Origin: Desulfuromonadales bacterium
GTDB taxonomy: Bacteria > Desulfobacterota > Desulfuromonadia > Desulfuromonadales > Geopsychrobacteraceae
Reading direction: 5' to 3'
Assembly: GCA_019429255.1 (NCBI GenBank)
Contig: JAHYIY010000004.1
Coordinates: 1-64,000, forward strand
DNA: 64,000 nt
A program made the translations under genes and the position numbers. Below are positions 1 through 64,000 of this stretch, piece after piece (position 1 is the stretch's first letter; each line of letters opens with the position of its first letter). The notes beneath the pieces were generated by a model. That model did no database searches. It was not told the DNA's origin and saw only the letters and a list, made by a program, of their open reading frames with translations.

Positions 1-1518
1 ACTGCCAGGACTCAATTAGCAATGGAAATGAATAATCCAGAGATCATTAAAGAAATTTACGAAGTCTTTCCAGAAAATGTTCGTCAAGCCTTTGATACCC
101 TATTAGATTACGAAGGAAAGATTCCCTGGGCAAAATTTGCACGTGATTTTGGAGAGATCCAGGTGATGGGGTCAGCCAGGAGAGATCGTGAACGACCAGA
201 CCTTAACCCAGCGACACCAACTGAATATCTTTGGTATAGGGCTTTCATTGGACGGGCATTTTTTAGCACAGAAACAGAACCTCAGGAATTTGCTTATATT
301 CCGGAGGAAATATTCTCTTGCCTGGAACCTGCCTATATCCAGAAAAAACAAATACCTGGTCGCTCTGCCACATCCAAAGAAACGAAAGCCAATTTTCCTG
401 CTTCCGATAGAATTCTGGATGATATTTGCACTCTTCTGGCAGCGATTCGAAATGGCTTCTCGACTGACATTCTTCATGAATATTGTGATATGCCAGTTGA
501 ATTCTTAAATAAACTTCTCATTGATCTTAAATTGATTTCAGAAAAGGGGATATTAGATCCTGGTCAGGTAAGAAAATTCTTAGAGACTTCTCGTGAAAAA
601 TCATTATTGATGCTTGTCAATCATTGGATTGAAAATAAGCAATTAAACGAAATCGAATTAATGCCAGATTTTATCATTGAAGGCGTGCTTGATCGCAATC
701 ACCACAATGTCCGTCGATTTCTTCTGGATCAAATCTCCCTGGTACCAGCCGGACAATGGTGGAATCTCGAAAGTTTTGTGACCTATGTTTATCAGATCAA
801 TCCTGATTTTCAACGCCCAGCCGGAAATTATGACACGTGGTATATCAGGAAGGCTGAAACAGGTGAATACTTGCGTGGCTTTGAGCATTGGGATGCAGTT
901 GACGGTGCTTTTATTCGTTTCATGCTCACTGGACCATTCTTCTGGTTGGGATTGGTTGACCTGGCTTCCAGCGATAATGATAACGAAATCCAGGCTTTCA
1001 AATGTTCGCAATGGTATGCAGATTTATTATCCAACCATCCACCTGAACCTATCAAACCAGAAGATGTTAAACTCCTGATTGACTCATATGGAAAATTTGT
1101 TATCCCGTTGAGGTTTTCCAGGTCAATACGATATCAGATTTCCAGGTTTTGCGACTGGAATGGAAAAACCAAAGATGGGTATGCTTTTCAAATATCACCT
1201 GTTTCATTGCAGCGGGCTAAGGATCAGGGATTAAAAATCAGTCATTTTCTGAAAATTGTCCAATCTGTACTTGCCCATCCATTTCCACCCAAATTAAAGT
1301 CTGCCTTGGAAAATTGGGAGAATTTCGGAACACAGGCTCACTTCACTCAGGCAATCCTTTTACATGTTGCAGACCCAGAAGCAATCAATCAATTACAGAA
1401 CACATCAGTAAAGAAATTCATTCAAGCAGTTCTTAATCCAAATACTGTTGCTGTACTTCCAAACGGGGTCGAGCAGGTTCGAAAAACATTAATCGAAATG
1501 GGGTATTTAAGTGAATAA
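1..1518 (+). CDS. Hypothetical protein, 5' end outside the window; Chloroflexi-type helicase-associated-like
   Basis: The frame is open from base 1 (the seven codons before the first ATG at 22 read TARTQLA), so the gene probably begins upstream and the ATG is internal. It ends with TAA at 1516-1518. The visible 498 residues are soluble, with no signal peptide or membrane segment. The early part has a Trp/Tyr-Arg-rich stretch (WYRAFIGRAFF, then EFAYIPEEI) that I associate with large Anaerolineae proteins annotated as XPB/Ssl2-like helicase-associated; this is recollection of family style, not a verified match. Codons are clearly more A/T-ending than in genes right of 3.2 kb. Function is unknown. 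Next gene is kbl, 125 bp downstream on the same strand. Confidence 0.6.
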   Translation, partial: TARTQLAMEMNNPEIIKEIYEVFPENVRQAFDTLLDYEGKIPWAKFARDFGEIQVMGSARRDRERPDLNPATPTEYLWYRAFIGRAFFSTETEPQEFAYIPEEIFSCLEPAYIQKKQIPGRSATSKETKANFPASDRILDDICTLLAAIRNGFSTDILHEYCDMPVEFLNKLLIDLKLISEKGILDPGQVRKFLETSREKSLLMLVNHWIENKQLNEIELMPDFIIEGVLDRNHHNVRRFLLDQISLVPAGQWWNLESFVTYVYQINPDFQRPAGNYDTWYIRKAETGEYLRGFEHWDAVDGAFIRFMLTGPFFWLGLVDLASSDNDNEIQAFKCSQWYADLLSNHPPEPIKPEDVKLLIDSYGKFVIPLRFSRSIRYQISRFCDWNGKTKDGYAFQISPVSLQRAKDQGLKISHFLKIVQSVLAHPFPPKLKSALENWENFGTQAHFTQAILLHVADPEAINQLQNTSVKKFIQAVLNPNTVAVLPNGVEQVRKTLIEMGYLSE

Positions 1519-1643
1519 AAGAATTAATCAGCGGAAATATCAACAATATTCCATATAAAACATGTTTTTTGTAACCATGGGCTACAACATGCTTCGGATA
1601 TAATCTAATTATCAAATTTGATTTCACCTGAAAAGAGGTTTAT

Positions 1644-2825
1644 ATGTCAAATCGATTAATCTGGGCTGAAGATGAGATTCAATCCTTAAAGGATAACGGA
1701 TTATACAATCAGATACGCACCATTAGCTCCCCTCAGGGAGCCTGGTTGATTGTGGATGGAAAGAAAGTTTTAAATTTCTGTTCGAACAACTACTTAGGGC
1801 TGGCGAATCATCCAAAAATGATTGCAGCCGTTAAGAGAGTGGTAGATGAATATGGAGTTGGACCTGGTGCTGTTCGATCCATCGCTGGAACAATGGATGT
1901 ACATCTGGAATTAGAGAGCCGTCTGGCTCAATTCAAAGGTGTAGAAGCCTGTATCTCATTCCAATCTGGATTTACGGCCAATCTAGCGACCATCCCCTGC
2001 CTGGTTGGAAAAGAAGATGGCATCCTCTCAGATGAACTGAACCATGCTTCCATTATTGATGGCTGCCGGTTATCCGGTGCAACCATCATACGCTTCAAGC
2101 ACGCTGATGCCAGTGATTTGGAAACCAAGATTTTAGAAAACAAAGATCATTACCGCCGGTTATTAGCCATTACGGATGGTGTATTCAGTATGGACGGTGA
2201 TCTGGCTCCATTAGACAAGATTTACGAAGTCACCAGCAAGTACGATGTCATGTTAATGGTAGATGATGCTCACGGAGAAGGCGTGGTTGGCAAAGGTGGG
2301 CGTGGCATTGTGGATCATTTTGGCTTACATGGAAAAGTGGATATTGAGATTGGTACCATGTCCAAAGCCTTCGGGGTGATGGGAGGAATGGTCGCAGGTA
2401 ATGCAAAATTAATCGAATGGATTCGGCAACGTGGCCGACCCTTCATATTTTCCTCCGCATTAACTCCAGCAGATGTAGCCGCCTGTTTAACCGCAGTTGA
2501 TCTTCTGGAGGAATCCACTGAATTGGTTGATCGTTTATGGGAAAATGGTAATTATTTCAAAGCAGAAATGAAGAAATTAGGGTTCGATACTGGATTATCT
2601 CAAACACCGATCACACCCGTAATGTTAGGGGATGCTAAATTGGCAAAAGACTTCAGCAAAGAATTATTTAACGAAGGCGTATTCGCAATGGCGTTAGGTT
2701 TTCCAACTGTTCCCGTAGGAAAAGCCAGAATTCGGGTCATGATTTCCGCGACACACACAAAAGAGGATCTCGATCTTTGTTTGCAGGCTTTTGAACGGGT
2801 TGGGAAAAGATTAAGAGTTATCTAA
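1644..2825 (+). CDS. kbl: Glycine C-acetyltransferase (2-amino-3-ketobutyrate CoA ligase)
   Basis: A 393-residue PLP enzyme of the alpha-oxoamine synthase family. It cleaves 2-amino-3-ketobutyrate with CoA to glycine and acetyl-CoA in threonine breakdown, in the cytoplasm. Visible signatures: NNYLGL (48-53), NHASIIDG (133-140), VDDAHGEG (206-213) and the Schiff-base lysine K241 in GTMSKAFG. Length is normal for KBL. The start is supported by AGAGG a few bases upstream. Close relatives BioF (8-amino-7-oxononanoate synthase) and ALAS share the fold; the sequence looks most like KBL, but no threonine dehydrogenase gene is visible to confirm the pathway. The gene is AT-richer than the rest of the window and is followed directly by a strong terminator. 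Confidence 0.88.
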
Positions 2826-2855
2826 AGAAGCAAATTCACAAATACCTATGCAATG

Positions 2856-2884
2856 AAAAACACGCCATGAGGCGTGTTTTTTTT
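2856..2884 (+). terminator. Rho-independent terminator after kbl
   Basis: An A-run, then CACGCC, loop ATGA, GGCGTG and a run of eight T. The stem is near perfect and A/T flanks on both sides would let it work in both directions. It sits 31 bases after the kbl stop. Confidence 0.9.
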
Positions 2885-3046
2885 CAGGGCGATCCTGACC
2901 TATTCCTCTTCGCTGAATGGATCATAAGCAGGGTTCGTACCTGCCCACACACACGAAGGTTGAGTCAGGAGATTACATTGTAAACCATGTGAACATCTGT
3001 GCCCCACTACGCGTGGTGGTTGATCGGGGAGATATTCAGGCGGTAA
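2885..3046. other. Anonymous junction between AT-rich left block and GC-rich remainder
   Basis: No convincing complete gene. On the minus strand a frame open across the stretch ends at a TAG at 2902-2900, with last residues WAGTNPAYDPFSEEE; this could be the C-terminus of a gene convergent with kbl, sharing the bidirectional terminator, but it has no recognisable upstream domain. On the plus strand an open frame from 2917 runs into the transporter remnant. The base composition changes from AT-rich to GC-rich through here, so a genomic island edge or an assembly join probably lies in this interval. Confidence 0.4.
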
Positions 3047-3300
3047 AATTACGTGAACCTCCAATTGAACGTCACCGCCAGCATGTTTGCAATATTGGGT
3101 TTTCGCTGATCACCTTCTTTTTTGCCGGTGGTCAGGTGTGCGGGCCGGCCATCGCCGGAATTATGGCAGAACACTATGGCAGTTTTGCTCCGGCCTTTCT
3201 TGTTGCTGCCCTGATCACAGTTGCGGCGGCAGTGTTCTGTCTGACCCTGCCACGGGCTTCTGCTTGTTCACATAAACGGCCCTATACCCCGTCAGCCTGA
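3047..3300 (+). pseudogene. C-terminal remnant of an MFS-like membrane transporter
   Basis: The last roughly 65 codons read like the final two transmembrane helices of a major facilitator protein: ITFFFAGGQVCGPAIAGIMA, then AFLVAALITVAAAVFCLTL and a short polar tail, ending with TGA at 3298-3300. The N-terminal ten or so helices are absent. Just upstream the sensible continuation (NVTASMFAILGF) lies in another frame, and the two frames meet around 3100 near TTGGGTTTT, which suggests a frameshift. It converges on the inositol-phosphatase gene and overlaps its stop by 19 bases, as an intact neighbour would. Either a decayed gene or a gene cut by a sequence join at about 2.9-3.05 kb. Confidence 0.5.
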
Positions 3301-4085
3301 TAGTACTTGCCAATCAGTGGTTGTAATTCCGCATGCACTCCGGGAAAACCGCAAACGATGATGCGATCACGGTGAGCAGAGTAGGGGCGCCCCTGTTGGT
3401 TGCTGACCTGGCAGCCGCTTTCATCGAGAAACAACAGTGCTGCCGCCACATCATAAGGCTTCAGGTCGCTCTCCCAGAATCCCTGGAGAAATCCGGCCGC
3501 TACGTAAGCAAGGTCGAGAGCTGCTGAGCCGAAACGGCGAATGCCGCGGCAGCGGTAGAGCACATCCCGGGAACAGGCGAAAAAAGGGTTGGCCAGATCA
3601 GCAGAACGGTAGGGGAAGCCGGTGCCGATGAGGGCGTGCCGGAGGGGTAGCCGGCCGGCCTGACGGCAGCGCGATCCTTGATGATGCAACCCCTGACCGC
3701 GGATAGCACTGAAGCCTTCGGCGGAGGCCGGTCGCCAGATCACCCCCAGGTCACTGCGTCCTGTCACTTCGAGGGCAACGGAAATGCAGAATTGATCGAG
3801 GCCACTGAGATAATTGGTGGTGCCGTCGATGGGGTCGATAATCCAGCGCAGTTCGGTGTTCCCTTCCTGCCCCGTTTCTTCCCCATAAAAACCGGCTTCG
3901 GGCAGAAGCTTGGCCAGCGCTTCCTTAAGCATTTCTTCTGAATGGATGTCGACCGCAGACACAAGCTCGCGCTCGTCTTTTTCCGTGCCGCTGCCCGGAC
4001 CCAACCGTCGGAATTGCTGGAGTTGATAGTCGCCAACAGCGCGGCACAGGGTAGAAACGGCAGTGAGCAGGTGGGAATTGAGCAT
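3282..4085 (-). CDS. Inositol monophosphatase family protein
   Basis: A 267-residue magnesium-dependent phosphatase of the inositol monophosphatase/SuhB family. Metal and catalytic motifs are complete: GEE (68-70), WIIDPIDGTTNY (81-92), the RRFGSAALDLAYVA segment (183-196) and the late metal aspartate in LKPYDVAA (D212). Substrate in bacteria may be inositol-1-phosphate or another sugar or nucleotide phosphate; sequence alone does not decide. The gene lies two bases downstream of the AI-2E family gene on the same strand, so they are probably cotranscribed. Its 3' end overlaps the convergent transporter remnant. Confidence 0.85.
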   Translation of the reverse strand: MLNSHLLTAVSTLCRAVGDYQLQQFRRLGPGSGTEKDERELVSAVDIHSEEMLKEALAKLLPEAGFYGEETGQEGNTELRWIIDPIDGTTNYLSGLDQFCISVALEVTGRSDLGVIWRPASAEGFSAIRGQGLHHQGSRCRQAGRLPLRHALIGTGFPYRSADLANPFFACSRDVLYRCRGIRRFGSAALDLAYVAAGFLQGFWESDLKPYDVAAALLFLDESGCQVSNQQGRPYSAHRDRIIVCGFPGVHAELQPLIGKYYQADGV

Positions 4086-4087
4086 CG

Positions 4088-5218
4088 TCAGAGCATTTTT
4101 CCGCGGCTGGAAAAGTACCGGTTATAGAGGTTGAAGGTGCGCCGATACTGGCGGATTTCGAGGATGATGATGTTGATGATGCTGGCGATGGGGACGCCGA
4201 TAATCATGCCGAGAATGCCGTAGAGTTTTCCCCCCATAATAATCGCCAGAATGACCCACAAAGGGTGTAGATTGGAAACTTTGGAGATCAGGATCGGGAT
4301 CAGGATCATGTTGTCGACAATGATCTGGGCGATGAGGATGTAAACACACAATATCCACCAGAATTGGGCGCCAACGCCCAGATCGACCAGGGCGATGGTA
4401 ATCCCCGGCAGCATGCCGAAGATCGGACCGACATAGGGTACCAGATTGGAAACCCCGGCAATCACAGCAAGAATAGGGGCGTAACGGATGTCGGTGAGGG
4501 CCAGCCCGGCCCAGACCACCAGCCCGACGATGATGGCTTCGATGATTCTGCCGCGGATGAAATTGGATAGCTGCCAGCTGACGTGGGCGTAGATATCCAG
4601 TACCATTTCAAAGTAGCGATTGGGGGTGAGTGAAATCAGGCCGCGCATGATCCGCCTGCTGTCGCGCAGAAAAAAGAAGGAGAACAGCGGCACCAGAATC
4701 AGCAGGCTGCCGATACGCATGGCCGAGCGCGGGGTTTGTACCAGAATGGCCCCGATCAGCGTCTGGGAGAAGTTGCGCAAGTGATCGCCGAGGTTGTAGT
4801 GGGCAATAAAGGGGAAATGTTTTTGCGCCAGTTCGAGCCATTCGGTCAGGTAGACGATGGCAAAGCTGATATAACGCGGCACATCGGCTTTGAGCGCCTG
4901 TAACATGCCGCGCCAGTTGGGTGGTCCGATGAGCAGCAGCAGTGAGGTTATTGCCGCGGAAATCAGCAGATAGATGATAAAAATGGCGAGGGTACGGTGG
5001 ACCCCGCGGTTTTCAATCAGACGCACCAATGGATCGAGCATAAAGGCGACGATCATGGCGAGCAGAATCGGCAGAAACAAGCCGGAAGTTGCCGTCTGTA
5101 ACAGGGTAGTAAAGGTGGTGGCGGACGAATAGATGGCAATCCCGGACGCGATCGCTGTGGTCAGCACCAGGTAGATAACCGCCACCTGGGCGCGACTCAA
5201 GCCCGTGGAGTCACTCAT
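4088..5218 (-). CDS. AI-2E family transporter (PerM/TqsA-like membrane protein)
   Basis: A 376-residue integral membrane protein with about eight hydrophobic helices and the family's conserved C-terminal half: NLVPYVGPIFGMLPG and the late GGKLYGILGMIIGVPIA segment. Members export small molecules such as autoinducer-2 or act as proton-driven antiporters; the substrate here is unknown. I place the start at the ATG at 5218 rather than the upstream in-frame ATG at 5296, because this gives an ATGAGTGA overlap with the stop of the cyclic-nucleotide-binding gene, a usual translational-coupling arrangement, and removes an unrelated 26-residue extension lying inside that gene. Confidence 0.85.
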   Translation of the reverse strand: MSDSTGLSRAQVAVIYLVLTTAIASGIAIYSSATTFTTLLQTATSGLFLPILLAMIVAFMLDPLVRLIENRGVHRTLAIFIIYLLISAAITSLLLLIGPPNWRGMLQALKADVPRYISFAIVYLTEWLELAQKHFPFIAHYNLGDHLRNFSQTLIGAILVQTPRSAMRIGSLLILVPLFSFFFLRDSRRIMRGLISLTPNRYFEMVLDIYAHVSWQLSNFIRGRIIEAIIVGLVVWAGLALTDIRYAPILAVIAGVSNLVPYVGPIFGMLPGITIALVDLGVGAQFWWILCVYILIAQIIVDNMILIPILISKVSNLHPLWVILAIIMGGKLYGILGMIIGVPIASIINIIILEIRQYRRTFNLYNRYFSSRGKML

Positions 5219-5744
5219 GGTGGTGTTCCTGAGAATCCCTGGTTGTGGATTGCAGTAGTTCAAGCTGTTGACTGCACTGAAGCAGTCGATCGGCAAGGAC
5301 GCGGTTTAAACCAAACAGGATCTTTGCTGTTGGTGCCGGATGGCGCAGGGTTGCTTCGAGAATATCGGAACGGAACAGCCCTACCAGAGATGTTGCCGTG
5401 GTCGCCCGAGCCGCTGCGGTACGGGGACGGTTACCGGTAAGGGCGACCTCGCCAAAAAAGTCGCCGGGTTCGAGGATCGCCTGTTCATGCTCTTTGCCCT
5501 CGCTGTCAACCGTGAATATCTGTACCTGACCGGAGCGGATGACGTACATTCCCGAGCCGATATCACCCGTCGAAAAGATCATCTCATCGGCGACATAGTT
5601 ACGCAGATGAACAATCTTTTCAAGTAATGCCAGTTCGCGCCGGCCGAGTTTGGCGAACATCGGAATCTGACTTAAGAAATAGGCCAGGGTCTGCTTACCG
5701 GCCTGATTGCGGAAGATATTTTGCCAGAGAGGGTTTGGATTCAT
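5211..5744 (-). CDS. Cyclic nucleotide-binding domain protein
   Basis: About 177 residues holding one cNMP-binding beta-roll: FSTGDIGSGMYVIRSGQVQI, then the PGDFFGEVALTGNRPRTAAA phosphate-binding cassette with its conserved Gly-Glu and Arg. There is no helix-turn-helix after the beta-roll, so it is not a complete CRP-type activator; it may regulate a partner protein, perhaps the membrane protein encoded by the overlapping downstream gene. ATG codons at 5744, 5774 and 5825 are in frame; I prefer 5744 because homology-like sequence begins just after it, but no strong ribosome site decides. Confidence 0.75.
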   Translation of the reverse strand: MNPNPLWQNIFRNQAGKQTLAYFLSQIPMFAKLGRRELALLEKIVHLRNYVADEMIFSTGDIGSGMYVIRSGQVQIFTVDSEGKEHEQAILEPGDFFGEVALTGNRPRTAAARATTATSLVGLFRSDILEATLRHPAPTAKILFGLNRVLADRLLQCSQQLELLQSTTRDSQEHHHE

Positions 5745-5977
5745 GGGTCGTCCCGGAGTATAATGTGTCCCCATGAAGGCGGATAATAACTGCTGATACA
5801 ACGGCATAGCATAATATGCCAGCAAGCTGCGCCAGTGCCAGAGAAATTGAGCTTTTAGCTGGTTTGAAACGGTTGTCGCGGCAACGCCGGCCTGGGGACA
5901 AACAGCGAAAAGCCGCAGCCCCTTTTCGTCTGGCGAAAAGAGGCTGTGGCCGGCATAGATCTAAAGGCGATGAGAAT

Positions 5978-6148
5978 TCAGTTGTTCTCTTCCAGCAAGG
6001 CTTCAATGTCAGGAACGCAGCCACCACAGCCGGTGCCGGCGCTGGTGGCATCCTGAACTTCCTCAACGCTGGTGAGGTTTTGTTCCTTGATGGCCTTGAC
6101 AATGGTGTCACGATCGACGTTCATACAGTGGCAAATGGTTTCAGACAT
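5978..6148 (-). CDS. Small BFD-like [2Fe-2S] ferredoxin domain protein
   Basis: A 56-residue protein consisting only of a bacterioferritin-associated-ferredoxin-like fold. Cysteines C6 and C8 (ICHC) and C41 and C44 (GCGGC) match the family's CxC...CxxC iron-sulfur ligand pattern. AAGGAG lies just upstream of the ATG at 6148, which rules out the longer upstream reading. Such proteins act in iron mobilisation from bacterioferritin or as small electron carriers; the partner is not evident. It is transcribed alone, with the 233-bp gap downstream holding no gene I can support. Confidence 0.85.
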   Translation of the reverse strand: MSETICHCMNVDRDTIVKAIKEQNLTSVEEVQDATSAGTGCGGCVPDIEALLEENN

Positions 6149-6246
6149 AAGGGTCTCCTTTGGTGGATGGTTTGATTGATCGGGGTGATTATACTCCTTT
6201 GGGAGCAGACTTGCCAATTACCGTGAGCATTTATTACAAAAAAAAC

Positions 6247-6407
6247 GTAACGGTTGATCACCGGATCTTCGGATCCTATGTCAAGGGACGCGATTGTTTC
6301 TCGTTGGGTCATCCATGACCGCTTGTTGTCGCCGTCCATGGCGACAAACACCCTTGCCCCAGGAGCCAAAGGCCCTGCGCAAGGATAGTGCTGAATAGTT
6401 ACAAAAA
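6247..6407 (+). repeat. Dispersed intergenic repeat, copy 1 (long form)
   Basis: Core reads ACCGGATCTTCGGATCCTAT, TGTCAAGGGACGC, TCATCCATGACCGC, then the palindrome GTCGCCGTCCATGGCGAC, and ends GCTGAATAGTTACAAAA. Ends form imperfect inverted repeats (GTAAC...GTTAC with partial GATCACC/GTGCTGAATA pairing). It carries the extra segment CGATTGTTTCTCGTTGGG absent from copies 3 and 4. It lies between two minus-strand genes and ends seven bases from the stop of the split-barrel gene. Same family as 19568-19727, 58388-58548 and 62246-62406. Confidence 0.9.
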
Positions 6408-6414
6408 ACATCGT

Positions 6415-6813
6415 TTAGTTGCTGAACCGGCGTTCCTGTGCGCCAATCAAGGCAAGTGATTTGTCGACGTTGAAGCGAATCAGGTGCTTCGGGCCTTTCT
6501 CCTGGTCTTGTTCCGGTGTCAAGCTTGTACGGGTCATCTGCCGGGCCAGTTGCGGGTCGTCTATCTCGGCGACTTTGTGCAGATATAATCGGGTTCCCTG
6601 GTAACCACCACCGGACTCTATGAAGAGGTAGGTGGCGTGCGGGTTGGCGCAGATATTCTGATAGGTCAGCCGCTCCCGCATCAAAAATACTACTGAGCCG
6701 TCAACCATTACGGTGGGCCGGGCATAGATGGCGCTGGTGACATTGCCCTGTCTGTCGGCGGTTGATAAAATACCGATTCCCTGGGTGCTGGTGAAATAAT
6801 CGTTGAGGGTCAT
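6415..6813 (-). CDS. Pyridoxamine 5'-phosphate oxidase family protein (FMN split barrel)
   Basis: 132 residues with the flavin-binding split-barrel pattern: LSTADRQGNVTSAIYARP, VVFLMRERLTYQNICANPHA and YLFIE, followed by GTRLYLHKVAEI. Proteins of this size bind FMN or haem and usually act as small flavin reductases or general stress proteins rather than the true PdxH, which is longer. CCAGGAGCC precedes the ATG at 6813. Single gene on the minus strand, divergent from uvrC; a dispersed repeat begins immediately after its stop. Confidence 0.82.
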   Translation of the reverse strand: MTLNDYFTSTQGIGILSTADRQGNVTSAIYARPTVMVDGSVVFLMRERLTYQNICANPHATYLFIESGGGYQGTRLYLHKVAEIDDPQLARQMTRTSLTPEQDQEKGPKHLIRFNVDKSLALIGAQERRFSN

Positions 6814-6964
6814 GGTCGGCTCCTGGTTCTTTTATGGGTATTTATTTTTGTCCACGACAAAAACATAACACACTTAATACTATGAATTGTATAGCCTGGA
6901 TAGATATTTTTCAGTGACCTGTGGATGTCAACATCCCTTTTGCTGGCAAAAACCGAGTGAACAG

Positions 6965-8797
6965 ATGTTTGTCCCGGATTTAAAAAATTATCCTCAGTCT
7001 CCCGGCGTGTATCAGATGCTTGCTGCCGATGGGACGATTCTTTATATCGGTAAAGCGCGGCGTCTGCGTTCACGCCTGCGCTGCTACTTTTCGGCACAGG
7101 GAGACGGTCGTCAGCAGATCCCCTTGCTGATGAAAAAGGTCGAGCGCATCGAGGTGATCATCACCGACACGGAAAAAGAGGCCCTGCTGCTGGAAAACAC
7201 CCTGATCAAGCAACATCGGCCACGCTACAATATCGACTTGCGTGACGACAAAACCTACGTTTCGGTACGTATTGACCTGCGCGAGGAGTTTCCGATCATG
7301 CAGGTGGTGCGGCAGGTAAAAAATGACGGTGCCCACTATTTTGGCCCTTATTCGTCAGCGGCGGCGATCCGCGAAACCTTAAGACAGATTTACCGCATTT
7401 TCCCCTTGCGGCACGCTCCGATAGAGCGCTGCCGCCGGCGTGGGCGCCCCTGCCTCTTTTATCAGATCGGTCAATGCAGTGCTCCCTGTCACGGCAAGAT
7501 CAGCCGCGAAGACTATCGGTCCCTGGTCGACGGGGTCATTCAGTTGCTGGAGGGGCGGGAATCAGAGGTGATCGCATCGTTAAAGCTGCAGATGGATACC
7601 GCAGCTAAAGCGATGAAATACGAACAGGCAGGCCTGGTGCGCGATCAGATCCGCCTGATTCAGCAAAGTGTTGAAAAACAGAAAGTAAGCGACCATGGTG
7701 GCGGCGATCAGGATGTGATTGGTCTGCATCAGGATGGTGGCGAAGTCGAAGTCACCCTGCTCTTTGTGCGCAACGGCAAACTGATCGGTCGCCGTAGTTT
7801 TCTGCTTGAGTGGGTGCTGGACTTGCCCGAGTTATTGCACGGCTTTCTCCTCGATTTTTATGCCCGTGATGTGATTATCCCCGATCAACTGATTCTTCCC
7901 TTTCCCCTGGAAAGCGCTGCGCTGCTGGCTGAATGGTTGAGTGAACAACGTGGCAAAAAGGTACATCTGCTGGCGCCTGAGCGCGGTGAGAAGAAACGTC
8001 TGCGTGAGCTGGCGCAGCGCAACGCCGAGGAGTCCTATCGCCAGCGTGGTCAGCGCAAGCAAGCGCGGCAAAATCTGCTGGACGAACTGCGGGAACGGCT
8101 GCAGCTTCCGCGCTTTCCCCGGCGCATTGAATGTTTCGATATTTCCCATGTTCAGGGGGATTTGGCCGTTGGCAGTATGGTGGTGTTTATTGATGGCGAA
8201 CCCGTCAAGCAGGAGTATCGCCGTTACCGGATCAAAACGGTGATCGGGGCAGATGATTATGCCTCGTTGAGCGAGGTCCTGCAGCGCCGGCTTAAGCCTG
8301 GTGTCGAGGACGACTGCCTGCCGGATATGATTCTGATTGATGGGGGCAAGGGGCAGCTTGGTGTCCTGGTAGAGGTGATCGCCCGTCTTGGGTTGACTGG
8401 CCGGATCGGTACGGTGGGCATTGCCAAGAGCCGGGTGTTGGCGAATGTCAAAGGCAAAGTGGTAGAACGTTCCGAAGAACGGTTTTTTCTGCCCGGCCGA
8501 AAAAATCCGGTGACCTTTCGCCAAGGCTCTGCCGCGGCGTTTTTGCTGGAACGTCTGCGTGACGAAGCCCATCGTTTCGCTGTCAGCTTTCATCGTACCC
8601 TGCGCGGCAAGCAGGGGTTGCGCTCCAGTCTTGATCAGATTCCCGGCATCGGTCCGGCGCGCCGCAGGGCGTTGCTGAAACATTTCGGTAGCCTCAAGCG
8701 TTTGCGTGAGGCGGGAGCGGACGAGATTCAACAGGTTCCCGGCTTTTCTAACGCGCGGGCACAGCAACTTGTTGCGGCACTGAAAGACCAGCACTAG
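6965..8797 (+). CDS. uvrC: Excinuclease ABC subunit C
   Basis: The dual-incision nuclease of UvrABC nucleotide excision repair, 610 residues from the ATG at 6965. Order of parts: GIY-YIG nuclease (SPGVYQM and ILYIGKARRL, residues 12-34), a four-cysteine cluster (C156, C163, C171, C175, in the spacing now known to hold a 4Fe-4S cluster in UvrC), UVR motif binding UvrB (about 203-238), RNase-H-like nuclease domain (CFDISHVQG onward), and tandem helix-hairpin-helix (QIPGIGPARR, QQVPGF). Upstream in-frame ATG at 6887 would add 26 unrelated residues and is rejected. No ribosome site is strong. Confidence 0.95.
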   Translation: MFVPDLKNYPQSPGVYQMLAADGTILYIGKARRLRSRLRCYFSAQGDGRQQIPLLMKKVERIEVIITDTEKEALLLENTLIKQHRPRYNIDLRDDKTYVSVRIDLREEFPIMQVVRQVKNDGAHYFGPYSSAAAIRETLRQIYRIFPLRHAPIERCRRRGRPCLFYQIGQCSAPCHGKISREDYRSLVDGVIQLLEGRESEVIASLKLQMDTAAKAMKYEQAGLVRDQIRLIQQSVEKQKVSDHGGGDQDVIGLHQDGGEVEVTLLFVRNGKLIGRRSFLLEWVLDLPELLHGFLLDFYARDVIIPDQLILPFPLESAALLAEWLSEQRGKKVHLLAPERGEKKRLRELAQRNAEESYRQRGQRKQARQNLLDELRERLQLPRFPRRIECFDISHVQGDLAVGSMVVFIDGEPVKQEYRRYRIKTVIGADDYASLSEVLQRRLKPGVEDDCLPDMILIDGGKGQLGVLVEVIARLGLTGRIGTVGIAKSRVLANVKGKVVERSEERFFLPGRKNPVTFRQGSAAAFLLERLRDEAHRFAVSFHRTLRGKQGLRSSLDQIPGIGPARRRALLKHFGSLKRLREAGADEIQQVPGFSNARAQQLVAALKDQH

Positions 8798-8854
8798 AAA
8801 CACTTTTCCGGATATGCAGCGGTCACTTTTCGTCGTGACGGTGTCAACAACCAC

Positions 8855-8886
8855 AAAAAAACCCTCCACCTGGTCACGGTGGAGGG
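8855..8886 (-). terminator. Rho-independent terminator of the lipoprotein gene
   Basis: Nine-base perfect stem CCCTCCACC / GGTGGAGGG with a seven-base loop; read on the minus strand it is followed by seven T. It lies 33 bases after the stop of the lipoprotein gene. On the plus strand there is no T-run, so it is not a clear terminator for uvrC. Confidence 0.85.
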
Positions 8887-8918
8887 CTGATGATAGAGCC
8901 TGATGGTGGGTCTGCCGG

Positions 8919-9692
8919 CTATTCGACGCTGAGGACGGCGTTTTCAACAATCAGGTCGTAAACATAGCCGTGACCGAAATCTTTATCGGTGGTGAGCTTG
9001 CCTCTGGCGACAACAACATCACCGACTTTGAGCTGGTTATTGCTGGTCAGGGTGAGATCGTGGTTGCCTGCTGCGGGGCTGCCCGAGCCATCCTGCAGGT
9101 GAACCCAGTTAGTGCCCATGATCTGCGGGCTGAACTTCACCACTTTGCCACGCAGTTGAATCTCCTGACCGGACAAATCATTGCGGGCAGCGTAGATTTC
9201 TTCAATGTTGAGGCCGTTTTCCAGTTTGTCGAGGGGACTCACGACAATGGGAGCCGGTGCTGCACCACCCATGCCGGCGATAGGCGGATGTCCGGTCGGC
9301 ATTTCCCCTTGCGCCGGAGCGGCGCTTGAGGCGTTAACAGAGCTGGCATTAAGGATTGAATCGACAAAATAAACCACATCAAAAGTCCGGTCGAGGGTTT
9401 GGCTGTGGTAGTTGTGCATGGGCATGCCTTCAGGAATAACCACCAGATCACCAACGCCGACGGCGAATTGCGGTGTCGCGGCCCAGACCTGCTGGTTATC
9501 GGTTTCGACCAGCACATAGGTATAGCCAAGAGCATTCATCGTTTCAACGACACTACCGCTGATGTTGTTTGATACTGGTGGTGCCGGTGCCTGAGGTTGC
9601 GGGGTTGAACTTTGGCTGGAGGAATTTTGCTGGCAACCAACCAGCAGCACCAGGATGAAGAGCAGTGCGCTAAAGAGAATGCGATTTTTCAA
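8919..9692 (-). CDS. Putative lipoprotein with NrfJ/OB-like domains
   Basis: 257 residues. A lipobox (LLVGC, C20) after a hydrophobic signal segment predicts a lipid-anchored envelope protein, followed by a Ser/Gln/Pro-rich linker. Domain one (about 45-115) contains GSVVETMNALGYTYVLVET and QVWAATPQF, a pattern found in small periplasmic proteins near multihaem cytochromes in Geobacter and Shewanella (NrfJ-like). A second Ala/Pro-Gly linker leads to an OB-like domain (about 150-257, GQEIQLRGKVVKFSP, NWVHLQDGSGS). Function unknown; anion or metal binding is a guess. Stands alone with its own terminator. Confidence 0.75.
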   Translation of the reverse strand: MKNRILFSALLFILVLLVGCQQNSSSQSSTPQPQAPAPPVSNNISGSVVETMNALGYTYVLVETDNQQVWAATPQFAVGVGDLVVIPEGMPMHNYHSQTLDRTFDVVYFVDSILNASSVNASSAAPAQGEMPTGHPPIAGMGGAAPAPIVVSPLDKLENGLNIEEIYAARNDLSGQEIQLRGKVVKFSPQIMGTNWVHLQDGSGSPAAGNHDLTLTSNNQLKVGDVVVARGKLTTDKDFGHGYVYDLIVENAVLSVE

Positions 9693-9804
9693 GGGAACCT
9701 CCGAAACTTGTGTTCACGACGTTAGTGGTCAATGGTGCTAAAACCTCGGCACGATAGCACAGGTTTTCAATGGGCAACAATAGGTGAGTTCGCTTTGGCG
9801 TATT

Positions 9805-11307
9805 TTATGTGCGGATGCACAGGTCGCGACCGTAGAGATGTGTTGCAGTGCGCAAACGCCCGCACAGGGATTCGTCCAGGGCGTTTTTGGCAAAGCGCCA
9901 GGACCAGTTGCCGTTAGCGGTGCCGGGGGTATTCATTCTGGTCTCTTCACCCAGACCAAGGATATCCTGCAAAGGGATGATAGCCAACCTGGCTACACTG
10001 GCCAGAGCGGTTTCAACCATTGCCCAGGGTATTTCCGGTGTGGGGCGCCCGAGATATTCTTTAACTCGGCTTTTGACCCGGTCGTCGAGTTGATTCCACC
10101 AACCGCGGGTGGTGGTGTTGTCATGGGTGCCGGTATAAACGACCGAATTGCGGCGATGGTTGTGGGGTAAGTAGGGGTTGTCAGCGCCTGAATCGAAAGC
10201 AAATTGTAAAATCTTCATGCCGGGGAAGGAAAAATCATCCCTGAGTTGTTCCACATCGGGGGTGATAATACCGAGGTCTTCGGCGATAATCGGTGGGTTG
10301 ATATAGCGCTCAGTCAGCAGATCGAACAGTTCGCGCCCGGAGGTGTCCATCCAGTGGCCGTTCACCGCTGTTTGGTCGTGAGCCGGAATGGCCCAGGAGG
10401 CCACAAATCCCCGAAAGTGATCGACCCGTAACAGATCAAACAGAGTAAAATTCCAGTCGAAACGCTGCAGCCACCACAGGTAGTTTTGCTCTTTGAGTTG
10501 ATCCCAGCGGTAGAGGGGGTTTCCCCAACGCTGACCGGTGGCACTGAAATAGTCTGGTGGAACGCCGGCAACCAGGGTCGACTGCTGGTGCTCATCAAGA
10601 TGGAACAGCGGGGCGTGGGCCCATACGTCGGCGGAATTTTCAGCGACGAAAATCGGCAGATCACCAAACATCAATATGCCACGCCGGCGGGCATACTCGC
10701 GCAGGGAAAACCACTGTTGGTAAAAAACAAACTGCAGGTACTGATGCCAGGAAATCTCGTCGGCCAGTTCTGATCGACACTGGGCAAGAGCTGCCGGGTC
10801 ACGCCGCCGAAGTGGTTCAGGCCACTCCTGCCAACCAAGAAACTGCTGCTCGGCACGGATCGCCTCAAACAGGCAGTAGTCATCAAGCCAGTGCGCCTGG
10901 GCACGGCAGAAGTCGGCAAAGCGTTGGTGGCGCTCTGCGTCCTGTTGTACGACGAAGTTGTGCCGGGCTTTGCGCAACAAAGGCATCTGGGAGATTAAGG
11001 CGGCACTGAAGTCACAATGAGGTGAGGCCGGAGTTGGAGGCGGCAGGTCGCCGGGCATTAAATCGCCGGTTTGGGCAAGATCGGCCAGGTTGATCAATAG
11101 GGGGTTGCCGGCAAAAGCGGAAAAGCAGCTGTAGGGGCAGTTGCCGTATCCGGTTGGATTGAGTGGCAGAATCTGCCAAACGGATTGACTGCTGGAAACC
11201 AGAAAATCGACAAAGTCACGTGCTTCCTGTCCTAAAGAACCGGTATGCTGGCCTCCCGGCAAGGATGTCGGGTGCAGCAGAATACCGCTGTGGCGCTGTT
11301 TCAACAT
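9805..11307 (-). CDS. malQ: 4-alpha-glucanotransferase (amylomaltase)
   Basis: A 500-residue GH77 enzyme that transfers alpha-1,4-glucan segments between maltodextrins, used in glycogen and maltodextrin turnover in the cytoplasm. The catalytic set is in place: nucleophile D296 (LLRVDHFRGF), acid/base E343 (AEDLG) and D396 (GTHDNTTT), matching the spacing of the Thermus enzyme. The N-terminal GILLHPTSLPGG and the GYGNCPYSCFSAFAGNP substrate loop are typical. Length is normal. No other glycogen genes are nearby; it is bounded by the lipoprotein and yedF genes on the same strand, 112 and 127 bp away. Confidence 0.96.
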   Translation of the reverse strand: MLKQRHSGILLHPTSLPGGQHTGSLGQEARDFVDFLVSSSQSVWQILPLNPTGYGNCPYSCFSAFAGNPLLINLADLAQTGDLMPGDLPPPTPASPHCDFSAALISQMPLLRKARHNFVVQQDAERHQRFADFCRAQAHWLDDYCLFEAIRAEQQFLGWQEWPEPLRRRDPAALAQCRSELADEISWHQYLQFVFYQQWFSLREYARRRGILMFGDLPIFVAENSADVWAHAPLFHLDEHQQSTLVAGVPPDYFSATGQRWGNPLYRWDQLKEQNYLWWLQRFDWNFTLFDLLRVDHFRGFVASWAIPAHDQTAVNGHWMDTSGRELFDLLTERYINPPIIAEDLGIITPDVEQLRDDFSFPGMKILQFAFDSGADNPYLPHNHRRNSVVYTGTHDNTTTRGWWNQLDDRVKSRVKEYLGRPTPEIPWAMVETALASVARLAIIPLQDILGLGEETRMNTPGTANGNWSWRFAKNALDESLCGRLRTATHLYGRDLCIRT

Positions 11308-11434
11308 GTCGGTTCCTGTCTGTGGCGAGCAAGTAAATAGAATGTTTTTAACCGGCTGTTTGCCGTAAAAACTGTCTACATCCTGTTTTTGCTGTTTGTA
11401 TTTCTCGGTGTCGGTGCGGATCAGTAATCAGCGA

Positions 11435-12028
11435 TCAGGGGGAAATAATGCGTCCGGCCCGATGTTGGATGTCGACGATATCGAGCATATTGGTAATGCG
11501 CCCGACCTTGAGCTGATCTTTCCGGTGGTAAAAATCGAGGCACAGGCCACAGCTGGCGATATCAACGCCCGCGGTTTTAAGTGCCACAAGGGTGTCGAGA
11601 ACCTCGGAACCTGCACAAACCAGATGAATACCACTGTTGACAAACAGAATAGCCGCCGGCAGTGGATCGATCTCTAACTGGATCATCAGGAAATTTTTCA
11701 GCAGCAGCCGACCAAAAGCATCGTCACCGGAGCCCATGCGATCGCTGCCACAGTAAATGACCGTCGCTCCTGCTGCCGTGGTTTGTGGGGCCGGAGCTGG
11801 TGCTTCGGCCGGCATTTCCAGCGGAGTCAGTGCGAGCCGATAGCCGTCAGCCGTTGCTGCCGCCGAGGTCTGATAACCCATTTTTTGGGCGAGACGGGTG
11901 ACATTGTCACGGCAGACGTCGTCATCAACCAGGACCATCAGTTTCCTGCCGGTATTGGCCAGAATCTGTTTGCGCGTTTCAACAACCGGGTAGGGGCAGG
12001 CATAACCCCGATAGTCAAGTTCTAACAT
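11435..12028 (-). CDS. yedF: Sulfurtransferase-like selenium metabolism protein YedF
   Basis: 197 residues in two parts: an N-terminal TusA/SirA domain with the CPYP sulfur-carrier motif (C11) and a C-terminal DsrE-like domain (about 88-197) with ASCGLCLDFY (C160, C163). This fusion is the family called YedF, often found in bacteria with selenium metabolism; its biochemical role is not settled. AGGAG (within AAGGCTCC read on the other strand) precedes the ATG. No selenium gene (selA, selB, selD) is visible in the window, and the key residues are ordinary cysteines, not selenocysteine. Confidence 0.88.
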   Translation of the reverse strand: MLELDYRGYACPYPVVETRKQILANTGRKLMVLVDDDVCRDNVTRLAQKMGYQTSAAATADGYRLALTPLEMPAEAPAPAPQTTAAGATVIYCGSDRMGSGDDAFGRLLLKNFLMIQLEIDPLPAAILFVNSGIHLVCAGSEVLDTLVALKTAGVDIASCGLCLDFYHRKDQLKVGRITNMLDIVDIQHRAGRIISP

Positions 12029-12099
12029 GTAAGGCTCCTGTAATGGTGCATCGTTTTAAACTGAAACGAACTCATCGTAAATCACAAACTACCATAGTT

Positions 12100-12250
12100 G
12101 ATGGCGTCGCAAAAAGCATCAGGTTGGATAGCTAGGCTCAAAGCACCAAATATAAGGCGCGCCATTTTGTTGAGTAATGAGGCGTGCGTACGTCGCAGCG
12201 GTGAGACGCTGGCGGCAACTCAGTTGTTGGTGAGTTTTTGCGCCGCCATC
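12100..12250. repeat. Intergenic element with 16-base inverted ends
   Basis: GATGGCGTCGCAAAAA at 12100-12115 faces TTTTTGCGCCGCCATC at 12235-12250, an inverted pair with one mismatch enclosing about 120 bp. The interior has no open reading frame of note. The GATGGCGTCGCAAAAA end resembles repeats I have seen between genes in Desulfuromonadales. It lies between yedF and rlmD, and the T-run of the left end (minus strand) could also aid termination. Confidence 0.6.
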
Positions 12251-12305
12251 ATCGTTTGCACGAAAACATCAGCGGATTTGCAACTTCATTGCTGCAACCA
12301 TCCGG

Positions 12306-13685
12306 TTAGGCACATATCAGCTGAACAAGGGTTTCAATGTGGGCGGTCTGGGGAAACATATCAACTGCCTGCAGACGTTTGATCCGGTAGCCGCCATCCA
12401 GCAGCTGTTTTAGATCAGCAGCCAGGGTGTCGGGATCACAGGAGATATAGATGATCTGCGCCGGGCGCAGTGCGATGAGGTGGCGGGTCAGCTCTTCACC
12501 GCACCCCTTGCGCGGCGGGTTGACGGTAACCAGGTCCGGGCTGCTGGCCAGCCGTTGCAGCTCCGCCAGCGCATCGCCGGCAACAAATCGACAGTTACCC
12601 AGGTTGTTAAGGGCGGCATTGGCCTTGGCGTTACGCACAGCTTCCGGGACAACCTCGATACCGGTCACGCTGCGTGCTCCTTTAGCCAGGCTCAGGGCAA
12701 TGCCGCCGATGCCGCAGAACAGGTCAACAACTGTTTCCTTGCCGGTCAACGCCGCCCAGTCGGTGATCAGGGCGTACATCCTTGCGGCCTGCCGCGTGTT
12801 GACCTGGAAAAAGGATTCAGGGGCAATATGCAGCCTGATGTCACCAATCTGTTCGATCAGGTCAGGATGGCCGAGGAGCTTGATGGATTCGGTGCCGAGG
12901 ATCACGTTGCCGCTGGAACTGTTGATGTTCTGGTGAACGCCAATCACCTCGGGCACCTTTTTGACCAGTTTTTTTGCAAGTTTCGGGAGGTCCTGATAAT
13001 CACGGTCATGGCAGACAAAGGTCACCAGGGCACGGCTATTGTCAGGGCTGACCCGGATCAGCAGATAGCGCAACAAGCCGCGTTGATGGCGCGGTTGATA
13101 GATAGAAACCTGCTGCCGCGCCACGTCATCGCGGACGATGGCGGCGATGCGGTTGATCAGTGGGTGGTGGACCGGGCACTCGGCAATATCGACGACATCA
13201 TGGCTGCCGCGGCGGTAGAGGCCAAGGAGCAGTTTTTCCCGCTTGCGCGCAAACACCAGTTTGGCGCTGGTGCGATAACCCAGGGTGTCGACAGCGGGAA
13301 GCACTGGCAGGGCAGAAAAGCTCTCAGCCGGAATCAGCGCAGCCAGTGCCTGTTCGACCCGCTGTTGTTTGAACTGCAGCTGCGCCTGATATTGCATACT
13401 GATCAGTGGGCAACCCAGACAGCTTAATTCGAGAGGACAGCCGGGTTGGGCGGTACGTAACGGCGAGCGTCGCAGTATTTTAAGCAGGCGGGTGAAAATA
13501 TGGGTGCGGCCGCGATGTTCAACCTCTGCCACGATCGTCTCAGAAGGAAATGCGCCCTGAACCAGGAGGGTGCGGGTTCCTTCCAGAACAGTGCCCACCC
13601 CTTCCTTATCCAATCCGGTCAGGGTTACCTTCAGGGTGCCAAGTTCCGGGTCTGTGATTTTTTTCTTTTCGGGGGCTTTTTTCAT
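12306..13685 (-). CDS. rlmD: 23S rRNA (uracil-C5)-methyltransferase, RlmD/RumA type
   Basis: Methylates a uridine of 23S rRNA (U1939 in E. coli) with S-adenosylmethionine. 459 residues from the ATG at 13685: N-terminal TRAM-like domain (TLTGLDKEGVGTV), four cysteines for a 4Fe-4S cluster (C83, C89, C92, C170), SAM-binding LFCGIGGIAL, TVNPPRKGC and catalytic cysteine C416 in YISCDPDTL. The frame extends to 13862 but those 59 residues are not family-like and overlap the ispG start. RlmC or TrmA-like specificity cannot be excluded from sequence. Divergent from ispG. Confidence 0.88.
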   Translation of the reverse strand: MKKAPEKKKITDPELGTLKVTLTGLDKEGVGTVLEGTRTLLVQGAFPSETIVAEVEHRGRTHIFTRLLKILRRSPLRTAQPGCPLELSCLGCPLISMQYQAQLQFKQQRVEQALAALIPAESFSALPVLPAVDTLGYRTSAKLVFARKREKLLLGLYRRGSHDVVDIAECPVHHPLINRIAAIVRDDVARQQVSIYQPRHQRGLLRYLLIRVSPDNSRALVTFVCHDRDYQDLPKLAKKLVKKVPEVIGVHQNINSSSGNVILGTESIKLLGHPDLIEQIGDIRLHIAPESFFQVNTRQAARMYALITDWAALTGKETVVDLFCGIGGIALSLAKGARSVTGIEVVPEAVRNAKANAALNNLGNCRFVAGDALAELQRLASSPDLVTVNPPRKGCGEELTRHLIALRPAQIIYISCDPDTLAADLKQLLDGGYRIKRLQAVDMFPQTAHIETLVQLICA

Positions 13686-13846
13686 GGTTTTATCTGGCCG
13701 TCGTTGCCTTGTTGAAGAAACACGAGAATGCAGGCTGCACACTACTTCTTGTGTGTGGTTGCTGTCAAACATTGTTGGTTGTCTGCCGTCTGCTGTTGGG
13801 GTAGACTGCGCAACGAACTTTTGTCTGTTAACTCCGGAGGTCCTTC

Positions 13847-14944
13847 GTGGCTCGCAAGACACGTCAAATCAAACTCGGTGGGCTCGCGGTTGGTGGTGAT
13901 GCGCCGATCAGTGTGCAGTCGATGTGCAATACTGATACCCGGGATGTGACTGCCACCCTGAACCAGATTGTGGCCCTCGAGCAGGCCGGCTGCGAGATAG
14001 TCCGTTGCGCGGTACCTGATCTCGATGCAGCACGGGCTTTGAAGCAGATTCGCCAGGGTTGCGGTATGCCACTGGTGGCTGATATCCATTTTGACTATCG
14101 CCTCGCCCTGGCGGCGATTGATGCCGGCATTGACGGTCTACGCATCAACCCCGGCAATATCGGTGAGCGCTGGAAGGTGGCCGAGGTGGTACGCGCCTGT
14201 CAGGAGCGGCAGATCCCGATCCGTATCGGCGTCAACGCCGGCTCACTGGAGAAGGAATTGTTGCACAAGCATGGCCACGCTACAGCTGCGGCCATGGTGG
14301 ACAGTGCTTTAGGGCACATTCGTCTGCTCGAAGAAGAGTCTTTTGAGCAAATCAAAATCAGCCTCAAGGCTTCTGATATTGCGCGAACCGTGGCGGCCTA
14401 CCGTTTGCTGGCGCAGCAGGTTGATTATCCGCTGCATGTCGGCATCACTGAAGCCGGGACGCTGTTCAGTGGTACCATCAAGAGCGCCATCGGGCTCGGG
14501 GTTTTGCTCAGTGAGGGGATCGGCGCTACCCTGCGGGTTTCCTTGACCGGCGATCCGGTGACGGAGGTCCGCGTCGGCTGGGAAATTCTCAAAAGCCTCG
14601 AACTGCGCCAACGCGGGCCGGTGTTCATCAGCTGCCCGACCTGTGGACGTTGCCGGATTGACTTGATTGCCATTGCCAACGAGGTTGAAGCGCGCCTGCA
14701 GGATCTTCCCCTGCCGTTAAAAATTGCTGTTATGGGGTGTGCCGTCAACGGTCCCGGTGAGGCACGCGAAGCTGATCTGGGAATTGCCGGTGGTAATAAC
14801 CAGGGGATTCTTTTTCGTCGCGGTGAACTGGTGTGCAAGGTGCCCCAATCTGACCTTGCCGATACCCTGGTGGCTGCCGCCTGGCAGGAGGTTGCCGAAC
14901 GGCAATCAGCCAAAAACAACCACCCCGGCTCCTGTAACGCTTAA
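13847..14944 (+). CDS. ispG: 4-hydroxy-3-methylbut-2-en-1-yl diphosphate synthase (MEP pathway)
   Basis: The penultimate enzyme of the MEP isoprenoid pathway, converting MEcPP to HMBPP with a 4Fe-4S cluster. 365 residues: TIM barrel opening with GDAPISVQSMCNTDT, LVADIHFDY (76-84), and the cluster ligands C263 and C266 (SCPTCGRC), C298 (MGCAVNGPGE) and E305. The start is GTG at 13847, fixed by GGAGG six bases upstream; no ATG fits. Short single-domain bacterial form without the plant/Chlamydia insert. Likely the first gene of a plus-strand run leading into proS. Confidence 0.96.
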   Translation: MARKTRQIKLGGLAVGGDAPISVQSMCNTDTRDVTATLNQIVALEQAGCEIVRCAVPDLDAARALKQIRQGCGMPLVADIHFDYRLALAAIDAGIDGLRINPGNIGERWKVAEVVRACQERQIPIRIGVNAGSLEKELLHKHGHATAAAMVDSALGHIRLLEEESFEQIKISLKASDIARTVAAYRLLAQQVDYPLHVGITEAGTLFSGTIKSAIGLGVLLSEGIGATLRVSLTGDPVTEVRVGWEILKSLELRQRGPVFISCPTCGRCRIDLIAIANEVEARLQDLPLPLKIAVMGCAVNGPGEAREADLGIAGGNNQGILFRRGELVCKVPQSDLADTLVAAAWQEVAERQSAKNNHPGSCNA

Positions 14945-15073
14945 GGTGCTTGCATTTATCCACTTCGTCAGGTTAGCTTTCCGGTTTATTTATTGTCGGG
15001 GTGTCAGCGGGGCAAGGACCCGCGCAATCAAACCGGTTTGGTAACAACTTTTATCTCATCAACAGGAAAAACC

Positions 15074-16825
15074 ATGCGCTATTCCCAGTATCTTCTGCCT
15101 ACGCTCAAAGAGGTTCCTGCCGATGCCGAGGTCATCAGTCACCAGCTGATGTTGCGTGCCGGCATGATTCGCAAGGTCGCTGCCGGTATCTACAATTATA
15201 TGCCTCTGGGGTTGCGCTCCATTCGCAAAATGGAGCAGATCATCCGCGAAGAGATGAATCGTGCCGGCGCCATCGAATGTCTGATGCCGATGGCCAATCC
15301 GGCGGAGTTGTGGCTGGAATCGGGACGTTGGGAAAAATATGGCAAGGAGCTGCTGCGCTTTAAAGACCGCAAGGGCGCGGATTTCTGCATGGGGCCAACC
15401 CACGAAGAAGTGGTGACCGATATCGTTCGCAATACGGTTCGCTCCTATCGCCAGCTGCCCCTTAACCTTTATCAGATTCAAACCAAGTTTCGCGATGAGA
15501 TCCGTCCACGTTTTGGTCTGATGCGTGGGCGCGAATTCATCATGAAGGATGCCTATTCTTTTGATCTCGATGATGCCGGTGCGGATCTGTCTTACCAGAA
15601 AATGTATCAGGCCTATCGCAATATCTTCCAGCGTTGTGGCCTGCGCTTCCGCGCGGTAGAGGCGGATAGCGGCGCCATCGGCGGCAGTTTTTCCCACGAA
15701 TTTATGGTTCTTGCCGAATCGGGGGAGGATGCCATCGTTTCCTGCAATTCCTGTGAGTACGCCGCCAATGTTGAAAAAGCCGAGGTGTTGTGGAGCGAGC
15801 AGGTGCCGTCCCCACCCGGGCAGGAATTGCAGCTGGTGGATACCCCGCAGCAGAAAACCATCAAGGAGGTTGCCGACTTTCTTGGTCTGCCTGCAGCCAG
15901 GCTGGTAAAAACCCTGATTCTGCAGACCTCGACGGAAGAAGTGGTGGCCGTTCTGCTGCGTGGTGATCGTGAACTGAACAGCATCAAGCTCGCCAATCTG
16001 CTGGATGTTGATTGGGTTTTACCCGCCGAGGAGGAGATTGTCCGCCGCGTGACCAGTGCTCCAGCCGGTTTTGCCGGCCCCATCGGCCTTGATGTTCGCC
16101 TGCTGGCAGACAACGAAGTACGCGCCATGAGTGATTACGTCGTAGGTGGTAATGTCGCCGATAAACATTATGTCGGTGTCAGTCATCCGCGTGATTTTGC
16201 CATCGATCAGTTTGCCGATCTGCGCCGCGCCGAACAGGGCGATCCCTGTCCGCGTTGCAGTGGCGGACGCTTTGAAAGTTGGCGGGGGATTGAGGTGGGG
16301 CACGTGTTCAAGCTCGGCACCAAATACTCTGAAACCATGGCTGCCACGGTGCTGGATGATCAAGGGCAACATCGGATGCTGGTGATGGGTTGTTATGGCA
16401 TCGGCGTTGGTCGGACGGTGGCGGCGGCAATTGAACAGAATCATGATGAGCACGGCTTGAAGCTGCCGCTACCGCTGGCCCCTTTTCAGGCGCTGGTGGT
16501 TATGCTCAACCCCAAGGATGAGCAGGTGCGCCAGGCCAGCGAGGAGATCTATGCGCAACTGCTGGACGTGGGGATTGAAGTGCTGCTCGACGATCGCGAT
16601 GAACGCCCGGGGATCAAGTTCAAGGATGCCGACCTGGTGGGCATTCCGTTGCGGGTGACGGTTGGCGCGCGCGGGTTGCAGGATGGGGTTGTTGAATTGA
16701 ACATCAGAACCAGCGGCGAACAAACTGTGGTGCCGCTGGGCGAGGTTGTCGCTGTTTTGGCCCGGCATATTGCTGCCGCCGCTGAGGTCCAGGGTGAACG
16801 TGCAGATGCCGGCAACAGGGCCTGA
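15074..16825 (+). CDS. proS: Prolyl-tRNA synthetase
   Basis: Class II synthetase, 583 residues from the ATG at 15074 (CAGGAAAAACC upstream; the longer frame from 14993 adds 27 unlikely residues). It is the bacterial type: an editing domain of the YbaK fold (about 225-400, clearing Ala-tRNA-Pro) is inserted between motif 2 (about 140-160, [20 protein letters not shown]) and motif 3 ([13 protein letters not shown]). The anticodon-binding domain follows ([13 protein letters not shown] to the end). Cytoplasmic. Six bases separate its stop from the DUF4388 gene, so they are likely cotranscribed. Confidence 0.96.
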
Positions 16826-16831
16826 AATGGT

Positions 16832-18061
16832 ATGACGGAGTTGCGTGTCGATAAGGGCGGGCTGCACGGTCTGCCGCCCGCCGTCTGTCAGCTGCTTGCC
16901 GATAAACCGCTGGAGCTGCTCTCGGCTTCTGCTGGTCATCTGTTGCTGGCAGACCCTCAGGCTGCTGCTCCAGTGCTGCTGGCCGGTGTCCTGGAAGAAG
17001 GGGCCATCCCGGATCTGCTGTCCTTTTTCAATATGTTCCGCAAGAGTGGAGTGCTCAATATTCTTCTCGATGGGGGGAGCAAATCCTTGTATTTCCAACA
17101 GGGCGAGGTGGTGTTTGCCACCAGTACCTTCGAGACAGAAGATATCGGCTCGGTGCTCTTTTCCCTCGGTAAGATTGAACGACAGGAGTTGGAGCAGTTG
17201 CGTCAGCAGGTGACTGAAGTCACGACCCTGGGAAAATTGCTGGTTGAACAGGCCTCCGTGACGCCCAAGGATCTGTGGTCAGCGGCGCGCAGCGAAGTGG
17301 AGAATATTGTCTATAATCTGTTCAGTGCCGCGCGTGGCGCTTTCTATTTTCAGGCCAAGGCGGTTGAACAGGAAGATATTGTGCGCCTGTCTATGAGTAC
17401 CCAGAATATGATTATGGAAGGACTGCGGCGACTCGATGAAAAAGCCCAGTTCATGCGGAAGATTATCTCCCTTGATTATTATCCTTGTGCTACCGGCAAA
17501 GAGGCTGGAAATTTGACGGAAACTGAAACACGGATGCTCAATCTCACCAGTTTCGGGCAACTCAAAGCGCGTGATCTGTTCAGAAAGTCGGCAGTGCGGG
17601 AGTTTGACGGTATCCGCACCCTCTACGATTTGCTCGAACGCGACCTGTTGCGGATGTATGAATCGTCCGGAACGGAAATCGAAGGGGTGCTGGGTCAGAT
17701 CCTCACCATTTACAATAATCTCTTTCGCGAAATTCATCTCCCGCTGAAACAGGTTAATCCAGGGTACCTTGAAGAGATTGCACTGGAATTACGCATCCTG
17801 CCGCAACCCTACACCTTTGTTTTGCGTGATGTGGTGTTTCGTGTCGACGGCACTCTGGATGGCCATTTTCTGGTGGCCAACTTGGACGGGCTCGAATTGC
17901 GCGACAAAACCAAATTGCTGGTGGATTCCCTGGCGGAAGTCGCCTATCTCAAAAGTATGACCATCAGGCAGCAGTTAAGTGCCGACCAGGCACGCCCCCT
18001 TATTTCACGTGTTCAGGAGAGTACAATTCAGGCTCGTGCTCTGGCCGGGAGAGATATATGA
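16832..18061 (+). CDS. DUF4388 (PATAN-like) domain protein
   Basis: 409 residues, no signal peptide or membrane helices. The region at about 50-190 (LLSFFNMFRKSGVLNILLDG, LYFQQGEVVFA, GSVLFSLG, GKLLVEQ) is the DUF4388/PATAN module common in Deltaproteobacteria, where it is linked to two-component and gliding or polarity regulation. The C-terminal half (about 215-409) is alpha-helical with no domain I recognise. No receiver or kinase domain is present. Its stop overlaps the pyrF start as ATGA, so it is translationally coupled to pyrF, though no functional link to pyrimidines is obvious. Confidence 0.75.
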   Translation: MTELRVDKGGLHGLPPAVCQLLADKPLELLSASAGHLLLADPQAAAPVLLAGVLEEGAIPDLLSFFNMFRKSGVLNILLDGGSKSLYFQQGEVVFATSTFETEDIGSVLFSLGKIERQELEQLRQQVTEVTTLGKLLVEQASVTPKDLWSAARSEVENIVYNLFSAARGAFYFQAKAVEQEDIVRLSMSTQNMIMEGLRRLDEKAQFMRKIISLDYYPCATGKEAGNLTETETRMLNLTSFGQLKARDLFRKSAVREFDGIRTLYDLLERDLLRMYESSGTEIEGVLGQILTIYNNLFREIHLPLKQVNPGYLEEIALELRILPQPYTFVLRDVVFRVDGTLDGHFLVANLDGLELRDKTKLLVDSLAEVAYLKSMTIRQQLSADQARPLISRVQESTIQARALAGRDI

Positions 18062-18789
18062 ACAAAAATGCCAAAGACCGTTTGATTTTTGCCCTGGATG
18101 TTGACGATTTTGACCAGGCGCGTTACTGGGTTCAAACCCTCAAGGACAACGTTGGTGTATTCAAGATCGGCAAACAGCTGTTTACCCGCTGTGGTCCTGA
18201 GGTGGTGAAGATGGTGGTTGACCAGGGCGCGGATGTGTTTCTTGATCTGAAATATCATGATATTCCCAACACCGTTGCCAAGGCGGCAATTGAGGCAACC
18301 CGGCTCGGTGTGCGGATTTTTAATGTCCACGCTTTGGGTGGTGCCCAAATGATGCGTACTGCCGTGACGGAAGTAGAGGCCTATTGTCGTCAGGTCGGCT
18401 GCCCGCGGCCGCAGATGCTTGCGGTGACGATTCTGACTTCATCAGATCAGGCGACGCTGACGGAAATTGGCATTGAACGACCGCTGGAGGACATGGTGGT
18501 GCGTCTGGCCCGACTGGCACAAGCAGCCGGTTGCGATGGCGTGGTGGCATCCCCTAAAGAAGCCGCCTTGATCCATGCCGCCTGCGGTGACGGCTTTGCC
18601 ATTGTGACTCCAGGAGTGCGCCCGGCGTTTGCCGCTCAGGATGATCAGAAACGCATCATGACCCCGGCGGACGCTATTGCCGCTGGTGCTACGGCACTGG
18701 TGATCGGTCGACCGATCTCTGCTGCCGCCGACCCGCTGGCAGCGGCAGGGCAGATTCTCGCAGAAATCAGTGCCGCGCTGGGGGGCTGA
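18058..18789 (+). CDS. pyrF: Orotidine 5'-phosphate decarboxylase
   Basis: Last step of de novo UMP synthesis (OMP to UMP plus CO2). 243 residues, TIM barrel. The DxKxxD catalytic array is seen as D63, K65 and D68 in FLDLKYHDIPNTV, with the substrate-binding FALDVDD near the N-terminus and the phosphate-binding GRPIS near the C-terminus. It is coupled on both sides: ATGA overlap with the DUF4388 gene and a one-base TGATG overlap with rlmB. Confidence 0.97.
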   Translation: MNKNAKDRLIFALDVDDFDQARYWVQTLKDNVGVFKIGKQLFTRCGPEVVKMVVDQGADVFLDLKYHDIPNTVAKAAIEATRLGVRIFNVHALGGAQMMRTAVTEVEAYCRQVGCPRPQMLAVTILTSSDQATLTEIGIERPLEDMVVRLARLAQAAGCDGVVASPKEAALIHAACGDGFAIVTPGVRPAFAAQDDQKRIMTPADAIAAGATALVIGRPISAAADPLAAAGQILAEISAALGG

Positions 18790-19535
18790 TGGCGGATTAT
18801 CTTTACGGCATCAATCCGGTCGCCGAGGCTCTTGCCGGTGCCGGTCGGCGACCACTGGAGCTGTTATTGGCCGCAAACCACCGCCAGCAGCGCCTGGAAT
18901 CGTTACGGCAGCAGGCAGCAACACAACAGGTTGCGGTGCGCCAGGTTGATCGCCATGATCTCTCTCGTCTGGTTGGCCATGATCGTCATCAGGGGGTTGT
19001 GCTCAAGCTCGAGCCGTTTTGCTACGTTTCTGTGGACGCGTTGATCGCGCGCGCCGGGCAGGCTGGAAATGACGCTTTTTTCCTGATCCTCGACGGCATT
19101 ACCGACCCGCACAATTTCGGCGCTCTGGTGCGCAGTGCTGAAGGAGCCGGATGTCATGGCGTAGTGGTTGCCAAGGATCGTGCCTGTCCGGTAACCCCGG
19201 TCGTTGAAAAAGCTGCAGCCGGTGCTTTGGCCCATCTACCCTTATGCCAGGTGACTAATTTGGCACGCACCCTGGAAAAGTTTAAACAAGCAGGGATCTG
19301 GTGTTATGGATTGGCCGGAGAAGCGCCGGCAAAAGACCTGTTTGCTACTTCCTTGAATGGACCGGTGGCTCTGGTTGTCGGTAGCGAGGGGAGCGGTTTG
19401 CGTCCCAACATCCGTAAGCATTGCGATGCCCTGTTGGCCATCCCCATGATCGGACATCTGAGTTCCCTTAATGCTTCGGTCGCAGCCGGGATTGCCTTGT
19501 TCGAGATCGTGCGCCAGAGGCGACAACATCACTGA
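18789..19535 (+). CDS. rlmB: TrmH/SpoU family RNA methyltransferase, RlmB-like
   Basis: 248 residues of the SPOUT class. N-terminal substrate-binding domain (YGINPVAEAL, 5-14) and the three SpoU motifs: LDGITDPHNFGALVRSAEG, VVGSEGSGLRP and MIGHLSSLNASVAAGIALFE. This layout matches RlmB, which makes Gm2251 in 23S rRNA, though tRNA-specific relatives are similar. The ATG shares its A with the pyrF stop. The transcript runs toward an inverted copy of the dispersed repeat 32 bp downstream. Confidence 0.9.
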   Translation: MADYLYGINPVAEALAGAGRRPLELLLAANHRQQRLESLRQQAATQQVAVRQVDRHDLSRLVGHDRHQGVVLKLEPFCYVSVDALIARAGQAGNDAFFLILDGITDPHNFGALVRSAEGAGCHGVVVAKDRACPVTPVVEKAAAGALAHLPLCQVTNLARTLEKFKQAGIWCYGLAGEAPAKDLFATSLNGPVALVVGSEGSGLRPNIRKHCDALLAIPMIGHLSSLNASVAAGIALFEIVRQRRQHH

Positions 19536-19567
19536 TCCGGTTGCAGCGAAAGTTTTGTTTCTTTATT

Positions 19568-19727
19568 GGTAATTATTCAGCTGCTGTCCTTCGCGCAGGG
19601 CCTTTGGATCCTGTGGCAAGGGTTTTTGTCGCCATGGACGGCGACAAAAAGCGGTCATGGATGACCCAACGGGAAACAATCGCGTCCCTTGACATAGGAT
19701 TCCCGACCCGGTGCTGAACAGATACAT
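19568..19727 (-). repeat. Dispersed intergenic repeat, copy 2 (long form, inverted)
   Basis: The reverse complement matches copy 1 along its length, including the long-form segment (GGGAAACAATCGCG here) and the GTCGCC-N6-GGCGAC palindrome. The left end GGTAATTATTCAGC and right end GTGCTGAACAGATAC pair imperfectly as terminal inverted repeats. The right end directly abuts the truncated hemerythrin pseudogene. Confidence 0.9.
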
Positions 19728-19730
19728 CTG

Positions 19731-19982
19731 TTGGAGCATTTTGACTACGAAGAAAGGCTGATGCAGGCATGACAGTTTCCTGATTATGCTGAGCATCAGC
19801 TGGAGTATCAAGACCTTGTTACTGCTGTACAATAACTAAAAACTGATTATGCTGATAGGGATGCAAGCGCCGTCGGCGAATTGCTGAATTTTTTGCGCAC
19901 CTGGCTACTCGAGCTTAGTGACAAGGTGGACAAAAAATATGGATCTTTTATTGAATCGCGCGGCGGGCGTTTTGTGGAGTAA
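19731..19982 (+). pseudogene. Bacteriohemerythrin pseudogene, 5' end lost, two in-frame stops
   Basis: One continuous frame from TTG at 19731 to TAA at 19980-19982 reads like the last two thirds of a bacterial hemerythrin: LEHFDYEERLM (HxxxE ligand helix), QFPDYAEHQLEYQDLVTAV, then GELLNFLRTWLLELSDKVDKKYGSF. In-frame stops occur at 19770 (TGA) and 19833 (TAA). Iron ligands are eroded: the second histidine of HxxxH is Tyr and the histidine before the last Asp is gone (ELSDKVD where families have NHILxxD). The N-terminal helix is missing and the dispersed repeat sits in its place. Clearly non-functional. Confidence 0.8.
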
Positions 19983-20035
19983 TGACTTCTGCTCGATCGA
20001 GTCGTTTGCTGGCGGTACTGACCCAAAGGACTGGT

Positions 20036-21430
20036 ATGTATATTTCGACATCACGATCCGTAGTTAAGGACTTACTCAACAGCTCTGCGGCGCAACAGCA
20101 GATCCGTGTCTGTGGCTGGGTCAGGTCGGTACGCCGAGGTAAGGATGTCGCTTTTATTGCCCTGAATGATGGCAGTTGTCAGGGCTCGTTGCAGGTTGTC
20201 GTTGCTGCAAGCTTGCTGCAGGCGCCGGCAATGGCTGCTCTGGGAACCGGCGCCTGCATCGTGGCGCAGGGCGATCTGGTGGCCTCTCCCGCAGCCGGCC
20301 AGTCATGGGAAATGCAGGCCGATCAGCTTGAGCTGTTAGGCGGGGTCGATGCCGCTTATCCGTTACAGAAAAAACGCCACAGCTTTGAATATCTGCGCAG
20401 CATCGCCCATCTGCGCCCGCGGGCCAACACTTTTGGTGCTGTGTTCCGTATGCGTAGTGCCCTGGCGTTTGCTGTGCACCAGTTTTTTCAGGAGCGGGGT
20501 TTTTTGTATGTCCATACCCCGATCATCACCACCAATGACTGTGAGGGTGCGGGCGAGATGTTTCGGGTGACCACCCTTGACGCTATACAGCCCCCCATGA
20601 ATAGTGGTCAGGTTGATTGGGCGCAGGATTTCTTCGGTGATAAGGCGGGTTTGACCGTCAGTGGTCAGCTGCAGGGTGAGTTGTTCGCCATGGCTTTTGC
20701 CGATATCTACACCTTCGGCCCGACCTTCCGGGCGGAAAATTCCCATACCAGCCGTCATGCCAGTGAATTCTGGATGATCGAACCGGAGATGGCTTTTGCT
20801 GATCTGGCGCGGAACTGTGAGGTGGCGGAAGAATTTTTCCGCTATCTGGTAACCTGGAGTCTGGAGCGTTGTGGTGATGACCTGGCATTTTTTAACCAGC
20901 GCATTGCACCGGGGCTGATTGATCGCCTCGAACAGCTCGCCCGCGCACAGTTTCACCGGGTGACTTACAGCGAGGCGATCAAACTGCTGCAACAGTCAGG
21001 ACGAGCGTTTGAGTTCCCCGTCGCCTGGGGGCTGGATCTGCAGTCGGAGCACGAGCGCTATCTGACCGAAGATGTGTTCGCCGGGCCGGTTTTTGTCATC
21101 GACTATCCGCAACAGATCAAGGCGTTTTACATGCGCCGCAATGATGATAACAAAACCGTTGCCGCCATGGATCTGCTGGTGCCGCGGGTCGGTGAAATTA
21201 TCGGTGGCAGCCAGCGCGAAGAGCGCCTGGAGGTGCTGGAGCAGCGCATGATCGCGCACGGAATCGACCCCGCCAGCCTGGACTGGTATCTGGATACCCG
21301 GCGCTGGGGAAGTTGTCCCCATGCCGGTTTCGGCCTCGGCTTTGAACGTCTGCTCATGTATCTGACCGGTATGGAAAATATTCGTGACGTTATTCCCTTC
21401 CCCCGCACTCCAGGCAGTGCGCGTTTTTAG
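20036..21430 (+). CDS. asnS: Asparaginyl-tRNA synthetase
   Basis: Class IIb synthetase charging tRNA-Asn, 464 residues from the ATG at 20036. AAAGGA sits just upstream; the frame's earlier start at 19982 lies against the pseudogene and is rejected. N-terminal OB anticodon-binding domain (IRVCGWVRSVRRGKDVAFIA), catalytic motif 2 (FRAENSHTSRHASEFWMIEPE begins FRAE) and motif 3 (GFGLGFERLLMYLTG). The FRAENSHT sequence and GMENIRDVIPFPRTPG end are AsnRS rather than AspRS traits. Its presence suggests direct Asn-tRNA charging in this organism. Confidence 0.96.
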   Translation: MYISTSRSVVKDLLNSSAAQQQIRVCGWVRSVRRGKDVAFIALNDGSCQGSLQVVVAASLLQAPAMAALGTGACIVAQGDLVASPAAGQSWEMQADQLELLGGVDAAYPLQKKRHSFEYLRSIAHLRPRANTFGAVFRMRSALAFAVHQFFQERGFLYVHTPIITTNDCEGAGEMFRVTTLDAIQPPMNSGQVDWAQDFFGDKAGLTVSGQLQGELFAMAFADIYTFGPTFRAENSHTSRHASEFWMIEPEMAFADLARNCEVAEEFFRYLVTWSLERCGDDLAFFNQRIAPGLIDRLEQLARAQFHRVTYSEAIKLLQQSGRAFEFPVAWGLDLQSEHERYLTEDVFAGPVFVIDYPQQIKAFYMRRNDDNKTVAAMDLLVPRVGEIIGGSQREERLEVLEQRMIAHGIDPASLDWYLDTRRWGSCPHAGFGLGFERLLMYLTGMENIRDVIPFPRTPGSARF

Positions 21431-21499
21431 CTCTCTACCAGGCTTCTGCCAGGGCGACTCCCGGCCATTGCGTCACGCATCATTAAATTGTTGAACGCC

Positions 21500-21528
21500 T
21501 TGAGTATTGTCCTTCTAGTGGTTATAAT
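21500..21528 (+). promoter_or_regulatory. Candidate sigma-70 promoter upstream of the TRAP-TAXI genes
   Basis: TTGAGT (21500-21505), a 17-base spacer and TATAAT (21523-21528). It would start transcription near 21535, about 180 bases before the binding-protein gene and upstream of the hairpin at 21548-21602. Confidence 0.5.
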
Positions 21529-21547
21529 TCTAACGGTGTTTGCTGCT

Positions 21548-21602
21548 TGAGGGTTTTTGTGTCTGCCTGATGCGCCCCGTCCGAACCTCACCAGGCTTTT
21601 TT
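21548..21602 (+). promoter_or_regulatory. Leader hairpin or short terminator with T-run
   Basis: GCCTG (21564-21568) pairs with CAGGC (21592-21596), followed by six T. TGAGG (21548-21552) can pair with CCTCA (21586-21590), interleaved with the first pair, so the two helices are either mutually exclusive or form a pseudoknot. It could be the weak terminator of asnS, an attenuator, or the end of a short RNA of about 65 bases. Confidence 0.35.
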
Positions 21603-21635
21603 ATGTAACAAATGCCCTGTCAGCGCTGGGTGTTG

Positions 21636-21644
21636 TGTTATAAT
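21636..21644 (+). promoter_or_regulatory. Candidate extended -10 promoter for the TAXI binding-protein gene
   Basis: TGTTATAAT: a perfect TATAAT preceded by the extended TGN element; no good -35 hexamer at usual spacing. Transcription would begin near 21651 and give a leader of about 67 bases. Confidence 0.5.
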
Positions 21645-21717
21645 CGCGTTTCCGATCTATTATCGCTCACATCGGGTGGGCTTTTTTATCACTCATTGAT
21701 CAAGGAGGCTGAAAACC

Positions 21718-22686
21718 ATGAAAAAGCTGTTTATGTATGCCCTCGCACTGACCGTTGCCATCGGCATTACTCCCGTCCCGGAAGCGGCCGCCAACCAGTT
21801 CGTCACCATCGGTACCGGGGGCGTCACCGGTGTCTATTACCCCACCGGTGGTGCTATCTGCCGTTTGGTCAACAAGGATCGTAAGGAACATGGCATCCGT
21901 TGTTCCGTCGAATCTACCGGGGGTTCCGTTTACAACCTGAACACCATTGCTTCCGGCGATCTGGACATGGGCGTTGTCCAATCCGACTGGCAGCACCACG
22001 CCTACTATGGTACCAGCAGTTTTGAAGCCGCCGGTCCCAACAAGGACTTGCGCGCCCTGTTCTCCATCCATCCCGAGCCCTATACCGTTGTTGCCCGTGC
22101 CGATGCCGGCATCAAGAACTTCCTGGATCTTAAAGGCAAGCGGGTTAATGTGGGTAACCCCGGTTCCGGTCAGCGTGGTACCACCGAGGTTGTACTCGAG
22201 GCCCTGGGCTGGACTATGAGCGATTTCCGTCTGGCCTCCGAGCTGCGTCCGGCTGAGCAGTCTGCCGCCATGTGCGATAACCGTGTCGATGCCATCATTT
22301 ACACTGTCGGTCACCCCAACGGTTCCATCCAGGAAGCCACAACCACCTGTGATGCCATTCTGGTCAACGTCACCGGTCCGGAAATCGACAAGCTGATTGC
22401 CGAGCGCGACTACTATCGTTCTGCAATCATCCCGGCTGGTATGTATCGTGGCAACAATCAGGACACCAAAACCTTTGGTGTCGGCGCAACTTTTGTTTCT
22501 TCCGCCAAGGTTCCTGAAGATGTGATCTATCACGTTGTCAAAGCGGTGTTCGATAATTTCGAAGATTTCAAGCGCCTGCATCCCGCCTTTGAAAATTTGA
22601 AGAAGGAAGAGATGGTCAAAGATGGTCTCTCAGCGCCGTTGCATCCTGGCGCCATCAAGTATTACAAGGAAGCAGGCTTGCTCTGA
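21718..22686 (+). CDS. TAXI family TRAP transporter solute-binding protein
   Basis: 322 residues with a cleavable signal peptide (cut likely after PEAAA, about residue 25), so periplasmic. The TAXI family pattern is clear: [22 protein letters not shown] at the mature start, [25 protein letters not shown], and [21 protein letters not shown]. It binds the substrate for the permease encoded next. Substrate is unknown; glutamate and other carboxylates are known for relatives. CAAGGAGG precedes the ATG. Codons are strongly biased to C-ending forms, suggesting high expression, and a hairpin separates it from the permease gene. Confidence 0.93.
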
Positions 22687-22698
22687 TAGGACATTTCG

Positions 22699-22732
22699 AA
22701 AAAAATGCACCGCTTCGGCGGTGCATTTTTTT
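22699..22732 (+). terminator. Hairpin terminator/attenuator between TAXI binding-protein and permease genes
   Basis: A-run then TGCACCGC, loop TTCG, GCGGTGCA and a run of seven T: a very stable UUCG-capped hairpin 13 bases past the stop. It probably ends most transcripts of the binding-protein gene and lowers expression of the permease, unless the permease has its own start in the 122 bases after it. Confidence 0.88.
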
Positions 22733-22854
22733 CACCTGGTTCGATTATCCGGAGCACGACTCATCAACAGTTATTCCTGTTCTCCTGATCCCTTTTTAAC
22801 CAGACGGTTGATTTGTGAGAACATTGCTTTTTAGTGGAATGAAGGGGCAAGATC

Positions 22855-25437
22855 ATGAGTGACACTAAAACGACCAATATCCTGGATGACAAACTGAAAA
22901 AGGTGATGGCCGAAACCGAAGGCGGTGCTCGCAACCCGACCGGTGCGGTGCCGAAAAAGGTTCTTTTTTTCGTCCCTTTGATCTGGTCCCTGTTTCAACT
23001 CTGGTATGCCTCTCCACTGCCCTACCTGCTCAATATCTTTGTTCTCAACGACACCCAGGCTCGTTCGATACACCTGGCTTTTGCGATGTTTCTGGCTTTT
23101 ACAGCGTTTCCAACCCTTAAAAGCTCGCCGTCGAAGTACATTCCTTTTCAGGACTGGATCATTGCCCTGATTGCTGCCTTTTGTGCCGCCTATCTGTATC
23201 TGTTCAATACCGAATTAGCGTTGCGGCCGGGGAGTCCGACGACAGTCGACCTGATTGTGGCGATCATTGGTATGGTCTTGATGCTCGAAGCGACCCGGCG
23301 GGCTTTAGGGCCACCGTTGATGGTTGTTGGTACGATCTTTGTCATCTATACCTTTGGCGGCCAGTACATGCCTGATGTGATCGCGCACAAAGGGGCCAGT
23401 TTCGCCAAGGGAATGTCCCACTACTGGTTGGGAACCGAAGGAGTGTTCGGGGTGGCCCTCGGCGTATCTGCCGGTATGGTGTTCATGTTCGTGCTGTTCG
23501 GCGCCCTGCTCGAAAAAGCCGGTGCCGGAAACTACTTTATCCGGACCTCGTTTGCTGCCCTTGGACATTTTCGTGGCGGTCCGGCCAAGGCGGCGGTTGT
23601 CGCTTCCGGTTTGACCGGCATGTGCTCCGGGTCGTCCATCGCCAATGTTGTAACTACCGGAACCTTCACCATTCCATTGATGAAAAAAGTCGGTTTCAAG
23701 GCGGAAAAAGCCGGTGCTATCGAGGTCGCCTGCTCAACCAATGGCCAGTTGATGCCGCCGGTCATGGGGGCGGCCGCCTTTCTGATGGTTGAGTACGTCG
23801 GCATCAGCTATATCGAGGTCATCAAACACGCGTTTTTGCCGGCGATTATCTCTTATCTCGCCCTGTTCTACATTGTTCATCTTGAGGCCTGCAAGATGGG
23901 ACTCGAGGGCATGAAGCGTCCGGTAATAACCTCGTTTTTGCGTAAAATATTTATCTTCTCATCGGCAGTCGTGTTGTCGCTGGTGATTGCTGTGGTTACC
24001 TATTATGGTCTTGGCTGGATCAAGTTGGTCGCCGGGGAGGCGGCTTTCTACGTCGTTATTCCTATTCTGCTGGTGGCCTATCTGGGACTGCTATGGTTCG
24101 CCTGCAAGGTCCCGGAATTGGAGGTAACGACAGAAATCAAGGAACTCCCGCTCTTAAAGGAGACAGCCCAGGCCGGTTATTATTTTTTACTGCCGGTGGT
24201 CGTGCTGATGTGGTGTCTGGTGGTGGAGCGTTTGTCACCGGCGCTGTCGGCATACTGGGCCACTGTCTTGATGATCTTTATTCTGCTGACCCAGCGGCCA
24301 CTCAAAGGGTTGTTCAGGAAAGCCAAAGGAGAACATTATGCGCCGCTGACCGGCGTCACTGAATTGATAAACGGCCTGGTTGCTGGTGCCCGCAATATGA
24401 TCGGTATCGGTGTGGCAACGGCGGCGGCGGGGATCGTCGTCGGTACCGTGACCCTGACCGGTATCGGTCTGGTCATGACCGAGTTTGTTGAATTTATCTC
24501 CGGTGGCAGTCTCACGCTGGTGCTGTTGTTTACGGCGATCATCAGTCTGCTGTTGGGGATGGGTTTGCCGACCACGGCTAACTATATTGTTGTCTCGACC
24601 CTGATGGCGCCGGTTGTGGTTGAACTCGGGGCGGCTAACGGCTTGATTGTCCCCCTGATCGCCGTGCACCTGTTCGTCTTTTATTTCGGTATTCTTGCCG
24701 ACGATACGCCGCCGGTGGGGTTGGCTGCCTTCGCCGCTGCTGGTATCTCCGGAGGTGACCCTATCCGCACCGGTATTCAGGGTTTTACCTACGATATGCG
24801 CACGGCCATTCTCCCCTTCATGTTTATTTTCAACAATCAGTTGTTGCTGATCGGTCTGACCGGCTGGTTCCATCTGCTGATCGTGATTATCACCGCACTG
24901 GTCGGGATGCTTGCGTTTGCTTCAGGTACCCAAGGCTACATGTTGACGCGCAACCGCAAGTGGGAATCAGCGGTATTGCTGATCATCGCTATCGGCTTGT
25001 TGCGTCCCGGGATCGTCTGGGATCGCATTTATCCGCCGTTGATGGAAGAACCACCGTCAGAACTGGCAGCCTGGATTGGTGATATGGAACCGGGTGAAGC
25101 GATGCGGATCACCTTACGCGGGGAACGTCTTAGTGGCCGCGAATACACCAAGGCCATTATGCTCACCGTTGGGAATGAATCAACAGGTGCCGAGCGTCTG
25201 GCCGCTCTGGGGATCGAAACCATCGAAATTGATGGACGAATTTTTGTCGATATGGTGGCTTTTGCCAGTCCTGCGGCCCGCGCCGGAATTGATTTTGACC
25301 AGGAGATTCTGAATTTTCAGGTACCGACCGACCGCCCCCCCAAGGAGTTGTTGTATGTTCCTATCCTTGGAGCATTGGTCGGGATCTGGCTGCTTCAATT
25401 CCGCCGCCGCAATAAACAGCAACTGGCTTCTGGTTGA
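22855..25437 (+). CDS. TRAP transporter fused permease (4TM/12TM, TAXI type)
   Basis: 860-residue inner-membrane protein combining the small (DctQ-like) and large (DctM-like) TRAP subunits, as is usual in TAXI systems. Helices begin at about residue 38; the large-subunit core shows GPLLEKAG-type GALLEKAGAGNYF, GLTGMCSGSSIANVVTTGTF and NGQLMPPVMGAAAF, with the second repeat GLGMPTTANYI-like GMGLPTTANYIV and ADDTPPVGLAAFAAAGI. The C-terminal 150 residues form a soluble DUF3394 domain plus a last helix. It imports a carboxylate with Na+ or H+. GGGGCAAGATC precedes the ATG. Confidence 0.93.
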   Translation: MSDTKTTNILDDKLKKVMAETEGGARNPTGAVPKKVLFFVPLIWSLFQLWYASPLPYLLNIFVLNDTQARSIHLAFAMFLAFTAFPTLKSSPSKYIPFQDWIIALIAAFCAAYLYLFNTELALRPGSPTTVDLIVAIIGMVLMLEATRRALGPPLMVVGTIFVIYTFGGQYMPDVIAHKGASFAKGMSHYWLGTEGVFGVALGVSAGMVFMFVLFGALLEKAGAGNYFIRTSFAALGHFRGGPAKAAVVASGLTGMCSGSSIANVVTTGTFTIPLMKKVGFKAEKAGAIEVACSTNGQLMPPVMGAAAFLMVEYVGISYIEVIKHAFLPAIISYLALFYIVHLEACKMGLEGMKRPVITSFLRKIFIFSSAVVLSLVIAVVTYYGLGWIKLVAGEAAFYVVIPILLVAYLGLLWFACKVPELEVTTEIKELPLLKETAQAGYYFLLPVVVLMWCLVVERLSPALSAYWATVLMIFILLTQRPLKGLFRKAKGEHYAPLTGVTELINGLVAGARNMIGIGVATAAAGIVVGTVTLTGIGLVMTEFVEFISGGSLTLVLLFTAIISLLLGMGLPTTANYIVVSTLMAPVVVELGAANGLIVPLIAVHLFVFYFGILADDTPPVGLAAFAAAGISGGDPIRTGIQGFTYDMRTAILPFMFIFNNQLLLIGLTGWFHLLIVIITALVGMLAFASGTQGYMLTRNRKWESAVLLIIAIGLLRPGIVWDRIYPPLMEEPPSELAAWIGDMEPGEAMRITLRGERLSGREYTKAIMLTVGNESTGAERLAALGIETIEIDGRIFVDMVAFASPAARAGIDFDQEILNFQVPTDRPPKELLYVPILGALVGIWLLQFRRRNKQQLASG

Positions 25438-25515
25438 GACGGTTCTTTTGCGCTATTGTTGATATGGTTTGTACATTACAGTTTTACCCTACAGCCTTCC
25501 AAGGAGGATATATCG

Positions 25516-26028
25516 ATGGAAGTTAAAATGAAGAACATCCTCGTGGCCCGCGATCTGGGCAAAGATTCGGCCCGGGTCATCCGTTATGCCCTGGAGCTGG
25601 GAGTCAAGTTTCATGCCCAGATCCATGTGTTGCATGTCATGCCGACGGTGGACGCCTCGGTGATGAACATGGTGGCTCTGGCCATGGGTGCCGATAAACT
25701 GGAAAAGTACAATAAGGATAACGAAGCCGAACTGGCTGCCCAGACCAGCCAGCAACTCCATAAAATTATTGAAGAAGAAAAAGAATTAATGAAAGAAGAT
25801 GTCGCTCATCCGGTCAAAGTCGAGGTGCACCACGGCGAGCCGGTACCGATGATTTTGACGATCGCCGACCAGCTCGACGCTGACATGATTGTTATCGGAA
25901 GCCACAGTAAGGGGGCGCTTGAATATGCGTTTCTCGGCAGTGTCGCAGAAAAAATTCTGCGTAAATCCCATCGCCCGGTGTTGATCGTGCCGCCGACGAC
26001 CCCGAAAAACAAAAAGAAGAAAAAATAA
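25516..26028 (+). CDS. Universal stress protein (UspA family)
   Basis: 170 residues from the ATG at 25516, which has AAGGAGG spaced seven bases before it; the longer frame to 25456 is rejected. Single Usp fold: KNILVARDLGKDS at the start and the ATP-binding G-2X-G-9X-GS pattern seen as GSHSKGALEYAFLGSVAEKI, followed by RPVLIVP. A Lys-rich tail ends the protein. Usp genes commonly sit directly after TAXI-TRAP permease genes, where they bind the transporter and regulate it (as TeaD does in ectoine TRAP systems), so a regulatory role for the upstream permease is likely. Confidence 0.9.
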   Translation: MEVKMKNILVARDLGKDSARVIRYALELGVKFHAQIHVLHVMPTVDASVMNMVALAMGADKLEKYNKDNEAELAAQTSQQLHKIIEEEKELMKEDVAHPVKVEVHHGEPVPMILTIADQLDADMIVIGSHSKGALEYAFLGSVAEKILRKSHRPVLIVPPTTPKNKKKKK

Positions 26029-26047
26029 CGTAGCTGGACAGCAACGC

Positions 26048-26095
26048 ACGCCGCGCTGCGGCGTCTTGCCATAAAGTAACTTTTTTTAAGTTACT
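26048..26095 (+). terminator. Two adjacent hairpins between the Usp gene and tpx
   Basis: ACGCCGC-GCT-GCGGCGT at 26048-26064, then AGTAACTT-TTTTT-AAGTTACT at about 26075-26095. Neither has the classic GC stem plus T-run, so termination is uncertain; they may instead stabilise transcript ends. Confidence 0.35.
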
Positions 26096-26126
26096 CAGAA
26101 GCTACAACATAACAAGGAGACAAGAA

Positions 26127-26651
26127 ATGGATACAGTAACGGAACGTGCTGAGGCAGTGCTCTTCAAAGGCAATCCCGCCACCCTGCTGGGAGCAGAAGT
26201 CAAGGTTGGGGACGACGCTCCCGATTTTTGCGTTGTTGACAATGGACTGCAGCCTGTCACCCTGGCCACTGATGCCGGCAAGGTGCGCTTGATCACCGTT
26301 GTGCCCTCCCTTGACACCCCGGTCTGTGATGCCATGACGCGCAAATTCAACCAGGATGCCGCGGCTCTTCCTGACTCTGTCGTCGTTTATACCATCAGCG
26401 TTGATCTGCCTTTCGCCCAGAAGCGTTGGTGCGGCAATGCCGGTATCGACAAGGTCAAGACCCTTTCCGATTATCAGGAGCGTTCATTCGGGTTGAATTA
26501 CGGCGTTCTGCTCAAAGATCTCAAGTTGCTGGCACGCGCCGTTTTCGTTATCGATGCCAATGACCAGGTTGCTTACGTTGAGTTGGTGCCTGAAGTGACA
26601 GCCGAGCCTGATTATATTGCTGCTTTGAATTCGGTGAAGAACCTACTGTAG
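26127..26651 (+). CDS. tpx: Thiol peroxidase (Tpx, atypical 2-Cys peroxiredoxin)
   Basis: Reduces hydrogen peroxide and alkyl hydroperoxides with thioredoxin as donor. 174 residues; peroxidatic C67 lies in PSLDTPVCD and resolving C102 in RWCGNAG, 35 residues apart as in E. coli Tpx. No signal peptide is seen, so a cytoplasmic location is expected here. AAGGAG lies just before the ATG. A single-gene unit ended by the hairpin at 26678-26716; useful to an anaerobe meeting oxygen. Confidence 0.95.
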   Translation: MDTVTERAEAVLFKGNPATLLGAEVKVGDDAPDFCVVDNGLQPVTLATDAGKVRLITVVPSLDTPVCDAMTRKFNQDAAALPDSVVVYTISVDLPFAQKRWCGNAGIDKVKTLSDYQERSFGLNYGVLLKDLKLLARAVFVIDANDQVAYVELVPEVTAEPDYIAALNSVKNLL

Positions 26652-26677
26652 TTTTGTAGAAATGCATTGTTGTTCGT

Positions 26678-26716
26678 AAAATACCCCTGATGGACAATGG
26701 TTCTCAGGGGTATTTT
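26678..26716 (+). terminator. Rho-independent terminator after tpx
   Basis: AAAATACCCCTGA ... TCAGGGGTATTTT, an eleven-base complementary stem with a 13-base loop and a final T-rich end, 26 bases past the tpx stop. Confidence 0.85.
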
Positions 26717-26854
26717 ATATGGCAGAGGCACTCAGAAATTCATAAAAACCAGTTTATCTCTGTGTCCCTGTGTCTCTAGTGAGCGTAGCGAACGGGTGGT
26801 GAAATGATTTATCTGGTTATCTATTTGACTCCAGTAAATCAGAAAACAGGATAT

Positions 26855-26947
26855 GGATTCTGCGACTACGCCTCGCTCCGCGTAGAATGACACCCGTTTT
26901 TTCCAACAACGTCCTTCTGTGTCATCCTGCGCGAAGTCGCAGGATCC
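26855..26947. repeat. Diverged inverted pair of a short intergenic repeat
   Basis: TGTCATCCTGCGCGAAGTCG followed by CAGGATCC at 26920-26947 is matched, inverted and diverged, by GGATTCTGCGACTACG ... GTAGAATGACA at 26855-26892, with an insertion in the middle of the left copy. The motif resembles widespread bacterial intergenic repeats of the form TGTCATTCTGAGCGAAGCGA. The 388-bp gap from tpx to the symporter stop holds no other gene; bases 26760-26805 also contain a reiterated CTGTGTC motif. Confidence 0.6.
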
Positions 26948-27039
26948 AGATTATTAGCAAGTCGCATCGATCGCGATCTTCTAACTGTTATAGCTGGAGC
27001 GAAGTGGATAACCAAAATGATTTATTGCCATCCATTAAA

Positions 27040-28869
27040 TTAGTAGGCGCGTCGGGTCTTGCTGGCGATTTTCGTTTCACCGCGATCGCGGTCAACCGGA
27101 TAGCGCAGATCCTCGACCTGTTGTTGCACTTCCGGAGGCGGCGGCGCGGTGAAACGTGAGACAATAATCAACAGGGTAAAGTTGATGAGCATACCGATTG
27201 CGCCAATCCCTTCCGGCGAGATGCCGAACAACCAATAATCCGCTGAGTTCAACTCTGGATAAAACAAGGTAAAAAAGCCGATATAGGCAGTGGTAAATAA
27301 AACGCCACCGATCATGCCGCTGACAGCGCCGTAGACATTGATCCGTCTGCTGAAGATTCCCAGCAGAATAACCGGAAAAAATGTCGAGGCGGCAAGGCCA
27401 AAGGCAAAGGCAACGACCTGGGCGACATATCCCAGAGGAAAGATGCCGAAGAGTCCAGCGACGACCACCGCTCCGGCAGCGCCACAGCGCGCCCACAACA
27501 GTTCACCTTTTTCCGAAATGCTCGGCATCAAGACGCCTTTGATCAGGTCGTGGGAAATGGCCGAGGCAATCACCAGCAACAACCCGGCCGCTGTTGACAT
27601 GGCGGCAGCCAGGGCACCGGCGGCAACCAGGGCAACCACCCAGTTGGGTAGCTGAGCAATTTCCGGGTTAGCGAGCACAATGATGTCGCGATCGATATAA
27701 ACCTCGTTGCTGTTGTTGGTTCGAGAGTTTTTGACGGTCTGCTGGCCGAAAGCGCCCAGATGGCCGATTTGTTTAGGCTTGCCGAAGATGGCGTCGCCGG
27801 GGCCGTATTGAATGCGGCCATCGCCATTTTTGTCCACCCAGGCGACCAGACCACTGAGTTCGGCATTTTTAAACCAGTCCGGAGCTTCTTCATAGAGGAC
27901 ATTGTGAATACTGCCGATAAAGTTGGTGCGGGCAAAAACCGCTACTGCAGGCGCACTGGCGTACAATAAAACGATAAAGATCAGCGCCCACCCTGCAGAA
28001 GATCGGGCATCGCGAATTCGCGGAACGGTAAAAAAGCGGATAATGACATGGGGTAATCCCGCCGTGCCGAGCATCAGGGCAATCACCACACAGAGCACAT
28101 CAATTTTGGGGCGGATACCGGAGGTGTATTCAGCAAATCCCAGGTCATGGTGCAGGTCATTCAATACCGCCAGCAGATGGCGCCCCTGGGTACCGGCATC
28201 CCCCAGCATCGCGGCGCCATCGGCACTGATGCTGCTGCCGATGCCGAAGAAGGGGATCGGGTTGCCGGTCAGCATGATGGAGATAAAGATGGCGGGAATC
28301 ATGTAAGCGATGATCAGGATGCAATACTGGGCAACCTGGGTGTAGGTAATGCCTTTCATGCCGCCGATGACCGCGTAGAAAAAAACCACGAACATACCGA
28401 TGACAACGCCGGTATTGATCGGCACTTCCAAAAAACGTGAGAAGACAATACCCACACCACGCATTTGTCCGGCGATATAGGTAAATGAGATCAGAATAGC
28501 ACAGAGAACAGCGAGTATTTTGGCGAATTGGGAATAGTAGCGATCACCAATAAACTCGGGAACAGTGTAGCGACCATATTTGCGCAAATAGGGTGCGATC
28601 AGCATGGCCAGCAGCACATAGCCGCCGGTCCAACCCATCAGATACATGGACCCATCGCGCCCCATAAAGGAGATCAGCCCGGCCATGGAAAGGAAAGAAG
28701 CTGCCGACATCCAGTCGGCGCCGGTTGCCATGCCGTTAAGAACCGGGTGCAGGGACCTGTCCGCTGTGTAGAAATCGCTGGTCGATCTACTCCGGGCATG
28801 AAGAGCAATAGCGATATAAAGAACCAGGGTGACGGAAACCAGAATCCAGGTCCAGGCCAGTATGCTCAT
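27040..28869 (-). CDS. Sodium:solute symporter, VC_2705 type (acetate permease-like), paralogue 1
   Basis: 609-residue inner-membrane symporter of the SSS family with about 13 helices. Family landmarks: NGMATGADWMSAASFLSMAG, GITYTQVAQYC and GLPHVIIRFFTVP. A soluble loop between helices (about 315-395) contains D346-K-N348-G-D350-G-R-I353, an EF-hand-like calcium loop. Relatives paired with DUF4212 subunits transport acetate or similar monocarboxylates with sodium; the substrate here is inferred. AAAGGA is placed before the ATG. The DUF4212 gene is 30 bp upstream on the same strand. It is about as long as, and clearly paralogous to, 31958-33769. Confidence 0.92.
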   Translation of the reverse strand: MSILAWTWILVSVTLVLYIAIALHARSRSTSDFYTADRSLHPVLNGMATGADWMSAASFLSMAGLISFMGRDGSMYLMGWTGGYVLLAMLIAPYLRKYGRYTVPEFIGDRYYSQFAKILAVLCAILISFTYIAGQMRGVGIVFSRFLEVPINTGVVIGMFVVFFYAVIGGMKGITYTQVAQYCILIIAYMIPAIFISIMLTGNPIPFFGIGSSISADGAAMLGDAGTQGRHLLAVLNDLHHDLGFAEYTSGIRPKIDVLCVVIALMLGTAGLPHVIIRFFTVPRIRDARSSAGWALIFIVLLYASAPAVAVFARTNFIGSIHNVLYEEAPDWFKNAELSGLVAWVDKNGDGRIQYGPGDAIFGKPKQIGHLGAFGQQTVKNSRTNNSNEVYIDRDIIVLANPEIAQLPNWVVALVAAGALAAAMSTAAGLLLVIASAISHDLIKGVLMPSISEKGELLWARCGAAGAVVVAGLFGIFPLGYVAQVVAFAFGLAASTFFPVILLGIFSRRINVYGAVSGMIGGVLFTTAYIGFFTLFYPELNSADYWLFGISPEGIGAIGMLINFTLLIIVSRFTAPPPPEVQQQVEDLRYPVDRDRGETKIASKTRRAY

Positions 28870-28899
28870 GACGAAGGGTCCTTTCGCCTAATGCCGAAT

Positions 28900-29160
28900 C
28901 TAATCTTCATAAACATCGTATTTTTGATCGAGGCGATTCATCAGGCGAACATAGATGAGAATCAGAATACAGAAAATGATCAGGGAGCCCTGGTTGGCGA
29001 ACCAGAAGCCCAGAGGGAAGCCGAAAAGGTTGAAGCGATCAAGTTGGTCGATCAGAATAACGCCAAACAGACAGGACGCTGTAAACCAGACAGATAATAA
29101 AATAAAAATGTACCTTAACGTCTCTTTCCAGTAACGACGTAGTTGCTGCTCTCTGTCCAT
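28900..29160 (-). CDS. DUF4212 sodium/substrate symporter small subunit, paralogue 1
   Basis: 86 residues with two transmembrane helices (about 15-37 and 53-75) and the family's LFGFPLGFWFANQGSLIIF and C-terminal RLMNRLDQKYDVYED. These small proteins are encoded directly upstream of VC_2705-type symporters and presumably form a complex with them in the inner membrane. GAGG precedes the ATG. Compared with its paralogue at 33785-34039 the tail (KYDVYED versus KFNVHEE) is conserved. The 179 bp upstream of it hold no gene. Confidence 0.9.
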   Translation of the reverse strand: MDREQQLRRYWKETLRYIFILLSVWFTASCLFGVILIDQLDRFNLFGFPLGFWFANQGSLIIFCILILIYVRLMNRLDQKYDVYED

Positions 29161-29339
29161 GGGGCCTCATAGCGTTGGGGCAATAGATAATGGCGTCTCA
29201 CAGGTCAATAAAGATGCGCTAATGATAGTGGGACGAGGAGCTGTTGTAAAGGATGATTTGTCTTATCGCGGCACATTATCGGGTTCATGCAGGAGGTATG
29301 GACGCATTTTCTACCGACATCTCCTCTATTCAACCCACA

Positions 29340-31253
29340 TCAGCTGATCTGCTTGGAAAAATGCCGTTTGGTGGAGTCCTGCAGTTTTGCCGCAACACGG
29401 AAGGCTTCCTTGAGCAGATCCTGCTCATTTTTCGACAGTTCATAGGGATTGAGAAAATGGGAGGGGAACTTGCCATGATCGATCATCGTGATTTCGTTGC
29501 GTAAGCGCAAAAAGGTAAAGGCTTCAAAGGCGGCCTTGATGTGCTCGGCGGTTTCCGCAGTGAAGATTTTCAGTCTGACCAGTTCATCAATGCGTTCGCT
29601 GGTGGTCGTGGCATCGATCTGTTGCTCAAGCAGGAACATGCGTACACAGTCGACGATAAAAATACTGCCGGCTTCTTTTACCGACAATGTGCCCTTATGT
29701 TCTTTTTCGCGGCTGGTGGTAAAGCGGCCCAGCAGGCTCAAAGGAACCTTATGTTTGAAATCGAGTTCCATCATGTGATAGAGGAAAATCGGATGCTCCT
29801 TAATATGGCGGTGGACAATATCGCGCAGATCCTGGCATAAGGTTGCTTCACCGGCAATCGGCATGAAGTCGAAAAAAATGGATGAGTAGCGCACCTTTTG
29901 TGGCTCGGGAACCTTGATCCAGTCGGCGATGCGTTTTTTCCATTCGTTCAGACGGCCGCGCCAGATCGGGTTGTCGGCCATGACCTTGCCTTTACAGCGC
30001 GGATAGCCGATGCGTGCCAGGGCAGATACCAGTTTTTCTGAAAAAGGGGCAAAAAAGGCTTCGACTTCCTCCCCTCGACTGTCGGGAAAGTTTTCATAGA
30101 TCAAACCGTTGTCCTGATCCGGGCCCAGCAACATTTCCTTGCGACCACCACTGCCCATAATAAAAAAACAGAAGCGAATATCAGGGGGTGTCAATCCATG
30201 GCGCCTGGCGTCATCAAGAACAATCTCATAACAGCGTCGGATAATGCGGTGATGAATATAGGAAATGATCTCCATGGTTTCGACGTGAGAACGCGACTCC
30301 CCCATCAGCGCCCGTGCCACCTTGACGATTTCCGAACGTGCGATGATCAGATCCTCAATGGTACGCGCTTTGTTGATGTTGCCGATCAGCAGCATCGATT
30401 TTTGACAGCGATACTTCATCAGATCCTGCAAGGTGACGATGCCGACAATGGTGTCGCGCTCGAGGATCGGAATATGCTTGGTTTTGTGAGCCATCATGAA
30501 GGTGGTTGCCTCATACATGAAGGTCTCTGGGCTCATGGTGTGCGGGTTGGGGGTCATGACTTCGCCGGCGGTGGCGGTTTTGCTGTTAACCAGTTGGCGG
30601 GCAAGGACCTTGGACACCAGATCACGTTCGGTAATGATACCGTTCAGGCGCTTGTTGGCGTCACAGACCAATACCGCACCAATTCCGCGAACCGTCATCT
30701 GGCGGGCAATTTCCGGTATCGGCGTGTCAATCAGGCAGGTTTCTGCAGGCGTGGACATGATTTCTGACAGGCGTTTTTTGAAGGGATAGGCTTCAACCTG
30801 GGTCAGGGTGTTGCGCGCATGCTCATTGACCATATCCGAATACAGGTCACGTACCCGGGAATAGACGATTTTGTTGAAGTAGTCAGTGATGTGAGGATAG
30901 TTAGCGGCGATCTCGACCAGCAGAGAGGCCGGGATTAGATAGCACTGCGTTTCCGTTACCGGACGTGCTCCAGCAGTATAACCGCCATCGGTGAAGATCG
31001 GTGTGCCGCCAAAAAACGATCCCTCCTTGCGAAAGTCGACTGTCATCTCCACCCCGCCAGGTGCCAGCACGACAATTTCCACCAGTCCCGACTTGATCAC
31101 ATAGAGATAGCCGGTTGGTTCGTCGTGTTGATTGAAAATGTGAATTTGTGGCGGAAATTTTTGCGTTTTTGCCGAATCACTGATGCGCTGAAATACGGCA
31201 TCGGGTAACTGGTCAAAGGGTTTGGTGTCGCGCAAGGATTGAATAAGTCCCAT
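29340..31253 (-). CDS. cNMP-binding, CBS pair and DUF294 nucleotidyltransferase-like signalling protein
   Basis: About 637 residues in four parts: cyclic-nucleotide-binding beta-roll (about 10-130, GYLYVIKSGLVEI), CBS pair (about 165-290, GIITERDL and IVGIVTLQDL), a DUF294 nucleotidyltransferase-like domain with GSGGRKEMLLGPDQDNGLIY (the G-S...D-x-D core of GlnD-type transferases) and a DUF294 C-terminal helical domain. Such proteins neighbour acetate/SSS symporter genes in many proteobacteria and likely regulate them, possibly by nucleotidylation; this is inference. The ATG at 31253 is preferred over TTG at 31274. It lies between the two symporter pairs on the same strand. Confidence 0.87.
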   Translation of the reverse strand: MGLIQSLRDTKPFDQLPDAVFQRISDSAKTQKFPPQIHIFNQHDEPTGYLYVIKSGLVEIVVLAPGGVEMTVDFRKEGSFFGGTPIFTDGGYTAGARPVTETQCYLIPASLLVEIAANYPHITDYFNKIVYSRVRDLYSDMVNEHARNTLTQVEAYPFKKRLSEIMSTPAETCLIDTPIPEIARQMTVRGIGAVLVCDANKRLNGIITERDLVSKVLARQLVNSKTATAGEVMTPNPHTMSPETFMYEATTFMMAHKTKHIPILERDTIVGIVTLQDLMKYRCQKSMLLIGNINKARTIEDLIIARSEIVKVARALMGESRSHVETMEIISYIHHRIIRRCYEIVLDDARRHGLTPPDIRFCFFIMGSGGRKEMLLGPDQDNGLIYENFPDSRGEEVEAFFAPFSEKLVSALARIGYPRCKGKVMADNPIWRGRLNEWKKRIADWIKVPEPQKVRYSSIFFDFMPIAGEATLCQDLRDIVHRHIKEHPIFLYHMMELDFKHKVPLSLLGRFTTSREKEHKGTLSVKEAGSIFIVDCVRMFLLEQQIDATTTSERIDELVRLKIFTAETAEHIKAAFEAFTFLRLRNEITMIDHGKFPSHFLNPYELSKNEQDLLKEAFRVAAKLQDSTKRHFSKQIS

Positions 31254-31378
31254 GAAAATCAACTCGTCGGTCAAGAAATAAAGACGTACAGACAGGCTGC
31301 TTGTGTAACAAGCTGCCAGTATCGATTTGGGACATTATCACAGATGATAGCGAAAACGGAAGGGGAGGTGTTCCCGTA

Positions 31379-31771
31379 TCAGTTGTCTTTTTTTTTGCCG
31401 AACTGGAAAGGGTGGGCATAGCGGCTTAAGATAAAATCAGCCATCAGTTTAGCCCAGATAGTCACCCCGCCAACAGCACTCCAATCCTGATAGGCGATGA
31501 AGGGACCGATTGTAATGCCGGTAGCGATGTAGAGGGGAACACCGATAATAACCCAGACGGCGGTTGCTCCGGCGAGCAGATTGATCAGGCCGGCGATCAG
31601 GGCGAATTTGGCCGGATTCTCCGGCGGCAACCCGCCTTTGAGGGCGACTTCGGAATAGTTTTTGTCGATAAGGATGCGCTTGGCGCGCCGCAACCAGAAA
31701 AAAGACAGGGGGAACATCACAATAAACAACAGCCAGGTGATGACGGTAGAAGCATCGAAAAGCAACTTCAT
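31379..31771 (-). CDS. Small three-helix membrane protein, unknown function
   Basis: 130 residues from the ATG at 31771 with GGAG eight bases before it; the frame's upstream extension to 31906 runs through the terminator of the neighbouring operon and is rejected. Three hydrophobic segments (about 9-28, 54-80, 84-100) and a Lys-rich C-terminal tail. I recognise no domain. It is encoded between the terminator of the second symporter pair and the signalling gene, so it may belong to the signalling gene's transcript. Confidence 0.7.
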   Translation of the reverse strand: MKLLFDASTVITWLLFIVMFPLSFFWLRRAKRILIDKNYSEVALKGGLPPENPAKFALIAGLINLLAGATAVWVIIGVPLYIATGITIGPFIAYQDWSAVGGVTIWAKLMADFILSRYAHPFQFGKKKDN

Positions 31772-31879
31772 GGATATCTGCTCCGTTACTAAAAAGAAAG
31801 GGCGGCTTGTTTGCCGCGTTAGGCTGCTTTTTTTACCTGATTCGGGAAGAATTGACAACCCGGTATGGTCAGTATGACT

Positions 31880-31915
31880 TAAAAAAAGCCCCGCCGATGC
31901 AAGCACCGACGGGGC
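31880..31915 (-). terminator. Rho-independent terminator of the second symporter operon
   Basis: On the minus strand GCCCCGTCGGTG, loop CTTG, CATCGGCGGGGC and then seven T: a twelve-base stem with one mismatch. It sits 42 bases after the symporter stop. Confidence 0.9.
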
Positions 31916-31957
31916 ATGGAAGCTGATATGCGCTAAGGCTATATCAGAATGTCAATG

Positions 31958-33769
31958 TTAGTGACCGCCACCGCCGGTAACCACACTGGAACCGCGCGGC
32001 GTACGGACGTTCTCAACCATCGCCTGGATGTGCTCAGGTGGCGGCGGGGTAATCTTGGTGACGATGTAGGCAACCAGGAAGTTCAGGAGCGCTCCGATAC
32101 CACCGAAGGCTTCCGGGGTGATGCCGAAGAAGGAATTGGCACCACCGATCAGCCCCAGGTACTCGGTTCCGCGGACAAAGAAGAGCCCTTTGTGGGCAAA
32201 AACGTAGAACAGGGTCACGGTGAGGCCGACTGCCATGCCCCAGATCGCGCCATATTTACACATGTTCTTGTTGAAGATACCCATCATCAGCGCCGGGAAG
32301 ATGGAACAGGCAGCGATGCCGAAGGCCAGAGCCACGGTACCGGCAGCAAATCCGGGCGGGTTGAGGCCGAGGTAGCCGGCAACAACAATGGCCCCCGCCA
32401 TGGAGATCTGACCGGCGCGCAGTTCGGCCTTTTCACTCATGTCAGGAATGAAGATCTTCTTCAACAGGTCGTGGGAAATGGCTGATGAAATGGCCAGCAG
32501 CAGACCGGCGGCAGTTGACAGGGCGGCTGCAACACCACCAGCGGCCACCAGGGCGATAACCCAGTTGGGCAGCAGGGCGATTTCCGGGTTGGCCAGAACA
32601 ATGATGTCGCGGTTAACAAAGAGCTCGTTACCTTGCCAGCCGGCAGCAGCTACCTTGGCCTGGAATTCCGGGTTCTTATTGGCATCATTGTAATACTGGA
32701 TGCGACCATCGTTGTTTTTATCCTCCCAACGCAGCAGTCCGGTGACCTCCCAACGCTTCATCCAGTCAGGGCGTTCTTCATGAATAAGGCCGGCACCTTG
32801 AGCAATCAGAGGAGCACCGGTCGTAATTTCAGGGCTGACGGTTGCGTGCAGGTTCAATCGGGCCATGGCGGCAACGGCCGGGGCGGTGGTGTAAAGAATG
32901 GCGATGAAGACCAGGGCCCAGCCGGCGGACAAACGCGCATCCTTAACCGTTGGAACAGTAAAGAAGCGGATGATAACGTGGGGCAGACCGGCAGTACCGA
33001 TCATCAGCGAGAAGGTGTAAACGAACATGTTCAGTTTGCTGCCGGGCAGTGCGGTGGTGTATTCGCCGAAGCCGAGCTCGGTGACAACCTGATTCAGTTT
33101 GGCCAGCAGGGTGATGTCTTCACCGACCAGGGAGGCACCCAGTCCAAGCTGGGGAATCGGTACGCCGGTCAACTGGAAGGAGATAAAAATGGCTGGAATG
33201 GTGTAGGCGGTGATCAGAACACAGTACTGGGCGACCTGGGTGTAAGTAATACCCTTCATGCCACCGAACACCGCGTAGCAGAAGACGATACCCATACCGA
33301 TGTAGATCCCCATGTCGTTGGTAACGCCGAGGAAGCGGGCGAAGGTAACACCGACGCCGGTCATCTGACCGATAATGTAGGTAACCGAGGCTACCAACAG
33401 GCAGATGACAGCCACGGCCGGCGCAGATCTTGAGTAATAGCGGTCGGCAAAGAAGGACGGTACGGTAAAGCGCCCGAACTTACGCAGATAAGGAGCAAGA
33501 ACGGTTGCCATCAGAACGTAGCCACCGGTCCAGCCCATCAGGAACAGGCCGCCACCGTAGCCCATGTAGGCGATCAGGCCGGCCATGGAGATAAAGGAAG
33601 CCGCCGACATCCAGTCAGCTGCTGTCGCCATACCGTTGATGACCGGGTGAACGCCGCCACCGGCAACGTAGAAATCACCGGTGCTGCCGGCGCGGGACCA
33701 GATGGCGATACCAATGTAGAGCGCAAAGGTCGCGCCAACAACAAGATAGGTTAGAAATTGCAGACTCAT
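31958..33769 (-). CDS. Sodium:solute symporter, VC_2705 type (acetate permease-like), paralogue 2
   Basis: 603 residues, closely parallel to 27040-28869 over the whole length: NGMATAADWMSAASFISMAG, GITYTQVAQYC, GLPHVIIRFFTVP and DIIVLANPEIALLPNWVIAL. Inner membrane, about 13 helices. The loop at about 305-385 carries D350-K-N352-N-D354-G-R-I357, again EF-hand-like. The strong site GGAGG precedes the ATG, and the DUF4212 gene ends 15 bp upstream. It has a strong terminator. Codons here look more biased to G/C-ending optimum than in paralogue 1, suggesting this is the main expressed copy. Confidence 0.93.
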   Translation of the reverse strand: MSLQFLTYLVVGATFALYIGIAIWSRAGSTGDFYVAGGGVHPVINGMATAADWMSAASFISMAGLIAYMGYGGGLFLMGWTGGYVLMATVLAPYLRKFGRFTVPSFFADRYYSRSAPAVAVICLLVASVTYIIGQMTGVGVTFARFLGVTNDMGIYIGMGIVFCYAVFGGMKGITYTQVAQYCVLITAYTIPAIFISFQLTGVPIPQLGLGASLVGEDITLLAKLNQVVTELGFGEYTTALPGSKLNMFVYTFSLMIGTAGLPHVIIRFFTVPTVKDARLSAGWALVFIAILYTTAPAVAAMARLNLHATVSPEITTGAPLIAQGAGLIHEERPDWMKRWEVTGLLRWEDKNNDGRIQYYNDANKNPEFQAKVAAAGWQGNELFVNRDIIVLANPEIALLPNWVIALVAAGGVAAALSTAAGLLLAISSAISHDLLKKIFIPDMSEKAELRAGQISMAGAIVVAGYLGLNPPGFAAGTVALAFGIAACSIFPALMMGIFNKNMCKYGAIWGMAVGLTVTLFYVFAHKGLFFVRGTEYLGLIGGANSFFGITPEAFGGIGALLNFLVAYIVTKITPPPPEHIQAMVENVRTPRGSSVVTGGGGH

Positions 33770-33784
33770 TAGGGTTCCTCCTCT

Positions 33785-34039
33785 TTATTCTTCGTGAACG
33801 TTGAATTTTTTGTCAACATTGTCCTGGAGTTTTGCGTAGATGAAAATCAGTGCAATGAAGACATACATGGCGCCTTGATGAGCCCACCAGAAACCCATGG
33901 GATAGCCCCCAAGGGAAATGTTGTCAAGTGCCGAGGCAAAAACAATCCCGAACCCGTAGGAGACGAGAGCCCAGACAGCGAGAATAGATCCAATCAACTT
34001 CAGCGTTGTAAACCAGTAAGCTTTTCCTTGGTCTTCCAT
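33785..34039 (-). CDS. DUF4212 sodium/substrate symporter small subunit, paralogue 2
   Basis: 84 residues with two helices (about 13-33 and 51-72), the SLGGYPMGFWWAHQGAMYVF segment typical of DUF4212 and an acidic-ended tail KKFNVHEE. GAGGAGG lies just before the ATG at 34039. First gene of a two-gene unit with the symporter at 31958-33769. About 190 bp of intergenic DNA separates it from the IclR-type regulator gene; the promoter should be there, but I see no clean -35/-10 pair. Confidence 0.9.
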   Translation of the reverse strand: MEDQGKAYWFTTLKLIGSILAVWALVSYGFGIVFASALDNISLGGYPMGFWWAHQGAMYVFIALIFIYAKLQDNVDKKFNVHEE

Positions 34040-34226
34040 TACTTTCCTCCTCTTTATTCATTGTGATAGTGACAACCTGAAACCGTTAAAGCGTGAGCAA
34101 AATCATGGTGTTCGCTCAAAATTTACTCTCGAATTCGCGGCCTCCTTTCTTTGTGAATACCAAACATGAAACCCGGTAAAAACAGAATTGACAGCCTGTC
34201 GTGGCTGAGCGGATGCTTTTTGGCGT

Positions 34227-34976
34227 TCATGCCAGCCCCCTGGGGCTGTAAAGATTGTAGCCCAGGCGTGCTGAAATCATGTCGCCGGCAGCCTTGAGGG
34301 CCGGCAGTAATTCGCTGTTGATGCGCTGATCATTCATCCGGAAGGTCGGGGCAACGATGGTTAGACAACCGGCAAGTTTTTGCCCCTGTTGAAACAGGGG
34401 AACGGCCAGAGCGCTGCTGCCTTCGCCGAGGCCATCGTGATCAACGCAGTAACGTTGTTTCAGGTAATGGGAGCCCGCTGAGGTGCCGGCGACAGCTGCC
34501 GCCGCAGAACCCTGGGCAAAGGCCAGCAGCAGTTTGCCGGGGGCGCAGCTGTTCAGCGCAAAACGGTGACTGGTTAAAGGGACAACATTGACCTTCTGAT
34601 CGTTGTCAGCCATCTCCAGAAACAGGGCGTCTTCTCCACGGCGCACCACCAGATAGACAGATTCGTCACACTGGCGCGCCAGGTGGGACATTACCGGACG
34701 AGCATGGCGTAAGAGCGGCATGCGGGCAAGAAGTTTCTGGCTGGTCTCGAAAGCGGCCATACCGATCTGGTATTCGCCGGAGCGCTCGCCGCGTTCGACG
34801 TAGCCCATGTTTTCAAAAGTCGCCATCAGGCGGAAGAGGCTGGCTTTGGTCATGTCAAGCCTGTCGCTGAGCTGTGCCAGGCTGCATCGGTCACCGTTGC
34901 TTGCCAGTGTTTCGAGCAAGTGCAGAGCGTTTTCAACGGAGCGGATGTTGTATGAATCTTTGTCCCTGCCTGACAT
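34227..34976 (-). CDS. IclR family transcriptional regulator
   Basis: 249 residues. N-terminal winged helix-turn-helix (about 12-70, SVENALHLLETLA, CSLAQLSDRLDMTKASLFRL, YVERGERSGEYQIG) and a C-terminal GAF-like effector domain (about 85-245, CAPGKLLLAF, GEGSSALAVPLFQ, LAGCLTIVAPTFR). Two ATGs are in frame; GAGG sits six bases before the second (34976), which I use. IclR proteins sense small carboxylates and often repress their transport or catabolism genes; position upstream of the DUF4212-symporter pair on the same strand suggests that target. Confidence 0.9.
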   Translation of the reverse strand: MSGRDKDSYNIRSVENALHLLETLASNGDRCSLAQLSDRLDMTKASLFRLMATFENMGYVERGERSGEYQIGMAAFETSQKLLARMPLLRHARPVMSHLARQCDESVYLVVRRGEDALFLEMADNDQKVNVVPLTSHRFALNSCAPGKLLLAFAQGSAAAAVAGTSAGSHYLKQRYCVDHDGLGEGSSALAVPLFQQGQKLAGCLTIVAPTFRMNDQRINSELLPALKAAGDMISARLGYNLYSPRGLA

Positions 34977-35549
34977 GGACATCCTCGAAAAAAAACTGAG
35001 CGGTTATGAAATAATACGCGAAATAATCTCATTGGCAACTTATTGCCTCGCTTTGGAAACTGATGGGGCGAAGACTAATACGCTGTTATATTTTTGTCAA
35101 CACGGTTTTTTATTTATTTTGAATTTATCGTTTTGATCACCTGGTACAGCGATTTTTATAAGATGTTAAGTATTTGAATAATATATAAAATTTCATTTTT
35201 TTAAGGTTTTATTTTCTTGTGACAACAATGTTTACTAGGGGCTCTGTTTTGCCGTAAATCAGGGGGGTTCTGTAGCTGTTTATAACCATGTTTCAGTTTA
35301 TTATCAAGGTTCGATCGTTGAAAATGAAATGATATTTTTTTTTATATAGCTGATGGCGCAACGGGTAAATCCTGTTTTGATGTTGACAATAGCCGCGGCA
35401 GTTACGGAATCTCTACGGCTTTTCGGCAGGTTGAGGCGGATTGCGACCGGCAGCCGGTCTTGACTTGTTTTGCCTATGGGTGGTAAAAACCGTGACTTTC
35501 AAACCCTATACCTGTGATAACTATCTGCTCGCTCCGGATATCGATTTTT
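34977..35549. other. AT-rich intergenic region before the tryptophan operon
   Basis: 573 bp without a supported gene, notably AT-rich from 35090 to 35350, so probably the divergent control region of the IclR gene and trpE. A TTGACA at 35383-35388 has no good -10 at normal spacing. TTGACT at 35460-35465 with GTAAAA 17 bases on is weak. A 36-codon ATG frame at 35353-35463 has no ribosome site and no Trp codons, so I see no classical Trp leader peptide or attenuator. TGGGTGGTAAAAACCGTG near 35478 recalls the T-box GGGTGGNACCGCG motif but lacks the rest. Confidence 0.5.
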
Positions 35550-37031
35550 ATGTATTTCCCCAGTCAAGATGACTTTTGCTGCCTGGCCCGGCATGGCAAC
35601 CTGATTCCCGTTTATCGCGAGATTCTTGCTGACATGGAAACCCCGGTGTCGGCTTTTCGCAAGATTGACGATGGGCAGAACGCCTTTCTGCTGGAATCGA
35701 TTGAGGGTGGTGAAAAGTGGGCACGTTATTCATTTTTGGGCAGTGGCCCGGCGCGGGTTTTTCGCTGTCGTGCCAATCACTATGAAATTCTTTTTGACGG
35801 ACAACTGGAGGAATCCGGTGAGGTAGATGACCCGCTGGATTATCTGCGCAATCTGATGGCGGTCTACCGGCCGGTGGAAGTTGACGGTCTGCCCCTGTTT
35901 TGCGGCGGCGCCGTGGGCTATCTCGGTTACGATATGGTGCGCTTTATCGAGGATCTGCCCGATTCCAATCCACGCAGCATCGGCGGCTGGGATGCCTGTT
36001 TCATGATTACCGACCGGGTCATTATTTTCGATAATATGCGCCAAAAGGTGAAGATTGTTTACAATGTTCATCTGCGTGACGGCGATGAACCGCAGCGCGC
36101 CTACGAAAAAGCACAACAGCAGATTGATCTGCTGATTGAGCAGCTGCGTCGCCCACTGGTCTATCCTCAGCCGCTGACGGTGGCACCAGAGGCGGTTGAG
36201 CTGGTGCCGAACTTTACGCGCGCAGATTTCAAGGCGGCAGTGGAACAGTGCAAGGAGTATATCCGTGCCGGTGACATCTTCCAGGTGGTGTTGTCGCAAC
36301 GTTTCAGTGGCCCTGTACAAGCCGATCCTTTTGATATCTACCGTGCCTTGCGCACCATCAATCCATCTCCCTACATGTATTTTTTGCGCTTTGGAGAGTC
36401 CCTTGTGGTTGGTGCTTCACCGGAAGTGCTGGTCCGCAAGGAGGGTGATCAGGTCGAGGTGCGTCCCATTGCCGGTACCCGCCCACGGGGTCGGACGATG
36501 GTGGAGGATCAGCAGCTGGAAAAGGAGCTGCTGGCGGATCCAAAAGAACTGGCGGAGCATATCATGCTGGTTGATCTCGGCCGCAATGACGTCGGGCGGG
36601 TCGCGGTGGCCGGCAGTGTTGCGGTCAGCGAGCTGATGGTGATCGAGCGCTATTCCCATGTCATGCATATCGTTTCCAATGTGCGCGGACGACTGCGCCC
36701 GGAACTCGACAGTTTTGCCGTCTTTCGTGCCGCTTTTCCCGCCGGGACCCTGACCGGCTCGCCGAAGATCCGGGCGATGGAAATTATTGATGAGCTGGAG
36801 CCGGTGCGGCGCGAAGTCTATGGTGGTGCCGTCGGTTACTTCTCTTTCAGTGGCAACATGGATCTGGCGATTGCCATTCGCACCCTGCATATCGAAAAAG
36901 ATCAGTTGCATCTGCAGGCCGGTGCCGGGGTTGTCGCCGACAGTGATGCGGAGATGGAATACCAGGAAACCCTTAACAAGGCACGTGGGGTCAAGCGTGC
37001 TATCGAAATGGCAAATCGTGGTCTGTTGTAA
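35550..37031 (+). CDS. trpE: Anthranilate synthase component I
   Basis: First committed enzyme of tryptophan synthesis, converting chorismate with ammonia from TrpG to anthranilate. 493 residues from the ATG at 35550. The tryptophan feedback site LLES (47-50) followed by WARYSFLG is intact, so end-product inhibition is expected. Catalytic region: GAGVVADSD-type AGAGVVADSDAEMEYQET, PIAGTRPRG, and GTLTGSPKIRAMEII. The earlier in-frame ATG at 35514 would add 12 residues; neither has a strong ribosome site. First gene of the trp operon. Confidence 0.95.
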   Translation: MYFPSQDDFCCLARHGNLIPVYREILADMETPVSAFRKIDDGQNAFLLESIEGGEKWARYSFLGSGPARVFRCRANHYEILFDGQLEESGEVDDPLDYLRNLMAVYRPVEVDGLPLFCGGAVGYLGYDMVRFIEDLPDSNPRSIGGWDACFMITDRVIIFDNMRQKVKIVYNVHLRDGDEPQRAYEKAQQQIDLLIEQLRRPLVYPQPLTVAPEAVELVPNFTRADFKAAVEQCKEYIRAGDIFQVVLSQRFSGPVQADPFDIYRALRTINPSPYMYFLRFGESLVVGASPEVLVRKEGDQVEVRPIAGTRPRGRTMVEDQQLEKELLADPKELAEHIMLVDLGRNDVGRVAVAGSVAVSELMVIERYSHVMHIVSNVRGRLRPELDSFAVFRAAFPAGTLTGSPKIRAMEIIDELEPVRREVYGGAVGYFSFSGNMDLAIAIRTLHIEKDQLHLQAGAGVVADSDAEMEYQETLNKARGVKRAIEMANRGLL

Positions 37032-37059
37032 TATAAGCCGGTGAAATGGGACTGATACA

Positions 37060-37644
37060 ATGCTGTTGATGATCGATAATTATGATTCCTTTACCTATAA
37101 CCTGGTGCAGTATTTTATGGAGCTGGGGGAAGAGGTTGAGGTTTACCGCAATGACAAGATCAGTCTTGATCAAATTGCCGTCCTTGGCCCACAGCGACTG
37201 GTGATTTCACCCGGCCCTTGTACGCCGGCTCAGGCCGGAATATCCATCCCTGCGATAAAGCGCTTTGCCGGCCGGATTCCCATATTCGGCATCTGTCTTG
37301 GTCATCAGGCGATTACCGAAGCCTATGGTGGCGAGGTGGTGCGAGCCGGACGCCTGATGCACGGTAAAACCAGCCCCATCGAGCACGACGGCAGCGACTT
37401 GTTTCGTGGTTTGTCCAACCCGTTTATTGCCACCCGCTACCACTCCCTGCTGGCGCAACGGGAAAGCTTTCCGTCAACCCTCAAGGTAACGGCATGGACG
37501 GCAGAAGGGGAAATTATGGCGCTGCAACACATAGAGTTGCCGGTCTGGGGGGTGCAGTTTCATCCTGAATCGATCCTCACTGTCGAAGGTAAGCGCTTGC
37601 TCGGGAACTTCCTCACACTCAGCAGCAAGGAGAAAGCGGCATGA
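37060..37644 (+). CDS. trpG: Anthranilate synthase component II (glutamine amidotransferase)
   Basis: Releases ammonia from glutamine for TrpE. 194 residues of class I amidotransferase with the triad C79 ([10 protein letters not shown]), H168 and E170 (QFHPESIL), plus the oxyanion PGP at 51-53. The early [15 protein letters not shown] is typical of TrpG/PabA; the operon position makes TrpG the main role, though service to PabB is possible. The stop overlaps trpD as ATGA. Twenty-eight bases separate it from trpE. Confidence 0.95.
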
Positions 37645-38690
37645 TCAGACAAGCCATCGCTATGCTGGTTGAAGGGCGTGACCTGGCGGAAGAAACGATG
37701 ATCGAGGTAATGACCATGATCATGGGCGGCGAGGCGACAGCGGCACAGATCGGAGCCTTTATCACGGCACTGCGGATGAAGGGGGAGACTATCGCGGAAA
37801 TTGTCGGTGCGGCGCGCGTGATGCGTGCCCATGCCACGCCGATTGCGGTGAAGGCTGCCCTTGACCTTGACCGTGATGATATCAACCTTGACCGTGAAAC
37901 CATTCTGGATACCTGTGGTACCGGAGGCAGCGGCACCCGCAGTTTCAATATTTCCACCACCGTGGCTTTGGTGGTCGCCGCTTGTGGGGTGAAGGTTGCC
38001 AAACACGGCAATCGTAGCGTGTCATCGGCCTGTGGCAGTGCCGATGTGCTGGAACATCTGGGTGTCAATCTCGATGTGTCCGCGGCTCTGGTGACGCAGT
38101 GCATTGAGCAGATCGGGGTCGGTTTTCTCTTCGCTCCCGCCCTGCATGGCGCCATGAAACATGCCATTGGCCCGCGCCGTGAGATCGGCATTCGTACCAT
38201 CTTTAATATCCTCGGGCCCCTGACCAATCCGGCCAAAGCCAATCGTCAGGTGTTGGGGGTTTACCGCATTGATCTGGTGGAAAAGCTCGCAGAAGTGCTG
38301 TTCTCCCTCGGCTGTCGCAAGGGGTTCGTTGTCCACGGCAGTGATGGCATGGATGAGATCACCCTGACCGGTGCGACGACAATCGCCGCGATTGACAGCA
38401 CCGGGGTGACCCTGTCCACCATCACGCCGGAACAGTTTGGTTTAGCATCTTGTGCCCTTGCCGATCTGCAGGGGGGCGATGCGGCGCGTAATGCCGAGAT
38501 TGTCCGCGCTATCCTGTCCGGAGCGACCGGGCCGCAACGGGATATTGTCCTGTTAAACAGCGCTTATGCGTTGCTGGCGGCCGAGCTGGTGGAAACGGTC
38601 CCCGACGGCATCACCATGGCTGCTCGGGCCATTGACAACGGTCGCGCGGCAGAGGCGTTGGCTGACCTGGTTAGGATGACAAACGCATGA
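37641..38690 (+). CDS. trpD: Anthranilate phosphoribosyltransferase
   Basis: Joins anthranilate to PRPP. 349 residues; PRPP/metal loop [36 protein letters not shown] for anthranilate and PRPP contacts, and [14 protein letters not shown]. It is a stand-alone enzyme, not fused to TrpG as in enterics. ATGA overlaps at both ends (with trpG and trpC) show tight translational coupling. Confidence 0.96.
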
Positions 38691-39478
38691 TTCTGGAGCG
38701 GATACTGTTGACCAAAAAAGAGGAAGTTGCCGCCGCTAAAGCTCAGCGTTCCCTCACGGACCTGGCCACGCGCATCGGCGATCTGGAGGATATTCCGCGC
38801 GGTTTCGCCCGGGCGTTGCGGACCATGGCAGCATCGGGCGGCACAGCGATCATTGCTGAAGTGAAAAAGGGATCGCCGTCCAAAGGAATTATCCGCGCTG
38901 ATTTTGATCCGGTGACTATCGCCGAGCAGTATCAGAACGCTGGTGCCACCTGTTTGTCGGTGCTGACGGACCAGCAGTATTTCTATGGTCATCTGCGCTA
39001 TCTGGGGTTGATTCGTGAGCAGGTGTCGCTGCCGCTGTTGTGCAAGGATTTTATTATCGACACCTATCAACTGTATCAGGCCCGCCTGGCGGGTGCCGAT
39101 GCGGTATTGCTGATTGTTGCGGCTCTAAACGACGAGCAATTGCTTGAGCTGGCGCAGCAGGCCACGGCGTTGCGTCTTGATACCCTGCTTGAGGTTCACG
39201 ATGCCGCTGAAATGCAGCGGGCCCTCAAGCTGCCGGTTGATCTGATCGGCATCAATAATCGTGACCTGCGCACCTTTGTCACCGATCTGGGCATCAGCGA
39301 GTCCCTGGCGTCCCTGGTCCCGGCAGACCAGTTGGCGATTGCCGAAAGCGGTATCTCCTCGCGTGCTGACATTGAACGGTTGCAGACGGCCGGTGCCCGC
39401 GCTTTTCTGGTTGGCGAAACCTTGATGCGCGAGGCGGATATCGGCGGCAAGCTGCGCGAGCTGCTGGGGGCGGATTAG
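38687..39478 (+). CDS. trpC: Indole-3-glycerol phosphate synthase
   Basis: Ring-closing decarboxylation of CdRP to indole-3-glycerol phosphate. 263-residue TIM barrel: [13 protein letters not shown] (catalytic Glu and Lys), [12 protein letters not shown] (catalytic Lys), [21 protein letters not shown] and the phosphate-binding AESGI. Not fused to TrpF. Overlaps trpD by ATGA; three bases separate its stop from trpF. Confidence 0.96.
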
Positions 39479-39481
39479 TCA

Positions 39482-40102
39482 ATGGCAGTGACTCGTGTTA
39501 AGATTTGTGGAATTACCAATTTAGCCGATGCCAAAGGGGCGGTGGCAGCTGGTGCCGATGCCCTTGGTTTTGTTTTTTATCCACCTAGTCCGCGTTATGT
39601 TGCGCCGGAACGGGTTGCCGACATTGTTGCGGCCCTTCCCCCTTTTGTCTCCACTGTCGGGCTGTTTGTAAATGCCCCGGCGGTAAAAATTCATCAGATC
39701 ATGGTGCAAACCGGGCTGCAGCTGATTCAGCTGCATGGTGATGAAGCGCCGGCCCAGTGTCATCTCCATTCGCCCTATCCGGTCATTAAGGCATTGCGGG
39801 TGCGTGATGAGGAGTCTCTCTCACACCTTGAAGATTATCCGGTGGCGGCATTGCTCCTTGATGCCTGGAGCGATGAGCATTACGGTGGATCCGGGCGTCA
39901 GTTTGATTGGCAACTGGTGAGTCGTGCTACACTGAAAAAGCCGATTATTCTGGCCGGAGGACTGACCCCGGCCAATGTGGGTACGGCGATTGAGGTGGTT
40001 AATCCCTATGCCGTTGATGTTTCCAGTGGTGTTGAACGGGAACCCGGGCATAAAGATCTGGCTTTGGTCGCCCAATTTATCGAACAGGTGAGAATGGCAT
40101 GA
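39482..40102 (+). CDS. trpF: Phosphoribosylanthranilate isomerase
   Basis: Amadori rearrangement of PRA to CdRP. 206 residues, TIM barrel with the general-base cysteine in VKICGIT near the N-terminus, [20 protein letters not shown] and the late DVSSGVE containing the catalytic Asp. Monofunctional. Its stop overlaps trpB by ATGA. Confidence 0.95.
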
Positions 40103-41295
40103 GTTACGACTATCCCGACGAGCGTGGACATTTCGGCCAATACGGTGGTCGGTATGTTGCTGAAACCCTGATGCCGGCGCTACTTGAACTGGAACAGGCT
40201 TATGCCGAGGCGCGCAACGACCCCGAGTTCCAAAAAGAAATCGATTATTATCTGAAAAACTATGTCGGTCGCCCCAGCCCCTTGTATTTTGCTGAGCGCT
40301 TGACCGCCGAGCTCGGGGGGGCAAAGGTCTACCTCAAGCGTGAAGATCTCAATCATACCGGTGCCCATAAGGTCAATAACACCGTTGGCCAGATTCTGCT
40401 GGCGCGGCGCATGGGCAAGAAAAAGGTCATTGCCGAGACCGGTGCCGGCCAGCACGGCGTTGCAACCGCGACCGTTGCGGCCCTGTTCGGTATGGAGTGT
40501 GAAGTCTTCATGGGCACTGAAGATATCCGGCGGCAGTCGCTGAACGTCTTTCGCATGAAGCTGCTCGGGGCCAAGGTAACCGGGGTCACCAGCGGCACAG
40601 CGACCTTGAAGGATGCCATGAACGATGCCTTACGCCACTGGGTGACCCACGTGCGCGATACCTTTTATGTGATTGGTACCGTTGCCGGACCCCATCCCTA
40701 TCCGCTGATGGTGCGTGATTTTCAGGCGGTGATCGGTACTGAGGCCAAAGAGCAGATCCTGGCTGCCGAGGGACGCTTGCCGGATGTCGCGGTCGCCTGT
40801 ATCGGCGGTGGCTCCAATGCTATCGGCCTGTTTTATCCCTTTATCGGCGATTCCGAGGTCGGCTTGCTGGGGGTTGAGGCGGCAGGGCTGGGCATCGAAA
40901 CCGGCAAACATGCGGCTTCCCTTGGTGCCGGCACGCCGGGTGTGCTGCATGGCAACAAAACCAGTCTGCTGCAGGATGCTGACGGTCAGATTCAGCACGC
41001 CCATTCCATTTCTGCCGGCCTGGATTATCCCGGTGTCGGCCCCGAGCATGCCCACCTCCAAGATATCGAGCGTGCCTGCTACGTTGCCGTGACGGATGAC
41101 GAAGCGCTGGCCGCATTTCGCAAGTTAACAGAGATTGAAGGGATTATCCCTGCTCTTGAAAGTGCCCATGCGATTGCCCAGGTGATCAAAATGGCACCTT
41201 CCATGAGCCCAGATCAGATTATTCTTGTTTGTCTGTCAGGTCGCGGAGACAAGGATATCAATACGGTCGCACAAGCGATGAAAGTAGAGTTGTAA
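40099..41295 (+). CDS. trpB: Tryptophan synthase beta chain
   Basis: PLP enzyme joining indole and serine to tryptophan, partner of TrpA. 398 residues of the TrpB1 type: FGQYGGRYV start, Schiff-base lysine K91 in [22 protein letters not shown], phosphate-binding GGGSNAIG and GRGDKD at the end. The lack of an N-terminal extension separates it from TrpB2. Its TAA shares a base with the ATG of the helicase gene, so ribosomes can reinitiate directly into that gene. Confidence 0.97.
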
Positions 41296-42596
41296 TGAGA
41301 TTTAGCGAATTAGATTTACCGGCAACAGTGCTCCAGGGTATCGCTGACGCCGAGTTCGAACATTTGACCCCGGTGCAGCAGCAATCGATACCATTGGCCC
41401 TGCAGGGCAAGGATGTTGCCGCCCAGGCCCAGACCGGCACGGGGAAAACCGCGGCTTTTCTGATCTCGATTTTTTGTCGGCTGCTGGCCAATCCACGTCC
41501 TTCCGGTTCCAGCCCGCGCGCCCTGGTGATGGCGCCGACGCGTGAACTGGTAGTACAGATCTGTCAGGACGCTGATCTCCTTGGCCGCCACACCGGGATC
41601 AAGATCCAGCCGATCTTCGGTGGCGTCGATTACGAAAAACAGCGCCAGGCGCTGCGTGATGGCGTCGATATTATCGTTGCCACCCCCGGACGGCTGATCG
41701 ACTACTTCAAACAACGGGTTTTCTCGTTTGACCAGGTTGAAGCGTTGGTGATCGATGAAGCTGACCGCATGTTTGATATGGGCTTTATCAAGGATTTGCG
41801 TTACCTGTTGCGTAAATTGCCCCCCTTTGAAAAACGTCAGACCATGCTCTTTTCTGCGACCCTGTCACCCCAGGTCATGGAGTTGGCCTATGAGTTTATG
41901 AACATGGCCGAGCGGGTCGAGATTGCCCCCGAACAGATTTCTGCTGACGGGGTTGTCCAGGTGCTCTACCATGTCACCCGGCGGGAAAAATTCGCCCTGT
42001 TGCTGGGATTACTAAAAAAAGAAAAGAATGCCGAGCGGGTGATGATTTTTGTCAATACCAAGGTCGAAGCGGAAAAACTGGATGCCTTGCTGCAGGTCAA
42101 CGATCTTTCCAGTGCGGTGCTGTCCGGGGACATTCCGCAGAAAAAACGGATGCGGATTCTGGATCAGTTCAAGCTCGGCAGCATCACCCATCTGGTTGCC
42201 ACCGATGTCGCTTCGCGCGGCATCCATGTCGATCAGGTGACCCATGTTATTAATTATGATCTGCCCCAGGATCGTGAGGACTATGTTCATCGTATCGGTC
42301 GCACGGCCCGCGCGGGTGCCGTAGGTCGGGCGATCAGCTTTGCTGATGAAGAAACCGTTTACGTGCTGCCGGAGATTGAGGATTACCTTGGTTTCAAGAT
42401 TCCCAGCGAAGTCCCTGTGGATGAAGATTTTTGTTTTACCTACAAGCGGGCGCGCCCGAAGAAAAAGCGTCCGGTGCTGGAAAAGCCGGTTGAACCTCGT
42501 AAACGTCGCCTTCCACGCCGCCGTAAGAAGCCAGGGAGCTCGGGGCAAGGGGGCAGCACCCAGGGATCAGCAGGGCCGGGCACTAATAATAAGTAG
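41295..42596 (+). CDS. DEAD-box ATP-dependent RNA helicase (RhlE/RhlB-like)
   Basis: 433 residues from the ATG at 41295, overlapping the trpB stop as TAATG. Complete DEAD-box core: Q motif LTPVQQQSIP, AQTGTGKT (45-52), APTRELV, TPGRL, DEAD (in VIDEADRMFDMGF), SAT, HVINYDLPQ and HRIGRTARAG, then a basic tail rich in Arg, Lys, Pro and Gly likely to bind RNA. These proteins remodel RNA in ribosome assembly or mRNA decay. Its place between trpB and trpA is unusual. A 104-base gap follows before trpA. The exact subfamily is uncertain. Confidence 0.93.
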   Translation: MRFSELDLPATVLQGIADAEFEHLTPVQQQSIPLALQGKDVAAQAQTGTGKTAAFLISIFCRLLANPRPSGSSPRALVMAPTRELVVQICQDADLLGRHTGIKIQPIFGGVDYEKQRQALRDGVDIIVATPGRLIDYFKQRVFSFDQVEALVIDEADRMFDMGFIKDLRYLLRKLPPFEKRQTMLFSATLSPQVMELAYEFMNMAERVEIAPEQISADGVVQVLYHVTRREKFALLLGLLKKEKNAERVMIFVNTKVEAEKLDALLQVNDLSSAVLSGDIPQKKRMRILDQFKLGSITHLVATDVASRGIHVDQVTHVINYDLPQDREDYVHRIGRTARAGAVGRAISFADEETVYVLPEIEDYLGFKIPSEVPVDEDFCFTYKRARPKKKRPVLEKPVEPRKRRLPRRRKKPGSSGQGGSTQGSAGPGTNNK

Positions 42597-42700
42597 CTTT
42601 GAGAAAATGATTGAAACCTGCCCGGCGAATCGTCTAAGCTGATCTGTCACTGTCAAGAATGTTAATGGTCTAGCCAGCCTATTCATAAATATGGGATTTT

Positions 42701-43498
42701 ATGTCGCGTCTGCAACACACCTTTGATGAATTGAAAAAACGAGGCGAAGCGGCTCTGATCCCGTTTATTACGGCGGGGGACCCCAACCCGCAGATGACCC
42801 TTGCGTTGATTCGTACCCTCGCTGCCGCCGGTGCTGATGTCATTGAACTGGGAGTGCCTTTTTCCGACCCCATGGCTGATGGACCAACCATTCAGGCGGC
42901 TTCCGAGCGTGCCCTGGCGGCCGGCACAACCCTGGCGACGGTGCTGGATATTGTCACCCAGGCGCGCCTTGAGTTGCAGATCCCGTTGGTTCTGATGGGC
43001 TATTACAATCCGGTTTTTCGTTACGGTGTGAAGCGTTTTGCCGCCGATGCCGCAACTGCAGGCGTCGATGGTTTATTGCTGGTTGATCTGCCGCCGGAAG
43101 AAATGGCTGAAATCAAGCCGGTGACTGACGCTGTTGGCATACCGCTGATTACCCTGCTGGCACCGACCACACCGCCGGAGCGGATGAGGCGTCTGGCGGC
43201 AGCAGCGCAAGGTTACATCTATTATGTGTCGATGACCGGCGTTACCGGAACCCAGGCGGTTACTCCGGCGGCAATCCGTGATACTGTCGTCCAGCTTAAA
43301 ACCATGACGCAGGTTCCTGTGGCTGTCGGTTTTGGTATCACCACTGCAGCCGCTGCGCTGGAGGTGGCTGAGTTCGCCGATGCGGTGGTTGTCGGCAGTG
43401 CCCTGGTCAACATTATTGGCAAGTATGGTACGGATAATGGAATGCTGGAAAAGGTTGGAAGTTTTACCAAAGCCTTGAAGCAAAGCTGCAGGAAATAA
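42701..43498 (+). CDS. trpA: Tryptophan synthase alpha chain
   Basis: Splits indole-3-glycerol phosphate to indole, which is channelled to TrpB. 265-residue TIM barrel with catalytic Glu and Asp in IELGVPFSDPMADGP and in DGLLLVDLPPEE, loop VTGTQAV-like MTGVTGTQAV, and the phosphate site VAVGFGI ... VVVGSALV. Ribosome site is poor (ATGGGATTTTATG). Separated from trpB by a helicase gene, unlike the common trpB-trpA overlap. Confidence 0.96.
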   Translation: MSRLQHTFDELKKRGEAALIPFITAGDPNPQMTLALIRTLAAAGADVIELGVPFSDPMADGPTIQAASERALAAGTTLATVLDIVTQARLELQIPLVLMGYYNPVFRYGVKRFAADAATAGVDGLLLVDLPPEEMAEIKPVTDAVGIPLITLLAPTTPPERMRRLAAAAQGYIYYVSMTGVTGTQAVTPAAIRDTVVQLKTMTQVPVAVGFGITTAAAALEVAEFADAVVVGSALVNIIGKYGTDNGMLEKVGSFTKALKQSCRK

Positions 43499-43517
43499 AT
43501 TCAAATAAAGAGTTTGT

Positions 43518-43570
43518 GATATCCGGCTGCCGCTTTTTAAGCGCTTTAAATGCTTGAAAAACAGGATATC
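43518..43570. repeat. Inverted repeat between trpA and accD
   Basis: GATATCC (43518-43524) and GGATATC (43564-43570) form a seven-base stem around a smaller AAGC/GCTT pairing. No T-run follows, so it is not a standard terminator. It may be an operator or a processing site between the trp genes and accD. Confidence 0.35.
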
Positions 43571-43602
43571 TGCAGGATTGCAAACCACTAAAGAGGTTGA
43601 GC

Positions 43603-44451
43603 ATGGTCTGGTTTCGTAAGAAAACGTCGCTGACGGCTTCAGTCGAGAAGAAAAACGTTCAGGTTCCCGAGGGGGTCTGGACCAAATGTAAAAACTGCCA
43701 GGAAATCATCTATTGCAAGGAAATTGAACGCAATTTCAACGTCTGTCCGAAGTGCGACTACCATTTTCGTATCGGCGCCAGGGAACGTATCGATTTGATT
43801 ATCGATGCCGGTACCTTCGTTGAAATGGACGCCAAAATGCGTTCGGTTGACTTTCTCGATTTCAAGGATTCCAAAAAATATAAAGAGCGGATCAAAGCCG
43901 CCGTCAAAAAAGCTGGAGACGGTGATGCCGTCATCTGCGGCGAAGGCCAACTCGATGGTTTGCCGGTGGTGGTTGCCGTGTTCGATTTCTCCTTCATGGG
44001 GGGGAGTATGGGCTCGGTAGTTGGTGAAAAGATCACCCGTGCGATTGAAAAAGGTTTGGCTACCCAGGCTCCGGTGTTGATTTTCTCTTCGTCGGGTGGC
44101 GCACGGATGCAGGAGAGCATTTTGTCGCTGATGCAGATGGCCAAAACCAGCGCGGCTCTGGCGCGCCTGAAAGCCGCAGGCATTCCCTTTATCTCGGTGC
44201 TGACCGACCCTACCACCGGCGGCGTGACAGCCAGCTTTGCCATGCTTGGCGATTTGAATATTGCTGAACCCCGGGCCCTGATTGGCTTTGCCGGACCACG
44301 GGTCATCGAACAAACGATCCGTCAAACCCTGCCGGAGGGTTTTCAGCGTTCGGAGTATCTGCTTGAGCACGGCATGGTCGATATGATCGTTGCCCGTCAG
44401 CAAATGAAGAAGGTTCTGTCACAGATTCTGCGTATTTTCACCAGAAGCTGA
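43603..44451 (+). CDS. accD: Acetyl-CoA carboxylase carboxyltransferase beta subunit
   Basis: Half of the carboxyltransferase that makes malonyl-CoA for fatty acid synthesis, partner of AccA. 282 residues from the ATG at 43603. N-terminal zinc ribbon C29, C32, C48, C51 (KCKNC, CPKC) then the crotonase-fold carboxyltransferase domain: [39 protein letters not shown] and [20 protein letters not shown]. Followed nine bases later by folC, the usual bacterial order. Confidence 0.97.
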
Positions 44452-44459
44452 TCAACAGG

Positions 44460-45740
44460 ATGCTTGCAAGTCAGCGCGACAGCCTGGACTATCTGTATTC
44501 GCTGCGTTTTTTCGGCATCAAGCTGGGGCTCGAAACGATTGCCGAACTGCTCGAACGGGTCGGTAATCCGCACCGGCATGTGCGTATCCTGCATATTGCC
44601 GGAACCAATGGTAAAGGCTCGACCGCCGCCGCCCTGGCGGCCATTTTTCACGCTGCCGGTATTCCTGCCGGGCTCTATACCTCGCCCCATCTGCATCAAT
44701 TCACCGAACGTATCCGGGTTGATACCCGGCAGCTTGAGCTTGACCAGGCGGTTGCACTGATTGAAGAATTGCGTCCCCACGCTGAACAGCTGCAGGCAAC
44801 CTTCTTTGAGGTGACCACAGTCATGGCACTGCTCACTTTCCAGCGTCGGGGGGTCGCCTGGGCGATTATGGAGTGTGGAATGGGCGGGCGCCTGGATGCT
44901 ACCAATATTGTTGACCCGGAATTATGCCTGATCACCCCCATCGCCCTTGATCATATCCGCCATCTCGGGACAACGCTGGCGCAGGTGACAGGGGAAAAAG
45001 CCGGCATTATCAAGCCGGGGGTGCCGTTGATCAGTGCCCGTCAGTCATCTGAGGCGGCGGCGGTATTAGCACAACGTACGCAACAGCTGGGCAGTGCGCT
45101 GTTGCTCCCCGATCGGGATTACTGCTGGCAGTCGCGGCCGGAAGACTTTGATGTGCGTGCCGGCTCTTTTGAATTGAAGGCCGTTCGACCGACCCTGCCT
45201 GGACTGCACCAGCACCAGAACCTTGCTCTCGCCGCCGCTGCGGCCGGTTATCTGTCTGATGTCGGGGTCGAACTGGAGCCGACAGCCGTTCGCTCGGGCC
45301 TCGAACGGGTGTGCTGGCCGGGGCGACTGGAATGGCTGCCGCAGCGGGTACTGCTCGATGGTGCCCATAATCTTGCAGGTGCAGCCATTCTGGCTGACTA
45401 TCTCAAGCAACAAAATCTGCGTCGGTTTCATCTGATTTTTGGTTGTAAAGCCGACAAACAGGTACTGCCAATGCTCGATCTGTTGCTCCCCTTTTGTCAA
45501 TGTCTCTACGCTACCCGGCCTCCGGTTGAAGATGCGGCGGATACTGAGCTTTTATGTGGGCACGCCGCTGACCAGGGTGTTGCCGTCCAGGGCTTTACCA
45601 CGCCGACTGCCGCCCTGCAGGCGGCCCAACAGTCACGGTCCGGCACTGAGCTGATTCTGGTAGCCGGTTCCTTGTTTCTGGTGGCCGCTATTCGTGAAAA
45701 GCTGGTTGTTCAGACGGATATAACACCGATCATTCATTGA
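44460..45740 (+). CDS. folC: Bifunctional folylpolyglutamate synthase/dihydrofolate synthase
   Basis: Adds glutamate to dihydropteroate and to folates, with ATP. 426 residues in the Mur-ligase family: P-loop GTNGKGSTAAAL, YTSPHLHQFTERI, ECGMGGRLDATN, GEKAGIIKPGVP and, in the C-terminal domain, LLDGAHNLAG. Length is normal. Directly after accD; the partner gene folP lies about 9 kb on. Confidence 0.95.
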   Translation: MLASQRDSLDYLYSLRFFGIKLGLETIAELLERVGNPHRHVRILHIAGTNGKGSTAAALAAIFHAAGIPAGLYTSPHLHQFTERIRVDTRQLELDQAVALIEELRPHAEQLQATFFEVTTVMALLTFQRRGVAWAIMECGMGGRLDATNIVDPELCLITPIALDHIRHLGTTLAQVTGEKAGIIKPGVPLISARQSSEAAAVLAQRTQQLGSALLLPDRDYCWQSRPEDFDVRAGSFELKAVRPTLPGLHQHQNLALAAAAAGYLSDVGVELEPTAVRSGLERVCWPGRLEWLPQRVLLDGAHNLAGAAILADYLKQQNLRRFHLIFGCKADKQVLPMLDLLLPFCQCLYATRPPVEDAADTELLCGHAADQGVAVQGFTTPTAALQAAQQSRSGTELILVAGSLFLVAAIREKLVVQTDITPIIH

Positions 45741-45764
45741 TCCGTAGCTTCATTGGAATATCTT

Positions 45765-47831
45765 ATGTTGATTCGCCATCTGCTTCTGTTGCTGCTGCTC
45801 TCCCTTTCTTGCGCCACAACTGTTGAGGCGCGCAGTCGCGTGATGGTTATGGGTGAACCGGTCTATCTTGAGGCAGATGAACTGAGTTACGATCATGAGG
45901 CTGAGCTTTATCAGGCCAGCGGTGATGTCCGGCTGATCCAGGGTGATCTGGAAGTGCTAAGTGAGCAGCTGCGCTGGCATCGAGGCAGCGGTGAGGTCGA
46001 AGCCAGCGGCAATGTGCGCTTTCTTTCACCGACGGAATCCCTGTCCGGATCTGCTGCCTGTTATAACCTGGAGGCTGGGACCGGCCGTGTTGATCAGGGA
46101 TACTTTTATCTGCTTGATGAAAATCTCCATGTTCGCGGCAGCAGCATCGAACAGCTGGGGGAAGACGATTATCGGATTACCTCCGGCACTTTTACCACCT
46201 GTGATGGTGAGGTGCCGGACTGGAAGTTTGGTGCCGGCAATATTGATGTTACCTTGGGCGGGTATGCACGCGCTCGCCATATGGTTTTTTATCTGAAGGA
46301 CATCCCCACTCTGTATTTCCCCTACATGATTTATCCGGCCAAAACCGAGCGTGAATCGGGGCTGCTGATCCCCTCTATCGGTTATTCCAAGAAACGTGGA
46401 TTCGGCTATGGCGCTGCCTACTACCAGGTGCTCGGGGTTAATCAGGATGCCACCCTGTATCTTGATTACCTGTCGAAAATGGGGATCGGTAAGGGGGTGG
46501 AATACCGCTATATCTTTGGTCGTGACAATGCCGGTGAGATGCGCGCCTATCATATTGATGTGCGTGAGGTTGATGATGAGCGGATCGATGAAGAGCGCTA
46601 TGCCCTTGAATGGATCCATACCGGTAACCTGCCCGGCCAGGTGCGCATGGTGGTTGATGCTCTCTATGTTGACAACGACGAATATTTCAAGGATTTTGGC
46701 GAGGTTGCCGGGGATTATAACCGCGATCAGGCGCAGTCAACTTTTTCCCTGAGCCGCAACTGGCGGCGCGCGAATCTGGTCGGCCTGATGCAGTACAGCA
46801 AAAATCTGGAGACCGATCAGCGCCGCACCCTGCAGCTGTTGCCACGCATCAATTTCAATATAGCCCGCAGTATCATTGGTACCACGCCGCTGGCTTATGA
46901 GTGGGGTTCTGAATACACTCACTTCTGGCGGCGTGAAGGGGTTACGGGGCAGCGCCTGATGCTGCGGCCGGCTGTAAGCTTGAATAGCCGGCTGTTTAAT
47001 CTGCTCAGCATTAATCCCACAGTCGCCTATCGGCAGCGCTACTACTGGGATCTGAATCTGGAATCAAGCAGTGAACAGCATGGCATGGTCGAGGTTACCA
47101 CCCGGGTGGTAACACCGCCGTTGCAGCGTACTTACGATCTGCCCTTCGGTTTTTCCGGTCGGCTGCGGCATGCGATTAACCCGGAAATTGTTTACGACTA
47201 TATTCCGGAAAAAGATCAACAGCATATCCCCCGATTTGACTCCTTTGATCGGATTGCTGCCAAAAATCGCATTGAGTATGCCCTGGTGCAGCGGTTGCGG
47301 GCACGCCTGGACGATGAGAATGGGCGGCGCCAGTATCGTGACTGGGTCTACCTGCGCCTGTCTGTGTTGCAACATCTGAACAAGGATCAGGCGGAAAAAG
47401 GTTTCGGTGAGGCTCGCGCCCAGCTAACCCTGTTGCCCTCGGAGCACATGCGCCTGGGAGCAGATGTGATCGTTGATTCGCGCACCAACGAGCTTAAAGA
47501 GTTGCTGGTCGAGGGTCAGGTCGCCGATCGCTCCGAGAACTATCTGCGCCTGAGTTATAATATTGACCGCCGCACCGACCTTGACTATGGTGAAATCAAT
47601 CTTGGCTTGGGGTTTTTGCAGCCGATTTATCTGACCTATCAGCAACGTTACGATTTTTTCACCAACGATCGCCTCGAAGAGCGAATCGGCATCGAATACC
47701 GTCGGCAATGCTGGAGTCTGCTGTTGACCCTGCGTGAGCGCACTGATGGTGAACAATCCTTTATGTTGACCTTCACCATGCTTGGCCTCGGTTCGGTTGG
47801 CGGCTTCAGTGGTGGTCCGGGCGGCGGTTAA
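45765..47831 (+). CDS. lptD: LPS-assembly protein LptD
   Basis: Outer-membrane beta-barrel that places lipopolysaccharide on the cell surface, hence a diderm cell. 688 residues: signal peptide (hydrophobic 5-18, cut near VEARS), an OstA/LptA-like N-terminal domain (about 30-115, VYLEADELSYDHEAELYQAS) and the LptD barrel (about 165-660, YFPYMIYPAKTERESGLLIP). It is somewhat shorter than enteric LptD. The ATG at 45765 is chosen over TTG at 45753. Only few cysteines are present, so the four-Cys disulfide pattern of E. coli is not obvious. Confidence 0.92.
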   Translation: MLIRHLLLLLLLSLSCATTVEARSRVMVMGEPVYLEADELSYDHEAELYQASGDVRLIQGDLEVLSEQLRWHRGSGEVEASGNVRFLSPTESLSGSAACYNLEAGTGRVDQGYFYLLDENLHVRGSSIEQLGEDDYRITSGTFTTCDGEVPDWKFGAGNIDVTLGGYARARHMVFYLKDIPTLYFPYMIYPAKTERESGLLIPSIGYSKKRGFGYGAAYYQVLGVNQDATLYLDYLSKMGIGKGVEYRYIFGRDNAGEMRAYHIDVREVDDERIDEERYALEWIHTGNLPGQVRMVVDALYVDNDEYFKDFGEVAGDYNRDQAQSTFSLSRNWRRANLVGLMQYSKNLETDQRRTLQLLPRINFNIARSIIGTTPLAYEWGSEYTHFWRREGVTGQRLMLRPAVSLNSRLFNLLSINPTVAYRQRYYWDLNLESSSEQHGMVEVTTRVVTPPLQRTYDLPFGFSGRLRHAINPEIVYDYIPEKDQQHIPRFDSFDRIAAKNRIEYALVQRLRARLDDENGRRQYRDWVYLRLSVLQHLNKDQAEKGFGEARAQLTLLPSEHMRLGADVIVDSRTNELKELLVEGQVADRSENYLRLSYNIDRRTDLDYGEINLGLGFLQPIYLTYQQRYDFFTNDRLEERIGIEYRRQCWSLLLTLRERTDGEQSFMLTFTMLGLGSVGGFSGGPGGG

Positions 47832-47926
47832 TCGGTTAATAAGGGGTTGTTGCTATGGACCTTGGCTGGTTGATTTGAGAACCTGTGCGCCGGTCGGCAA
47901 CATGGGTGATATGAACGGGGAAGCGC

Positions 47927-48259
47927 TTGGGATCGGAACGTGAATCGGGGTTACCCGGCAGGAATAATCTACTGACACTTGTCTTGCTGGTGCTCATCTT
48001 GTTGATGGCAGCCTATGCGGTGTTTGGTAATAGAGGTGTTCTGCGGATCGTTCAGGCACAGCGCCAACAACAGGAATTACAGCAGCGCCTTGAGGAGATG
48101 CAGGCGCAGCAGCAAGATTTGCGGCAGGAGATTGAGCGGCTTAATAATGATCGGGACTACTGGGAGCAGCTTGCCCGTGCGCGCCTGGGGATGGTGCGCG
48201 AGGGAGAGCTGATCTATTTTGTGCCGACCGAAACACTCAAAGAAAGAGGCGGTAAGTGA
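47927..48259 (+). CDS. Septum formation initiator family protein (FtsB/DivIC-like)
   Basis: 110 residues from a TTG start at 47927 (GGGGAAGCGC just before it; no ATG or GTG is in frame before the helix). One transmembrane helix (about 15-34) followed by a Gln/Glu-rich coiled coil (about 42-82) and the conserved ARARLGMVREGELIYFV end. This is the layout of FtsB/DivIC, bitopic division proteins linking FtsL and FtsQ. Its stop overlaps argS as GTGA. The start codon is the least certain point. Confidence 0.82.
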   Translation: MGSERESGLPGRNNLLTLVLLVLILLMAAYAVFGNRGVLRIVQAQRQQQELQQRLEEMQAQQQDLRQEIERLNNDRDYWEQLARARLGMVREGELIYFVPTETLKERGGK

Positions 48260-49920
48260 TTAAGAATGATATTCGTTCAGTGCTCAAGCAGGCGCTGGAA
48301 AATTGTTATCAGCAGGGGGCCCTCACCTCTGGAGAATTTCCTGCTGAAATTCAACTTGAGGTACCGAAAAACCCGGAACATGGTGACTATGCGACCAATC
48401 TGGCGATGATGCTGGCACGCTCTGAAGGCAAGGCGCCACGCCGGATTGCCGAGGTTCTGGCAGAGTCATTACGCGCGGATGCATTGTTTGATGCGGTCGA
48501 GATTGCCGGTCCGGGGTTTATTAACTTTCGCCTTGCTGTCGGTTACTGGGCAAAAGTCCTGCATCACATCTATGCTGAGCAGGAGCAGTTCGGACGTTCG
48601 CAGGTCGGTGCTGGTGTCAAGGTGCAGGTTGAGTTCGTCAGTGCCAATCCAACCGGACCGCTGCATATTGGTCATGGTCGTGGAGCCGTGGTTGGTGATG
48701 CCCTGGCGGCAATTCTTGCCGCGGCCGGTTTTGACGTGCAGCGCGAATACTACATCAACGATGCCGGTAATCAGGTGCAGACCCTCGGTCGTTCGATTCT
48801 GCTGCGCTTGCGCGAATTGCAGGGAAAGGTGATTGATTTTCCTGAGGATGGTTATCAGGCCGCCTATGTTACCGAACTGGCCGAAGGCCTGCGTCAGGAA
48901 CAGGGTGAACTCGCTGACCTGAATGAAGAAGAAGCCATCAGCCGTTGTACCCGTTTTGGTGTCGACCAGATTTTAAAATGGATTGATACTGATCTGAAAG
49001 CCTTTGGTATCCACTTTGATAACTGGTACAGCGAGCAGAGTCTCTACGATCGTGATATGGTCGAGCAGGAACTTGGTCGCCTTAAGGAAAAAGGGCTGAC
49101 TTATGAAGAGGATGATGCCCTGTGGCTACGCACTACCGAATTTGGTGATGACAAAAACCGGGTGTTGATCAAGTCGGATGGCAGCTACACTTATTTTGCT
49201 TCTGATGTCGCTTATCACCTGGAAAAATTTGATCGTGGCTTTGACCGCGTCATTGATGTCTGGGGCGCTGATCATCATGGCTATATCCCGCGGATGAAAG
49301 CAATGCTCAAGGGCTTTGGCCTGCCTGCCGCAGCGCTCGAAGTGCTGCTGATCCAGATGGTGAATCTGTTGCGCGACGGCCAGCCTTTTGTTATGGGCAA
49401 GCGTTCCGGCAATTTTATTACCCTGCGCGAAGTGATTGATGAGGTCGGACGGGATGCCTGCCGGTTTTTCTTTTTGATGCGTCGTTGTGACAGTCAGCTC
49501 GATTTCGATCTCGAGTTGGCCAAGCAGAACAGCAGCGATAACCCGGTGTATTATGTGCAGTATGCTCATGCCCGCATCTGCAGCATCAATCGTAACGCTG
49601 CCGCGGTCGGCATGGAGCAGCCAACGCTTGCGCAGTTTGACTTTTCGTACTTGACCCTCGCCGAAGAAATTGCTCTGATCAGGCAGTTGTCGCGTTTTCC
49701 TGAAGCGATTGAAGGGGCGGCGTTGCATTATGAACCCCATCGCCTGGTTTTTTATCTACAGGATCTGGCAGCACTGCTGCACAGCTACTATAATCGCCAT
49801 CGGGTGCTGGATGAGGATGCACAGGTCACATCTGCCCGCTTGTATCTGGTCAACGCCGTACGCATTGTCCTGGCTAATGCTTTAGGGCTGCTCGGGGTTT
49901 CGGCACCGGAACAAATGTAA
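48256..49920 (+). CDS. argS: Arginyl-tRNA synthetase
   Basis: Class I synthetase, 554 residues, GTG start at 48256 overlapping the ftsB-like gene's stop. N-terminal Add-1 domain (about 1-115), HIGH motif at 137-140 (NPTGPLHIGHGRG), GADHHGYIPRMKA, degenerate KMSK as MGKRSGNF, and the DALR anticodon-binding domain to the end. Cytoplasmic. Twenty-eight bases before the SPOR-domain gene. Confidence 0.96.
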   Translation: MIKNDIRSVLKQALENCYQQGALTSGEFPAEIQLEVPKNPEHGDYATNLAMMLARSEGKAPRRIAEVLAESLRADALFDAVEIAGPGFINFRLAVGYWAKVLHHIYAEQEQFGRSQVGAGVKVQVEFVSANPTGPLHIGHGRGAVVGDALAAILAAAGFDVQREYYINDAGNQVQTLGRSILLRLRELQGKVIDFPEDGYQAAYVTELAEGLRQEQGELADLNEEEAISRCTRFGVDQILKWIDTDLKAFGIHFDNWYSEQSLYDRDMVEQELGRLKEKGLTYEEDDALWLRTTEFGDDKNRVLIKSDGSYTYFASDVAYHLEKFDRGFDRVIDVWGADHHGYIPRMKAMLKGFGLPAAALEVLLIQMVNLLRDGQPFVMGKRSGNFITLREVIDEVGRDACRFFFLMRRCDSQLDFDLELAKQNSSDNPVYYVQYAHARICSINRNAAAVGMEQPTLAQFDFSYLTLAEEIALIRQLSRFPEAIEGAALHYEPHRLVFYLQDLAALLHSYYNRHRVLDEDAQVTSARLYLVNAVRIVLANALGLLGVSAPEQM

Positions 49921-49948
49921 GGAAGGTCGTCCCGCACTAAGGGGGTAC

Positions 49949-50749
49949 ATGATGCAGACAGAAATAAAAACCCGCACCCAAAGACGCCTGGAAAAACGCC
50001 AGGCAATCATCCTTCTGGCGTTGCTGTTGCTGGTCTCGTTACTCAGCTTTGTACTCGGTGTTACCACCGGTCGGCGCGGAGTCGAACGTGATGTTGCCCG
50101 GCAAGTCAAGGAACAGCAGGAAGCCGTCAGAATCGTTCAAATTCCTGCAGCCGCACCAATACCGGCTCCTGCACCGCTTCAGACAGATGCGCAGAAAGGG
50201 GAGAAAGGGGAGAAGGATGCGCTGATTGATGCGGTTGTTGAAAGTGCACGTCTGAGTTTTTACGATGATCTGGTTCGAGATACCTCCCCCTTGGGTAGCG
50301 GCATCAACCAGCCGCCTCCAGCGGAATCGCGTCCATCGGCTTCTTTGCCACCACTGGAGCTGACCGATCAGCCGATTGTTGTCAGTGGCGGCGGGCCGCA
50401 AACGTTGGCTCAGGCATCAGCTCCAGCCCCACAGTCGACGCAACAACAAATACCCACTGCCGGGTCGGCACCATCTACTGACCAGACCTTGCCCGCCACC
50501 AGGTTACAGGGCAGCCACGTGGTGCAGGTTGGTTCTTTCGGCTCGGCGGCAGATGCCGCTTCCCTGCGTCAGCGCATGCTTGACAAGGGATATCCAGCTT
50601 TTCTCGCTGAGGCTAACCTGGGTGATCGTGGGATCTGGTATCGGGTGCGCATCGGGCCTTACGCCGATGCTGATACTGCCGGGATTGCGCGCCAGATCAT
50701 TCTTGAAAAAGAGAAGATTGAAGGGCTGGTAACCCGGCACAGCCCCTGA
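49949..50749 (+). CDS. SPOR-domain membrane protein
   Basis: 266 residues (ATG at 49949; a second ATG follows directly). A short basic cytoplasmic tail, one transmembrane helix (about 23-44, AIILLALLLLVSLLSFVLG), a long Pro/Gln/Ala-rich periplasmic linker and a C-terminal SPOR domain (about 188-260, SHVVQVGSFGSAADAASLRQ, WYRVRIGPY). SPOR domains bind denuded peptidoglycan at the division site, so a septal role is likely. Typical neighbour of argS in this bacterial group. Confidence 0.88.
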   Translation: MMQTEIKTRTQRRLEKRQAIILLALLLLVSLLSFVLGVTTGRRGVERDVARQVKEQQEAVRIVQIPAAAPIPAPAPLQTDAQKGEKGEKDALIDAVVESARLSFYDDLVRDTSPLGSGINQPPPAESRPSASLPPLELTDQPIVVSGGGPQTLAQASAPAPQSTQQQIPTAGSAPSTDQTLPATRLQGSHVVQVGSFGSAADAASLRQRMLDKGYPAFLAEANLGDRGIWYRVRIGPYADADTAGIARQIILEKEKIEGLVTRHSP

Positions 50750-50822
50750 ACCGGCATCTGTTTTAACGGAGTTTTTTCGCTTGACATTTGTCGGCCCGGA
50801 GATTATTTTCCAGTGCTCGTGT

Positions 50823-50899
<77 letters not shown>

Positions 50900-50936
50900 A
50901 ATCAATTAATCTCCTGATGGGGATTCATAAACGTTT

Positions 50937-51013
50937 GGCGGTGTAGCTCAGTTGGTTAGAGCATGCGGCTCATATCCGCAGTGTCCGGAGTTCGAATCTC
51001 TGCACCGCCACCA
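50937..51013 (+). tRNA. tRNA with CAU anticodon, probably elongator tRNA-Met
   Basis: 77 bases, encoded CCA. Acceptor GGCGGTG pairs with CACCGCC; D arm GCTCAGTTGGTTAGAGC; anticodon stem TGCGG-CTCATAT-CCGCA; T arm CGGAG-TTCGAAT-CTCTG. The D arm looks like elongator Met. tRNA-Ile2, whose C34 is converted to lysidine, has the same CAU anticodon, and the lysidine synthase gene tilS is the next gene, so Ile2 is the alternative. Confidence 0.88.
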
Positions 51014-51017
51014 CATT

Positions 51018-51050
51018 AAAAAAGCCCTTCCCATCCGGAAGGGCTTTTTT
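51018..51050 (+). terminator. Rho-independent terminator after the tRNA pair
   Basis: A-run, GCCCTTCC, loop CATCC, GGAAGGGC and six T; a strong stem five bases after the second tRNA's CCA end. Confidence 0.93.
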
Positions 51051-51075
51051 ATTAAATGCTGATCCGGGGTTGCTG

Positions 51076-52428
51076 ATGCTAGTGGACGGTCTTGAACAAA
51101 GGGTTCTTGAATCCTTACCGGAAGATGTCAATTCCGTGGTTGTCGCCGTGTCCGGTGGTGTCGATTCGGTGGCTTTGTTGCATTTACTGCAGCGGATTTC
51201 CTCCAGTCGCAGCCTGGTTCTGCATGTTGCCCACCTGAACCATCGCATCCGCCCTGAAGCTGATGGCGATGCACGTTTTGTTGAAGAATTGTGTTGCCGG
51301 CTCGCTATTCGCTACCAGGGTGAGTGCTGCGACGTCCCTGAATTGGCGGCGCAAGAAAAAATCAGTCTGGAGATGGCCGGCCGTGTGGCGCGGCGACGAC
51401 TGCTGGAACGGGTTGCGGCAGATACTGGCGCCCAGTTGATCGCCCTTGGTCATCATCGTGACGATCAGGTTGAAACCCTGTTGCAGCGGCTGATCCGTGG
51501 TACCGGGATCAGCGGTCTGGCCGGCATGGCCGTGCGTGATGGGATCTGGTGGCGGCCATTGCTTTGTTACAGTCGTCGGCAGTTGCTGGATTACGCGCAC
51601 AGGAACCGACTTTCCTGGCGCGAAGATGCCAGCAATCAGGATCCGGCATTTGTCCGCAACCGGCTGCGTACCCGGATTCTCCCGTTGCTGGAGGAAATCA
51701 ATCCGCAATGTGGAGAGCGGCTGGTGGTATTGAGCCGCCAGATCGCCGAGGAAGAGGGATATTGGCACGAGCAGGTGATGGCTTGTTTTCCGTCAATCGT
51801 TGCCTCCGCTAGCGATGGTTTAAGGCTGCTGCGACCACCGTTGCTCTCCTTTCATCCCGCCCTGCGGCTGCGCTTGTTGCGTGAGGCGATGAGACAGGTT
51901 CGCGGCCATCTTCAGGGGATTGAGGCGGTTCATCTGCGCGCTATGGATGCCTTGCTACGCGGTGCTCGCAGTCAGGCTCAACTCGATCTGTCCGGTTGTT
52001 GGGTGGCCCGCCGCTACGAACACTTGTGGTTGTGTCGTACTGCGCCGGAGCCGCCACCCCAGTATGTTCTGCCGGTTAAGGTTCCCGGAGAGACCCTGCT
52101 GCCCGATGGCCGCAGGCTGGTCATAACACCGGTGCTGCGAGCAGAGGTAGAAACCCGCCACCGGGTTTATTTTGATCTAACTGCGGTTGAGTCCTCATTG
52201 TCGGTGCGTACCTGGCGTCCGGGTGATCGTTTTATACCGTTGGGAATGCTCGGGCACAAGCGCTTGAAGCGCTTATTTTCTGATCTGCAGATTGATAAAG
52301 AAGAGCGCCTGCGTACGCCCCTTCTCGTTGCCGGTGAAACCCTGTTGTGGGTTGCCGGACTGCAGCGCTCAGGCTTCGGCACTGTCACACCCGATACGGC
52401 GACGCCAGTACGTATTGAGTTGCTGTGA
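51076..52428 (+). CDS. tilS: tRNA(Ile)-lysidine synthase
   Basis: Converts C34 of tRNA-Ile(CAU) to lysidine so it reads AUA as isoleucine. About 450 residues from the ATG at 51076: PP-loop SGGVDS (26-31), HLNHRIRPEADGDARF, GHHRDDQVETLLQRLIRGTG, a TilS substrate-binding middle and the C-terminal domain (LSVRTWRPGDRFIPLGMLGHKRLKRLFSD). Directly follows the two CAU tRNA genes and their terminator. Confidence 0.95.
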   Translation: MLVDGLEQRVLESLPEDVNSVVVAVSGGVDSVALLHLLQRISSSRSLVLHVAHLNHRIRPEADGDARFVEELCCRLAIRYQGECCDVPELAAQEKISLEMAGRVARRRLLERVAADTGAQLIALGHHRDDQVETLLQRLIRGTGISGLAGMAVRDGIWWRPLLCYSRRQLLDYAHRNRLSWREDASNQDPAFVRNRLRTRILPLLEEINPQCGERLVVLSRQIAEEEGYWHEQVMACFPSIVASASDGLRLLRPPLLSFHPALRLRLLREAMRQVRGHLQGIEAVHLRAMDALLRGARSQAQLDLSGCWVARRYEHLWLCRTAPEPPPQYVLPVKVPGETLLPDGRRLVITPVLRAEVETRHRVYFDLTAVESSLSVRTWRPGDRFIPLGMLGHKRLKRLFSDLQIDKEERLRTPLLVAGETLLWVAGLQRSGFGTVTPDTATPVRIELL

Positions 52429-52564
52429 TCTGGTGAAAAAGCGGACATTAAGCCTTGTGGGTGCCTTCTCTTTATGGTAGATTTTCCTGCTAGTTTCAGC
52501 CATTTCGTTGATGCTGCAGCTGAGCATCCAAGTTGCTTTTAATTACCCGACAGGGGGTCAATAC

Positions 52565-54601
52565 GTGAGCCAATTTCAGAAGAATCTAGCTTTGTGGCTG
52601 GTCATTTCATTGTTGATGATCATGCTGTTTAATATGATGACGCAAAAGCAGGAAACCCAGAGACCGATGAATTATACGGAGTTTCTGAGTGCGGTTGAAA
52701 CCAATCGGGTGATCAGTGTGCTCTTTCAGGGCGGCCAACTGACCGGTACCCTGGATGATGGCAGTAAATTTCAGACCCATATCCCGCGTGACGAAGAGCT
52801 GCTGCCGCAGTTGAAGGCGCGAGGGGTTATTATCGAAGCCAAGCCGGTTGATGACCAGGGGTTCTGGTTTACCCTGCTGATTTCCTGGGGGCCGATTCTG
52901 CTGTTGATTGCGGTGTGGATCTTTTTCATGCGACAGATGCAATCGGGTGGTGGCAAGGCCATGAGCTTCGGTAAGAGCAAGGCCAAGCTCCTCACTGATA
53001 CCGCCGGAAAAGTGACTTTCAAGGATGTCGCCGGTGTTGACGAAGCCAAACAGGAACTGGAAGAAATTGTCGAATTTCTACGCGACCCCAAGAAGTTCAC
53101 CAAGCTTGGCGGTAAAATCCCCAAGGGGGTGTTGCTGGTCGGTTCGCCGGGTACCGGCAAAACCCTGCTGGCACGTTCGGTCGCCGGTGAAGCGGGGGTG
53201 CCGTTCTTTACCATTTCCGGTTCTGACTTTGTGGAAATGTTTGTCGGGGTTGGTGCCAGCCGGGTTCGTGATCTGTTTGTGCAGGGGAAGAAGAATGCTC
53301 CCTGTATCATTTTTATTGATGAAATTGATGCGGTGGGGCGGCATCGTGGTGCCGGTTTGGGGGGCGGCCATGACGAGCGTGAACAAACCTTGAATCAGCT
53401 CCTGGTTGAAATGGACGGCTTCGAGTCTAACGAGGGGGTTATCCTGGTTGCTGCGACCAATCGTCCCGATGTCCTCGACCCGGCTTTGCTGCGTCCCGGT
53501 CGCTTTGATCGTCAGGTCGTGGTGCCGCGTCCCGATGTCAAAGGGCGGCAGAAGATCCTCCACGTCCACTCGCGCAAGGTTCCCATGTCGGAAGACGTCA
53601 ATCTCGGTTTGGTGGCCAAGGGGACCCCCGGATTTTCAGGCGCCGATCTGGCCAATCTGGTCAATGAGGCGGCCCTGCTCGCCGCTCGCACAGGCAAATC
53701 CGAGGTTGATATGGTCGATTTTGAGGCGGCCAAGGACAAGGTAATGATGGGAGCGGAGCGGCGCTCGATGGTTATTACTGAGGAGGAGAAAAAGGTCACC
53801 TCTTACCATGAAGCTGGTCACGCCCTGGTGTCGTTGTTGACAGCGGGCTCCGATCCGGTTCACAAGGTGTCGATTATTCCCCGTGGGCGGGCGATGGGCG
53901 TGACCATGTACCTCCCGGCCGAAGAAAAATACAACGAGACCAATAAGGGACTTAATATCCGTATCCGCTCGATGCTGGGTGGACGTATTGCCGAAGAGAT
54001 CACCTTTGATTCAGTGACCAGCGGTGCCAGTAACGATCTGGAGCGGGTGACCATGATCGCGCGCAAGATGGTATGTGAATGGGGGATGAGTGAAAAGATC
54101 GGTCCGGTTGTTTTCGGTGAAAAAGACGCCGAGGTCTTTCTTGGCCGCGATATGGGCACGGGAAAGAACTACAGCGAATCGACTGCACTAGATATCGATA
54201 ACGAGATCCGTCGTATTATCCATGAAAACTATGAAATCGCCCGTAAGCTGCTGAGCGAGCATAAACACCGGTTGGTGGCTCTGGCAGAGCTCCTGTTGGA
54301 AAAAGAAACCCTGGATACCGAGGAGATTCACGCTACCGTGTTTCCAGAGGGGCTTCCCGACTATCTGCAAAAGCAGGTGCGGGAGCAGGCAGCTGACAGT
54401 TTTGTGTTCGAGAAATCCGAGGAGACCACGACACCGGGACAACCTGTGGGCGATGATGCCGAAGAGGGTGGGCTGCCACCAGAGAACGTCACATCAGCGT
54501 CAGAACAGCCTCAGCTGCAACCAGAAAGTGAGCAGTCGCCCAAGGCGCCACAAGAGGAAAATACCAGTAGCGCTGGGGATGACGACACAGCGACAAAATA
54601 G
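52565..54601 (+). CDS. ftsH: ATP-dependent zinc metalloprotease FtsH
   Basis: Membrane-anchored AAA protease that degrades unstable membrane and regulatory proteins such as LpxC. 678 residues from GTG at 52565, with GGGG seven bases before; the ATG frame from 52508 is rejected because it adds 19 residues ahead of the typical start. Two helices (about 8-25 and 104-121), Walker A GSPGTGKT (193-200), Walker B with DEID (252-255), arginine-finger region RPGRFDR, zinc site HEAGH (415-419) and a long acidic, Gln/Pro-rich tail. The stop shares a base with folP GTG. Confidence 0.96.
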
Positions 54602-55473
54602 TGAGTGATTTTCCTGGTGCCACTGTTCTGGTTGGTCGTAACTGTGTCCTTGATCTGGCACAGCCCTGTATCATGGGTGTTCTCAATGTGACCCCGGATT
54701 CGTTCTCCGATGGTGGTGACTGTTTTGATGCGGGCGCAGCAGTTGAGCGAGGGCTGGAAATGGTGGAGCAGGGGGCGGGCATCCTCGATATCGGTGGTGA
54801 GAGCACCCGCCCGGGGGCGCCGGCGGTGTCTCTTGATGTTGAGCTCGAGAGGGTGATTCCGGTTATTGAAGGGTTGCGGCGTCATACCTGTATCCCCTTG
54901 TCAATTGATACCAGTAAAGCATCGGTCGCTCGTGCAGCTCTTGCCTCCGGCGCAAACTTTGTTAATGATATCAGCGGCTTGAGCTTTGATGATGCCATGG
55001 CTGCAGTGGTTTCCGGCGCCGCTGCCGGACTTTTTCTCATGCATACCCGGGGGTGCCCGGAGCAGATGCAGAAAAATACCGATTATGAGGATCTGCTGGC
55101 TGAGGTTGTCGACTTTTTGCGGGCGGCAGTCACTAAGGCAAATGCGGCCGGAATTGGTGCAGAGCGCCTGGCCGTAGATCCGGGTATCGGTTTTGCTAAA
55201 AGTGCTGCGGGTAATCTGGCATTGCTGAAGCATCTGAGCGCCTTGCATCAATTGGGTTGCCCGATCCTTCTCGGCACATCGCGCAAAAGCTTTATCGGCA
55301 GGATTATTCAGCAGGAGGATCCACGCCAGCGTCTGTATGGTACCCTGGCGACCGTTGCCCTGGGAGTAGCGCAAGGGGTGCAGCTGTTTCGTGTTCATGA
55401 TGTGCTGCCGGCGCGCGAGACGGCCCTGGTTGCCTGGGCAATCAGGGAACAGCAATTTCCCCTGGAGTCATAG
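54601..55473 (+). CDS. folP: Dihydropteroate synthase
   Basis: Joins p-aminobenzoate to the pterin diphosphate in folate synthesis; sulfonamide target. 290 residues, GTG start at 54601 overlapping the ftsH TAG. TIM barrel with MGVLNVTPDSFSDGGD, DIGGESTRPGA, SIDTSKASVARAAL, NDISGL, DPGIGFAKSAAGN, LLGTSRKSFIG and a late FRVHDV. ftsH-folP-cdaA order is common in this group. Confidence 0.96.
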   Translation: MSDFPGATVLVGRNCVLDLAQPCIMGVLNVTPDSFSDGGDCFDAGAAVERGLEMVEQGAGILDIGGESTRPGAPAVSLDVELERVIPVIEGLRRHTCIPLSIDTSKASVARAALASGANFVNDISGLSFDDAMAAVVSGAAAGLFLMHTRGCPEQMQKNTDYEDLLAEVVDFLRAAVTKANAAGIGAERLAVDPGIGFAKSAAGNLALLKHLSALHQLGCPILLGTSRKSFIGRIIQQEDPRQRLYGTLATVALGVAQGVQLFRVHDVLPARETALVAWAIREQQFPLES

Positions 55474-55528
55474 CTGGCCTTTTATATATCTGCGCTGTTA
55501 ATTTTTCGATTCCGCTAACGGGGGCAAC

Positions 55529-56308
55529 ATGTTTGATGTCTTGCACAATATCCGATTGCTCGATATCCTCGACATCTGCATCGTGGCTTTTATCATCTAC
55601 CGGATCATTTTGCTGATTAAAGGCACCCGGGCTGTTCAGATGCTCCTCGGACTGGCGGTTATTCTCGCTGTCTATGTGGGGTCTCGCGTTGGTGATCTGC
55701 ATACCCTCAACTGGTTTTTAAGCAACTTCCTGTCATCTATTATTCTGGTCATCGTCGTTATTTTCCAGAATGACATCCGCCGTGCCTTGATGCATGTCGG
55801 GCGTAATCCCTTTTTAGGAGGGGCTACCTACCGCGAAGAATCCCATCTGATAGAAGAGCTGGTCAAGGCCTCTGTGGCGCTGGCGAATCGTAAAATCGGG
55901 GCGCTGATCGTTGTCGAGCGTGAAACCGGGATTAAGGATATTCTCGAATCAGGAACCATTCTTGATGCCGAGGTCTCCTGTGATTTGGTTCGCTCGATCT
56001 TCATGCCCAGTTCACCGCTGCATGACGGCGCCCTGATTGTGCAGCAGGGGCGCTTAAGCATGGCAGGATGTTTTCTGCCGCTGACCCAAGGCAGCAACCT
56101 GTCGACGGAGTTGGGTACCCGTCACCGTGCCGCGATCGGTCTGACTGAACTGGCTGATGCCATCGCCATCGTGGTGTCGGAAGAAACGGGAAAGATTTCG
56201 GTAGCGGTTAATGGCGGCATGACCCGCAACCTGGATGCGACCAGCTTGAAAAAGGTTCTCGGTCGCCTGCTTGAACCACGCAAAACAAAACCGAGTAAAA
56301 AGGGCTAG
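55529..56308 (+). CDS. cdaA: Diadenylate cyclase CdaA
   Basis: Makes the second messenger c-di-AMP from two ATP. 259 residues: three N-terminal helices (about 11-30, 36-53, 66-80) anchor it in the membrane, followed by the DAC domain with the active-site DGA (166-168, SPLHDGALI) and RHRAAIGL (198-205). The membrane-bound CdaA form, not DisA. It is followed four bases later by its regulator cdaR and then glmM, the conserved CdaA-CdaR-GlmM complex arrangement linking c-di-AMP to cell-wall precursor supply. Confidence 0.95.
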   Translation: MFDVLHNIRLLDILDICIVAFIIYRIILLIKGTRAVQMLLGLAVILAVYVGSRVGDLHTLNWFLSNFLSSIILVIVVIFQNDIRRALMHVGRNPFLGGATYREESHLIEELVKASVALANRKIGALIVVERETGIKDILESGTILDAEVSCDLVRSIFMPSSPLHDGALIVQQGRLSMAGCFLPLTQGSNLSTELGTRHRAAIGLTELADAIAIVVSEETGKISVAVNGGMTRNLDATSLKKVLGRLLEPRKTKPSKKG

Positions 56309-56312
56309 GGCG

Positions 56313-56993
56313 ATGTTTAAATTGATCACGGAAAACTGGGCACTGAAGCTGATGTCACTGGTTTTTGCCCTGATGCTGTGGTTCTTCATCATGGGTGAGC
56401 GGCGCCTGGAGGTGAACTACCGGGTGCCGCTGGAATTTCAGAACCTGCCCAGAGAGCTGATGGTCGCCAACGAGATCCCCAGCATGGTTGATGTCCGCAT
56501 CAGTGGTCCGCGTACCCTGTTGATGAAGGTCAGCCCCAATGACATCAGCATTACCGTTGATTTGACCGGCTTGCGCCCTGGTCTGACCTCCTTCCGCCGC
56601 CTCGAAGAGCGCCTCAATCTGCCCAGTGGTTTGCGGGTGACCAGGCTGTCTCCGTCGTTTGTCGATGTGCGTCTGGAGCGGATTCAACAAAAAACAGTCC
56701 CCGTTACTATCGCCCTGAGTGGGGAGCCGATGAGCGGCTTTGTGGTCGGCAGCATTCGTGCAATACCTGATCTGATTACTATTGAAGGGGCAGAAACTGA
56801 GCTTAAGAATGTCAACGATGTCAGCACTGACGAGGTCGATCTTGACGGTGTGAACAGCAGCTTTTCGCTGATTGTCCCGTTGCAGCACCGGGGAAATTTC
56901 AGCTGGTTCAAGGATGAACGGACGACAGAAATTCAGGTAGAGATTAGCGCTGTTGAGGCTGCGCCTGAAGACCAACAGAACCCGGTAGAATAA
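56313..56993 (+). CDS. cdaR: YbbR-domain protein CdaR
   Basis: 226 residues from the ATG at 56313. A single N-terminal helix (about 8-26, [18 protein letters not shown]) anchors an extracytoplasmic chain of YbbR domains (about 30-110 and 120-215). CdaR homologues bind CdaA through the membrane and tune diadenylate cyclase activity. Sits between cdaA and glmM. Only about two YbbR repeats, fewer than in Bacillus, as is usual for Gram-negative relatives. Confidence 0.88.
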
Positions 56994-57028
56994 GGAAGAT
57001 GCCGTCAGGCAGGGGAGGCAGTAAAACG

Positions 57029-58387
57029 ATGGAAAAGAAACTTTTTGGCACTGATGGTGTTCGCGGTGTTGCCAATATCGATCCGATGACCGCCGAAATG
57101 GCAATGCAGTTGGGGCGCGCTGTGGCCTATGTGTTCAAGCAGGATGCCGGCCGCCGTCACCGGATCATTATCGGCAAGGACACCCGGCTCTCCGGTTATA
57201 TGCTGGAAAATGCCATAGTTGCAGGTATCTGCTCGATGGGCGTCGATGTCCTGGTCGTCGGGCCGTTACCGACGCCGGGAATCGCTTTTATCACGTCTTC
57301 CATGCGTGCTGATGCCGGAGTGGTGATCAGTGCCTCGCATAATCTCTACCAGGATAACGGCATCAAGTTTTTTTCGGGCAACGGGTTCAAATTGCCGGAT
57401 GACATGGAGATCCAGATTGAGGATCTGATCCTCAATCATCGCATCGATGCCCTGCGGCCCATTGCCGAGGACGTTGGTAAGGCCTACCGCATAGAGGATG
57501 CCATCGGTCGCTATGTGGTTTTCCTCAAAAACACCTTTCCCCGTGATCTGGATCTGCAGGGGTTGCGGATTGTTCTCGATTGCGCCCATGGCGCAGGTTA
57601 CCGGGTGGGCCCGGCGGTACTGACGGAACTGGGCGCTGAGGTCATTCCGCTTGGAGTCAGTCCCAATGGCCTCAACATCAACGAAGGCTGTGGTTCGATG
57701 CATCCGGAGGTGATGGCTGCCAAGGTGAGGGAATATCGTGCCGATCTGGGGATTGCCCTGGATGGTGACGCAGACCGGGTGATTTTTGTCGATGAACAGG
57801 GTGATGAGGTCGACGGCGACCATATTCTCGCCCTGTGCGGCACCGAGTTGATGAAGACTGGTAGCTTGAAGAAAAAGACGGTGGTGGCAACGGTCATGAG
57901 CAACATGGGACTTGAAATTGCTATGAAGCAGGCTGGCGGTAAGGTGGTGCGCACTGCGGTAGGTGATCGCTATGTTGTCGAAGAGATGATCCGTGGCGGC
58001 TATAACCTTGGCGGTGAACAGTCGGGACACATGATCTTCCTCGACCACAATACCACAGGTGATGGCATTCTTTCGGCCCTGCAGGTACTGGCGATCATGC
58101 AGCGCAGCGGTAAACCCCTTTCCGAATTGGCCGCAGTGATGACCTCCCTGCCGCAGGTTCTGGTTAACGTCAAGGTCAAAAAGAAAGCGGTGCTGGGCAA
58201 GGTTGTGCCAATCAAGGAAGCGATGGATGCAATTGAACAAGAAATTGCCGGCAAGGGGCGTTTGCTCGTGCGTTATTCCGGTACCGAGCCGTTATTGCGG
58301 ATTATGGTTGAAGGCGAAGATCAGAACCGGATCAATCAACTGGCCGAGCAACTGGCAGCAGTTGTGCGTGAGCATCTGGGAACCTGA
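57029..58387 (+). CDS. glmM: Phosphoglucosamine mutase
   Basis: Interconverts glucosamine-6-P and glucosamine-1-P toward UDP-GlcNAc for peptidoglycan and LPS. 452 residues from the ATG at 57029 with GGGAGG upstream; the frame to 56999 is rejected. [11 protein letters not shown] start, active-site phosphoserine S103 in [14 protein letters not shown] (Leu where Pro is usual), metal-binding DGDADR, sugar-binding [10 protein letters not shown] and phosphate-binding [10 protein letters not shown]. Ends the cda cluster; the third copy of the dispersed repeat starts right after its stop. Confidence 0.96.
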
Positions 58388-58548
58388 GAAATTTTGTATC
58401 TGTTCAGCACCGGATCTTCGGATCCTATGTCAAGGGGCGCTTTTCGTCATCCATGACCGCTTGTTGTCGCCATCCATGGCGACAAACACCCCTGCCACAG
58501 GACCCAAAGGCCCTGCACAAGGATAGTTATCAATAGTTACAAAATTTT
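58388..58548 (+). repeat. Dispersed intergenic repeat, copy 3 (short form)
   Basis: Begins AAATTTTGTATCTGTTCAGC and ends ATCAATAGTTACAAAATTTT, ends being imperfect inverted repeats of about 16-18 bases. The core ACCGGATCTTCGGATCCTAT, TCATCCATGACCGC and GTCGCCATCCATGGCGAC matches copies 1, 2 and 4; the long-form segment is replaced by TTTTCG. It starts at the glmM stop and ends about 17 bases before the pdxJ ribosome site, in the same direction as both genes. Confidence 0.92.
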
Positions 58549-58577
58549 TACACCAAGCAAAAGCAAGGAGACGAGAT

Positions 58578-59297
58578 GTGCCAACGTTAAGTGTCAATGT
58601 CGACCATATTGCGACCATCCGTCAAGCGCGTGGGATAGATGAGCCTGATCCGGTAGCAGCTGCGGTTCTGGCGGAACTGGCGGGAGCTCACGGAATTACC
58701 GTTCATCTGCGCGAAGATCGCCGCCATATCCAGGATCGCGATGTCGAAGTGCTGCGCAAAACGATTAAAACGCGACTTAATCTGGAAATGGCTGCGACGG
58801 AGGAGATGGTCGCTATTGCCCTTAAAACCCAGCCGGATATCGTTACCCTGGTGCCGGAGGGGCGCCATGAGCTGACGACTGAAGGCGGTCTGGATGTGAA
58901 TCTGCTGAAAACCGGCCTCAAGCAGAAGATTGCTCTGCTGCAGCAAGCCGGCATCAGCGTCAGTTTGTTTATTGAAGCGGAGATGGAGCAGATCAAGGCC
59001 AGTCATCGTGTTGGTGCTGATATGGTTGAGATTCATACCGGTACTTACTGTGAAATGCGTACAGAGAAAGAACGACTGGAGCAGTTGCGGCGTATCGAGT
59101 TGGCAGGGGCTGCCGCCCGCAAGCTCGGCATGCGCGTTAGTGCCGGTCACGGTCTTAATTATCGTAATGTGTCTGCCGTGGCCGCCTTGCCTGGTTTTGA
59201 GGAGTTTAATATCGGTCACAGTATCGTTGCGCGCGCCTCTCTGGTGGGGATGGAGCGAGCTGTACGCGAGATGCTTGTTTTGATCAAGCGGCCATAG
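58578..59297 (+). CDS. pdxJ: Pyridoxine 5'-phosphate synthase
   Basis: Last ring-forming step of DXP-dependent vitamin B6 synthesis. 239 residues, TIM barrel: [72 protein letters not shown] and [14 protein letters not shown] start at 58578 with AAGGAG ahead; the ATG two bases earlier is out of frame. First gene of a five-gene run. Confidence 0.96.
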
Positions 59298-59299
59298 CT

Positions 59300-59677
59300 G
59301 TGACCATTGTCGGTCTGGGGGTCGATCTGGCACGCATTGCGCGTTTTCGCACTTTTGTAGAGAATGACTCGCCGGTGCTGGGGCGCATTTTTTGCGACGG
59401 TGAACGGGAATATGCGCTTGCCCGACGGGACCCGGCTCAGGCTCTGGCAGCGCGCTTTGCCGCCAAAGAGGCGTTTTTCAAGGCGCTGGGTACGGGTATG
59501 CGTGATGGCCTGTCGTGGCACCAGGTGTGTGTCTGCCGCGATAAGTTGGGCTGCCCCTCTCTGGCGCTCAGCGGGCGCGCAGTCGAGATGATGGCAGAGC
59601 GCGGCGCACAAAGAGCCTTGCTGAGCTATTCCCACGATGGTGATTATGCGGTAGCAACGGTTATTCTGGAGGACTGA
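59300..59677 (+). CDS. acpS: Holo-[acyl-carrier-protein] synthase
   Basis: Transfers the phosphopantetheine arm from CoA to acyl carrier protein. 125 residues, GTG start two bases after the pdxJ stop. Mg2+-binding Asp in GLGVDLARIARF and Glu in RFAAKEAFFKALG, plus the late SYSHDGDYAVA. Its stop overlaps the next gene's ATG by one base. pdxJ-acpS is a widely conserved pair. Confidence 0.95.
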   Translation: MTIVGLGVDLARIARFRTFVENDSPVLGRIFCDGEREYALARRDPAQALAARFAAKEAFFKALGTGMRDGLSWHQVCVCRDKLGCPSLALSGRAVEMMAERGAQRALLSYSHDGDYAVATVILED

Positions 59678-61230
59678 TGCAGCTCTACAGCGCAGCGGAA
59701 ATGGTTGCGGCAGATCGTTTTGCCATCGACACCCTGGGAATTCCCGGGGTCGTGTTGATGGAAAATGCCGGACGCGCCTGCGCCCGGGTGCTCGAAGAGC
59801 GATTCTCCCACTGTTTTCCCGGCCCGGTGATGGTTGTCGCCGGCAAAGGCAATAATGGTGGCGATGGCTATGTTATTGCGCGAATTCTTGGCGATCATGG
59901 CTGGCAGGTCACCACGCTGGTATTGGCAGAGCCGCAGAGAATCTCCGGTGATGCCGCCATCATGCTGGAGATTCTGCGCAATTGCTCCGGCAAGGTTATT
60001 TTTGTCAACGATGACGAGCTGTTGCGCCAGTCTTTTGCTGAACTGCAACCACAGTTGATCGTCGATGCTCTGTTCGGTACCGGCCTGGAATCCGACGTCC
60101 GCGGTGTGGCGGCAGCGGCCATCGCCCTGATGAATGCGGCAGCGGTAGCGCTGGTCGCTGTTGATCTGCCTTCCGGCGTCGATGCCTCCACTGGCCGCAT
60201 CTGTGGTTGTGCCGTACGCGCCGATCTCACTGTCAGTTTTGATCATCCCAAAATCGGCCATGCCAGTACCCCCGGTGCCTTGTATGTAGGCGAACTGGAA
60301 GTTGTTGAGATCGGTATCCCGGTGACCCAGCGCCCGGCCGATCTGTTGCCGCAAACGTGGATGATCGATGCCGCAGCGGCACGCTCTCTGTTGCCGGGTC
60401 GCCCATCATTCGCCCACAAGGGAACCTTTGGTCACCTGCTGGTAGTGGCCGGGTCCCCCGGCAAGACAGGTGCGGCGGCTCTGGCAGGCGACGCTGCCGT
60501 GCGCAGCGGTTGTGGTTTGGTGACGGTAGCGGTACCGGCGTCGCTCCATTCAATCCTGGAAGTCAAGCTCACTGAAGCCATGACCGTGGCTCTGGCTGAG
60601 CAGGATGGCTTGTTGGCGCTTGCCGCCGGTGACCAGATCGCTCAACTGATCACTTCCTGCCGGGCACTGGCGCTGGGGCCGGGGCTTGGTCAGAGCGACG
60701 AATTGAGACAGCTGGTACGGCAGATAGTTATGACGGTGAATGTGCCCATGGTGATTGATGCCGACGGTTTGAATCTACTCGTCGGTCAGCTTGAATGTCT
60801 GGTTGCGCGTCAGGGCAAGCCGCTGATCTTGACCCCTCACCCTGGAGAAATGGCACGCCTTGCCGGAGTGAGTGTGGCCGCTATTGAAGCCGATCGTTTC
60901 AGTGTGGCACGTGACTTCGCCCGTCGCTACCAGGTTGTCTTGTTGCTTAAAGGGGCGCGCACGGTTATTGCCGCACCTGATGGTCGGGTTTATATCAACA
61001 CCAGTGGCAACAGCGGCCTGTCCAGCGGTGGCAGCGGTGATGTTCTTACCGGCCTGATCGGAGGGTTACTGGCGCAGGGGTGTGATGCTTTTGCGGCAGC
61101 CGGTCTTGCAGCCTGGTGGCATGGTCGTGCCGCGGAGCTGATAGCTGCGAAGCGCGGTACTGTCGGCATGACGGCCAGCGATTTGATTCATCAGTTGCCC
61201 CAGGTGTGCCACCAGCTCGCATATCCCTAA
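59677..61230 (+). CDS. nnr: Bifunctional NAD(P)H-hydrate epimerase/dehydratase
   Basis: Repairs damaged NADHX and NADPHX. 517 residues: N-terminal YjeF_N epimerase (about 1-215, GIPGVVLMENAGRA, GKGNNGGDGYVIAR, DALFGTGL) fused to the ribokinase-like dehydratase (about 225-517, HKGTFGHLLVVAGSPGKTGA, DADGLNLL, LTPHPGEMARL, LLKGARTVIA, GNSGLSSGGSGDVLTG). Such fusions are normal in bacteria. Coupled to acpS by TGATG. Confidence 0.95.
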   Translation: MQLYSAAEMVAADRFAIDTLGIPGVVLMENAGRACARVLEERFSHCFPGPVMVVAGKGNNGGDGYVIARILGDHGWQVTTLVLAEPQRISGDAAIMLEILRNCSGKVIFVNDDELLRQSFAELQPQLIVDALFGTGLESDVRGVAAAAIALMNAAAVALVAVDLPSGVDASTGRICGCAVRADLTVSFDHPKIGHASTPGALYVGELEVVEIGIPVTQRPADLLPQTWMIDAAAARSLLPGRPSFAHKGTFGHLLVVAGSPGKTGAAALAGDAAVRSGCGLVTVAVPASLHSILEVKLTEAMTVALAEQDGLLALAAGDQIAQLITSCRALALGPGLGQSDELRQLVRQIVMTVNVPMVIDADGLNLLVGQLECLVARQGKPLILTPHPGEMARLAGVSVAAIEADRFSVARDFARRYQVVLLLKGARTVIAAPDGRVYINTSGNSGLSSGGSGDVLTGLIGGLLAQGCDAFAAAGLAAWWHGRAAELIAAKRGTVGMTASDLIHQLPQVCHQLAYP

Positions 61231-61245
61231 CCAAGGAGTAACCCT

Positions 61246-61695
61246 ATGTTAACAGCACGGGACATTATGACCTCTGACGTAGTGTCGGTCAGCGTTGATA
61301 CCAGTTTGAAAGATCTGGCGAAAAAATTTATTGAAACCCGCTACAGCAACATGCCGGTCCTTGATGATAACGGCAAACTGGTTGGAGTCATCAGTGAGAC
61401 GGATCTGATCGAATATCAGCGCCCCCTGCATATCCCCACGGTAATGACCCTGTTTGACGGGGTTTTTGCCCTGGGCAGTGAAAAAAAGTTCAAGGAAGAG
61501 GTTGATCGGGTGACCGCTACCAAGGTCGGTGATCTTTATCAGAAAAATCCCGTGACCTGTGCTCCGGATACGCCGATCAATGAACTGGCGGGGCTGATGA
61601 GCAAGCACAAGATCCATCTGTTGCCGGTCATCGACGGCGAGCAGATGATCGGCGTGGTCGCGCGTCTTGACCTGATTCGGGTCATGGAAGATTGA
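61246..61695 (+). CDS. CBS-domain pair protein
   Basis: 149 residues made of two CBS motifs only (about 5-60, ARDIMTSDVVSVSVDTSLKD and LVGVISETDLI; about 88-148, NPVTCAPDTPINE and IGVVARLDLI). CBS pairs bind adenosine nucleotides and sense energy state. No attached effector domain, so it may act as a detachable regulator; target unknown. CAAGGAG precedes the ATG, and the stop overlaps tsaE. Confidence 0.88.
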   Translation: MLTARDIMTSDVVSVSVDTSLKDLAKKFIETRYSNMPVLDDNGKLVGVISETDLIEYQRPLHIPTVMTLFDGVFALGSEKKFKEEVDRVTATKVGDLYQKNPVTCAPDTPINELAGLMSKHKIHLLPVIDGEQMIGVVARLDLIRVMED

Positions 61696-62201
61696 TGTCC
61701 TGCTGGTCGTTGGTCTCAACCAGTGAAGAGCAGACCCTTAAGATCGGTACGCTGATTGGTCGTTGTCTTGATGCCCCCCTGCTGATTCTGCTGCAGGGTA
61801 ACCTTGGTGCCGGTAAAACCGTTATAGCGCGGGGGATCGCGTGGGGATTGGGGGTTGGCGCAGAAACACCCATTACCAGTCCGACTTTTACCCTGATGAA
61901 CCACTATCCGGCTCGGCTCGATCTCTATCATTTCGATCTCTACCGTTTGTCCGGCCCTGAGGATCTGGTTGATATCGGTTTTGATGAGTATGCCTTTGGT
62001 AGCGGTGTTGCCCTGGTGGAATGGCCGGAAAAGCTCGAAGACCCCGATATTGCTGGAATCTGGATCAATATCGGTGCCCTGGAAGCGGGCCACCGGCGCC
62101 TGATTTTTTCGGCCCGGGATGCGCAGTCGCGCAAGTGGCTCGATCAGGTGGTGGAGCAGCTGCAAACTGCTGGATATGACCCGTGCCAAATGGAAAAATA
62201 G
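61695..62201 (+). CDS. tsaE: tRNA threonylcarbamoyladenosine biosynthesis ATPase TsaE
   Basis: ATPase that drives t6A37 modification with TsaB and TsaD. 168 residues; ATG at 61695 shares a base with the CBS gene stop (an in-frame TTG just before is possible). Walker A GNLGAGKTVIARGIA, TSPTFTLMNHY, YHFDLYRL and WPEKLED match the family. tsaB and tsaD are not in the window. Copy 4 of the dispersed repeat follows 44 bases later. Confidence 0.94.
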   Translation: MSCWSLVSTSEEQTLKIGTLIGRCLDAPLLILLQGNLGAGKTVIARGIAWGLGVGAETPITSPTFTLMNHYPARLDLYHFDLYRLSGPEDLVDIGFDEYAFGSGVALVEWPEKLEDPDIAGIWINIGALEAGHRRLIFSARDAQSRKWLDQVVEQLQTAGYDPCQMEK

Positions 62202-62245
62202 CTTTGACCGGGCATGGGTTTCTTGTTATGAAGGATGCTTGTGAA

Positions 62246-62406
62246 AAAATTTAGTATCTATTCAGCACCGGATCTTCGGTTCCTATGTCAAGGGACGCTT
62301 TTCGTCATCCCTGACCGCTTGATGTCGCCGTCCATGGCGACAAAAACACCCTTGCCACAAAAACCCTGACCCTGCGCAAGGACAGGGGTGAATAGTTACA
62401 AAATTT
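62246..62406 (+). repeat. Dispersed intergenic repeat, copy 4 (short form)
   Basis: Left end AAAAATTTAGTATCTATTCA then GCACC; right end GGGGTGAATAGTTACAAAAT, the clearest terminal inverted pair of the four. Core has ACCGGATCTTCGGTTCCTAT, TCATCCCTGACCGC and GTCGCCGTCCATGGCGAC. It is more diverged than copy 3 near the right side (AAAACCCTGACCCTGCGC). Same direction as tsaE and lysC; ends about 37 bases before the lysC ribosome site. Confidence 0.92.
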
Positions 62407-62458
62407 ATCTACCGACAATCATTGTCGGTTTTTCCTGATAAGGAGGAAAACAACTGTT

Positions 62459-63688
62459 ATGGCTCTGATCGTTCAGAAGTACGGTGGAACTTCAGTAGGC
62501 ACCGTCGAGCGTATCCAGAATGTCGCTCGCCGGGTTGCCAGAACCTTCGATGAAGGTAATGAAGTGATTGTCATTGTCTCGGCGATGGCTGGAGAAACCA
62601 ACCGCCTGGTGGCCCTGGCGAATGAAATCTCTGAGATCCCCGATGAGCGCGAATATGATGTGCTGGTGTCAACCGGTGAGCAGGTGACCATCGCCTTGTT
62701 GTCCATGTGTTTGAAGTCGATGGGTTACAAGGCCAAAAGTTACCTTGGTTCGCAGATTCCGATGTTGACCGACAAGGCTTATTCCCGGGCTCGTATCGAG
62801 GAAATCGGTGACAAAAATATCCGCGCCGATTTGAAAGCGGGGACCATTGTTGTCGTCGCAGGTTTTCAGGGTATCGATTGTGATGGCAATATAACCACCC
62901 TGGGACGTGGTGGATCGGATACCTCAGCCGTTGCTGTAGCTGCGGCCCTGAAAGCCGACGTCTGTGAAATTTACACCGATGTCGACGGTGTTTACACCAC
63001 TGACCCACGTATTGTGCCGGAAGCGCAAAAAATCGATAAGATCTCCTATGAAGAGATGCTGGAAATGGCATCGTTAGGAGCCAAAATTTTGCAGATTCGT
63101 AGTGTTGAGTTTGCTAAGAAATATAACGTTGTCGTACATGTGCGTTCCAGTTTTGATGATTCGCAGGGAACACTTGTCATGAAGGAGGATCAAGAAATGG
63201 AAGCCGTATTGGTTTCAGGAGTTACTTTTAACAAAGACGAAGCAAAAATCAGCATTTTCGGTGTTCCTGATCAACCTGGGGTTGCTTCGCAGATTTTTAG
63301 TCCATTAAGTCAGAATAATATTACCGTGGATATGATCATCCAGAATATTTCCCACCAGGGGGCCACGGATATCACCTTCACCGTACCCAAGACCGACTGC
63401 AAAAAAGCGCTGCAGATTATTGAAGTTGTGGCTAAACAGATCAATGCCCGCGGTGTCAGTCATGACACCAATATTGCCAAGGTGTCCATTGTGGGCGTCG
63501 GAATGCGTTCTCACACCGGGGTCGCTACAACCATGTTTGATACCCTGGCGCGTGAGGGGATCAATATTGAAATGATTTCCACCAGTGAAATCAAGGTGTC
63601 CTGCGTTATCTCCGATAAATATACCGAGCTGGCAGTACGTATCCTGCACGAAGCGTTCGGCCTTGATCGCCAGACTGAAGAGTCATGA
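62459..63688 (+). CDS. lysC: Aspartate kinase
   Basis: First step of the aspartate family pathway (Lys, Thr, Met, diaminopimelate). 409 residues: kinase domain with QKYGGTSVG at 6-14, [33 protein letters not shown] and [13 protein letters not shown], then two ACT domains (about 265-335 and 345-400, [37 protein letters not shown]) for feedback control, probably by lysine and threonine. AAGGAGG precedes the ATG. Monofunctional, no homoserine dehydrogenase part. Confidence 0.96.
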
Positions 63689-63721
63689 TCTAGTGTTTTT
63701 TGGATGAAAGGGTCATTGTTC

Positions 63722-64000
63722 ATGAGTAACAGAATTTATCTTTATGATACAACCTTAAGGGATGGAACCCAGGCTGAGGATATCTCGTTTCAGGTTCAGG
63801 ATAAGGTGCGTATTGCCAAGCATCTGGATGCGTTGGGGATCGATTATATTGAAGGTGGTTGGCCCGGTTCCAACCCCAAGGATATTGGTTTTTTTGAGGC
63901 CATCCAGAAGGAAACCCTTTCTCATAGCAAGATTGCCGCATTCGGCTCTACCCGGCGGGCTCGGATTACCCCGGATCAGGACAACAACATCAAGATGCTG
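63722..64000 (+). CDS. cimA: Citramalate synthase, N-terminal part (runs off the window)
   Basis: The first 93 codons of a DRE-TIM metallolyase: [51 protein letters not shown] and AAFGSTRRA. The DTTLRDGTQ and WPGSNPKD wording fits the CimA type that condenses acetyl-CoA and pyruvate to citramalate for threonine-independent isoleucine synthesis, known from Geobacter and Leptospira, better than 2-isopropylmalate synthase. The decisive C-terminal half lies beyond base 64000. AAAGG is upstream of the ATG. Confidence 0.85.

Follow-up and report, generated by a model that had tools for sequence, protein, structure and literature searches.

The locus and the split gene

The window, i.e., the whole stretch of 64,000 nucleotides that was analyzed, corresponds to positions 1-64,000 of contig C40 (127,345 nt), in a genome of 2.74 Mb in 61 contigs (G000). 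The region considered here contains a gene that we take to be rlmB, a short dispersed element, a fragment of a bacteriohemerythrin gene, and asnS (Table 1). Elsewhere in the window, a tandem pair of tRNA-Met genes lies at 50823-51013.

Table 1. Features between rlmB and asnS, in positions of the window
Feature	Position	Strand	Remarks
rlmB (23S rRNA methyltransferase family)	18789..19535	+	gene name presumed from resemblance
CTTTATTG	19561..19568	+	target-site copy to the left of the element inserted after rlmB (copy R)
MITE-like dispersed element, 157 nt	19569..19725	+	imperfect terminal inverted repeats GTAATTATTCAGC / GTATCTGTTCAGC
Stretch shared with contig C19	19588..19714	+	127 nt identical to C19:1-127 (reverse complement), end of contig C19
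ATCTGTTG	19726..19733	+	target-site copy to the right of the element inserted into the hemerythrin gene (copy H)
Bacteriohemerythrin pseudogene, 3' part	19726..19982	+	TGA 19770-19772, TAA 19833-19835, original stop TAA 19980-19982
asnS open frame	19982..21430	+	true start probably downstream of 19982

The fragment in the window is the 3' 60% of the bacteriohemerythrin gene, with two in-frame stops, and it directly abuts the element. A hemerythrin pseudogene broken exactly at a repeat had been described in the sequence-only reading and is borne out, as are the in-frame TGA at 19770 and TAA at 19833 when the frame is read. The dispersed repeat is also real, but it ends at 19725, 2 nt before the end of about 19727 given earlier. 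The fragment matches the NCBIfam bacteriohemerythrin profile NF033749 at positions 56-128 of 129 (E=3.9e-16), with a score of 59.4 bits, below the cut-off of 84, for this partial frame with X at the stops. Matches to TIGR02481 (E=1.9e-13, 50.6 bits, cut-off 51.75) and Pfam PF01814 (E=1.7e-4, 22.5 bits, cut-off 25.3) were likewise found, as were matches to solved bacteriohemerythrin structures (PDB 4xpx and relatives), with a best E of 3.3e-7. The intact orthologue of the sister genome G001 matches PF01814 over residues 13-128, above the Pfam cut-off.

The 5' half of the gene is found on another contig, C19 (positions 147-311), after a sensor kinase gene. It aligns with the N-terminal portion of the sister protein, has lost its start codon and has TAG and TAA in frame. 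A copy of the element adjoins this half and runs off the contig end. When the intact G001 protein was searched against this genome (genus search), the two pieces were the sole matches at E<=1e-6. The same 8 bp, ATCTGTTG, stands before the element on C19 and after the element in the window, which constitutes an 8-bp target duplication. Joined over one ATCTGTTG, the two halves give a gene-length frame that is as long as the G001 gene and shows no indel against it; as compared, they end one base before the final stop, and the window reading supplies this last base. A MITE-like element has thus inserted in the usual way, leaving a target-site duplication of 8 bp.

Compared with known bacteriohemerythrins, the gene differs in its lost start codon, four in-frame stops, two replaced conserved His residues and its interruption by a mobile element. 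In the HxxxH motif the second His has become Tyr, and the His of the last helix has become Leu, while both residues are present in the proteins of the two sister genomes G003 and G001. We take these positions to be iron ligands, and on this assignment the earlier statement that ligand positions are mutated agrees with our comparison.

In the sequence-only reading, the gene was inactivated and lost its N-terminus through either an insertion or a repeat-mediated deletion, with decay afterwards. That the gene is broken exactly at the element and that two sisters have it intact speak for such an account, and the insertion that cuts the gene stands. A deletion of the N-terminus is ruled out, as C19 carries the N-terminal part together with the matching 8-bp duplication. 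The element also carries few changes of its own for the divergence of the gene (see below), and we regard the earlier account as a whole as improbable.

The sensor kinase on C19 has an open frame and shares 67% identity with the G003 kinase. At its far end, contig C19 (L193, C19:6001-10263) carries a CRISPR-like array with the repeat GTTTCAATCCACGCCCCCGCGCGGGGGGCGAC, near what we take to be upp-like and uracil-permease-like genes, and the corresponding region in G003 (L141) holds frames that we presume to be cas1/cas4-like.

The asnS neighborhood in relatives

asnS was searched in 41 genomes including this one, of which 38 gave a match at E<=1e-50, and 29 loci of relatives (L032-L060) were returned and compared, each with about 1.5 kb of flank. 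The sisters G003 (L141) and G001 (L142) have an intact hemerythrin gene of 138-140 codons immediately 5' of asnS, with prfC and then a PAS/HAMP sensor histidine kinase gene (domains read in the G003 kinase) in front of it, and neither has the element inside the hemerythrin gene. Intact hemerythrin without the repeat in sister genomes, which had been proposed as a check on the pseudogene, was hence observed. In the third sister, G002, which is 84% complete, no asnS match was obtained. A hemerythrin match beside asnS was present in 10 of the 29 loci, with an open frame in 8 of them, and no hemerythrin match was found within the flanks of about 1.5 kb in the remaining 19, G007 included. Based on this comparison of asnS loci, kinase, hemerythrin, asnS is the gene order in the genus.

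In two other genomes of the family, G017 (L036) and G013 (L044), the hemerythrin gene beside asnS seems broken (frame lost) or internally deleted, so a repeated loss of the gene is possible. Two element copies occur outside the hemerythrin gene in the G003 locus L141, of which the copy at 7525-7634 (80% identical) lies between prfC and the kinase gene, near the gene that is split in G000.

The interval between rlmB and asnS, which the sequence-only reading proposed to compare in sister genomes, is not ancestral: the two genes lie on different contigs in G001 and G003, the two sisters in which both were found, and are about 78-233 kb apart in G007, G027 and G012. In the sisters, the gene after rlmB is not hemerythrin: G003 has tRNA genes there, and G001 and G002 have a TetR-like gene. 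In G003, CTTTATTG follows rlmB without an element, then come TTGACATC and tRNA-Thr; the full order is a spacer, tRNA-Thr, Tyr, Gly and Thr, and then tuf.

A family of short elements with 8-bp target duplications

The element is dispersed in the genome, with at least 40 long matches scored of 177 first-look candidates, numbers that suggest a probably large family. Three further copies lie in the window at 6238-6416, 58387-58554 and 62245-62413 and are absent from the 40 scored matches. The usual left end is GTAACTATTCAGC, and the consensus ends (GTAACTATTCAGC left, GCTGAACAGATAC right) are complementary at 11 of 13 positions, i.e., they form the terminal inverted repeats expected of a MITE.

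Target duplications were counted in 51 copies from a subset of loci, 37 from this genome and 14 from G002 and G003, after removal of alignments <100 nt and duplicates and then of 5 of the remaining 56 copies for short flanks or poor ends. The 8-bp flanks were identical in 21 of the 51 copies, compared to about 0.5 in shuffled pairs, with a mean of 6.33 matches vs 2.93, and the other flank lengths (4-7 and 9-11) gave only 0 to 4 exact pairs among the same copies. In this genome alone, the flanks were exact in 20 of 37 copies and had >=6 matches in 30 of 37. Target duplications of fixed length are therefore found across the family.

The element resembles MITEs in its length of about 155 nt, which is too short for a transposase, its imperfect terminal inverted repeats, its many copies and its fixed-length target duplication. 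In the 1.08 Mb scanned (overlapping loci included), no clear autonomous partner with these ends was found. Two wide pairs of ends, 751 nt (L016) and 756 nt (L026), were considered as an autonomous element and read instead as neighboring short copies, because L016 holds two copies and L026 lies about 0.5 kb from a copy at C37:39000; four pairs were further apart. The element is not a known RNA family at Rfam gathering scores, and the plasmid collection searched gave no match to it.

IS66-family insertion sequences also make 8-bp direct repeats and have ends that begin GTAA, according to two reports (PMC11946415 for both features, PMC12888890 for the ends), and the element shares the 8-bp duplications and the GTAA start. 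The IS66 ends are, however, given as GTAAGCG, with one GTAACCG end also printed in PMC12888890, while the left ends of the element are mostly GTAACTA and its right ends, when reversed, mostly GTATCTG. An IS66 transposase (PF03050) gave no match in this genome or in G002 and one match each in G001 and G003. Because the ends are not GTAAGCG and this genome has no IS66 transposase match, we keep the element out of the IS66 family. A transposase acting in trans would most likely move the short element by its ends, and repair of staggered cuts would produce the 8-bp duplications.

A stretch of 1.66 kb that ends with an element copy is 98% identical between this genome (L022, C61:57692) and G003 (L157, C16:7483), where the protein identity of three genes (prfC, kinase, asnS) is 67-97%. 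Beyond the element the two genomes gave no long match, and the stretch matched no Rfam family at gathering scores. It may represent a recent transfer bounded by the element.

The order of decay and insertion

Sites at which the pseudogene alone differs from G003 and G001 number 44 of 414 (10.6%) and are distributed as 12/16/16 over the three codon positions. The corresponding counts are 4/7/12 for changes specific to G003 and 8/7/36 for those specific to G001 (together 12/14/48). The pseudogene differs significantly from both other branches together (Fisher p=0.004), and the comparison with G003 alone is not significant (p=0.30). Judged by these counts, the substitution pattern of the pseudogene is that of unconstrained sequence. 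In the prfC, asnS and kinase genes of this genome, the third-position excess is much as in G003.

Between the element copies on C19 and in the window, 2 of 146 sites differ, but 127 of these sites belong to the common k-mer, so the two copies may not be independent there. The next closest copy differs from the C19 copy at 9 of 146 sites. The C19 copy departs from the consensus of 40 copies of this genome at 13 of 144 sites, towards the top of the range of 3.2-12.6% seen in these copies. Only 1 of the 146 readable letters of the C19 copy is seen in none of the 38 other aligned copies of this genome nor in the window copy; since the letters recur in other copies, the differences are mostly those of a subfamily. 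Setting the divergence of the gene since the loss of constraint at roughly 8%, which is a rough estimate, about 12 private changes would be expected in the element if the divergence had accumulated after insertion. The Poisson probability of observing two or fewer is then 0.0005, and 0.06 if 6 are expected.

The flat codon pattern, the few private changes in the element and the intact 8-bp duplication suggest that the gene was probably dead before the element inserted. The order of insertion and then decay, as assumed in the sequence-only reading, is thus probably reversed: the gene has diverged by about 10%, against few changes private to the element. Gene conversion among the copies could hide their age and is the main escape from the reading that decay preceded insertion.

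The junction between rlmB and the pseudogene

As assembled, the window copy has CTTTATTG on its left and ATCTGTTG on its right, which agree at 5 of 8 positions, a level that unpaired flanks reach in 14% of cases. Because CTTTATTG occurs without an element after rlmB in G003, the window combines the left side of one insertion with the right side of another. The first 127 nt of C19 (C19:1-127) are the same as window positions 19588-19714, and the next base (C19:128 vs 19587) differs. An exact 127-mer in common with another contig was found at 6 of 12 contig ends tested, all six within the element: C19 shares it with the window, C35 and C55 share it with each other, and C44, C8 and C43 each share it with the C22 copy. 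No common 127-mer occurs at the remaining six ends (C13, C18, C46, both ends of C40 and the far end of C19). De Bruijn assembly with k=127 leaves such 127-nt overlaps at repeats.

Comparison with relatives points in the same direction. Gene by gene, positions 1-19535 of the window follow G003 contig C43 and positions 19955-127345 of C40 follow G003 contig C33, and the switch falls at the element. In G007, which is a single contig, about 85 kb of one strand carries prfC, asnS, rlmB and nusG in that order. Between asnS and rlmB, G007 has many of the C40 genes up to 71.6 kb and then the genes of the left part of the window, and the C40 genes beyond 71.6 kb have no match in the G007 stretch read. 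asnS lies upstream of nusG on the same strand at 81 kb in G007, 237 kb in G012, 126 kb in G027 and 210 kb in G036, with G037, where the two genes are on opposite strands, as the exception. As the conserved gene order has rlmB downstream of asnS, we consider an assembly error inside the element the most likely origin of the rlmB-element-hemerythrin join.

The other half of the rlmB insertion was searched for in this genome. Its right half, sought by the expected end, gave 7 matches with <=3 mismatches, none of them with CTTTATTG. The tRNA-Thr/Tyr/Gly/Thr cluster gave four matches, all to the tRNA-Gly part, in a genome rated 99.93% complete. A search for the TetR neighbor of rlmB returned just one 45%-identical and one partial match, and contig C18 starts inside tuf. 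That neither the other half of the rlmB insertion nor most of the tRNA cluster was found counts against an assembly error.

Two further observations argue against an assembly error. The assembler joined rlmB, and not C19, to the 3' half of the hemerythrin gene; provided that it used paired reads, this choice speaks weakly for a real join. Further, the C22 copy (L009), whose 127-mers occur at three other contig ends, was resolved, with flanks that agree at 7 of 8 positions. If the junction is real, unequal recombination between element copies might have produced a tandem duplication of the segment from asnS to rlmB, or a circle. Given the gene order in G007, G012, G027 and G036, the two insertions would be direct repeats on one replichore, and a crossover between a downstream rlmB copy and an upstream hemerythrin copy would yield exactly the junction seen, so that it fits a tandem duplication or an excised circle but not an inversion. 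The 127 identical nt common to both copies and the positive GC skew on both sides (0.081 and 0.072) are consistent with this. However, it requires an extra event, while a simple insertion with an assembly error needs none in the organism, and the junction crosses the very 127-mer at which C19, with the missing gene half, ends. Large tandem duplications are also usually unstable. The opposite strands in G037 count against it as well, and because of them the ancestral orientation is likely rather than certain. We therefore consider a real junction of this kind unlikely. It would mean that the element family drives rearrangement, here a duplication or circle of >100 kb with essential genes, in a lineage where hemerythrin is lost and the kinase is intact, which we hold to be equally doubtful.

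An inversion or translocation between element copies would have left a reciprocal junction of sensor kinase, 5' half, element and tRNA cluster. Its partners both stop at contig ends (C19 and C18), so the assembly leaves room for such a junction. The same-strand order in four of the five informative relatives argues against an inversion between the copies, and the equal GC skew on both sides argues against a recent inversion within one replichore, while being compatible with one across replichores. An inversion or translocation is accordingly very unlikely. GC skew does not discriminate between the main readings.

Taken together, the most likely history is one in which point mutations first inactivated the bacteriohemerythrin gene located between the sensor histidine kinase gene and asnS, and the 157-nt element then inserted at ATCTGTTG (codons 54-56), duplicated 8 bp and split the dead gene. 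A nearly identical copy would have inserted separately at CTTTATTG just downstream of rlmB, and the left flank of this copy would then have been joined in the window, via the common 127-nt stretch, to the right flank of the hemerythrin copy. The true orders would run from the sensor kinase through the hemerythrin 5' half (C19), the element and the hemerythrin 3' half to asnS in one place, and from rlmB through the element and the tRNA cluster to tuf in another. We have good confidence in this explanation as a whole, i.e., a dead gene, two insertions and, most likely, a join made by k=127 short-read assembly.

Implications

A literature search found no report on this element or this hemerythrin pseudogene. 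What was a vague repeat beside a broken gene can now be read as an insertion whose target duplication is present and whose empty site is preserved in two sisters, and the case brought out the 8-bp duplication signature of the whole element family. Contig joins through this family can be chimeric, and claims of synteny or deletion that rest on such joins therefore need care here. The most likely reading is an ordinary MITE-like insertion into a dead gene, together with a contig chimera, and the neighboring kinase keeps its open frame though the hemerythrin partner gene is lost.
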